Virus record (IMG/VR): IMGVR_UViG_3300030116_000235
Location: 1 to 32,924 of that record
DNA from: a virus
DNA length: 32,924 nucleotides
Reading direction: 5' to 3' (one strand)
This document shows positions 1 to 32,924 of this stretch, piece by piece. How positions within the stretch are numbered: position 1 is the stretch's first letter; every line of letters begins with the position of its first letter. Position numbers and translations under genes: made by a program. Below the pieces are notes generated by a model. That model had not been told where the DNA came from. It did no database searches and was given only the letters and a program-made list of their open reading frames with translations.

Positions 1-143
1 TGACGGCAAAGTCCTTAAAGCATTTATGAAAGACGATATGTTCTTTCGTGGCATTAGGGGGCCGGTAGGTTCTGGCAAGTCGGTTGCTTGCTGCGTTGAA
101 GTTTTCCGCCGTGCATTACAACAGAAGCCAAACAAGGATGGTA
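1..143. repeat. Left copy of the terminal overlap repeat
   Basis: These 143 bases match 32782-32924 at 138 positions. The differences are at 16, 76, 79, 94 and 106, all third codon positions of the terminase frame and all synonymous. The repeat lies inside one gene, so it is best read as the overlap of a circular assembly joined from two close strain variants, not a phage terminal repeat. Confidence 0.9.
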
Positions 144-1498
144 TTCGGCGCAGCCGGTGGGCAATCATCCGAAACACCAACCCACAGCTTAGAACAACGA
201 CAATCAAGACTTGGCTTGACTGGTTCCCAGAGGATCAGTGGGGCAAGTTTATGTGGTCAGTGCCATACACGCACATCATTAAACAAGCAGATCTTGAACT
301 TGAGGTTATCTTCTTGGCTCTTGATCGCCCAGAAGATGTGAAGAAACTACTGTCATTGGAACTTACTGGCATTTGGATCAACGAGGCCAGAGAAGTGCCG
401 AAGTCTATTATTGATGCCTGTACCATGCGCGTGGGTCGCTTCCCTTCCATGCGTGATGGGGGGCCATCGTGGTCAGGGGTGATTGCCGATACAAACGCGC
501 CAGAGGAAGATCACTGGTGGCCCATTATGTCTGGCGAGGTACCTGTCCCTGACCACATCCCTCACGATCAAGCGCGTATGCTGGTCAAGCCAGACAACTG
601 GAACTTCTATGTGCAGCCGTCTGGCATGAAGGAAGCGTTAGATAAGAATGGCAATGTCTTGGACTATGCCAAGAATACTGGCGCTGAGAACGCCAAGAAC
701 ATGCTCGAAAGTTATTACCCGAATCTAATCAGAGGTAAAACAAAGTCATGGATTGATGTGTATGTGATGAACCGTCTTGGCACTATCCAAGAAGGCAAAC
801 CTGTCTATCCGATGTTCAATGCTGAAACTCACATTGCAACAGAAGAGATACCGATTGCTGATGGCATACCGTTGTATATTGGCATTGACTTTGGTCTTAC
901 ACCGGCTGCTGTGTTTGGTCAGAAGGTGCGCGGCAGGTGGCTAATTCAATCTGAGATTGTAGCGATTGACATGGGGATTGTGCGTTTTGCTGAGATGCTG
1001 CGCCAAGAAATCGCTACCCGCTTTAGCAATCTTGATGTGCATATTTTTGGTGATCCTGCGGGTGACTTTCGTGCGCAAACTGATGAAAGCACACCGTTCC
1101 AGATCTTGCGCGGTGCTGGTCTACGCGCACAGCCTACACACAGCAACTCGGTAGATCTGCGCCTTGAATCTGTATCGAGCAACTTGAATAAGATGGTAGA
1201 TGGCAGACCAGCGTTTTTAATTGATCGCCGTTGTCCTACACTCATCAAGGGTTTTGAGGGTGGCTATAGCTACAAGCGTTTGCAGGTATCTGGTGAAAGG
1301 TTTGATGACAAGCCAGAAAAAAACATGTACTCGCACATACATGATGCTTTGCAATATTTGATGTTGGGTGCTGGTGAAGGGCGTCAGCTTATCTCTGGTC
1401 AAAAGCCATTGAGGGCGTTTAATGCTAAAAAAGAATACGATGTCTTTGCTCGTAAAGCCAAGAAGCCAAAACGCAGCGGCTTGTGGGCAAGGATGTAA
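1..1498 (+). CDS. terL: Terminase large subunit, main part (N-terminus is at the right end of the window)
   Basis: This is the ATPase-nuclease motor that cuts concatemeric DNA and drives it into the procapsid. The gene is split by the contig ends: it starts at TTG 32759 and, after joining 32781 to base 1, encodes 506 residues. In that numbering the Walker A motif GPVGSGKS is at about 28-35. The strand after it ends in IWINEARE, with the catalytic-type Glu at about 136. The RNase H-like nuclease acidic residues are in IGIDFG (D304), FGDPAGD (D359) and HDALQY (D456). Length and motif order fit a podovirus TerL. The frame is open from base 2, so an ATG at 26 is internal. The next gene begins 29 bases after the stop. 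Confidence 0.95.
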   Translation, partial: DGKVLKAFMKDDMFFRGIRGPVGSGKSVACCVEVFRRALQQKPNKDGIRRSRWAIIRNTNPQLRTTTIKTWLDWFPEDQWGKFMWSVPYTHIIKQADLELEVIFLALDRPEDVKKLLSLELTGIWINEAREVPKSIIDACTMRVGRFPSMRDGGPSWSGVIADTNAPEEDHWWPIMSGEVPVPDHIPHDQARMLVKPDNWNFYVQPSGMKEALDKNGNVLDYAKNTGAENAKNMLESYYPNLIRGKTKSWIDVYVMNRLGTIQEGKPVYPMFNAETHIATEEIPIADGIPLYIGIDFGLTPAAVFGQKVRGRWLIQSEIVAIDMGIVRFAEMLRQEIATRFSNLDVHIFGDPAGDFRAQTDESTPFQILRGAGLRAQPTHSNSVDLRLESVSSNLNKMVDGRPAFLIDRRCPTLIKGFEGGYSYKRLQVSGERFDDKPEKNMYSHIHDALQYLMLGAGEGRQLISGQKPLRAFNAKKEYDVFARKAKKPKRSGLWARM

Positions 1499-1527
1499 GA
1501 TGATACAGGTTAATAAAGGAGACTGAT

Positions 1528-1746
1528 ATGTGCATTGGTGGCAGCGGCCCAAGTGGCCCAGCAGTTGATCCTGCTGCTGAAGCTGAAAGAGAAGAAAGGC
1601 AACGTACTGCCCTTGCAGAAAGAAGGCAGCGTAAAGCTGATGTGCTTGCTCAATCTGTAGAAGCTACTACGCGAGGTTCTGGACGCCGTTCTTTAATTAC
1701 TGGTTCTGGCGGTGGCATGGGCTATTTCAATGAGTATGACAGATGA
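1528..1746 (+). CDS. Small MCxGG-type structural/accessory protein
   Basis: This 72-residue protein lies between the large terminase and the portal. It begins Met-Cys-Ile-Gly-Gly, has an Ala/Glu/Arg-rich helical middle (residues about 14-45) and ends with RRSLITGSGGGMGYF. Small proteins with an MC.GG start sit among head genes of many short-tailed phages; their function is not established. AAGGAG is placed 6 bases before the ATG. The stop overlaps the portal start (ATGA), which suggests translational coupling. The protein at 30829 has a similar N-terminus. Confidence 0.75.
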   Translation: MCIGGSGPSGPAVDPAAEAEREERQRTALAERRQRKADVLAQSVEATTRGSGRRSLITGSGGGMGYFNEYDR

Positions 1747-3326
1747 TTGTAAATACTGACGTCGGACAAGCCACATACAGCAACGATAAACTTGCTGGCA
1801 TGTACATGAAGAAATACGAAAAGGCAAAGTCTCTGCGAGAGAACTTTGTCGACTTATTTGAAGAGTGCTATGAGTATGCGCTGCCACAAAGGGAGTCGTT
1901 TTACTATGAGTCAGTTGGTCAACGTCGAGATGATAAGATCTTTGATGAGACAGCCGTTGTTGGCGTTCAAGAGTTTGCGTCACGCTTGCAGCAGGGTCTG
2001 GTTCCGAACTTTGCACGATGGGCAGACTTTCGTGCAGGGTCTGAAGTCCCGAATGAGTCGCGTGAAGGCGTCGATAATGAACTTGATGAAGTAACTGAGT
2101 ATGTCTTTGAGGTAATACAGAACAGCAACTTTGGGCAAGAAGTGCATGAGTCATTCCTTGATCTAGCTGTTGGTACTGGTGTTTTGTCTGTATCTGAAGG
2201 CGATGCAATCAATCCGATTGTGTTTTCTGCTGTGCCATTACCGCATGTAGTGTTGGATACTGGCCCAGATGATCGCATCGATCATGTGTATCGTGAGCGT
2301 CAGGTACGCGCATCTGATGTTCCATTGATGTATAAAAATGCAAAGATTGGAAGCAAGTTACAGAATAAGATCAGAACAGCACCCGATGACAAGGTTAAGA
2401 TCCTTGAAGTTGTGTGTAAGGATTACACAGTAAAGAACGATGAAGCCTATCTGTTTTACGCTATTGATTGCACAAACAAGGAAGTAGTCAGAGAGGAGAA
2501 GTATCGTGGTGTGGGGTCAAATCCTTTTATATGCTTCCGTTGGTCGAAGTGCAGTGGCGAGGTCTATGGGCGAGGTCCACTCATCAATGCGCTTAGTGCC
2601 ATTAAAACTACGAATCTCACTATTGAGCTTATACTTGAGAACGCGCAAATGGCTATCTCAGGTATCTACCAGATGGAAGATGACGGAGTAGTTAACCCTG
2701 ACACTATTAGTCTTGTTCCGGGTACGGTCATCCCAAAGGCTGCTGGTTCTCGTGGCTTGGAACCAATCCGCGCTGCTGGTTCGTTTGACGTAGCTAACCT
2801 TGTGTTATCTGATATGAGGCTGAATATTAAGAGAGCCTTGTACAATGACATGCTTGGTAATCCTGATAGAACCCCAGCTTCTGCAACAGAAGTTGCAGAG
2901 CGTATGGCCGACTTGTCGCGTCGTATTGGTTCTGCTTTTGGGCGACTCCAAGCAGAGTTGGTACAACCTGTTCTTCAGCGTGTAGTGTACATCTTGAAGA
3001 AACAGGGGCGTATTGAACTGCCCACTATTAATGGCAGGGAAGTAAAAGTTCGCTCTGTATCACCGCTTGCACAGGCACAGGCGAACCAAGACATTACATC
3101 TGTGGCACGTTGGCTTGAGTTGGTTCAAGCAACCTTTGGCCCACAGGTGGTGCAGATTCTGATCGACTCAGAAGAAACAGCAGCATACTTGGGCAAGAAG
3201 TTCGGTGTGCCAGATTCATTGATCCGCGACCTTGAGGAACGCAGACAGCTTGTGGCCTTGGCACAACAGTATGCACAGACTCAACAGGGAGCAATGGGTG
3301 GCGCAGAACAATTACCTCAGTCTTGA
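1743..3326 (+). CDS. Portal protein (T7-type head-to-tail connector)
   Basis: At 527 residues this matches the T7 gp8/head-tail connector family, the dodecameric ring at the packaging vertex through which DNA enters and leaves. Family-like stretches are visible: RRDDKIFDETA near residue 62, an alpha-helical region around GVQEFASRLQQGL, and the C-terminal ATEVAERMADLSRRIG helix followed by LQAELVQPVLQR. The C-terminus is Gln-rich (VALAQQYAQTQQG). It starts by a four-base overlap with the upstream small gene, and its last 29 bases overlap the next gene. No substitution of conserved portions was noticed. Confidence 0.93.
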   Translation: MIVNTDVGQATYSNDKLAGMYMKKYEKAKSLRENFVDLFEECYEYALPQRESFYYESVGQRRDDKIFDETAVVGVQEFASRLQQGLVPNFARWADFRAGSEVPNESREGVDNELDEVTEYVFEVIQNSNFGQEVHESFLDLAVGTGVLSVSEGDAINPIVFSAVPLPHVVLDTGPDDRIDHVYRERQVRASDVPLMYKNAKIGSKLQNKIRTAPDDKVKILEVVCKDYTVKNDEAYLFYAIDCTNKEVVREEKYRGVGSNPFICFRWSKCSGEVYGRGPLINALSAIKTTNLTIELILENAQMAISGIYQMEDDGVVNPDTISLVPGTVIPKAAGSRGLEPIRAAGSFDVANLVLSDMRLNIKRALYNDMLGNPDRTPASATEVAERMADLSRRIGSAFGRLQAELVQPVLQRVVYILKKQGRIELPTINGREVKVRSVSPLAQAQANQDITSVARWLELVQATFGPQVVQILIDSEETAAYLGKKFGVPDSLIRDLEERRQLVALAQQYAQTQQGAMGGAEQLPQS

Positions 3327-3561
3327 TGGCTATCAACGTAGTCGTCCAGATGATGAGAAGATAAGTATCAATATAGCTTCTTTGTTCAAAGATGAACTTG
3401 GCAAGGATGTATTGAAGTATCTTCGTTCAATTACAATAGAAGCAGTAAATGGCGCAGCAGTTACTGATGCGGAGTTGCGTCATATGGAAGGGCAGCGATA
3501 TGTTGTTGGCCTTATAGAGTCGCGCATCCGGCATGGTCAAAAGGTGAAATCAAATGAATGA
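3298..3561 (+). CDS. Bbp19-like phage head protein
   Basis: This 87-residue protein resembles the Bbp19-like family found between portal and scaffold genes. A short N-terminus leads into SLFKDELGKDVLKYLRSITIEA and then LRHMEGQRYVVGLIESRI, two helices with the family's spacing. The open frame extends upstream to 3232 inside the portal gene. I prefer the GTG at 3298 because GGGAG lies six bases before it and because this gives the usual family length. The ATG at 3274 is an alternative. It overlaps both neighbours, so it is probably translationally coupled. Its role in the head or connector is not known. Confidence 0.75.
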   Translation: MAQNNYLSLDGYQRSRPDDEKISINIASLFKDELGKDVLKYLRSITIEAVNGAAVTDAELRHMEGQRYVVGLIESRIRHGQKVKSNE

Positions 3562-4285
3562 AGTTGAAGCAGAAGATTCCGGTATTGTAACCGAGGGTGG
3601 CAATCCGATGCTTGAGCCAGAAGCGGCACCTGATCCGCTTGCTGCTCTGCCTGAGAAGTTTAAATCTCTTGAAGATATGGTTGAGTCTTACTCAAATCTT
3701 GAAAGCAAGATCGGGGCTAAAGAAGAAGCATTTCGCGATCAGTTTATGAAAGAAATGGAAGAGCAAGCCTATGCAAATAGGCCAGCCGATGTTGGCGATT
3801 ATGTATTGCCTGACAGCATTGATGATGAAATGGCAACGGACAATCCGTTGTTGCAATGGTGGGCAAAGACTGCATTTGAAAATGGTTACAGTCAGGATGA
3901 GTTTGCTGAAGGCATTGATATGTATGCACAAGCAATTAATGCTGATGTTCCTGACTTTGATGCAGAGCTTGCAAAGCTAGGCGATAATGCCAACGCAAGG
4001 ACTGAAGCAGCTAGTTTGTTTGCCAATCAGTTCTTTCCAGATGAAATGCTTGGTGCTGTAGAGCGTATGTGCGAAACGGCAGAAGGCATTATGGTACTTG
4101 AACATGTGATGGAAGCCATGCGAGAAGGAGGCCCATCTAACGGTGCGGTTGAAGTTTCACGTGAAACAGAAGCTGACCTAAGACAAAAGATGCTTGATCC
4201 ACGCTATCATGATCCAGCGCGTAGAGATCCGACTTTTGTAAAAGAAGTTGATGATGGCTTTAGACGCATCTTCTCAAATGGCTAA
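3554..4285 (+). CDS. Capsid assembly scaffolding protein
   Basis: This 243-residue, strongly acidic, helix-rich protein lies two genes upstream of the capsid. That is the position and character of podovirus scaffolds, which guide procapsid assembly and leave before packaging. The N-terminal region is rich in Glu/Pro/Ala, followed by a probable coiled section near LPEKFKSLEDMVESYSNLESKI (about residues 34-55). The C-terminus is basic and helical (DPARRDPTFVKEVDDGFRRIF), as expected for a capsid-binding tail. The ATG overlaps the preceding gene by eight bases, with AAGGTG upstream. The call rests on position and composition more than on sequence motifs. Confidence 0.85.
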   Translation: MNEVEAEDSGIVTEGGNPMLEPEAAPDPLAALPEKFKSLEDMVESYSNLESKIGAKEEAFRDQFMKEMEEQAYANRPADVGDYVLPDSIDDEMATDNPLLQWWAKTAFENGYSQDEFAEGIDMYAQAINADVPDFDAELAKLGDNANARTEAASLFANQFFPDEMLGAVERMCETAEGIMVLEHVMEAMREGGPSNGAVEVSRETEADLRQKMLDPRYHDPARRDPTFVKEVDDGFRRIFSNG

Positions 4286-4799
4286 TGAAGCCATACGAGT
4301 TGGTAGGCTCTCGTTAATAAAAAGCCTACCCGAACATGCCGAGCGTGTTGCTGATAACATGCGCAAAGCGGATGTCAGGGAGTGTTATATACACAACCTG
4401 ACTCCGCTAGAGGCACTTACTGAGCCGATGGTTATACACGGTGCAATTACCTACACACTCAGACTTGATGATACGCCTATCGGAATGTGCGGAAGTGTGC
4501 CTATAGACAACAACCAAGGACGCATTTGGTTGCTTGGTACTAATGCAATCAATTATAACTTTCGTCCATTTCTTAGGGGATGTCGCCCAACCATAGAACT
4601 GCTTCAAGGCGATTATCACAGCATAGAAAACTTCGTTCCTGCCGACCATCATGACACGATCATGTGGTTGAGTTGGTGCGGGTTTACGTTTGATGAAAGC
4701 ATGTATGAAATAAACAGTCATACTTTCATGCGATTTGAGCGTTGCGTTGTAGATAAGAATGATGTTATTGGTGAATTAAGTCGGCCTGTAATGCACTGA
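4278..4799 (+). CDS. T7 gp13-like protein with GNAT-like fold (DUF2833-like)
   Basis: This 173-residue protein resembles the gp13/DUF2833 group: DNMRKADVRECY near the N-terminus, then TLRLDDTPIGMCGSVPI and GRIWLLGT, the strand pattern of GNAT acetyltransferases, and a final WLSWCGFTFDE segment. T7 gp13 is an internal virion assembly factor. Here the gene sits between scaffold and capsid rather than with the ejection genes. The clear acetyl-CoA loop of active GNAT enzymes is not obvious, so catalytic activity is doubtful. The ATG at 4278 overlaps the scaffold stop; an in-frame ATG at 4251 is an alternative start and has a somewhat better ribosome site. Confidence 0.75.
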   Translation: MANEAIRVGRLSLIKSLPEHAERVADNMRKADVRECYIHNLTPLEALTEPMVIHGAITYTLRLDDTPIGMCGSVPIDNNQGRIWLLGTNAINYNFRPFLRGCRPTIELLQGDYHSIENFVPADHHDTIMWLSWCGFTFDESMYEINSHTFMRFERCVVDKNDVIGELSRPVMH

Positions 4800-4878
4800 G
4801 CGACCCGTAAGGACAATCGCGTTGAGGATGCCAAACAGATAACCGTGAACGTGAAAACAATCTTACGAGGACTGTAAA

Positions 4879-5691
4879 ATGGCGAACACTATTGATGTCG
4901 CATTTATTAAGCAGTTTGAGTCTGAGGTTCACATGGCTTATCAGCGTATGGGTTCCAAACTGCGGAACACTGTGCGCATGGCAAACAATGTGACTGGCTC
5001 GACTGTTCGATTCCAAAAGATCGGTGCTGGCTCGGCCTCCACCAAGTCACGCAACGGAAACGTCACTCCTATGGAGCTTGTACACACACAAGTAGAAGCG
5101 ACTATGGAAGACTTTTACGCTGCTGAGTACATCGACAAGCTAGATGAACTCAAGGTAAACATTAACGAGCGTCAGGCTGTTGCTCAATCTGCTGCTGCTG
5201 CTCTTGGTCGTAAGACTGACGAGCTTCTTTACACAGCAATGGATGCAGGGGCTAACTCAACTCAGATCCATGATACTGGCTCGGCTCTTGCTCTTGCCGA
5301 TATCCTGTCTCTGTTTGAGACGTTTGGCACTGCAAATATTCCTGAGGATGGTGGCCGTTATCTGGCTATGCACCCGAAGGGTTATGCAGATCTGTTTACT
5401 ATTACTGAGTTTGCATCGTCTGACTTTGTTGGTGAGCAGAACCTGCCGTTTGCTGGTGGCATGACCATGAAAGAGTTCATGGGCTTTAAGGTGTTCTCTA
5501 CCTCGGCTATTACCGCTGGTAAGAACATGGCCTACCACACATCGGCTGTTGGTCTTGGCATCAACTCTGATGTCTCGACTGAGATTAACTATGTACCAGA
5601 AAAAGTATCACACCTTGCAACATCGATGATGTCGATGGGTGCAAAAGTTATCGATGATAACGGTGTGTACGAAGTTCTGGACAACAACTAA
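4879..5691 (+). CDS. Major capsid protein
   Basis: This 270-residue protein forms the icosahedral shell. It follows the scaffold and gp13-like genes, has a GAGGA ribosome site about seven bases before the ATG, and has the layout of a compact HK97-fold capsid protein: a helical N-terminal arm, a stretch around MEDFYAAEYIDKLDELKVNINERQ (spine-helix-like), an Ala-rich helix, an axial domain around YLAMHPKGYADL, and a beta-rich C-terminus containing GFKVFSTSAI. It is shorter than T7 gp10A (about 345 residues). Codon choice here is cleaner and more GC-ended than in the neighbouring genes, which is common in highly expressed phage genes. Confidence 0.9.
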   Translation: MANTIDVAFIKQFESEVHMAYQRMGSKLRNTVRMANNVTGSTVRFQKIGAGSASTKSRNGNVTPMELVHTQVEATMEDFYAAEYIDKLDELKVNINERQAVAQSAAAALGRKTDELLYTAMDAGANSTQIHDTGSALALADILSLFETFGTANIPEDGGRYLAMHPKGYADLFTITEFASSDFVGEQNLPFAGGMTMKEFMGFKVFSTSAITAGKNMAYHTSAVGLGINSDVSTEINYVPEKVSHLATSMMSMGAKVIDDNGVYEVLDNN

Positions 5692-5706
5692 GAGGAGGAC
5701 TGATAA

Positions 5707-5970
5707 ATGGCTTATGCAGCATCTGGTCTTACTCGCATGGCAGGCGGCGGTGGTCATAGTCTTTGGTTCTATGATTCCACTGATGCCCTGACTGCTGTTC
5801 GTGTGTCAGGATATTTCAATGATGCAGCTAACATGTTGAATGTTGGTGATGTCATCTTTGTGTATGACAGCGATGCCCCAACAATGGGTATCTCTGTTGT
5901 TCTATCTAACACAGGTTCTGTTGTTGATATTGCTGACGGTACAGCATTGACTGTTAGTGACAGCGACTAA
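5707..5970 (+). CDS. Putative head decoration protein
   Basis: This 87-residue, Gly/Asp/Val-rich protein is predicted to be all beta. It begins MAYAASGLTRMAGGGGHSLW and continues with a YFNDAANMLNVGDVIFVYD stretch that I recognise from small proteins placed directly after capsid genes in many phages. They are generally thought to be virion or decoration proteins. It has a very strong ribosome site (AGAGGAGGACTGATAA before ATG), consistent with high expression together with the capsid. A stable hairpin follows the stop codon at once. The assignment is by position and resemblance; no catalytic motif is present. Confidence 0.75.
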   Translation: MAYAASGLTRMAGGGGHSLWFYDSTDALTAVRVSGYFNDAANMLNVGDVIFVYDSDAPTMGISVVLSNTGSVVDIADGTALTVSDSD

Positions 5971-6003
5971 TGGGGAGAGGGGGCTTCGGCCCCCTCTACT
6001 AAT
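5971..6003 (+). promoter_or_regulatory. UUCG hairpin between head and tail genes
   Basis: A nine-base-pair stem (5976-5984 with 5989-5997) closes on the loop TTCG. There is no T-tract, so it is a poor intrinsic terminator. A GGGGAG at 5972-5977 lies 26 bases from the tail gene ATG at 6004, too far for a normal ribosome site. Folding of the hairpin would bring it within about 6-8 bases. It may also mark the 3' end of the capsid mRNA. Confidence 0.7.
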
Positions 6004-6597
6004 ATGGCAGTTAGCAGCACCGCAGCAAATTCAGCAGTTGATATCTGCGCAAGGGCATTGATCTTAATTGGCGCAGAGCCAATTACATCATTTGATGATG
6101 GAACCACAGAGGCGCTTGTCTCTGTGAATATGTATGAAGATGTTGCTAGAGCATCTTTGGTTAATGCACGTTGGCGGTTCACTACAAATCAAGCAGTCTT
6201 AAATAGGCTGACTGATGAGCCAACTGGCAGATATGATAATGCTTATCAACAAGCAACTGGCACATTAATGGTGCATGCAATTACCGTGAATGATAATCCT
6301 ATTGAGTATCAAATATACGGTGACAAGATTTATGCAAACACATCTACAAGCGATGTGTTGATTGCAGATTTTACATACAGGGCAAATGAACAAGATTGGC
6401 CCTCGTACTTCACGATTGCTGTTGAGTATGCTTTGGCAACCTTGTTTGCTACATCTATTGCACGAGACTCAGGTCTTGCTGCCTTAATGCAAGATGCTGC
6501 AACAAAGGCAATGGCAAAGGCTCGTAGCTTGGATGCACAGCAGCAGACCACGCGCAAGCTGGTAACGTCGAGGTTTATTACTGACAGGCGAAGTTAA
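6004..6597 (+). CDS. Tail tubular protein A (T7 gp11-like)
   Basis: This 197-residue protein matches tail tubular protein A, the ring that joins the portal to the nozzle. The family signature is at the N-terminus: ICARALILIGAEPITSFDDG, then SVNMYEDVARASLVNARWRF. A middle segment reads YQIYGDKIYANTSTSDVLIADFTYRA, and the C-terminus is an Ala-rich helix. Its size is close to T7 gp11 (196 residues). The stop and the next start share the sequence TAATG. There is no ribosome site at normal distance; see the hairpin just upstream. Confidence 0.92.
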   Translation: MAVSSTAANSAVDICARALILIGAEPITSFDDGTTEALVSVNMYEDVARASLVNARWRFTTNQAVLNRLTDEPTGRYDNAYQQATGTLMVHAITVNDNPIEYQIYGDKIYANTSTSDVLIADFTYRANEQDWPSYFTIAVEYALATLFATSIARDSGLAALMQDAATKAMAKARSLDAQQQTTRKLVTSRFITDRRS

Positions 6598-8861
6598 TGG
6601 CAAGAGTCCGCGTACCGATTAGTAACTTTCAGTATGGTGAGATCAGCCCATCGCTTGTTTCGAGAACTGACACCCCGCTCTACAACAACTCTGCAAAGAA
6701 AGTAGAGAACTTCTTTCTGCGCAATGAGGGTGGGCTGCTCAAACGGTTTGGCACCAAGCGCATATATGAGTTTGATACTACGGTAGATTCCTCCGCTACC
6801 CAGCAACTCAGGCTGGTGCCATTCATATTCTCTGATGATGAGCGATATATTGTCAGTCTTGAAAGTGCCAAGATTCGCGTATTTCAAATTAATCCAACAA
6901 CTGGTGCAGTGTCTTTAATCCAAACACTCACACAGGATGTAGACACTAACGCTATACCTTTTACCAATGCTAAGTTGCCAGAGTTAACATATGCTCAAGC
7001 TGGCGATGTTATGTTTATTGCACACCAGACATTTATGGTGCGCAAGCTGGTGCGCACTAGCCTTACAACATTCCAACTTGAAGTAATGACATTTAATGAA
7101 AGTGCAGATGGATTTAGAATAAACCAGCCATATTATTCTTTCCAAGCAACTGGCATGACACTTAACCCATCCGCTACAAGCGGTAATGGAATTACAGTAA
7201 CAACAAGTGCCAATTATTTTGATATCACTGGGAGTCAATCAGGCGGCAACTATCCTAGTTCTAAGCATATTGGCTCTGTTCTTCGTTATCATGACAATGA
7301 AATAACAATCACATCTGTGCAATCAGCCACACAAGCGACTGGTAATGTACAAGGCGAGTTACTCGTAAACCTTGATAATGATGCTATTGAGACCATAGAT
7401 GGCAGTGCCAATATACACATAACGTTTGTAAATCATGGTTTATCTGTAAATGACTCTATAACAATATCTGCTGCTGGCGGTGTTGGTGGAATAACAGCAA
7501 GTAATATAAATGGCACCAGAACCGTAAGTGAAATTATTAATGAGAATGAGTTTGTTGTGGCTGCTGGTGGCTCAGCTACATCATCAACAATAGGTGGTGG
7601 TTCGCCAAAAATTTCTACACATGCCGCGTCTACAGAGTGGGGTGAGCAATCTTATAGTGAACTACGCGGCTATCCCGGTGCAGTTACTTTTCATGAGAAC
7701 AGACTATGGCTGGGTGGCACAATAGCCCAGCCTGATGGCATATGGGCAAGCAAGTCTGCTGATTACTTTAACTTTGACATTGGCGATGCAGAAGATAATG
7801 ACGCACTTGACCTGACCGCTTCTATTGGTGAGATCAATACAATAAGGCATCTGGTGTCTAATCGTGACTTACAGATCTTTACAACTACATCAGAGATGTA
7901 TGTTCCGTCATTTACTGAAAAGCCGATTACTCCGACTAACGCACAGGTGCGTAGGCAAACATCGTATGGGGCTAACTTTGTTCGTCCTGACTCATTTGAT
8001 GGCGCTACAATTTATGTGCAAAAGACTGGCTCTGTTGTACGCGAATATATATTTTCCGATTCTGAAGCGGCTTATGTATCTACCGGCATTTCGATTCTAT
8101 CGCCTCATTTAATTAGCAGCCCTGTGCAAATGTGCATATTGCGTGGTGCTATTAATCGTCCTGAGTCTTATGCGTTTGTTCTAAACGATGATGGCACACT
8201 TGCTGTATTTACATCTAACAGGGCAGAACAACGTGCTGGATGGACACAGTGGACTACAACAGGCAAGTTTCATTCTGTATGCACAGTAGATGACCGAGTG
8301 TTTTGTATTGGCACTTATGATACTGGTGCTGGCACATCAAAGCATATTCTTATGGAGTTTGACTCCACATTAAACATGGACTTTTCTAATACATTTAGCG
8401 GCACTGCTGGTGTGTTTAATGTTTCTAGTCACTTTGCTAATGGCGCAAAGGTAAAGGTTGTAAGCGGCAACGATTACTTGGGTGAGTTTACAGTAGCTAG
8501 TGGCAATGTGGATGTATCTGCTGTGCAAGAAATAACATCAGCGGAGATTGGCTTTGGCTTTAACGTTGAGGCTGAGACATTGCCTATTGATGCACAGATT
8601 GCTGGCGGGCCACTAACAGGTGAGCCTCGCTCTGTGAACAGGGTTGTAGTAGACCTGTTGAATACTTTGTCTGTGTCAATAAATGAAAAGAGGCTTGTCA
8701 TTCGCACTGTTACTGATGACTTTAGTCAGGCGCGTGTGCCTGTTACTGGCAAGAAAGAGTTTCGTTTGCTTGGATACAGCAAAGATCCAACAGTTAAGAT
8801 TACACAAACTGCGCCGGTGTCACTGCAAGTGAATGGCATTGTTGCGGAGGTATCGTTCTAA
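6597..8861 (+). CDS. Tail tubular protein B (T7 gp12-like nozzle)
   Basis: This 754-residue protein matches tail tubular protein B, which forms the hexameric nozzle at the end of the tail. Recognisable parts are the N-terminal NFQYGEISPSLVSRTDTPLYNNSAKKVENF segment (positions about 8-37), LRLVPFIFSDDERYIV, the GYPGAVTFHENRLWLGG strand around residue 355-375, and RDLQIFTTTSEMYV. The length is near that of T7 gp12 (794 residues). Residues about 180-350 contain Gly/Thr/Ser-rich beta segments, likely an insertion in the propeller. The start is coupled to the upstream stop (TAATG). Confidence 0.92.
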   Translation: MARVRVPISNFQYGEISPSLVSRTDTPLYNNSAKKVENFFLRNEGGLLKRFGTKRIYEFDTTVDSSATQQLRLVPFIFSDDERYIVSLESAKIRVFQINPTTGAVSLIQTLTQDVDTNAIPFTNAKLPELTYAQAGDVMFIAHQTFMVRKLVRTSLTTFQLEVMTFNESADGFRINQPYYSFQATGMTLNPSATSGNGITVTTSANYFDITGSQSGGNYPSSKHIGSVLRYHDNEITITSVQSATQATGNVQGELLVNLDNDAIETIDGSANIHITFVNHGLSVNDSITISAAGGVGGITASNINGTRTVSEIINENEFVVAAGGSATSSTIGGGSPKISTHAASTEWGEQSYSELRGYPGAVTFHENRLWLGGTIAQPDGIWASKSADYFNFDIGDAEDNDALDLTASIGEINTIRHLVSNRDLQIFTTTSEMYVPSFTEKPITPTNAQVRRQTSYGANFVRPDSFDGATIYVQKTGSVVREYIFSDSEAAYVSTGISILSPHLISSPVQMCILRGAINRPESYAFVLNDDGTLAVFTSNRAEQRAGWTQWTTTGKFHSVCTVDDRVFCIGTYDTGAGTSKHILMEFDSTLNMDFSNTFSGTAGVFNVSSHFANGAKVKVVSGNDYLGEFTVASGNVDVSAVQEITSAEIGFGFNVEAETLPIDAQIAGGPLTGEPRSVNRVVVDLLNTLSVSINEKRLVIRTVTDDFSQARVPVTGKKEFRLLGYSKDPTVKITQTAPVSLQVNGIVAEVSF

Positions 8862-9322
8862 TGGCCCCAAGTTTTATGGCAGTGCAGACTATTGGCACAG
8901 TTCTTAGTGTTGTCTCAGCTATTCAGTCTGGAAGGGCTAGAAGGGCTGAAGCAGAGTTCAACAGAAAGCAGCTTGAGTTTAAAGCCAAGATGCAAAAGTT
9001 GGAAGCTACTGAAAAAGCTAACTTACGTTTGCGTGATTTTGATTCTGCTCAAGCATCAAACCTTGCTTTTGCTGCATTTATTGGTAGAGATCCCGGCGAT
9101 AGATCTATGAAAGCATTTTTAGATCGACAAGAAGAAATTGCTTATCAAGATGTCCAAGCTCTTGAATCTGGTGCTTTGATTGAGTCATCTCAAACTAGAC
9201 GCCTTGCAGCAATGGAAGGTGTGCGTGGACGCAATGCCATTGTTGAATCTTACTTTAATGCAGCTAGTGCAATAACAACTGGCTTGTATCGCTATCATGT
9301 TTACAAAACGGATGAAACGTAA
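8861..9322 (+). CDS. Internal virion protein (T7 gp14-like ejection protein)
   Basis: At 153 residues this is the first and smallest of three ejection proteins, corresponding in place to T7 gp14, which enters the outer membrane during DNA delivery. The N-terminus has a weakly hydrophobic helix (FMAVQTIGTVLSVVSAIQSG). A long charged helix follows (ARRAEAEFNRKQLEFKAKMQKLEATEKANL), and the C-terminal half is helical, with GRDPGDRSM in between. It is shorter than T7 gp14 (196 residues). It starts at TAATG with GGAGG upstream inside the nozzle gene. The call is well supported by gene order and by the pattern of helices. Confidence 0.82.
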   Translation: MAPSFMAVQTIGTVLSVVSAIQSGRARRAEAEFNRKQLEFKAKMQKLEATEKANLRLRDFDSAQASNLAFAAFIGRDPGDRSMKAFLDRQEEIAYQDVQALESGALIESSQTRRLAAMEGVRGRNAIVESYFNAASAITTGLYRYHVYKTDET

Positions 9323-11904
9323 TGGCAGTAATTAAACAACGGCGTCAGTTTCTTCCGCAAAGCATTGGCGTGGTTCGTGCTAACACTGGCGCTGCTGAAG
9401 TCGCCCGTAGTGTTGGCGGTCTTGCTGATGCAATGATCGAAACATCATTTGATGAACTTAAAAAGCAAGCGCGTGATCGTGGCATTGAAGTGGCACAAGC
9501 TGCGTCTATAGCAGATCTTCGCGCAATTAATCCTGTCACTGGTGAGCCGGAAGCATTTGTTGTTCCGTCTGGATTTGGGCGTGAGGCTGCTGATGCTTAT
9601 GAAGAACTTATTGAGCGTCGTTATATTGCTCAGACGGAGCAAGATTTTAAGATTAAGGCTCGTGAACTTGCTATTGAACTTGAGAATGATCCTAATGCTG
9701 TTGCTAAGTTTAGTAGCCAGTTTGGCACATTTGTTGAAGAGTCTGCTGCAAATGCTTCGCCTAAGTTTGAAAACATTATTAGCAATATTGGCAGTGCCCT
9801 TCTTGCATCAAACAAACTAAGTCTTCAGCAAGAGGCTAACAGAAGAGAGCGTCAAAATCTTGCAGATCAACTTGGATTAGATATTAGTGACGCAGGAAGA
9901 GCACTTAGCACTCTTACTGGCTCAGTAAATTACAAGTCTGGTTCTTCATCTTATGTTGATGCTGGCTTGCTGCTTGATGAAAAATTAAAAGAAATAGATC
10001 TTGCAGTTAAAAGCAATGTTATCAGTGAACCCAAAGCAGAAGAGTTGCGGCGTGTTCTTACGCAATCAATGTATGCTGGATCTGCACAACGTATTGTTGC
10101 AAAGATTAATGACCTTGAAAATGCTGACTCTCAAACTGTTAATGACATTCGTATAGCTATTCAATCTGGGAATCTTGATGGTGTGCCAGAAGAGCTTCGT
10201 CCTGAGATTGAAAACATTATTAACGATGAACAGTTCTATCTTTATAAAGATGACTTCAATAGCAAGCTAACTACATTTCAAGCCGCCCTTAATCAAAGAG
10301 AGGTTGCTGCAAAACAAGCTCAAACTGAGTTTGAAAGAGATGAAGCAAAAGCAAAAGAGCTAGCAAAGTTTGAAGCAACTGCTGGCATTAGTGGGATTCG
10401 TCAAACTGCTGATGACGAAATACTTGACCTGATTGACAGTGGAGATTTGTCTGGTGCTGTAGCGAGGCTAAATGCCTTTAAATCTGCTCTTGATGAAAAG
10501 GGCGACTTGATTACAGAAACCTTGAGAACCAATTCTTTCCAAGCAAGTCGTCAGCTTCTTATCAATCGTCTTATTAATAAAGCTAATCAACTTACCAATA
10601 CAGCAGAAATGAAAGAGTTCACTGACTATGTTGTGAACGAAGGACGCATTGCTGCTGACATGAGCAATGAAGTTAAGGAGTTAGCTGATACTATTGTAGA
10701 AGTTGCTGATTATGCTTTTGACCGTGGGGTTATTGAACGTGATTCAGAAGACTTTGTAAGCGACAAAGCTGCTGTTGATAGTGCTAATGCTGAGTCTTCA
10801 TCAATCATAGAAGCGCGAGAAGATATTGCTAACGAGATTGGTAACCCAAAAAGCAGCAAACACAGAAAAGTTATAGAAAATGATATACTTGATGTTTACG
10901 CGCCGGGGCAAAGTGCAGTTTGGTTTTTAACAGAAGATGGTCTTGTCTCTAGTGGAGAGTGGTCAAAGGATGTTGTTAAAGCAGGTGTGTTGCCTGACTT
11001 TCTGGTAGAGACTGTTAGAACTTTAATTGATGGTCAGATTGATCCAAAACGTGCCCCTATTGCTGCTCAATATTATGCAATGTTTGGAAACATTCGTCAG
11101 GCCGGTTCATCAAAAGAAATAAACATGTTTAACTATGCTGGTTTCAATGAGGAGGAAATCGGTTTGCTTGAGGGTGCCCTTTATGGTGCCTCTATGCTTG
11201 AGGGTGGATTTGCAGAAAACTTTGCAACTGTTTTAGCTGATTTGCGTAGCAAAAGGGATAATCCAGCAGTGTTTGAAGCGCAAAAAGCAAGATTTCTTGG
11301 GGACCAAACGCTAAATGAATTTATTGGTGAAGTAACTACAGATCGTGGCTTCTTTGGTGATCCCAATGCAAACGCTGCATTAGAAATGAGGGGTTTTGTC
11401 GAGTATCAAATTGCTGCTGGCAAATCCAGGGAAATGGTTGAAGAAGATCTAAAGCGATACTTTGATCAAAGCTATTTTCCTTTGCAGGGCGTTGTGATTG
11501 ACCCTGCTTTTCAAGAAGCTAACAGATCTAGGCAAGCATTGGGTGCAAGGTTTGGCAACAAGGTGCCAGCAGTAGTGGGCGTGATGAATGACATGCTTGC
11601 TGAAATGGGTGTTAATGATGCAAGATTTTTGTTGGACAGCATTGGTAGGGGGCAACGTGGTGATCGTAGTAGACGACGCCAAGGTATTGAGCCAGAACAA
11701 GCTCCAACGGATATTGATATTGAAATGCGTTTGATGCCATTGCCTTTTGCTGGCGGCGCAAAAACGGAAGATGTGCGATATATGGCTATGTACATAGATA
11801 ACAATGGAGATGTTGTGCCATATGTTCGACAAACAGAAGATGGGCCAGAGTTTATATACTTTAGTCTTGATGATATTGAGCGTCGTTTTAGGCAGAGCAG
11901 ATAA
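9322..11904 (+). CDS. Internal virion protein (T7 gp15-like ejection protein)
   Basis: This 860-residue, almost wholly helical, acidic protein is the second ejection protein, expected to help form the channel across the periplasm. The N-terminus (VIKQRRQFLPQSIGVVRANTG) has a form seen at the start of such proteins. Ala/Glu/Lys-rich coiled-coil stretches occur at about residues 320-360 and 395-480. The C-terminal 250 residues are less regular. No enzymatic motif was recognised. It is joined to both neighbours by TAATG overlaps. T7 gp15 has 747 residues, so this one is somewhat longer. Codon use is AT-rich (37 percent GC in 10321-10380 by count). Confidence 0.85.
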   Translation: MAVIKQRRQFLPQSIGVVRANTGAAEVARSVGGLADAMIETSFDELKKQARDRGIEVAQAASIADLRAINPVTGEPEAFVVPSGFGREAADAYEELIERRYIAQTEQDFKIKARELAIELENDPNAVAKFSSQFGTFVEESAANASPKFENIISNIGSALLASNKLSLQQEANRRERQNLADQLGLDISDAGRALSTLTGSVNYKSGSSSYVDAGLLLDEKLKEIDLAVKSNVISEPKAEELRRVLTQSMYAGSAQRIVAKINDLENADSQTVNDIRIAIQSGNLDGVPEELRPEIENIINDEQFYLYKDDFNSKLTTFQAALNQREVAAKQAQTEFERDEAKAKELAKFEATAGISGIRQTADDEILDLIDSGDLSGAVARLNAFKSALDEKGDLITETLRTNSFQASRQLLINRLINKANQLTNTAEMKEFTDYVVNEGRIAADMSNEVKELADTIVEVADYAFDRGVIERDSEDFVSDKAAVDSANAESSSIIEAREDIANEIGNPKSSKHRKVIENDILDVYAPGQSAVWFLTEDGLVSSGEWSKDVVKAGVLPDFLVETVRTLIDGQIDPKRAPIAAQYYAMFGNIRQAGSSKEINMFNYAGFNEEEIGLLEGALYGASMLEGGFAENFATVLADLRSKRDNPAVFEAQKARFLGDQTLNEFIGEVTTDRGFFGDPNANAALEMRGFVEYQIAAGKSREMVEEDLKRYFDQSYFPLQGVVIDPAFQEANRSRQALGARFGNKVPAVVGVMNDMLAEMGVNDARFLLDSIGRGQRGDRSRRRQGIEPEQAPTDIDIEMRLMPLPFAGGAKTEDVRYMAMYIDNNGDVVPYVRQTEDGPEFIYFSLDDIERRFRQSR

Positions 11905-14900
11905 TGCCAACCATTGATCCATTTTCCGGCAACAGCATCCTCTACAGGGGAGCAACAACTCAGCTTCAAAAAGATGATCCAAACTTTTTTGATGTTGTTG
12001 GTGCATCTGTTGGCTATCAGTATGATCCAATCATTGAATACATTAGCAATGCTGTTAAGTTTCGCGGCGAAGAAGATCCTGCCTACAGGCCATTAGAAGA
12101 CATTGAAGGCTACGAAGCATACCGTGATGATCTTATGGATGCTAAAAATGCCGAACATATGGTTGAGTTAAAACGAGCGATTGATGAAAATCTTGAGCGT
12201 CGTGAAATATTGGCTAAAGCTACTTTTGGTCAACATTTCTTTGCTGGCCTTGCTGATCCTATTAATCTGGTCGCACTTCCATTTGGCGGTATCGGGTTGG
12301 GTGTTGCGCGTTCTTTTTTAAGAACTGGTGCTTCTGTTGCCGCCTTACAAACTTTGCAAGAAGCTGGTCGCGCACCATTTGATCCTGTTGGCACACCGCA
12401 AGAAGTAGCTATTAATATTGGTTCTGCTTTTGTGGCTGGCGGGTTGCTTGGTGGAGCATTGTCTGTACCTGCATCTCGTCGTGCTGCTGCTTTTCAAAAA
12501 ACAAAAGATGCTCTTGGCACAGATCATGCTGCCCTTCGTGCTGACCCTGATGTAAACAAAAACTTGCCAGCACCTACAAGTGAGCGGCCTCTTTCTCAGG
12601 TAGAGAACTACGAACTCGACGCGGTAACAAGCACGGCACCACGCGTAATCAATAAACTAGAAGAAAGTCTTGATGAGGCTACAAAGCTCTTAGACGAGCG
12701 TAGAGCGGCCTTCGATGCTGCCAAGACACCAGATGACCTACGAGCAACAAAAGACGCCTTAGACGACGCTGAAGAGGCAGTAAACACACTTTCAGCAGAC
12801 ATAAAGACTCGTAAAGATGAATACAATATGTTTAAGCGTGAGTCAGACTTGCGTCAGGCAGATCAATCAGTGATTGATGGAATGGATAATCCATATGGTT
12901 TGCCTAAGAATCTTTGGACTGACAGCCCGTTTTATAAGTTTGTATCGACTCCAATGAAACGCACATTGCAGGACATAAAAATACCTGACAATGCCAAGAA
13001 AGTTATACTTGGCATTGCTGGTGATAGTGGCATCTTGATTAATATGAATAGGCTTGGCTTGCGCGTTGGCCCTTCTGTGTATCAAAGAGCATCGATGCGT
13101 GATGGTGAGTGGGTGCAGGTTTATGATGAGTTGCGCAACATCTATGCTGCTGAGTTTGGTAAAGGCAAGCAAACTATTCTTGATTACGATGTTGGTGGCG
13201 TAACGCAGAAGCTAGCTGAGAAGGCCAAGATCCAGCCAAAGAATGTATCGTTTCAAGAATACATGACAGAGATTAACAAGAAGCGTATGCGCGGTGAGGC
13301 AGCGGCAACAGATGCTGAGTCTCGCGCCATGAAGCAGCTTGATGATTTCTACGAGACTTGGGAAAAACGCCTTAATCAGACTGGTCTTATTGGCAACATG
13401 CCATTCTATAAAAATAAGTCAGTTTTGCTTGAAGGTGACATTGCTAAAAGACAAGCCATTGTCGATGACTTAAAAGCAAAAACAAAACGCACTGATGCAG
13501 AAGAGCGGCGTCTTTCACATAATCAACGTATGTTGTCTCGTCTAAAAGATCAAAAAGAAGACATTGATTTGCAAATACAAGCAATGAGTGATTTTCCAAT
13601 GGACGGAAAATACTCAGAAAAGTTTCACCCACGTTATTGGTTGCAAGACGAAATTAGATCTCGCCGTGGAGAGTTTGCAAACATACTGCTTGAGTGGTAC
13701 ACAAAAAATCCTTATGTGTTTGTTTTTAACAAAAAAACAGGCAAATATGCGCGTGTTAGAACAGATCCAAATGAAGCTGCAAAACGTGTAGATGAGACAA
13801 TAGATAAGATTCTTGGTCTTGATGATGTAAGCGCAGAGTCTAATGCGTTCTATGGTTATGGTCGCTCTAAGCACTTCCGGCACCGTGATGTAGACATTCC
13901 TAACGAACTTGTACTGGATTTTATTGAGACCAATCCTGTTGCTGTGATGAAAGCATACACAGCAAAGGTTGCACCTCAGTTTGAGTTTCAAACAAAGTTT
14001 GGCAAAAACATTGACGATTTGCTGGATGATGTAGAAGACGAAATGCTTGCTGCTGGTGTTGGTCAGTTGCGCATTAATAAAACTATGCGCGACATTAGGC
14101 ATTTGAATGATCGTGTGAATGGTCAGATTATTCGCAATCCTGATGCAATGAATTACAAGACTTCTATTATCTTAAAAGATCTAGCAATGCTTAATTATCT
14201 CGGTTCTGCTGGGTTTGCTACATTGCCTGACTTTGCCAAAGTTATGATGGAACACGAAATGGGTACCGTGTTCAAAAGTCTTTTTGGTGTAATGAGTGAC
14301 AGTCGTGTGCGCATGACAGCCGATGAAGGGCGGATTGCTGGTGAGATTATCGATATTCTTAAAGGCGATGCTCACCTAAGATTTAGCGAGAATATGATTA
14401 ACAACCCATTGAATGAAGGGTTGATGTCTAAGGTTCGTAGTGGGTTCTTCCTTTTGAATGGTGTGGCTCCAATGACAACCATCTTTAAAAAGATGGATGC
14501 TATGGCGCGTGGGCATACACTTATTGACTATTCAATTAAACTAACTCGTGGCGAAGCTAGCGAGATGGAAGTTGCCTATCTTGCGCGTTACAACATTGGC
14601 AAGCAGGAAGCTGCTGAAATTGCTAATGCGCCGTGGGATAAGACTGATGGTGGTTTGTACTTGCCTAACACACGCGAGTGGACAACAGGTCGTCAGGTTC
14701 AAGCTAACTATGTCGATCTAGGCTATGACACTATCGTATTTAGATACGGTGATGAGTTTAACGTTAGTCGTATTGTAAGCGATCCTGATGAATATGCTGC
14801 TGCACGACAGCGTTTTGGCTGGAAAGATAAAGACTCTGGCATACCACTTGGCTTCCACGAATATGTGCATAACGAAAAAGGTGTTGTGTACATAGACCTT

Positions 14901-15956
14901 GAACAAATCTCTGAAAGGTTTGCAGCTTTAAAAGCAATGCCAGCCAAAGAAGCAAAAGAATTAATTAAAAAGAACAAAGAAAAGCTAAGTAAAATGCCTG
15001 CTGGTCAGGCCAAAAATCTCTTTGAGCAAGGGATAATGCATGCAGAGTTTCGTTTAAAACACATAGACTTATTTAAAACAGACAAAGATTTGCAAGACTT
15101 CTTTTTGCTGCATGAAATGTTTCATGGCAAGTTTAAGAAACGCAAAGGTGAACAAGACATTGATTACGAGCGTAGAATTAATAATCACGCTCTAAAAAGA
15201 TTTAAAAAAGAAAAGCCTATTAAAGACAGCAAAACATCACAGGGCACAGTTGAAAATTTCCGCACTGCAATGAACAGCGGTATTGGCAACACAGTCCTTA
15301 TGGGCACGCCAGCAGACAAGCCGATTGCTGTTGATGGCGTATTTTATGTGCCAATGCACATTGCCAAGCAATTTGGCATGAAACCAGATCCTAAGTTCAA
15401 GGGTTACGCTAGAATTGAAAATGGACTTTTAGGTATGCCGTTCCAATTCTTGTCATACAGTTTTGCCGCTGCAAACAAGATTACAGCTTCTATTGCACAG
15501 GGTCAGGTAAAGAATCGTGGCATAGCTATTGCTGCCGCAATGGGTCTTGGATATATGGGCATGTCAATGAAGTACAAAGATTGGCAAATGGAGCGTATGG
15601 ATTTTGGTGAAAAACTTGCTAGATCCTTTGATGCTTCTGGTGTAGCTGCTTTGTATTCAGATCTATTTTATACTTCTATGGGTATAAGCATGGCTCTTGG
15701 TGGGCCTGATATTGGTATGGGCATTATTAAGCCAAAGTTTAAGCAGGAAGAAAGTCTTGTTGATGCGTTCACTGGTGTAGCTGGTGCTGGCCCATCTTAT
15801 GCGGTAGATGTTGGGCGTGGCGTTATTGATTTGTTTCAAGGAAACTACGGAGAAGGTTCCGCAGAAATATTGCGCAGATTGCCCGGTGCGCAGTTGCATT
15901 TTCTAAAGGATACAACGAATGAAACAGCTAGAGCCTTCGCGGGTGGACGTTATTAA
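11904..15956 (+). CDS. Large internal virion protein (T7 gp16-like) with a zincin motif
   Basis: This 1350-residue protein is the largest ejection protein, matching T7 gp16 (1318 residues) in position and size. Two glycine-rich hydrophobic stretches (about 113-140 and 168-192) could enter membranes. Residues about 245-320 and 515-555 look like coiled coils, and there is another hydrophobic helix near 1215-1235. I see no N-terminal lytic transglycosylase domain like that of T7 gp16. Instead, residues 1070-1074 read HEMFH, an HExxH zinc-peptidase motif, with E1089 in DYERRIN as a possible third ligand. A protease role in the cell envelope is inference. The start is coupled by TAATG. Confidence 0.85.
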   Translation: MPTIDPFSGNSILYRGATTQLQKDDPNFFDVVGASVGYQYDPIIEYISNAVKFRGEEDPAYRPLEDIEGYEAYRDDLMDAKNAEHMVELKRAIDENLERREILAKATFGQHFFAGLADPINLVALPFGGIGLGVARSFLRTGASVAALQTLQEAGRAPFDPVGTPQEVAINIGSAFVAGGLLGGALSVPASRRAAAFQKTKDALGTDHAALRADPDVNKNLPAPTSERPLSQVENYELDAVTSTAPRVINKLEESLDEATKLLDERRAAFDAAKTPDDLRATKDALDDAEEAVNTLSADIKTRKDEYNMFKRESDLRQADQSVIDGMDNPYGLPKNLWTDSPFYKFVSTPMKRTLQDIKIPDNAKKVILGIAGDSGILINMNRLGLRVGPSVYQRASMRDGEWVQVYDELRNIYAAEFGKGKQTILDYDVGGVTQKLAEKAKIQPKNVSFQEYMTEINKKRMRGEAAATDAESRAMKQLDDFYETWEKRLNQTGLIGNMPFYKNKSVLLEGDIAKRQAIVDDLKAKTKRTDAEERRLSHNQRMLSRLKDQKEDIDLQIQAMSDFPMDGKYSEKFHPRYWLQDEIRSRRGEFANILLEWYTKNPYVFVFNKKTGKYARVRTDPNEAAKRVDETIDKILGLDDVSAESNAFYGYGRSKHFRHRDVDIPNELVLDFIETNPVAVMKAYTAKVAPQFEFQTKFGKNIDDLLDDVEDEMLAAGVGQLRINKTMRDIRHLNDRVNGQIIRNPDAMNYKTSIILKDLAMLNYLGSAGFATLPDFAKVMMEHEMGTVFKSLFGVMSDSRVRMTADEGRIAGEIIDILKGDAHLRFSENMINNPLNEGLMSKVRSGFFLLNGVAPMTTIFKKMDAMARGHTLIDYSIKLTRGEASEMEVAYLARYNIGKQEAAEIANAPWDKTDGGLYLPNTREWTTGRQVQANYVDLGYDTIVFRYGDEFNVSRIVSDPDEYAAARQRFGWKDKDSGIPLGFHEYVHNEKGVVYIDLEQISERFAALKAMPAKEAKELIKKNKEKLSKMPAGQAKNLFEQGIMHAEFRLKHIDLFKTDKDLQDFFLLHEMFHGKFKKRKGEQDIDYERRINNHALKRFKKEKPIKDSKTSQGTVENFRTAMNSGIGNTVLMGTPADKPIAVDGVFYVPMHIAKQFGMKPDPKFKGYARIENGLLGMPFQFLSYSFAAANKITASIAQGQVKNRGIAIAAAMGLGYMGMSMKYKDWQMERMDFGEKLARSFDASGVAALYSDLFYTSMGISMALGGPDIGMGIIKPKFKQEESLVDAFTGVAGAGPSYAVDVGRGVIDLFQGNYGEGSAEILRRLPGAQLHFLKDTTNETARAFAGGRY

Positions 15957-15978
15957 ACAGAAAGAGTAGGATTGCGTC

Positions 15979-17394
15979 ATGACAATCAACCTTGCAGATA
16001 ATACACCGCGCGTATCGTATGCGGTATCACAGGGAGCAACACAGACTTCCTTTGCCGTATCGTTTGAGTTTTTTGATGATGCGGATCTCAATGTATATGT
16101 TGATGGCACACTCAAAACAATAACGACCCACTACACAGTGTCAGGTGGTGATGGATCAACCGGCACGGTAACAATGAGTGTTACAGGCGCTACTGGTGGT
16201 AGCACTGTTGTTATTACACGCGACATTGATCTCAAAAGAACTACTGATTTTCCTGCATCTGGGTCGTTTCAAATTGGCTCACTAAACACTGAGCTTGATA
16301 AGCTCATTGCTATTGCTGCTGATCTTGATGATAAGGCATCACGCGCACTACAGCTTACTGACTTTGACACAGCCGTGTCTCTAGTGCTGCCTGATGTAAA
16401 CACGCGCAAGGGCAAAACTCTAGCCTTTAATGCTTCTACTGGTGCTGTTGAGGCTGGGCCAAGCACATCTGATGTGCAAACTGTGTCTGCTACAGCCGCA
16501 GACATTGCAACGCTAGCTGATATTGAAGACGGCACTGACGCTACAGATGCTATTCAAACTGTTGCAGGAATAGCTAGCAATGTAACATCTGTTGCTGCAA
16601 AAGCTTCTCTAATTACATCTGACTTTGTAGCAGATTTAAATACACTGGCTGTTACTGATGTCATCAATGACATTAATACTTTGGCAACATCTGACATTGT
16701 TAGTGATCTTAATACGCTAGCAACAAGTGATATTGTTTCTGATCTAAATACACTTGCTACATCAGATATTGTGAGTGACCTAAACACTCTTGCTACAAGC
16801 GATATTGTAAGCGACATTAACACACTTGCTACATCAGATATTGTTACTGACCTCAATCTGTTAGCTACATCAGATTTTGTTTCAGATCTAAACACAATGG
16901 CTACAACAGCCAATGTGAATAATCTTAGTGCAGTTGCTGGTAAAGTAACTGAAATTGGCAGACTTGGAACATCTGATGCTGTTGCTGATCTAGCTATTCT
17001 AGGTACATCAGATGCAGTGAGCGACATGAACGCGCTTGCAGCTATTAGCAGTGATATAACTACTGTTGCTGATAACATCAGCACAATATCTACCAAAGCA
17101 AACGCTGGTGCTAATACTGATATTACATCAATTAAAAATACTAGCCTTGCCATAGGAAGAGATGACGACAACCTTATCAAGTTTGGCACAGACAATCAGA
17201 TCGTATTTGAGGTGTCTGGCGGTGACGGTGTTACATTTAAAGCTAGTGGTGAAATTGAAGCTACAAGTTTAGATATTAGCGGAGATGCTGACATTGATGG
17301 AACACTTGAAGCAGATGCTATTACTGTTAATGGCACTGCGCTAAATACGGTAATTGCTGACGAAGCCACGGCTCTTGCCATTGCGCTTGGCTAA
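15979..17394 (+). CDS. Tail fibre protein with T7-type N-terminal domain
   Basis: This 471-residue protein begins with the T7 fibre-type tail-attachment domain (about residues 1-135). Recognisable parts are FAVSFEFFDDADLNVYVDGTL, HYTVSGGDGSTGTVTM, VVITRDIDLKRTTDF and FQIGSLNTELDKLIA. Eight near-identical 12-residue repeats follow at about 213-308, then a short beta-rich tip. It has no obvious receptor-binding head, so it may be a shaft or adaptor to which the proteins encoded downstream attach. TAGGA lies about eight bases before the ATG. T7 gp17 has 553 residues. Confidence 0.88.
   Translation: MTINLADNTPRVSYAVSQGATQTSFAVSFEFFDDADLNVYVDGTLKTITTHYTVSGGDGSTGTVTMSVTGATGGSTVVITRDIDLKRTTDFPASGSFQIGSLNTELDKLIAIAADLDDKASRALQLTDFDTAVSLVLPDVNTRKGKTLAFNASTGAVEAGPSTSDVQTVSATAADIATLADIEDGTDATDAIQTVAGIASNVTSVAAKASLITSDFVADLNTLAVTDVINDINTLATSDIVSDLNTLATSDIVSDLNTLATSDIVSDLNTLATSDIVSDINTLATSDIVTDLNLLATSDFVSDLNTMATTANVNNLSAVAGKVTEIGRLGTSDAVADLAILGTSDAVSDMNALAAISSDITTVADNISTISTKANAGANTDITSIKNTSLAIGRDDDNLIKFGTDNQIVFEVSGGDGVTFKASGEIEATSLDISGDADIDGTLEADAITVNGTALNTVIADEATALAIALG
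16615..16902 (+). repeat. Eight tandem 36-base repeats inside the tail fibre gene
   Basis: Eight copies of a 12-codon unit with consensus Thr-Ser-Asp-Ile-Val-Ser-Asp-Leu-Asn-Thr-Leu-Ala run without gap. Several copies are identical in protein but use different synonymous codons, so the DNA copies are well diverged. Degenerate copies continue to about 17040. The unit likely forms a repeated structural element in the trimeric shaft. Confidence 0.9.
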
Positions 17395-17407
17395 TGAGGA
17401 GTAAAAA

Positions 17408-17755
17408 ATGGCTAACACTTTCAAGGTAATTACAAAAGCAGGGGTAACATCGCTTGATGTTATTTATACGGCAGCAAGTTCCACAACTACTGTAATTCTT
17501 GGTTTGGTTATAGGAAACACTACAGGCAGTCAGGTAACATCAACAGTAACACTAAACACTGATACTGCTGCTAGGGCTGGAGCAAACAACGAGGCCAACC
17601 AAGCTGTCGAGCTTGTGACCAACGCACCCATTCCTGCGGGTTCATCGCTTGAGTTGCTATCTGGCAACAAAGTGGTTCTAGAAACAACGGATGAAATCAA
17701 AGTGTCAGCCACAGGCGCAGTCGATGTAACACTGTCTGTAATGGAGATTACTTGA
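17408..17755 (+). CDS. Small beta-sandwich structural protein in the fibre cluster
   Basis: This 115-residue protein is Thr/Val/Ala-rich and looks entirely beta. It resembles small proteins seen beside fibre genes in marine phages: MANTFKVITKAGVTS start, VILGLVIGNTTGS strand, and a PIPAGSSLELLSGNKVVL strand near residue 75. Proteins of this kind are probably tail-fibre accessory or adhesin parts; no activity is known to me. GAGGAG stands about six bases before the ATG. Its stop overlaps the next start (TGATG). Confidence 0.7.
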   Translation: MANTFKVITKAGVTSLDVIYTAASSTTTVILGLVIGNTTGSQVTSTVTLNTDTAARAGANNEANQAVELVTNAPIPAGSSLELLSGNKVVLETTDEIKVSATGAVDVTLSVMEIT

Positions 17756-18597
17756 TGCCATATGTTGGAGTAAAACCCGCTGGCATCACCAGCGCCACAG
17801 AAGCAGAGATTGCTGGCAACCTGACCGTTGACACTAATACACTTGTAGTTGATGCGACTAACAATAATGTGGGCGTCAACACAACCGCTGTTGCGGCTGA
17901 TTTTGAGGTTGGAGCATCTGCGTCGAAAATTAACGCACTGACTGTGAAAACAGCCACAGGCTCTGGCGGCGTTGCCGGTATTTCATTTATGGCTGGGCAA
18001 ACAACTGCTGGTCGTGAAAAAGCTGCAATGTTTTTCAAAGAAACAAATGGCGGCGCACATTACACAGGCGATTTGGTTTTTGCTATCGCAACCTCGTCTG
18101 GTTCAGCAGCACAAGTTGCAGCGTCTGATGAGGTGTGCCGTATTACATCTAATGGCCTCACCTTCAACGGCGACACGGCAGCAGCAAATGCGCTGGATGA
18201 TTATGAGGAGGGACTTTTCACCCCGTCATTCACTAGCGACGGCACAAACCCCACAGTTTCTTACAGTTTTCAAAGGGGTTTTTACACAAAAGTAGGCAGG
18301 ACAGTTTTTTTCCAAATTCAACTTGGCACTACCTCTGTGAGTGTTGGGAGTGGGAGTTTGTTTATTAGTGGCTTGCCATTTACGGCAAACGCATCACTGC
18401 AATCAAGATCAGGTCACATTGGTTTGCATTACACTTGGGCAACAAGCCCCGTTGACACAAAATGGGTTTTGTTTGCTAACGATAACAAATTGTATCTTTA
18501 TCCCGGTGATAACGTAGGTAATACAATGCCGACCAGTTACCTAGATACAGGTTCAAGTAAGAACAGAATATGGATACAGGGTTTTTATGATGTTTGA
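17755..18597 (+). CDS. Tail fibre / adhesin protein 1
   Basis: This 280-residue protein begins MPYVGVKPAGITSATEAEI, followed by a shaft of short beta turns (NLTVDTNTLVVDATNNNVGV) typical of trimeric fibres. The C-terminal domain starts at NALDDYEEGLFTP and includes GFYTKVGRTVFFQ and SLFISGLPF. That domain recurs in the protein at 18956 and in many other phage fibres, and is probably the receptor-binding tip. The ATG at 17755 overlaps the upstream stop; an in-frame TTG one codon earlier is less likely. Confidence 0.8.
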   Translation: MPYVGVKPAGITSATEAEIAGNLTVDTNTLVVDATNNNVGVNTTAVAADFEVGASASKINALTVKTATGSGGVAGISFMAGQTTAGREKAAMFFKETNGGAHYTGDLVFAIATSSGSAAQVAASDEVCRITSNGLTFNGDTAAANALDDYEEGLFTPSFTSDGTNPTVSYSFQRGFYTKVGRTVFFQIQLGTTSVSVGSGSLFISGLPFTANASLQSRSGHIGLHYTWATSPVDTKWVLFANDNKLYLYPGDNVGNTMPTSYLDTGSSKNRIWIQGFYDV

Positions 18598-18598
18598 T

Positions 18599-18644
18599 AA
18601 CCCCACCAGACGGTGAGGGTTGGACAGGTCGCAAGCCATGCGAC
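18599..18644 (+). other. Two tandem hairpins between fibre genes
   Basis: The first hairpin pairs AACCC (18599-18603) with GGGTT (18617-18621) and CACC with GGTG, with one bulged A. The second pairs GTCGCA (18628-18633) with TGCGAC (18639-18644) around a five-base loop. Neither has a T-tract. They fill most of the 68-base gap before a gene of different base composition. Confidence 0.55.
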
Positions 18645-18665
18645 GATAAACAGAAGGAGTAAACA

Positions 18666-18944
18666 ATGGCACTAACAAAAGAGTTTGAATACGACTGTGA
18701 AGTTCGTGGGCCGTACAAGGCTGTACAGGTTCGCAAGGCAACCATCATCAAGGATGGCGACGACGAGATCAGCCGTACCTATCACCGGCACGTTCTGCAT
18801 CCCCGCACCAAGTCCGGCGGTAGCTGGGGCGATACCGACATCTCTGGCGAAGATGCGTCCGTCCAAGCAGTCTGCAATGCCGTATGGACTAGCACAATCA
18901 AGTCTGCCTACGAGACATTTTCAGACAGCCAAGAAACACCATAA
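18666..18944 (+). CDS. Conserved phage protein of unknown function, GC-rich
   Basis: This 92-residue soluble protein contains RKATIIKDGDDEISRTYHRHVLHP and a Gly/Ser/Asp-rich middle (KSGGSWGDTDISGED), followed by a helix with AVCNAVWTSTIKSAYE. I know similar small proteins from the fibre regions of other phages, without known function. A good AAGGAG lies before the ATG. The base composition is odd: 39 of 60 bases in 18781-18840 are G or C, against 22 of 60 in 10321-10380. Tandem hairpins precede it. It may be a recent acquisition with the fibre module. Confidence 0.75.
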   Translation: MALTKEFEYDCEVRGPYKAVQVRKATIIKDGDDEISRTYHRHVLHPRTKSGGSWGDTDISGEDASVQAVCNAVWTSTIKSAYETFSDSQETP

Positions 18945-18955
18945 GGAGCCAATAG

Positions 18956-20020
18956 ATGGCATACATCGGCAAATCACCTGACGGTACTGGCGTCCGCAGC
19001 CGGTTCTACTACACGCAAAGCAGTGGTGGTGGCACTAGCGTCAGCGGCTCTAGCGATGACGGCACGACACTCACGTTTTCTGATGGTGCTTATGTCGATG
19101 TATTTCTCAACGGCGTTTTGCTAGTTGCTGGCACTGACTACAACACCAGCACAGCCAACACCATTGCTGGCCTTGCCGCCTTGGCAAATGGCGATGTGGT
19201 CGAGGTTGTGGTCTATGACATCTTCACTGTGGCTGACACTGTATCGGCACTGAATGGCGGCACGTTTTCCAACTCAGTGACTATCGACAAAGATGGCGGC
19301 ACGGCCCTAACTGTAGACCGTGCGACATCTGACGGAAACGTAGCTGAATTTCAACAAGATGGGACAACTTTAGCGCAAATCGGTGCGTTGGGTGTGAGGG
19401 GTTATTTTGCCGCTGATAACGCTGGCATTAGTCCATATCAAAACGTAATTTATCCAACAAATGGAACCGGCACGGCTGTCGATAATACTGTTGATATTGG
19501 TCATTCATCATATCGCCCCAAAGATCTGTATCTTGGCGGCAACCTGTACATCGGCGGAACCGGCAGTGCCAATGCGCTGGATGATTATGAATATGGCGTA
19601 TTCGACCCAGACATTGAGGCCTCAGGCACTGCATTTACTAGTCGCACAATAGCTTCTAGGGGAGGCTATTATGAAAAAGTGGGCAACGCAGTTAGCGTTT
19701 ATGTTTATTTTGAATTGAGTGCATTTACGCTTGGAAGCGCAAGTGGGGCTTTGTACATTACAGGTATGCCCTTTGCTCCTTCTACTGCAAGAGCCGGTAC
19801 TGGCGGTGGCGGTGGCGTTGCTTTTCACGGTTTAAACACTGGTTCAAGTGGCACATCTCCAAACTCAACATTTAACATCATGCCTTATGTAAATTCTGCA
19901 TCTAAGATTATTTTTCTTACAAGCAGAGACAGCTCAACTTGGGCTAACGTACCCATCGGTGACGTTCACATCGGAACAATCTTTGCGGTGTGGTGTCAGG
20001 TAAATTACTACACAGCGTAA
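18956..20020 (+). CDS. Tail fibre / adhesin protein 2
   Basis: This 354-residue protein begins MAYIGKSPDGTGVRSRFYYT. It contains a fibre attachment-like domain (GTTLTFSDGAYVDVFLNGVLL, then GTDYNTSTANTIAGLAAL), a beta-turn shaft and a C-terminal domain starting at NALDDYEYGVFDP that is homologous to the C-terminal domain of the protein at 17755. The first domain resembles the T7-fibre-like N-domain of marine phage fibres, so this protein could be attached to the virion independently. AAGGAG is seven bases from the ATG. Confidence 0.82.
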   Translation: MAYIGKSPDGTGVRSRFYYTQSSGGGTSVSGSSDDGTTLTFSDGAYVDVFLNGVLLVAGTDYNTSTANTIAGLAALANGDVVEVVVYDIFTVADTVSALNGGTFSNSVTIDKDGGTALTVDRATSDGNVAEFQQDGTTLAQIGALGVRGYFAADNAGISPYQNVIYPTNGTGTAVDNTVDIGHSSYRPKDLYLGGNLYIGGTGSANALDDYEYGVFDPDIEASGTAFTSRTIASRGGYYEKVGNAVSVYVYFELSAFTLGSASGALYITGMPFAPSTARAGTGGGGGVAFHGLNTGSSGTSPNSTFNIMPYVNSASKIIFLTSRDSSTWANVPIGDVHIGTIFAVWCQVNYYTA

Positions 20021-20035
20021 CCCACGGAGCATTTT

Positions 20036-21142
20036 ATGAGCAGAGCAAGAGATTTCGCAGACCTCGCCGGTTCGGCAGATGCTGGTGGACTGACAGGCAG
20101 GAATCTTGTCATCAACGGTTCGTTTGCTGTCTCGCAGAGGGCCACCTCGGTGACAGGGGTGACAGGAGATGGATATCAGGCCGTTGACCGTTGGAAGACG
20201 GCAATTAGTTCTGCTGGCGCATTTACGGTTTCACAAGCAGCAGACGGTCCCGCTGGGTTTTCTACTTGCCACAAGTTTGATTGCACTACTGCAAAATCTT
20301 CTCTTGATGCTGGCAATTATATTCTGTTTTTCCAGACGATAGAGGCACGGAACTTACAATCATTAGGCTTTGGGGCATCAGGGGCAAAACAGATCACGCT
20401 GTCGTTCTATGTCAAATCAAATAAGACAGGAACATACATTGCTGAATTGGCTTTGGGTGATGCCACCAACGCATCAAATAATTCACAAGCCTACACAATC
20501 AATAGTGCGAATACGTGGGAACGTAAAACACTAACCTATGCCGCCCAGACAGTTGATGTTATCAACAATGACAGCGGCGAGGGTATGAATATATTTTTCT
20601 GGCTTGGGGCTGGAAGCCAGTGGAGTGGCGGCACACTGAACCCGAATGTGTGGGCAAACACAGCGGCAGCAAACCGTGCGGCGGGTCAGGTAAACCTTGC
20701 AGATAGCACATCCAATGAGTGGTCAATTACTGGAGTGCAGCTTGAACTTGGCGACAAGACCACCCCGTTTGAACACCGCAGCTTTGGCGAGGAACTAGCG
20801 TTGTGTCAGAGGTATTTTTGGCGCATAAGCGGGTACGACAGTGCTGGAGTACAGTATCCTGCCGGAGCAAATGTTGCATTTTCAACAAGTGCCGCAGCAC
20901 TTACGGTTATTTATCCTGTTCCAATGAGGGCAAAGCCTTCATTTACTGCTGACGCTAATACAATCTGTACAGGTGTTGCTTGCTACAATGCAACAGGTCA
21001 AACTCTTTTGAGTACAACTGTACTTGCTGCTTTGATACAAATTAATACTGCTGCATCTAGTTTTGACCCAGAAGAAACTAATTTTTCTTACTTTATGGGG
21101 CAGAATAGTAATGCATTTATCGCTTTTGATGCGGAGTTATAG
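20036..21142 (+). CDS. Tail fibre protein with carbohydrate-binding-like domain
   Basis: This 368-residue protein has a familiar fibre-tip layout: short helical start (MSRARDFADLAGSADAGGLTG), then GRNLVINGSFAVSQRATS, YQAVDRWKT, a jelly-roll-like middle (IEARNLQSLGF, QITLSFYVKSNKTGTYIAEL, NTWERKTLTY), and the closing ITGVQLELGDKTTPFEHRSF, EELALCQRYFW. Such domains in marine phage fibres are compared with carbohydrate-binding modules and likely bind surface sugars. The last 100 residues are variable and may set specificity. CGGAG lies six bases before the ATG. Confidence 0.85.
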   Translation: MSRARDFADLAGSADAGGLTGRNLVINGSFAVSQRATSVTGVTGDGYQAVDRWKTAISSAGAFTVSQAADGPAGFSTCHKFDCTTAKSSLDAGNYILFFQTIEARNLQSLGFGASGAKQITLSFYVKSNKTGTYIAELALGDATNASNNSQAYTINSANTWERKTLTYAAQTVDVINNDSGEGMNIFFWLGAGSQWSGGTLNPNVWANTAAANRAAGQVNLADSTSNEWSITGVQLELGDKTTPFEHRSFGEELALCQRYFWRISGYDSAGVQYPAGANVAFSTSAAALTVIYPVPMRAKPSFTADANTICTGVACYNATGQTLLSTTVLAALIQINTAASSFDPEETNFSYFMGQNSNAFIAFDAEL

Positions 21143-21144
21143 AT

Positions 21145-21327
21145 ATGATTGAAATGAACATTACATCTGCACAGTACGTCACCAATGTAAATGACGAAAA
21201 TTGCAGCATTACAGCGACTATTGATGGCGAAACAATGTCTGTACCTCTTGCATCTGGCAACCGCCACTACGACGAAATCATGCGTCAGGTCGAAGCCGGT
21301 ACGTTGACAATCGCTGACGCCGAATGA
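21145..21327 (+). CDS. Small fibre-associated protein
   Basis: This 60-residue protein reads as a beta-hairpin (CSITATIDGETMSVPLASGN) followed by a helix (YDEIMRQVEAGTLTIADAE). This module is common as a small protein or C-terminal domain after phage fibre genes. A role in fibre assembly or as a fibre-associated subunit is likely but not proven. GGAG is about eight bases upstream of the ATG, inside the end of the preceding gene. Its stop overlaps the next start (ATGA). Confidence 0.7.
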   Translation: MIEMNITSAQYVTNVNDENCSITATIDGETMSVPLASGNRHYDEIMRQVEAGTLTIADAE

Positions 21328-21497
21328 TGAGCAAGCCTACCGTCACCTCAGTCAAAGCCGAACTAGACACCCATGAGGCGGTCTGTGCAGAGCGTTGGAA
21401 GGAAACGATCCTGCGGATTAAGCGGATTGAGGCAATCATGATTGGCACTGCTGGCACAACAATCTTGTTACTTGTAGGGATCATAGTTAATGGATGA
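21324..21497 (+). CDS. Small tail-anchored membrane protein, XhlA-like
   Basis: This 57-residue protein has a charged helical N-terminal part (KAELDTHEAVCAERWKETIL, RIKRIEA) and one C-terminal membrane segment (AIMIGTAGTTILLLVGIIV). That arrangement matches XhlA-like and related holin-associated proteins. It overlaps the upstream gene by four bases and the downstream gene by four. It opens the lysis cassette and probably inserts in the inner membrane. The second Met, directly after the first, is an equally possible start. Confidence 0.72.
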   Translation: MMSKPTVTSVKAELDTHEAVCAERWKETILRIKRIEAIMIGTAGTTILLLVGIIVNG

Positions 21498-21682
21498 TCC
21501 ATGTGTTCTTGCTGTTTGTGTATGTAGGTGTTGGTGAGGATAAGCGGCTCACTAGCAATGATATGTATTTCCGCAGTGTTGATGACTGCGTGTACTTTGC
21601 CCAGAGACTGCACAAACAAGGCAACAACATCACTGCTTATTGTCTGCCAAAGCTGGTAGATAAAGATGTAAGGACATACTGA
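21494..21682 (+). CDS. Small conserved phage protein with N-terminal hydrophobic segment
   Basis: This 62-residue protein starts with a short hydrophobic stretch (MIHVFLLFVYVGVG) that could be a signal or membrane segment. A soluble part follows with RLTSNDMYFRSVDDCVYFAQRL and two Cys residues (in DDCVYF and AYCLPK). I know similar small proteins from marine phages, near lysis or tail genes; their function is unknown. With two Cys and a possible export signal it might act in the periplasm. It overlaps both neighbours (ATGA at the start, TGATG at the end). Confidence 0.65.
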   Translation: MIHVFLLFVYVGVGEDKRLTSNDMYFRSVDDCVYFAQRLHKQGNNITAYCLPKLVDKDVRTY

Positions 21683-22113
21683 TGCTTGCCGAACTCGCCG
21701 CAGCCAATGCCGCCTTTGCAGTTATTAAACAAGCTGTTTCCAATGGCAAGGAAATAGCTGCTGCCGGAAGTGCGATTGCTTCTTTTGTTGGTGCGAAAGA
21801 AAAGCTAGAACGCAAAGCCCAGCAGAAAGGCGGCGGCTCTGATCTTGAAGAGTTTTTGGCACTAGAAAAAATCAAAGAACAAGAAAAGCAACTTAAAGAG
21901 TTGATGATCTACACAGGCCGTCCCGGCATGTGGAATGACTGGCAGCGTTTCCAAGCAAAAGCTAGAGTAGCAAGGCGTGAAGCAGAGGTGGAAGCCGCAG
22001 CCAAACGTAAGAAAATCGTTGAAGGTACGATCATCGCGTTGTTTGTGCTGTGCTGTTTGGCTGTGCTAGGAGCATTGATTATGTTGATACTGCACCATCA
22101 AGGGAGGTTGTGA
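21682..22113 (+). CDS. Lysis-region protein with one C-terminal membrane segment
   Basis: This 143-residue protein has an Ala-rich N-terminal amphipathic part (NAAFAVIKQAVSNGKEIAAAG), a long charged coiled coil (about residues 35-110) and a single membrane segment near the C-terminus (GTIIALFVLCCLAVLGALIMLIL). The WNDWQRFQAKARVARR sequence precedes the membrane segment. Proteins of this form occur in lysis regions of diverse phages; the function is not known to me. A spanin-like or holin-regulating role is possible. Its start and stop are both coupled with the neighbours by TGATG. Confidence 0.65.
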   Translation: MLAELAAANAAFAVIKQAVSNGKEIAAAGSAIASFVGAKEKLERKAQQKGGGSDLEEFLALEKIKEQEKQLKELMIYTGRPGMWNDWQRFQAKARVARREAEVEAAAKRKKIVEGTIIALFVLCCLAVLGALIMLILHHQGRL

Positions 22114-22316
22114 TGGAAGTGACTATGGAGCGGTTCTTGGCATGGAAGATCCTGCCAAGACTTATGATGTTTATCATGACGTTCATGTATATTAGAGTCA
22201 TTGAATGGGGAATGAGCCTTGACGATTTGTCTACACAGCAAAGCGCAATGATTAGCGTGGTCAGTGGCGCTATGACTGGCGCTTTTGCCGTGTGGCTTGG
22301 GAGTGAGAAGAAATGA
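22113..22316 (+). CDS. Putative small holin (two membrane segments)
   Basis: This 67-residue protein has two hydrophobic stretches, ILPRLMMFIMTFMYIRVI and MISVVSGAMTGAFAVWL, separated by a polar turn, and ends in Lys-Lys, the plan of class II holins. GGGAGG is well placed before the ATG at 22113; the open frame extends upstream to 22050 but lacks such a site. Holins form the membrane lesion that releases the endolysin, which here lacks an export signal. The protein encoded next is also holin-like, so one of the two may be an antiholin. Confidence 0.7.
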   Translation: MEVTMERFLAWKILPRLMMFIMTFMYIRVIEWGMSLDDLSTQQSAMISVVSGAMTGAFAVWLGSEKK

Positions 22317-22690
22317 TTCAAGCGCTGATTCCAATAGTAGGTGAACTAGCTGGTGGGTGGCTAAAGGGCAAGGCTGCTGAGAAGGCAGCACAAAGCCAAG
22401 TAAAGGTTGCACGAGCCGAGGCCGAAGCCGAGGTTATGCGGGTTGCTGCTACGCATGAGGCGGGGTGGGAGCGTGTCATGGCCGAAGCCAGCAAGGATAG
22501 CTGGAAGGACGAGGCATGGACTATATTATTTATAGTGATCATTGCGATGTGTTTCATACCGCCGTTGCAGCCATATGTGGAGCGTGGCTTCACTGCGCTA
22601 GAGTCAACACCACAGTGGTTCCAGTGGGCAATGTACGCATCGATAGCGGCCAGCTTTGGACTCCGTGGTATCAAGGGGATCAAGAAGTGA
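22313..22690 (+). CDS. Holin of the 3TM GTA-type family
   Basis: This 125-residue protein resembles the holin family found in gene transfer agents and alphaproteobacterial phages (GTA_holin_3TM). Features are an N-terminal amphipathic segment (IPIVGELAGGWLKGK), a charged helix (RAEAEAEVMRVAATHEAGWERVMAEA), SKDSWKDEAW and then two hydrophobic helices (TILFIVIIAMCFIPPL and WAMYASIAASFGLRG). It overlaps the upstream gene by ATGA, and the endolysin start overlaps its stop (GTGA). It is the most probable main holin. Confidence 0.75.
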   Translation: MIQALIPIVGELAGGWLKGKAAEKAAQSQVKVARAEAEAEVMRVAATHEAGWERVMAEASKDSWKDEAWTILFIVIIAMCFIPPLQPYVERGFTALESTPQWFQWAMYASIAASFGLRGIKGIKK

Positions 22691-23139
22691 ACGTAGAAAA
22701 ACTAATCAATGACTTGGAAGTGGATGAAGGTTGTAAGTTTGAAATCTACAACGACCATCTAGGATACCCAACATTTGGCATCGGCCATCTGATTACCGAA
22801 GATGATCCAGAACACGGCCAGCCTCTCGGCACCCCGATTTCTGGGGATCGGGTGCGAGAGGCTTTCGAGAAAGATGTAGACCGTGTGCGTATGGATTGCT
22901 TGAAGCTGTATCCAGATTTTACAAGCTTGCCTGACGATGCCCAGCTTATCATTGCAAACATGATGTTTAATATGGGGCTGCCGCGTTTGTCTAAGTTCAA
23001 GAAGATGAAGGCGGCTGTCGAGGCAGGTGATTGGGATGAGGCGGCCAATCAGATGGAGGCTTCACGCTGGTTTCGGCAGGTGCCGAATCGCGCACAGCGT
23101 TTGATTGATCGGATGCGTCTTCTCGCTGTTCCTGTGTAA
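22687..23139 (+). CDS. Endolysin, T4-type lysozyme (glycoside hydrolase 24)
   Basis: This 150-residue lysozyme cleaves the glycan strands of peptidoglycan. Catalytic residues are spaced exactly as in T4 lysozyme: E14, then D23 eight residues on, then T29 five further, within DEGCKFEIYNDHLGYPTFGIGH. Later parts of the family are present (FNMGLPRLSKFKKM, then RWFRQVPNRAQRLIDRM). I chose GTG 22687, which overlaps the holin stop; the frame upstream of it is open only by chance. There is no signal peptide or signal-anchor, so it depends on the holins encoded upstream. It is the last late gene and faces the early arm. Confidence 0.93.
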   Translation: MNVEKLINDLEVDEGCKFEIYNDHLGYPTFGIGHLITEDDPEHGQPLGTPISGDRVREAFEKDVDRVRMDCLKLYPDFTSLPDDAQLIIANMMFNMGLPRLSKFKKMKAAVEAGDWDEAANQMEASRWFRQVPNRAQRLIDRMRLLAVPV

Positions 23140-23266
23140 GCATCTCAATGGCTGCCTGTTGAAACCGGGCAGCCATATGCATCATTTGGATTGGTGTCTG
23201 TGGCAGGGTGTGCAGCTTGCCATCTACACTTACAATGATGCCGTCGTTTCTAGGTACAATAATCAT
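22997..23266 (-). CDS. Small protein overlapping the endolysin gene on the opposite strand
   Basis: This 89-residue open frame starts at an ATG (23266) with GGAG six bases upstream. The first part reads MIIVPRNDGIIVSVDGKLHT, LPQTPIQMMHMAARFQQAAIEML, a plausible small beta-plus-helix protein. After about residue 43 it runs antisense into the last 143 bases of the lysozyme gene, where it becomes Pro/Ser-rich and looks unselected. It lies after the minus-strand terminator at 23279-23310, so expression would need readthrough. I recognise no family. Confidence 0.5.
   Translation of the reverse strand: MIIVPRNDGIIVSVDGKLHTLPQTPIQMMHMAARFQQAAIEMLTQEQREDASDQSNAVRDSAPAETSVKPPSDWPPHPNHLPRQPPSSS
23148..23176 (+). 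terminator. Hairpin after the endolysin gene, possible late terminator
   Basis: ATGGCTGCC (23148-23156) pairs perfectly with GGCAGCCAT (23168-23176) around an 11-base loop, eight bases after the lysozyme stop. No good T-tract follows, so it may need Rho or serve as a 3' end stabiliser. It lies inside the opposite-strand small gene. Confidence 0.45.
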
Positions 23267-23278
23267 TGTTGTCTCCAT

Positions 23279-23310
23279 AAGAAAGGCGGACAAGCCGAAG
23301 CCTGTCCGCC
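23279..23310 (-). terminator. Intrinsic terminator of the minus-strand recombination operon
   Basis: On the minus strand an 11-pair stem (GGCGGACAGGC with GCTTGTCCGCC, one G-U pair) closes on the tetraloop TTCG and is followed by TTTCTT. It stands about 40 bases after the stop of the last clear operon gene, which is the expected place. Confidence 0.85.
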
Positions 23311-23347
23311 AGTTTGCTAGGAGGATCGGAGAACCAAAACCGACCTG

Positions 23348-23740
23348 CTAGAAAGGTATATCATCATCGTCCTCTTGTGAAGCAGCTTCTTGCTGTGGCT
23401 CTGGTTCTTGCTGCTGTTTCTGTTTTTCACTTACTTTGAGTGACATGAACTTGCGTCCGTCTTTTTCGCCACGCCAACCAGCAATGCGCCAGTCTTGATG
23501 CAAGCCGTCGAGTGGGCCTGAGTAGTCTGGCGCTTTGTCGTTGCCGTTCTTGTCGTTGCTGAACAAGACACCAATCTTCTGGAAGATCTCAAGGCGCTTC
23601 TCGCCTGTGTTTGTTTCGGCAGTGACAATGACAACCTGCATGTCCTCGCCCATGACGTTCAGCTTGCCATTCAGCAGCAGACGTTGTTCGGGCCAAGGCT
23701 TGCCAGCGATGCCGGAGTTTCTGTTGTCGTATTCAGCCAT
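23348..23740 (-). CDS. DUF736-like protein with SSB-type acidic C-terminus
   Basis: This 130-residue protein has a core resembling the DUF736 family: KIGVLFSNDKNGNDKAPDYSG near residues 58-78, then WRIAGWRGEKDGRKFMSLKV. A Gln/Glu-rich linker follows, and the chain ends DDDDIPF. That ending matches the acidic tip of bacterial single-stranded DNA-binding protein, which recruits repair and replication enzymes. I infer that it acts as the phage SSB in the recombination module. The ATG at 23740 has AGGAG eight bases upstream; a longer frame to 23797 has no ribosome site. Its start overlaps the upstream gene by eight bases. Confidence 0.8.
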   Translation of the reverse strand: MAEYDNRNSGIAGKPWPEQRLLLNGKLNVMGEDMQVVIVTAETNTGEKRLEIFQKIGVLFSNDKNGNDKAPDYSGPLDGLHQDWRIAGWRGEKDGRKFMSLKVSEKQKQQQEPEPQQEAASQEDDDDIPF

Positions 23741-24116
23741 TGGGCTTTTCTCCTGTGATGATTTGCATAGCAGTAGAATTGTTATGCGGGTTGTCAATCT
23801 TGTATTCGGTTGGTGCGCGTCCGCGCGTTTTTACAGGCAAGCCTGCTTTGCGTATGTTCTTGATGTAGGTTCTGACTGACTCTTGTGTGTAGCCAAACTT
23901 GGCCTTAATATCGTCAACCGTCCTGTATCTGGTAAGCATGTACTGAGCCATGCCAGTCGGATACCAGTCTGATCTGCGTTGTCTGGTATCTGATACAGGC
24001 TTGTGAATTACAACTGATGGTTCCTGTTTTGGAACTGTCAGCATGTCTTCAATCATTTTGTCGATACGTGCGAGTCGATACTCGATCTTGTCGAGTCGTT
24101 TATTGATTCCTAGCAT
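23733..24116 (-). CDS. Winged-helix/HTH DNA-binding protein in the recombination operon
   Basis: This 127-residue protein has an N-terminal coiled helix (INKRLDKIEYRLARIDKMIEDM) that could dimerise. A polar linker follows, then a helix-turn-helix domain at about residues 62-105 (DDIKAKFGYTQESVRTYIKNIRKAG) ending in a short wing (TRGRAPTEYKI). It is probably a sequence-specific DNA binder of the operon or origin; the target is unknown. I place the start at 24116, where TAATG couples it to the annealase stop and GGAGG is well spaced. The ATG at 24122 is too close to that site. Confidence 0.7.
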   Translation of the reverse strand: MLGINKRLDKIEYRLARIDKMIEDMLTVPKQEPSVVIHKPVSDTRQRRSDWYPTGMAQYMLTRYRTVDDIKAKFGYTQESVRTYIKNIRKAGLPVKTRGRAPTEYKIDNPHNNSTAMQIITGEKPNG

Positions 24117-24556
24117 TACCATGCCTCCTCTGTTGGCTTGTCGCTCTTCTTGGCGACTTTGGTTACTTTGGGTGTAGATACACTGGCTGCATTGCCATCG
24201 TCATCCTCTGACGGAAGACCAAAGGCTGCTTGCAAGCCGTAACGCTTGGCGTATGTGATGCCGCTGCCCATCTTCTGCGGGTCTGTGTTGTCCTTGGTCA
24301 GCACAGGTGTGCGACCAGTGACACACTCACCAGACTCGTGCATCAGTATTGTGGTTACAAAGATGTGATGCTCATCGAAGTCAACAAGCTGGGTGAATGT
24401 CAGCCCAACCTTGCCAGCTTCTGCGCGGACAGTCTCAATGACTTCCTCTAGGCTGGCATACTTGGACTTGAAGAAGGGATTATCTGCACCCTTCTTAGCT
24501 GCTGCCCCACTGTCGTGGAACTTGATCAGCGCTACTGCAAGGTTCTTAGTCGTCAT
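24116..24556 (-). CDS. erf: Erf-family single-strand annealing protein
   Basis: This 146-residue protein matches the ERF family of phage annealases, which pair complementary single strands in recombination and genome circularisation or concatemer formation. Clear family features are NPFFKSKYASLEEVIETVR (about 26-44), GLTFTQLV, and DPQKMGSGITYAKRYGLQAAFGL with the following DDDGN. The C-terminal tail is Lys/Thr-rich. It is shorter than P22 Erf (204 residues), as many family members are. AAGGAG precedes the ATG. It overlaps the exonuclease gene by 11 bases, the usual exonuclease-annealase pairing. Confidence 0.9.
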   Translation of the reverse strand: MTTKNLAVALIKFHDSGAAAKKGADNPFFKSKYASLEEVIETVRAEAGKVGLTFTQLVDFDEHHIFVTTILMHESGECVTGRTPVLTKDNTDPQKMGSGITYAKRYGLQAAFGLPSEDDDGNAASVSTPKVTKVAKKSDKPTEEAW

Positions 24557-25349
24557 AGTGGTTCTCCTTTACTGCGATACGAAGTGATCCGCGCTTGTCG
24601 CGCTTGATGGTGAGGAGATCGCAGTACACCTCTCGCTCATCATCTCCTACCATTGCCTTGAGATCAGCCTTGGCAGATTCAAATAGCTGTGCATTGCCTT
24701 GTTGTTCGATGTAGTCATGGCACCGGCTGATGAACTCGTTGTCACCAGAAGCATCGCGCTTGACCATATCGTTGACAGGAATCTTGTCTTGGTTTGTCGA
24801 GGCAACATGATTGCCATACACCTCGTCAGCTTCTGCTGGTGGTGTATCATCTACAACAAGTTGCCAGAACGTTTTGAGATGCACACGCATCCGCTCAACG
24901 TAATCATCAGCACGAGACACACGCACTGACTCCCAGCGTCTATTGCCGAACAAGACTGACAGATAACAATCTGTGTAGTTTCCAATCCACATATAGAACT
25001 GGATCTGTGGCATGTACTGTTTGAGTACATTGTCGATGCTGTTGTTGTCGTAAGTATGCTTGCACTCGATTGGCGTGACGCCCTCGACAAGACCATCAAG
25101 CATCCCTTTGCATGGGATGCCATCTACATCCAGCTTGATCTCATGCTGGCTGGAATTTACTTGCTTTCCTGTCTGCTGCCGAAACCAGTTGATGTTGAAC
25201 TGTTCGGTGAATGAGCCAAGTTGTACCGGCAATACATCTGATAGATCGTCAGGCTTCTTGCGTCCTGTCTTCTCTTCCCAGAGTGATATCCAGTCACCTT
25301 CCATGATGCGGCGCATGTCGCTGCCGCCGATAAATCCTATGCGGTTCAT
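24546..25349 (-). CDS. YqaJ-like recombination exonuclease
   Basis: This 267-residue protein belongs to the YqaJ/lambda-exonuclease group, which resects double-stranded DNA to give single strands for the annealase. It has FIGGSDMRRIMEGDW (the GGSD segment) near the N-terminus and LGSFTEQFNINWFRQQTG with the conserved Glu. The PD-(D/E)XK active site follows as GMLDGLV, then PIECKHT (the E-x-K). It also has QIQFYMWIGNYTDCYLSVLFG, typical of the family. AAGGAGAACCAA stands before the ATG. It is followed directly by the Erf gene, so both act together. Confidence 0.92.
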   Translation of the reverse strand: MNRIGFIGGSDMRRIMEGDWISLWEEKTGRKKPDDLSDVLPVQLGSFTEQFNINWFRQQTGKQVNSSQHEIKLDVDGIPCKGMLDGLVEGVTPIECKHTYDNNSIDNVLKQYMPQIQFYMWIGNYTDCYLSVLFGNRRWESVRVSRADDYVERMRVHLKTFWQLVVDDTPPAEADEVYGNHVASTNQDKIPVNDMVKRDASGDNEFISRCHDYIEQQGNAQLFESAKADLKAMVGDDEREVYCDLLTIKRDKRGSLRIAVKENHYDD

Positions 25350-25373
25350 TTGGTTCTCCTTTGCATAGATAGT

Positions 25374-26012
25374 CTACTGCGAACTTGCAGTTAGTGCAAC
25401 CTTCTTGGCTGTTAGTGCCTCCATTAGTTTGCGACGTTTCTCAACACGCCACTCAATGTGTTTGTGGAACTCGGCGTATGCCGGCCAGAAGGTGCACGAC
25501 TCCCCGACCTTCTGGACGGCATACAGCACGATGTCCGCAGGATACTTTATCAACTGAGCAGTGAGTGACTTGATCCTGATTGCCTGATCTTTGGCAGTCT
25601 CTCCTGCTGGCTTCACCACAAGCGTTGCCAGCATGGTTAGCTGCTCACCTATCTGTTTGTCAGGAAGGGGCGTCAGTGAGGCTTGTACGGCGTTTAAAGC
25701 ACGGTCTAGCGATGCTTCGTCAGTCACATGCACATCGTAACGTAGCAATGTGATTTGAACATCGCCATCACGAGGGAATCGTGTGCGTTCTACACTAGAA
25801 ATCGTCAAGCCCGGTAATGAGTCCAGCGAAGTGACTAGATTCTTGTCTACCTCTGCCGGATCTCCGACCTCGACCAGACGAGCCACTGCTCGTTGCTGCT
25901 GTTCCCCACTCAACGGCGTTAGTACACCATTTTTTGTAGGCAAGGTGTGGTCGCTTGAATGTGTTGCCCTTTGACCTGTGGTGATCGCGGAACCTAGCGG
26001 CTTCAATGTCAT
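25374..26012 (-). CDS. Protein of unknown function, possibly replication-related
   Basis: This 212-residue protein has a middle section (residues about 70-125) of strands and helices. Its C-terminal region (LTAQLIKYPADIVLYAVQKVGE, SCTFWPAYAEFHKHIEWRVEKRRKLMEAL) resembles proteins near replication or recombination genes in alphaproteobacterial prophages. It could be a helicase-loader-like or other replication accessory factor, but I cannot name the family with confidence. The ATG has GGAG seven bases upstream. Its first 218 bases overlap the resolvase gene in another frame, so its first 72 codons are shared. An operator-like palindrome overlaps its stop. Confidence 0.65.
   Translation of the reverse strand: MTLKPLGSAITTGQRATHSSDHTLPTKNGVLTPLSGEQQQRAVARLVEVGDPAEVDKNLVTSLDSLPGLTISSVERTRFPRDGDVQITLLRYDVHVTDEASLDRALNAVQASLTPLPDKQIGEQLTMLATLVVKPAGETAKDQAIRIKSLTAQLIKYPADIVLYAVQKVGESCTFWPAYAEFHKHIEWRVEKRRKLMEALTAKKVALTASSQ
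25376..25391. promoter_or_regulatory. Operator-like site, third copy (degenerate)
   Basis: ACTGCGAACTTGCAGT differs from the promoter operator at 29198-29213 at two of 16 positions and keeps the TGCAGT arm. It overlaps the stop codon of the unknown gene and lies 27 bases before the exonuclease start. No promoter was recognised beside it, so function is uncertain. Confidence 0.35.
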
Positions 26013-26427
26013 GATCTATCTCCACTCCTAGCAAGTGATTCAATATTCCTTTTTGTTTTCCTGTCGGTTTCCAATCTTCTGGTAACTCGGACTTAGTTAC
26101 TCGTTTCTTTTTGGTTAGTAACGGAGCAATGTCACGCTCAAACACATCACCGTCAAAGATGACAAGCGTCTTTGGTGTGCCTGCTTTGCGTTTGTAAAAT
26201 GCAACGTCACGCACAACGGTGAATGGATTGGGGAAGTTTGACTTGTCCCGGTACTTTACTTCGACCACCAGTTCCAGTCGTCCGAGTTTCCAGATGATGT
26301 CGCCGGAGTATTCTCCGCCGAGTGCTCCTGATAGGGGCTGGCGTTTGGCTTGGAAGCCAAGTTCTTTGAGCCAGTCGACAAACCACCTTTCGTGGTAGTT
26401 TCCTTTGTTGCGATTCTTGTTTGCCAT
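25795..26427 (-). CDS. Hjc-like Holliday junction resolvase / PD-(D/E)XK nuclease
   Basis: This 210-residue protein has an N-terminal nuclease domain of the archaeal Hjc type, with catalytic residues in order: E13 in NKGNYHERW, D43 in GEYSGDII, and E56 and K58 in LVVEVKYRD. Such enzymes cut branched DNA, here probably recombination intermediates or concatemer branches before packaging. The core ends by about residue 135. Residues 139-210 overlap the next gene and are Arg/Gly/Ser-rich (SSGSSGRGRRSGRGRQ), unlike a folded domain. AGGAGAACCA stands before the ATG. Confidence 0.82.
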   Translation of the reverse strand: MANKNRNKGNYHERWFVDWLKELGFQAKRQPLSGALGGEYSGDIIWKLGRLELVVEVKYRDKSNFPNPFTVVRDVAFYKRKAGTPKTLVIFDGDVFERDIAPLLTKKKRVTKSELPEDWKPTGKQKGILNHLLGVEIDHDIEAARFRDHHRSKGNTFKRPHLAYKKWCTNAVEWGTAATSSGSSGRGRRSGRGRQESSHFAGLITGLDDF

Positions 26428-26588
26428 TGGTTCTCCTGATAGCAGTCAAGGCAGATTGTGTACCATGACGGCGGGTTGATCGATGCTACTGGACAGACAA
26501 ACCAAGGTGTCACTGCACCACATGCTTCGCATGTTTGTGCTTTGCCCTGATTAAGTTTCTTTTTTGTGCGTCTGTTTTTTGCTGGCAT
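26256..26588 (-). CDS. Small zinc-finger protein
   Basis: This 110-residue open frame starts with a basic tail (PAKNRRTKKKLNQGK), then a likely zinc ribbon with C20-x2-C23 and C46-x2-C49. Residues 54-110 run over the first 57 codons of the resolvase in another frame and are Thr/Ser/Lys-rich, so only the first half looks selected. I see no strong ribosome site at the ATG, which lies inside the 3' end of the upstream HTH gene. It may bind nucleic acid; the family is not recognised. Confidence 0.55.
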   Translation of the reverse strand: MPAKNRRTKKKLNQGKAQTCEACGAVTPWFVCPVASINPPSWYTICLDCYQENQWQTRIATKETTTKGGLSTGSKNLASKPNASPYQEHSAENTPATSSGNSDDWNWWSK

Positions 26589-26784
26589 CGGTAATGTAAT
26601 CGAACACTAGTTTTGCGGTTTCGTAGCGTAACTCCCTGCCTTGATTGGCTCTGTAATAGGTTGAGTCTCGAACACCAGCTTGAAGGAACGCATCCTTGAG
26701 TGATATTCGGTGGCGTTTTGCTCTGTTTTTGAGCGTTGTCATGTAGCTTTTCATGCAGGGATAGTCCTGCATACTTGCAGTCAT
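26551..26784 (-). CDS. Small HTH DNA-binding protein, possible regulator
   Basis: This 77-residue protein contains a helix-turn-helix of Cro/CI-like form: TTLKNRAKRHRISLKDAFLQAG followed by VRDSTYYRANQG and RYETAKLVFDYI. The layout fits a small phage repressor. Its first codons (Met-Thr-Ala-Ser-Met-Gln) are formed by the palindrome at 26767-26780, a copy of the promoter operator at 29198. If that site is used, the Met at 26754 may be the true start. Self-regulation is therefore suggested, but this is inference. It lies one base after the winged-helix gene in the same operon. Confidence 0.7.
   Translation of the reverse strand: MTASMQDYPCMKSYMTTLKNRAKRHRISLKDAFLQAGVRDSTYYRANQGRELRYETAKLVFDYITDASKKQTHKKET
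26767..26780. promoter_or_regulatory. Operator-like palindrome at the start of the HTH gene
   Basis: CTGCATACTTGCAG is identical to the core of the operator at 29198-29213. It overlaps codons 2-6 of the HTH gene as annotated. I found no good -35/-10 pair next to it, so it may control an unseen promoter or act as a roadblock. Confidence 0.45.
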
Positions 26785-26785
26785 G

Positions 26786-27142
26786 TCAATCTTCTTCGAC
26801 GTAGAACTCTTTGGCCCACATGATTAGCTGCTGTCGACCAGATTCGCCTTTGCGTTTGCGATGGTCGGTAAAGATCAAGCCTTTCTCTTTGAGTTGCTTG
26901 TATCTGGCAGTGATTGTGCTGTATCGATAGCCGGGAAGGATGCGCAGCACATCGTCAGATATGCATCCATTGTCTGCAAAGCTGGTGATTGCAGCTAATA
27001 CAATACGCTCCATCTTACTGACATCAAGCTGCTCGGCAGCATCATGGCTGGTGCTTGGGTCGTCACGACGAGCCAACTTAAATGCTGGTGTCTCTGGAAA
27101 ATCTGGCTGGTCTAGTCCCAGCTTGTCAAAAAGATCGTTCAT
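26786..27142 (-). CDS. Winged-helix DNA-binding protein of the RRxDPSTSH type
   Basis: This 118-residue protein belongs to a group common in alphaproteobacterial phages. It has ARRDDPSTSHDAAEQL near residue 24, then a winged helix (MERIVLAAITSFADNGCISDD, YSTITARYKQLKEKGLI) and the closing RKRKGESGRQQLIMW wing. These are taken to be DNA-binding regulators or replication accessory proteins; the exact role is unknown. AGGAGAACCAATCA stands before the ATG. Its first 17 bases overlap the upstream small gene, and the HTH gene follows after one base. Confidence 0.78.
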   Translation of the reverse strand: MNDLFDKLGLDQPDFPETPAFKLARRDDPSTSHDAAEQLDVSKMERIVLAAITSFADNGCISDDVLRILPGYRYSTITARYKQLKEKGLIFTDHRKRKGESGRQQLIMWAKEFYVEED

Positions 27143-27305
27143 TGATTGGTTCTCCTAGTTGCTTGTTGATAAAGATAACACAGGCATCGTGCTTGTATTC
27201 TAACCTGCGCCATTCTTGTTCGGTGTAGTGATCACGATCTTTGAGTTGTATCTCAAAGTGTGTGGCGATTGAGTCCATCAAGTAATGATACATCTCGTAT
27301 CGCAT
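27126..27305 (-). CDS. Small hypothetical protein
   Basis: This 59-residue, helix-rich, charged protein (MRYEMYHYLMDSIATHFEIQ, YTEQEWRRLEYKHDACVIFI) has no recognised family. The start at 27305 is favoured because TAATG joins it to the stop of the upstream gene and GGAGAACC stands in front. The ATG at 27317, with AAGGAG upstream, is also possible and would add four residues. It lies in the run of small early genes, many of which in phages take over host functions. Confidence 0.65.
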   Translation of the reverse strand: MRYEMYHYLMDSIATHFEIQLKDRDHYTEQEWRRLEYKHDACVIFINKQLGEPINERSF

Positions 27306-27517
27306 TAGGTTCTCCATTCTGTTCTCCTTGCTTCCGGCCATACAGAATGTTTTCCGAGTGGTGGATTTTTAAGTACAGCTTTTCTGATGTGTACCTCGCT
27401 GCCTTGTGTAAGCCCTCCTTGATATGGCTCCTCTTGAAACCTGAGATCTATCGGGCCGTTAAACATGGTGTCAAAATCTGGGTCTATTACGAGACCGTAC
27501 CAGTAATGGTATGCCAT
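27305..27517 (-). CDS. Small hypothetical protein
   Basis: This 70-residue protein is rich in aromatic and charged residues (MAYHYWYGLVIDPDFDTMFN, LRFQEEPYQGGLTQG) and has no recognised family. GGAG lies about eight bases before the ATG. It overlaps the zinc-ribbon gene upstream by 31 bases and is coupled to the next gene by TAATG. The tight packing and good ribosome site are the main support that it is real. Confidence 0.6.
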   Translation of the reverse strand: MAYHYWYGLVIDPDFDTMFNGPIDLRFQEEPYQGGLTQGSEVHIRKAVLKNPPLGKHSVWPEARRTEWRT

Positions 27518-27741
27518 TCGTCTAACTCCATTGCAGTGTTGGCGGCATCCACTTCATCGGTGGCCCACACTTGTTGGTAGACTATGTATGATGTCATCAC
27601 TTTGAGATCGTCACTATCGCAGCAGGGGCAGAAGCCCCCGCTGTCTTCGCTGTAATGTTTGAGATCATGATAGTGTTCTATGTGTGCTTCGCAATCTCGG
27701 CACTCGTAGAACTCACGGCTCAAGGTGTGGAATGTAGTCAT
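27487..27741 (-). CDS. Small protein with zinc-ribbon-like cysteines
   Basis: This 84-residue protein has C14-x2-C17 (YECRDCEAHIEHYH) and a second pair in GGFCPCCDSDDL, a spacing that fits a zinc ribbon. A C-terminal part follows with WATDEVDAANTAMELDEWHTI, which looks like a small beta-alpha unit. The family is not recognised. GGAGGAG stands four bases before the ATG. Its start overlaps the preceding gene by 29 bases. Confidence 0.65.
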   Translation of the reverse strand: MTTFHTLSREFYECRDCEAHIEHYHDLKHYSEDSGGFCPCCDSDDLKVMTSYIVYQQVWATDEVDAANTAMELDEWHTITGTVS

Positions 27742-27928
27742 CCAACTCCTCCATTGGGTTGGCTGCTTCCCATGCTTTGGTCGCGCGATCTATAAATTTC
27801 TTGCGATCAAAGCGTGGGTTGGTTGCAGCTAACTTGTCAGCCATGTCCTGTATTTTTGCTGGCCACGGCAAAAGTGGTGCCACATTGTCTGCAATGTATT
27901 CAAAGTGGCGTTGCTGCATAAGCGACAT
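27713..27928 (-). CDS. Conserved small phage protein of unknown function
   Basis: This 71-residue helical protein begins MSLMQQRHFEYIADNVAPLL and continues WPAKIQDMADKLAATNPRFD, KKFIDRATKAWEAANP. I recall similar small proteins in early regions of other phages, always without known function. AAGGAGG is well spaced from the ATG, which overlaps the upstream stop as TAATG. Confidence 0.7.
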   Translation of the reverse strand: MSLMQQRHFEYIADNVAPLLPWPAKIQDMADKLAATNPRFDRKKFIDRATKAWEAANPMEELDDYIPHLEP

Positions 27929-28137
27929 TACTTGACCTCCTTGATTGATGGTTCGATTGGTTCTGCAACGAATCTGTCAAGCGACTCGTGGTATTTGCTT
28001 TTGATTCCGTTGAGTGTGTACAGAGCGTGTTCTACCTCATAACGAAAGGCATCTTTGCCTGTGTCATTGATGTTGTCTCTGGCTCTGTCGAGGAGGCCAA
28101 TGGCCCCCTCTACGAGTACGATGAATGGTGTTGACAT
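27928..28137 (-). CDS. Small hypothetical protein
   Basis: This 69-residue protein appears all-helical (EGAIGLLDRARDNINDTGKD, YEVEHALYTLNGIKSKYHES) and has no recognised family. AGGAG lies five bases before the ATG, just after the stop of the DUF932 gene. Its stop is shared with the next start (TAATG). It belongs to the main minus-strand operon. Confidence 0.65.
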   Translation of the reverse strand: MSTPFIVLVEGAIGLLDRARDNINDTGKDAFRYEVEHALYTLNGIKSKYHESLDRFVAEPIEPSIKEVK

Positions 28138-28145
28138 ACTGTCTC

Positions 28146-28997
28146 CTATGCAAGGTGCCAGTTGGATGGCTTGAGTGCTTTGATAAGCAGGTTCTCACGG
28201 TTGCGTCTGGCAACGTGTGGTGTGTTGGTGTCACCAGTATGCGTAGCCCAATGTGTGCAAGCGTTGTACAAAGCCCACTTGTTGCTGCCGAGTTGAACTT
28301 TTTCTTTGTTCCACTGGCGGCAAAGCTGCTCGTAACGACGCTCGTTGATCTTGATGCTTGCATCCTGTGTTGGGTAACGACACAGCTTCATCTTGAAAAA
28401 CAAGAAAGCTGTTTCGTCATCGACGCTGGTTGTCATCCAGCTTTTGTACACATCTTTGTCCTGCATGAATGTCTCAAGGCCAGCTACAATCTTGGCTGTG
28501 CTGCCTTTGACATTCACATTGGTAGTATGCTTGGCCCATGTGTTAGCTACAGTCATGGCATTGGTGCAGCCATTCTTGCACCAGAGTCTGTGACCACGGC
28601 TGGTCTGTTGGAACGCCCAGCTACCATCGTAGCTGTTGTAAAACAGGATCTCGTGTTTGATGACATCGCCAACGTCAGGTTCGATGACTAGATCGTTGAA
28701 CAAGAATCGACCACGCATCTTGGCTCCGCCGTCGAGTGAGTCGATTGTCAAGTCATAGTCACGGCTGATGCCTGACTCATGCACTGCATCGACCATCGCC
28801 TCAACGACAGTCATGTTGGTGATTGGCTTGTATTTTTTTCCATGAACACCCAGCACTTGATTGGTGTCAGTGCGCACGATTGCACGCGCCATATTTTCTG
28901 GCACCTCAAGATTGTCGGTGTAGATTGACGATGCGTGTAAGCTGCACATCTCAACTGGGAAATGCCACAGGTCTTCTTTGACAATAGTTCCGTCCAT
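28146..28997 (-). CDS. DUF932 family protein
   Basis: This 283-residue protein matches DUF932 (phage/plasmid-like protein), found in many phages and plasmids, usually among early or replication genes; its molecular function is not established. Recognisable parts are AIVRTDTNQVLGVHGKKYKPITN near residue 39, MVDAVHESGISRDYDLTIDSLDGGAK, GDVIKHEILFYNSYDGSWAF, and RLWCKNGCTNAM with two Cys. The C-terminal third has NKWALYNACTHWATHT, typical of the family. AAGGAGAACCAAA stands before the ATG. It is the second gene of the main operon. Confidence 0.88.
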   Translation of the reverse strand: MDGTIVKEDLWHFPVEMCSLHASSIYTDNLEVPENMARAIVRTDTNQVLGVHGKKYKPITNMTVVEAMVDAVHESGISRDYDLTIDSLDGGAKMRGRFLFNDLVIEPDVGDVIKHEILFYNSYDGSWAFQQTSRGHRLWCKNGCTNAMTVANTWAKHTTNVNVKGSTAKIVAGLETFMQDKDVYKSWMTTSVDDETAFLFFKMKLCRYPTQDASIKINERRYEQLCRQWNKEKVQLGSNKWALYNACTHWATHTGDTNTPHVARRNRENLLIKALKPSNWHLA

Positions 28998-29015
28998 TTT
29001 GGTTCTCCTTGTTGG

Positions 29016-29186
29016 CTACTCAGCCATTGTGCGGACAATGCCGCCGATGAAGGCGACACATATGCCGCCGATAAGGCATGCGATCTGAAAGAAGAAGGCG
29101 CTATCATCCATTGGCTCTGCCATTGATGTGCCAAAAATCAGAGCGAACATGCCGATTCCGATTAGAAAATTTGATAGAAGTTTCAT
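29016..29186 (-). CDS. Small membrane protein with two hydrophobic segments
   Basis: This 56-residue protein has two likely membrane segments, FLIGIGMFALIFGTSMA and FFFQIACLIGGICVAFIGGIV, separated by a short acidic turn (EPMDD). GAGGAG stands six bases before the ATG, so translation is likely. It is the first gene after the promoter at 29211-29238 and so should be among the first expressed. The family is not recognised. An early membrane peptide could affect host membrane functions or exclude other phages, but this is speculation. Confidence 0.7.
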   Translation of the reverse strand: MKLLSNFLIGIGMFALIFGTSMAEPMDDSAFFFQIACLIGGICVAFIGGIVRTMAE

Positions 29187-29197
29187 TTTTTCTCCTC

Positions 29198-29213
29198 ACT
29201 GCATACTTGCAGT
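29198..29213. promoter_or_regulatory. Palindromic operator at the main early promoter
   Basis: ACTGCATACTTGCAGT has six-base inverted arms (ACTGCA/TGCAGT) around TACT. It overlaps the downstream end of the -10 box and the expected transcription start of the minus-strand promoter, the classic place for a repressor. Its core recurs at 26767-26780. Confidence 0.6.
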
Positions 29214-29238
29214 ATAGCAGTATTTGTTGTGGTTGCAA
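29211..29238 (-). promoter_or_regulatory. Sigma70-type promoter of the main minus-strand operon
   Basis: On the minus strand TTGCAA (29233-29238) and TATACT (29211-29216) are separated by 16 bases. A TGC directly before TATACT forms an extended -10. It lies after the terminator at 29290-29320 and about 30 bases before the first gene of the operon. Confidence 0.7.
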
Positions 29239-29289
29239 CGCAACTTATATGGCCGGGCAACCGGCGCTGGCAGCGTGGTACCGAGCATG

Positions 29290-29320
29290 AAAAAAGCCCC
29301 GCAGCCGAAGCTGCGAGGCT
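29290..29320 (-). terminator. Intrinsic terminator after the first early gene
   Basis: On the minus strand the 11-pair stem AGCCTCGCAGC/GCTGCGGGGCT (one T-G pair) closes on TTCG and is followed by six T's. It starts 11 bases after the stop of the gene at 29332, separating it from the main operon. Confidence 0.9.
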
Positions 29321-29331
29321 GTGTCAGCGTG

Positions 29332-29757
29332 TTAGGCTGACTTGGTGAAGAAGGAACCTGCATCCGCAGTGGCTGCTGCGTTCTGCTTGGCAGCGTCGAC
29401 TTCATCAGGGAACATCTGCTGCTGAGCTTGCTTGAAGTATGCAAGCATCTCTTCAGCAACGTTCTGCTGATCGTTGTGCCATTCCCAGTCACGCTGCCAT
29501 TGCAGAAGCTGACCGGCATCGTAAGCTGGCGCACCCTCAAGGTCGCCATGCTTGTTAGCGTTCATCTCAACGCCTTTGTCGAAGATGTCTGTCTTGACTT
29601 TCTCTTTCCTGTCAATCGACCACTCAAGGTGTTCGATGAACTTCTTTACATGATACTGTACTGATCTGTTTGTTGTTTTGTTCTGTTCAACAGCAGCAAG
29701 AGAAAAGATGTTGGTCAGGTTCTTGGCAAGTCCATTTACGTTTGATTGCTTTGACAT
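29332..29757 (-). CDS. First early gene, hypothetical protein
   Basis: This 141-residue, polar, helix-rich protein (QYHVKKFIEHLEWSIDRKEK, QLLQWQRDWEWHNDQQNVAE, EMLAYFKQAQQQMFPDEVD) has an Ala-rich C-terminus ending FFTKSA and no family I recognise. It stands alone between the divergent control region and a strong terminator, so it forms its own transcription unit. AAGGAG is six bases before the ATG, and a hairpin lies just upstream in the leader. Its place suggests a very early or highly expressed protein. Confidence 0.75.
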   Translation of the reverse strand: MSKQSNVNGLAKNLTNIFSLAAVEQNKTTNRSVQYHVKKFIEHLEWSIDRKEKVKTDIFDKGVEMNANKHGDLEGAPAYDAGQLLQWQRDWEWHNDQQNVAEEMLAYFKQAQQQMFPDEVDAAKQNAAATADAGSFFTKSA

Positions 29758-29776
29758 TAGTCACTCCTTAGCAAAG

Positions 29777-29795
29777 AGGCGAGACAATCCCGCCT
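29777..29795 (-). other. Leader hairpin before the first early gene
   Basis: On the minus strand AGGCGGGA pairs with TCTCGCCT (one G-T pair) around a three-base loop, followed by CTTTGC and the ribosome site. It could stabilise the mRNA or weaken upstream transcription. Confidence 0.4.
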
Positions 29796-29863
29796 TACGA
29801 ACAACCCGCAATCACAGCAGCCTCTGCAATCAAGTCAGGCTCGGCCGGCATGCCAGTTTGATC

Positions 29864-29940
29864 CAGCCCGCTTGCGCGGATGCGCACCGGCCCGCTTGCG
29901 CGGCAGCGCAAATAAAAGCGCGGGCCAATAAGCGCGGGCT
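29864..29940. repeat. GC-rich direct and inverted repeat cluster
   Basis: GCCCGCTTGCGCGG occurs at 29866-29879 and 29890-29903 (period 24), each followed by a shared GCGCA. AAGCGCGGGC occurs at 29916-29925 and 29930-29939 (period 14). GGCCCGC and GCGGGCC arms can pair. By count 41 of 60 bases in 29881-29940 are G or C. Confidence 0.75.
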
Positions 29941-30201
29941 GGGCAGCAAACTGAGCATGGGCGAGACTTGATACGCGCGACCAGCGCGGGTGCAGAAGAG
30001 GCCGCTGTGATGCGTTGGTTGTTCTTGGCGGATTGGGTCGTTTCTTTGGTTAGGAGTGCTATGTCAATGCTAGCAAACGTGGACTTGGCAAGGTTCTGCC
30101 AACAGCTTTTCTCGAAGTCTGATGTTGTTGTGGGGCATGATAATACATGAGGTATATCCCCCCTATCCTGCGCGTGTTGCAATGCGCCGCGCAACGTCCG
30201 T

Positions 30202-30231
30202 CAGTGCAGCAGTCTACAGACTGCTGTGCTG
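30202..30231. promoter_or_regulatory. Long palindrome in the control region
   Basis: CAGCAGTCT (30207-30215) and AGACTGCTG (30218-30226) form a perfect nine-base dyad around AC. With two mismatches the arms extend to 14 bases each. It lies in non-coding DNA and resembles a binding site for a dimeric regulator. Confidence 0.55.
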
Positions 30232-30384
30232 TCGCAACGGCCGCTGGCGCGTACATAGGCCACGCGCACAGAACAGATGTTGAAGGGCTGAGTGAGATAT
30301 ATTTGCATTTAGTGGGTTGACATGGGGTTGACAGATCGGCAAGTCTGGGGGGGAACACAGGGGGGGCAACAGTCAGGTTTGAGT

Positions 30385-30756
30385 ATGACAGTAGCTAAGA
30401 TACTAACCGATAAACAGATGGCTCTGGTGGATACGCTCGTAGCTGATGGGTGTAGCATCAAGGAAGCGGCTGGCAAAGCCGGATACGCAGAGGGCGAAGC
30501 CGGGAGAGTGAGTGCCAGTAAGGCTTTGCGACAGCCGCATGTGCAGCAGTACATGATGACAAGAGTCGGTGAGAGTCTTGGACTACATGCTACGACGGCT
30601 GCTGCAAAGCTGCTTAACTTAGCGCGAGGCGCTAAGTCCGAGTATGTCCAGCTAGAAGCTAGCAAGGACATACTCGATCGTGCTGGCTTCAAGCCAGCCG
30701 ATAAGCAGATGCACTTGCATGCTGGGGAAATTAAGGTGAGCATAGACCTGACATAG
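30385..30756 (+). CDS. terS: Terminase small subunit (likely)
   Basis: This 123-residue protein resembles small terminases, which recognise phage DNA for packaging. The N-terminal part reads ILTDKQMALVDTLVADGCSIKEAAGKAGYA, the LT.KQ..F...L..G....EA...AGY pattern of the family with a helix-turn-helix. Later parts are ASKALRQPHVQQYM and SEYVQLEASKDILDRAG, also typical. I prefer the ATG at 30385 since the family motif begins right after it. The longer frame from 30322 would translate two G7 runs. It lies about 2 kb upstream of the large subunit, with small genes between. Confidence 0.8.
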   Translation: MTVAKILTDKQMALVDTLVADGCSIKEAAGKAGYAEGEAGRVSASKALRQPHVQQYMMTRVGESLGLHATTAAAKLLNLARGAKSEYVQLEASKDILDRAGFKPADKQMHLHAGEIKVSIDLT

Positions 30757-30828
30757 TGGGGGTGCCCCAAAAAGTGTGGCTATGCCAGTGTGACGTGGTA
30801 CCACACAGACATTAGAGGCGAAAAAAGC

Positions 30829-31518
30829 ATGTGTACAGGCGGAGACCCCGGCGGGGGAACATCAGAAAATTTAAACCCACCGAGGGTCCGCAAGGGTGCT
30901 GCTAGGGATTTTACTGGCTCTGCGTCTGCTAAGCAGCGTGAGGTTGGCGTAAGTTACAAACCTGCTAGCGGTCTTAGCCCTGCTGCTGCTCGTGCGATTA
31001 CTGGCAGTGACACTGCGGCAGCTAATCTTGCTGGTCGTTCTGACATTACCAAGGAGCAGCTTGGTGATTTACAGACTAGGGCTACTGTAGGCACTAGAGG
31101 TTTGGGCAAGGCTGGCACTGTTGGCGGTATATTGAATACGATTGGCACTGCTGCTGCGTCTCGTTTGATGGACAAGTTGAAGAGTGACACACCGACTATT
31201 GATAAGTTGGGCGATAAGCCTAGCTACAGTGTGAAGCCTGTGACGACCAAGACTGGTTCTATTGTTGGCGTTACCGAGCCGGGGCCTTTTGGTGGCCGGG
31301 TTTACTCTGGGCGTCCTGACATGAATCCTTTTGCTCCTAAAGAGGAAAGAGATGATACGCCTCCTCCTGCTCCCAAGCCCAAGCCCAAGGTTGAGGAGCC
31401 TGTTGTAGAAGTTGCTCAGATGGGTGGCGGTACTTTGACGACGAATCGTCGGCGTGGTGGCGGACGCAGGACTGCTTTTGGCACTCGTCAGAGTCTTGTG
31501 AATCTTAGGAACGTTTGA
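30829..31518 (+). CDS. MCxGG-type protein, probable virion accessory
   Basis: This 229-residue protein starts Met-Cys-Thr-Gly-Gly and is rich in Gly, Ala, Pro and Arg. The middle (about residues 60-120) could be helical (LSPAAARAITGSDTAAANLA). A Pro/Lys linker follows (PPPAPKPKPKVEEPVVE), and the C-terminus is Arg/Gly-rich (TTNRRRGGGRRTAFGTRQ). The MC.GG start and the RR-GGG tail echo the protein at 1528 on the other side of the terminase. It is probably a head-region protein of largely disordered form. The chosen ATG has GAGG upstream. Confidence 0.68.
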   Translation: MCTGGDPGGGTSENLNPPRVRKGAARDFTGSASAKQREVGVSYKPASGLSPAAARAITGSDTAAANLAGRSDITKEQLGDLQTRATVGTRGLGKAGTVGGILNTIGTAAASRLMDKLKSDTPTIDKLGDKPSYSVKPVTTKTGSIVGVTEPGPFGGRVYSGRPDMNPFAPKEERDDTPPPAPKPKPKVEEPVVEVAQMGGGTLTTNRRRGGGRRTAFGTRQSLVNLRNV

Positions 31519-31859
31519 TGGCAAAGACACCGGCATGGCAACGCAAGGAAGGACAGAACCCTCAAGGTGGCCTCAACGCTGCCGGACGCGCATCATACAA
31601 TCGGGAAACCGGCGGCAGACTCAAGGCACCAGTCAAGGCCAAGGCGGATACACCGCAGAAGAAGCGGCGCAAGGGCAGCTTCTTGGTAAGGATGGGCAGC
31701 GCCAAGGGGCCGCTGTACAGGGATGGGAAGAAGACCAGATTGAAGCTCTCACTAGAGGCATGGGGGCATCGTGGTGACAAGGCCAGTGCTGTACGCAGGG
31801 GTCGTTCTTTGTTAGCCTCTTACCAGCGTTCCAAAGAGAAGGGGAAAGCCAATGCCTAA
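31518..31859 (+). CDS. Basic DUF6321-like phage protein
   Basis: This 113-residue, very basic protein begins AKTPAWQRKEGQNPQGGLNA, followed by GRASYNRETGGRLKAPV, a pattern I recognise from DUF6321-type proteins. The later section RKGSFLVRMGSAKGPLYRDG is also family-like. The function is unknown; high Lys/Arg content suggests nucleic acid binding. The start ATG at 31518 overlaps the upstream stop as TGATG. It is the first of four small basic proteins before the large terminase. Confidence 0.75.
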   Translation: MAKTPAWQRKEGQNPQGGLNAAGRASYNRETGGRLKAPVKAKADTPQKKRRKGSFLVRMGSAKGPLYRDGKKTRLKLSLEAWGHRGDKASAVRRGRSLLASYQRSKEKGKANA

Positions 31860-32004
31860 CGTAATGGGAAAGAAATACGCCTACACTGCTGCGGGAAAGA
31901 AGAAAGCCAAGAAGGCTGCTCGTTCTTTGCTAACTTCTGCACAGAAGAAGCTGCCGCAGGATCTGCAAGATAAAATTGTTAAGGCCAAGATGCGCAGTGC
32001 CTAA
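31852..32004 (+). CDS. Very small Lys/Ala-rich basic protein
   Basis: This 50-residue protein reads MPNVMGKKYAYTAAGKKKAK and continues with an Ala/Leu/Lys helix. Small proteins starting MP.V..KK.AYT..G are common in the terminase regions of marine phages, with no known function. The start overlaps the previous gene by eight bases, with GGGGAAAGCC upstream, and the stop lies within the next gene. It may bind DNA through its basic helix. Confidence 0.68.
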   Translation: MPNVMGKKYAYTAAGKKKAKKAARSLLTSAQKKLPQDLQDKIVKAKMRSA

Positions 32005-32260
32005 GTATCAGTTTAGAGACGGCACTGCGTATGATGGGCCGTATTTTATTATGCCGGACGGCAGGGTTTTGTCTGGTGCTACTTATACTCGTGACTCTCA
32101 GCGTCTAGTGGAGATAGAAGATGGCAGTAAACGAAGCGGGGAACTACACGAAGCCAGCGTTGAGGAGGCGTCTGTTCAACCGCGTAAAACGCGAGGGAAA
32201 GGGCGGAAGGCCGGGTCAGTGGTCAGCAAGAAAAGCGCAAAGGCTAGCCCTGCTGTATAA
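31997..32260 (+). CDS. Small hypothetical protein with overprinted C-terminus
   Basis: This 87-residue frame probably starts at GTG 31997, overlapping the previous stop. The first part (PKYQFRDGTAYDGPYFIMPD, GRVLSGATYTRDSQRLVEIE) is a convincing small beta-rich domain with Gly/Tyr turns. After about residue 41 the frame overlaps the DUF5872-like gene for 140 bases and becomes Lys/Ser/Arg-rich. The first 42 residues are probably the functional unit. The family is not recognised, though similar short proteins occur in marine phages. Confidence 0.6.
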   Translation: MPKYQFRDGTAYDGPYFIMPDGRVLSGATYTRDSQRLVEIEDGSKRSGELHEASVEEASVQPRKTRGKGRKAGSVVSKKSAKASPAV

Positions 32261-32288
32261 AAAGGCTGGCGGTGGGTACACGAACTAA
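32121..32288 (+). CDS. Small basic DUF5872-like protein
   Basis: This 55-residue protein carries the pattern of the DUF5872 group: YTKPALRRRLFNRVKREGKG, then GRPGQWSARKAQRLALLYKKAGGGY. The GG-PGQWSARKAQ core is distinctive. GGAG lies seven bases before the ATG, confirming the start. Its function is unknown; a basic helical protein of this sort may bind DNA. It is read in another frame from the end of the preceding gene. Confidence 0.75.
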   Translation: MAVNEAGNYTKPALRRRLFNRVKREGKGGRPGQWSARKAQRLALLYKKAGGGYTN

Positions 32289-32329
32289 TATTCGTATATT
32301 CCAACTCTAAGCACAGGAATAATGGAATA

Positions 32330-32581
32330 ATGGCACTAGCGGCTTCACAGAAATCCTTGAGAGCATGGACACGCCAGAAATGGCGCACCAAGTCAGGGAA
32401 GCCTAGCACTCAGGGCAGCAAGGCTACTGGTGAGCGGTATCTCCCTGCTGCCGCCATCTCTGCCCTGAGTGACGAGGAGTATCAGCGCACTAGCCGGAAG
32501 AAACGTGCTGCCCTACGTCGAGGCAAGCAGTTCTCAAAGCAACCGAAGAGCATTGCTAAAAAGACTGCGAGTTACAGATGA
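32330..32581 (+). CDS. Small basic conserved phage protein
   Basis: This 83-residue protein reads MALAASQKSLRAWTRQKWRT, then SGKPSTQGSKATGERYLPAAAI, SDEEYQRTSRKKRAALRRGKQF and SKQPKSIAKKTASYR. I recognise this pattern from proteins encoded just before terminase genes in several marine and T4-like phages; the function is unknown. Its basic nature and Trp-rich start suggest nucleic acid contact. AGGAATAATGGAATA lies before the ATG. Its stop overlaps the next start (ATGA). Confidence 0.75.
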   Translation: MALAASQKSLRAWTRQKWRTKSGKPSTQGSKATGERYLPAAAISALSDEEYQRTSRKKRAALRRGKQFSKQPKSIAKKTASYR

Positions 32582-32772
32582 GTTTTCTACACACGCTCAA
32601 ACCAGAAGAGCGAGAGATCCTGCGCAGGGTGGTGAAAAAAGTACACCTTGTTCACCATCCAGAAGAGTTTTGTACTGATCGTGAAGCCGACAAGGTAATC
32701 TCTGTGATTGGCCCAGAGGTGGTTGAGCGGATGATTAAGTTTGGCAAGGATCAGAAGGTTGACCAACTTTAG
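32578..32772 (+). CDS. Small conserved protein directly before the large terminase
   Basis: This 64-residue protein (FLHTLKPEEREILRRVVKKV, CTDREADKVISVIGPEVVER, MIKFGKD) is mainly helical and has no family I can name. Similar small genes stand immediately upstream of the large terminase in other short-tailed phages. It starts by ATGA overlap with its neighbour, and the terminase TTG start lies 14 bases before the end of its stop codon, so the whole set is translationally coupled. Confidence 0.7.
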   Translation: MSFLHTLKPEEREILRRVVKKVHLVHHPEEFCTDREADKVISVIGPEVVERMIKFGKDQKVDQL

Positions 32773-32924
32773 CTATAAGCCTGACGGCAAAGTCCTCAAA
32801 GCATTTATGAAAGACGATATGTTCTTTCGTGGCATTAGGGGGCCGGTAGGTTCTGGAAAATCGGTTGCTTGCTGTGTTGAAGTTTTTCGCCGTGCATTAC
32901 AACAGAAGCCAAACAAGGATGGTA
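32759..32924 (+). CDS. terL: Terminase large subunit, N-terminal part (continues at base 1)
   Basis: This is the start of the gene whose main part is 1-1498. TTG at 32759 begins Met-Thr-Asn-Phe-Ser-Tyr-Lys-Pro-Asp-Gly; a stop at 32732 limits the frame upstream. AAGGA lies eight bases before the TTG. It overlaps the preceding small gene by 14 bases. The Walker A GPVGSGKS is within this piece. From 32782 on it repeats the left end with synonymous differences only. Confidence 0.88.
   Translation, partial: MTNFSYKPDGKVLKAFMKDDMFFRGIRGPVGSGKSVACCVEVFRRALQQKPNKDG
32782..32924. repeat. Right copy of the terminal overlap repeat
   Basis: These bases match 1-143 except at five third-codon positions. 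Reading frame and gene content continue without break from 32781 to base 1, so the genome is circular or circularly permuted, of about 32781 bases. Confidence 0.9.

Follow-up and report, generated by a model that had tools for sequence, protein, structure and literature searches.

A conserved palindrome as the likely operator of a Cro-type autorepressor at three early promoters of a phage without CI

A palindrome at an early promoter of an uncultivated marine phage is very probably the operator of a Cro-type autorepressor, which would shut down three early promoters in a phage that has no detected CI. This reading was reached from the sequence and its comparison with relatives. The window, that is, the whole stretch of DNA analysed, is the record IMGVR_UViG_3300030116_000235, positions 1 to 32,924 (32.9 kb). 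Its two ends (1-143 and 32782-32924) form a 143-bp overlap with 138/143 identity, and they map to adjoining places in relatives. Because of this overlap, the window is taken to be near complete, with little missing, and the genome in the record is probably near-complete and either circularly permuted or redundant. No match to the integrase (PF00589), S24 (PF00717) or serine recombinase (PF00239) families was found across the window. The initial annotation had described a genome without integrase, and the missing PF00589 match together with the overlapping ends bears this out. There was no Rfam match across the window and no DNA match between its early region and annotated phages. By portal protein, Pelagibacter phage Hodr is the isolate closest to the window, at 60%.

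The leader promoter P1 lies on the minus strand at 29211-29238. It consists of TTGCAA (29238-29233), a 16-nt spacer and TATACT (29216-29211), with TGC before the -10, so that the TG stands one base from it. The extended -10 promoter that had been claimed is therefore present, on the minus strand, and it is kept in diverged leader contexts. An intrinsic terminator closing the preceding gene (29295-29320, minus strand, with an 11-pair stem and a T run) lies just upstream, and a separate leftward transcription unit therefore begins at P1. The palindrome ACTGCATACTTGCAGT at 29198-29213 has zero mismatches and is the putative operator O1 (minus-strand form ACTGCAAGTATGCAGT). As first described, it covers the expected start site (~29204), but it does not follow directly after the -10. 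Instead, it overlaps the -10 by three bases, ACT being common to both. The first gene after O1 (29016-29186, minus strand) encodes a 56-aa small protein, hydrophobic by eye. This gene is conserved or replaced in relatives, and O1 is retained either way, as an exact copy or a central variant at the same place. The second gene of the leftward early operon (28146-28997, minus strand) encodes a DUF932 protein (PF06067, E 3.7e-18). Taken alone, neither element is above chance: 10 promoter-like sites were found in 20000-32924 compared to 11.2 expected, and 22 dyads like CTGCA-N4-TGCAG with at most two mismatches compared to 31.9 expected. As a separate observation, GC-rich inverted repeats (gcccgcttgcgcgg...) are clustered at 29868-29945, between the leftward operon and the terminase small subunit gene, and these could be a bidirectional terminator or an origin.

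The specific 16-mer, with three mismatches or fewer, occurs three times in the window against 0.62 expected, and 3 of 100 shuffles reach this number. Two of these copies had been overlooked in the initial annotation, one at 26766-26781 (1 mismatch) and one at 25376-25391 (2 mismatches). Similarly, ACTGC-N6-GCAGT with at least 9/10 arm matches is found exactly three times in the 32.9 kb, compared to 0.83 expected by composition, and all three copies are at gene fronts. The putative operator O2 (26766-26781, minus strand) lies in the promoter of a cro-like gene. A -35 box, TTGACA (26784-26789, minus strand), stands two bases before it, a layout also seen in relatives, and the corresponding -10, GACTAT (26761-26766), is weak. 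O3 (ACTGCAAGTTCGCAGT; 25376-25391, minus strand) is upstream of an exonuclease gene and overlaps the stop of the preceding gene. The -35 box TTGCAC (25394-25399, minus strand) stands two bases before O3, with a candidate -10, TAGACT, at 25371-25376. Behind O3 is the gene for a YqaJ-family exonuclease (24546-25349, minus strand; PF09588, E 2.8e-8), followed by that for an ERF single-strand annealing protein (24116-24556, minus strand; PF04404, E 1.2e-24). Since the -10 boxes at O2 and O3 are poor and the genes there abut, the promoters at these two sites may be weak or may not exist.

The cro-like gene (26551-26754, minus strand) encodes a 67-aa, predicted four-helix helix-turn-helix (HTH) protein. 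The longest ATG open reading frame, of 77 aa, starts at 26784 and overlaps the operator. In relatives the HTH family starts at MKSY, so the gene in the window is probably the shorter one. The model of the 67-aa protein has a pLDDT of 88 and four helices. Its structural matches are singly weak (best Foldseek E 0.26, Z at most 7.4) and are mostly Cro/C1-type HTH regulators; they include 434 Cro (2cro), with TM scores of 0.62/0.64 and a Z of 5.1. The 67-aa window protein itself has no Pfam or PHROG match, and HTH_3 is matched at E 0.5 or below in 7 of 28 family members, the best at 0.0021. No PDB sequence matched the HTH-family profile A2, and the search of annotated phages gave one weak match, to a Latilactobacillus phage (E 7e-3). 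The initial annotation saw no obvious repressor in this genome; the missing repressor is probably the gene at 26551.

Relatives were collected through the HTH protein (47 loci), through a profile search (80 of 272 relatives kept) and through the DUF932 gene (20 loci); the relatives of the HTH protein reach down to ~38% identity. Seventeen of 19 related records were examined, with G018 and G019 left out. Of 21 protein clusters formed at 80% identity, 20 have a dyad with at least 8/10 arm matches no more than 110 nt before the HTH gene, compared to a mean of 1.48 and a maximum of 6 of 21 clusters in 300 dinucleotide-shuffle sets. By the position of this dyad, a putative operator stands in the HTH gene's own promoter, as expected of a cro gene. 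The exceptions among the clusters are L095, which falls below the 8/10 cut, and L030, which has one broken arm. The alignment of sites gives CTGCA-N4-TGCAG. CTGC and GC do not vary (21/21) and the 5' flanks are near random, the arms being partly selected by the search; at positions that were not scored, A is found at position 6 in 17/21 sites and T at position 11 in 16/21. A TTGACA-like -35 (at least 5/6) occurs within 6 nt 5' of the dyad in 15/20 clusters, compared to 12% of random positions. L107, whose best dyad in the upstream count is a CI-side one at -102, was omitted from the -35 count (20 of 21 counted), and its cro-side site was placed by hand in the site alignment. Because the -35 ends 6 nt or less from the dyad, the operator in most cases takes up the spacer between -35 and -10 in the HTH gene's own promoter. 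A chance origin of the sites is rejected by these comparative tests, though a single site is not above chance. The comparison establishes the three putative sites, their places and their linkage to the HTH family. Conservation of the palindrome in related phages had been named beforehand as one point on which the proposal depended, and it was found. The idea of a repressible promoter for shutting off early genes is well supported by comparison.

The layout of leader, cro and exonuclease sites is present in 8 of 18 records of about 29-37 kb, the window included. Close relatives have all three sites at the same places, and G012-G015 and G017 have fewer sites at the expected places. The leader site is retained where the promoter and first gene differ. 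In one such set, the -10 TATACT overlaps the first arm. In a second set, the orientation of the six central bases is reversed, and CATACT inside the operator can serve as the -10, with TTGATT 16 nt before it. Where a 10/10 site precedes a ribosome site and ATG, exonuclease-type sites included, 23/33 distinct contexts score at least 8/12 for a promoter with its -10 overlapping the operator, a count maximised over three spacers and two -10 placements and made without a shuffle control. Just upstream of cro in the window is a winged-HTH-like gene (26786-27142); in L002, L004 and L005 a different sequence is found directly before cro, and the place of this gene looks like a swap point.

Viral contigs scanned blind for the exact 16-mer gave 57 stretches, 38 with the HTH gene, 7 with other family genes and 12 with neither; 45/57 belong to this phage family. 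The 12 remaining stretches, of about six contexts, are in the unrelated contigs L161, L171, L174, L181, L185 and L212, and these matches are probably chance. In isolates without the HTH gene, sites of at least 9/10, wherever placed, number 0 in Hodr, 2 in MEP301 and 1 in Vibrio 434O48-1, which are weak negatives. Neither the HTH gene nor the site was found in Pelagibacter phage Hodr. Hodr (L061) carries at 15419-15955 an XRE domain like the one that follows cro in relatives, fused to an apparent replication protein.

A CI-like gene was detected by profile at ten loci in two clusters (L099, L100, L115; and L102, L104, L107, L110, L111, L112, L114). In L115 and L107, this gene and the HTH gene diverge, with dyads between the two. 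L107, L102 and L104 have three dyads there (7 to 8 of 10 arm matches), and L115 and L099 have one clear dyad (9/10) and a weaker one. The CI-like protein of L115 matches HTH_3 and S24 weakly and gives a UmuD-like hit (E 7.9e-5); Pfam gave no match for that of L107. The L115 record also carries an integrase (E 4.1e-26). Among the 20 records tested, there were one integrase, one sub-threshold S24 match and no serine recombinase. The genes downstream in CI-bearing relatives follow the order of the window (HTH, zinc-type protein, resolvase, 212-aa protein, exonuclease), which puts the window gene where cro would stand in a replication module that lacks CI and integrase. No cI was found opposite it with shared operators, and the searches for an integrase, S24 domain, serine recombinase or CI-like repressor, the marks of temperate immunity, gave no match in the window. 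Since no CI-like gene was found there, the window's HTH gene is described as a relative of cro genes, predicted to work like Cro, and not as half of a cI/cro switch. The HTH protein is kept by many related marine phages, a few exceptions having lysogeny partner genes, and is a likely switch protein. In portal and capsid trees, G016, the sole record with CI and integrase, falls among records without them. With a single such tip, loss of CI cannot be told from gain.

These relatives give some ground for another explanation, in which the phage is temperate or superinfection-controlled and an unrecognised CI, or the CI of a related resident prophage, uses the operators in lysogeny or immunity. L107- and L115-type relatives do place a CI-like gene opposite cro with the same kind of dyad, and the integrase of the L115 record fits as well. 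We consider this explanation unlikely. No integrase, S24 or serine recombinase was detected in the window, whose overlapping ends leave little missing, and a CI-like relative was found neither in the window nor in 16 of 17 related records. On genome contigs, one strict peptide pattern found only two loci with the HTH family, both in MAGs or metagenome bins, so prophage carriage in sequenced bacteria is not supported.

Slightly less probable still is that another phage protein binds the operator. The candidates are a 118-aa winged-HTH-like protein (26786), the product of 23733, and a second XRE protein, encoded after cro in relatives. All three are small, DNA-binding-like and from the same operon. 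The protein at 26786 matches phrog_1123, a family of unknown function, that at 23733 has weak HTH matches, and the XRE protein adjoins cro in most relatives. However, by tblastn (E 1e-3) 26786 is present in 10/17 related records and 23733 in 6/17, leaving 7/17 and 11/17 without them, and G005, G006 and G016 lack them yet have the sites. The search for the XRE gene was negative in the window and in G001-G004, and each of these carries all three sites. The 67-aa protein alone is common to all records, though the records were chosen by this protein. Of the three binders proposed in the initial annotation (26551, 26786 and 23733), only 26551 is favoured, since its own promoter carries the putative operator throughout the family. 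An RNA-level element, in which a hairpin ACUGCA-AGUA-UGCAGU before the ribosome site controls translation, is highly improbable: the O1 stem would stand 11 nt before the start codon, but the RNA would lack one arm because the predicted start is within the palindrome, the site before cro is usually within the -35/-10 spacer and hence untranscribed from the cro promoter, and the arm core is constant where centre and flanks vary.

For the preferred Cro-type autorepressor, we infer binding, dimerisation, repression and timing from the arrangement of sites and genes. Early in infection, the host RNA polymerase would transcribe the leftward early operon from P1 (29238-29211) and would also use two internal promoters, one before cro and one before the YqaJ exonuclease and ERF genes. 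As Cro accumulates, its dimer would bind CTGCA-N4-TGCAG at O1, O2 and O3. Bound Cro would lie over the -10 and start site at O1 and between the -35 and -10 at O2 and O3, and polymerase would be excluded. All three promoters, including that of cro itself, would then be lowered together. With no CI partner involved, negative feedback would thus shut off the early genes after a delay.

Lambdoid Cro proteins (lambda, 434, P22) are small, single-domain HTH proteins with an operator at their own promoter; the window protein is predicted to be of this kind and has a candidate operator at its own promoter. In temperate relatives of the window, the HTH gene also lies opposite a CI-like gene with putative operators between. 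In contrast, the window has no CI and no tripartite operator but three single candidate operators over 3.8 kb at three promoters, and its protein lacks a Pfam or PHROG match of its own. Aca1 is a small HTH protein that represses its own expression through a palindrome in an early operon's promoter. Bound to its palindromic DNA target, it is among the structural matches of the window protein; it differs in its operator, and no anti-CRISPR gene was recognised in the window. Mycobacteriophage D29 is, like the window phage, a lytic phage near temperate cousins. The passages describing it present a phage that derives by deletion from a temperate parent, is obligately lytic and is homoimmune with L5 and StarStuff (PMC5712189, PMC6550527). 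Its repressor gene is broken and these passages mention no Cro, whereas the window phage has an intact Cro-like gene. The "lysogeny replacement module" of Streptococcus thermophilus phages, in the text available, comprises presumed remnants of a lysogeny region beside replication genes (PMC5601072); these phages are unrelated to the window phage. The virulent S. aureus phage SA97 was rejected as a precedent, as its description says that it lacks both cI and cro. The available text of the MEP301 paper contains nothing on operators.

Cro repressors are already known, as are lytic phages that derive from temperate ones and are still homoimmune with them (D29, as described in parts of PMC5712189 and PMC6550527). 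No account of this HTH family or its operator was found in the open-licence literature. Within that literature, what appears to be new is a predicted Cro circuit that a deep lineage retains in the absence of CI and whose single operators are distributed over several promoters. Databases leave this protein family unannotated, and a function for it is proposed here; the marine phage lineage, as yet uncultivated, gains a concrete, testable scheme of gene control from sequence alone. The series from cI/cro switch to Cro-only phages is a natural one for studying the loss or gain of lysogeny. More tentatively, a large marine podovirus-like lineage may have a stand-alone, CI-less Cro circuit in which a single autorepressor, acting through dispersed single operators, times the leader, cro and recombination promoters, with the prophages of its cousins as an immunity barrier against lytic relatives. 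The dyad is shared with the temperate cousins, whose CI would on that account also silence the lytic phages. If true, natural prophages would bar lytic relatives that never lysogenise. Also among the relatives, the temperate record G016 (L155, L156) has seven sites, at 20461, 22936, 23866, 23907, 24914, 28108 and 30450, with one close pair and one site near the integrase, which suggests a wider regulon in the temperate form.
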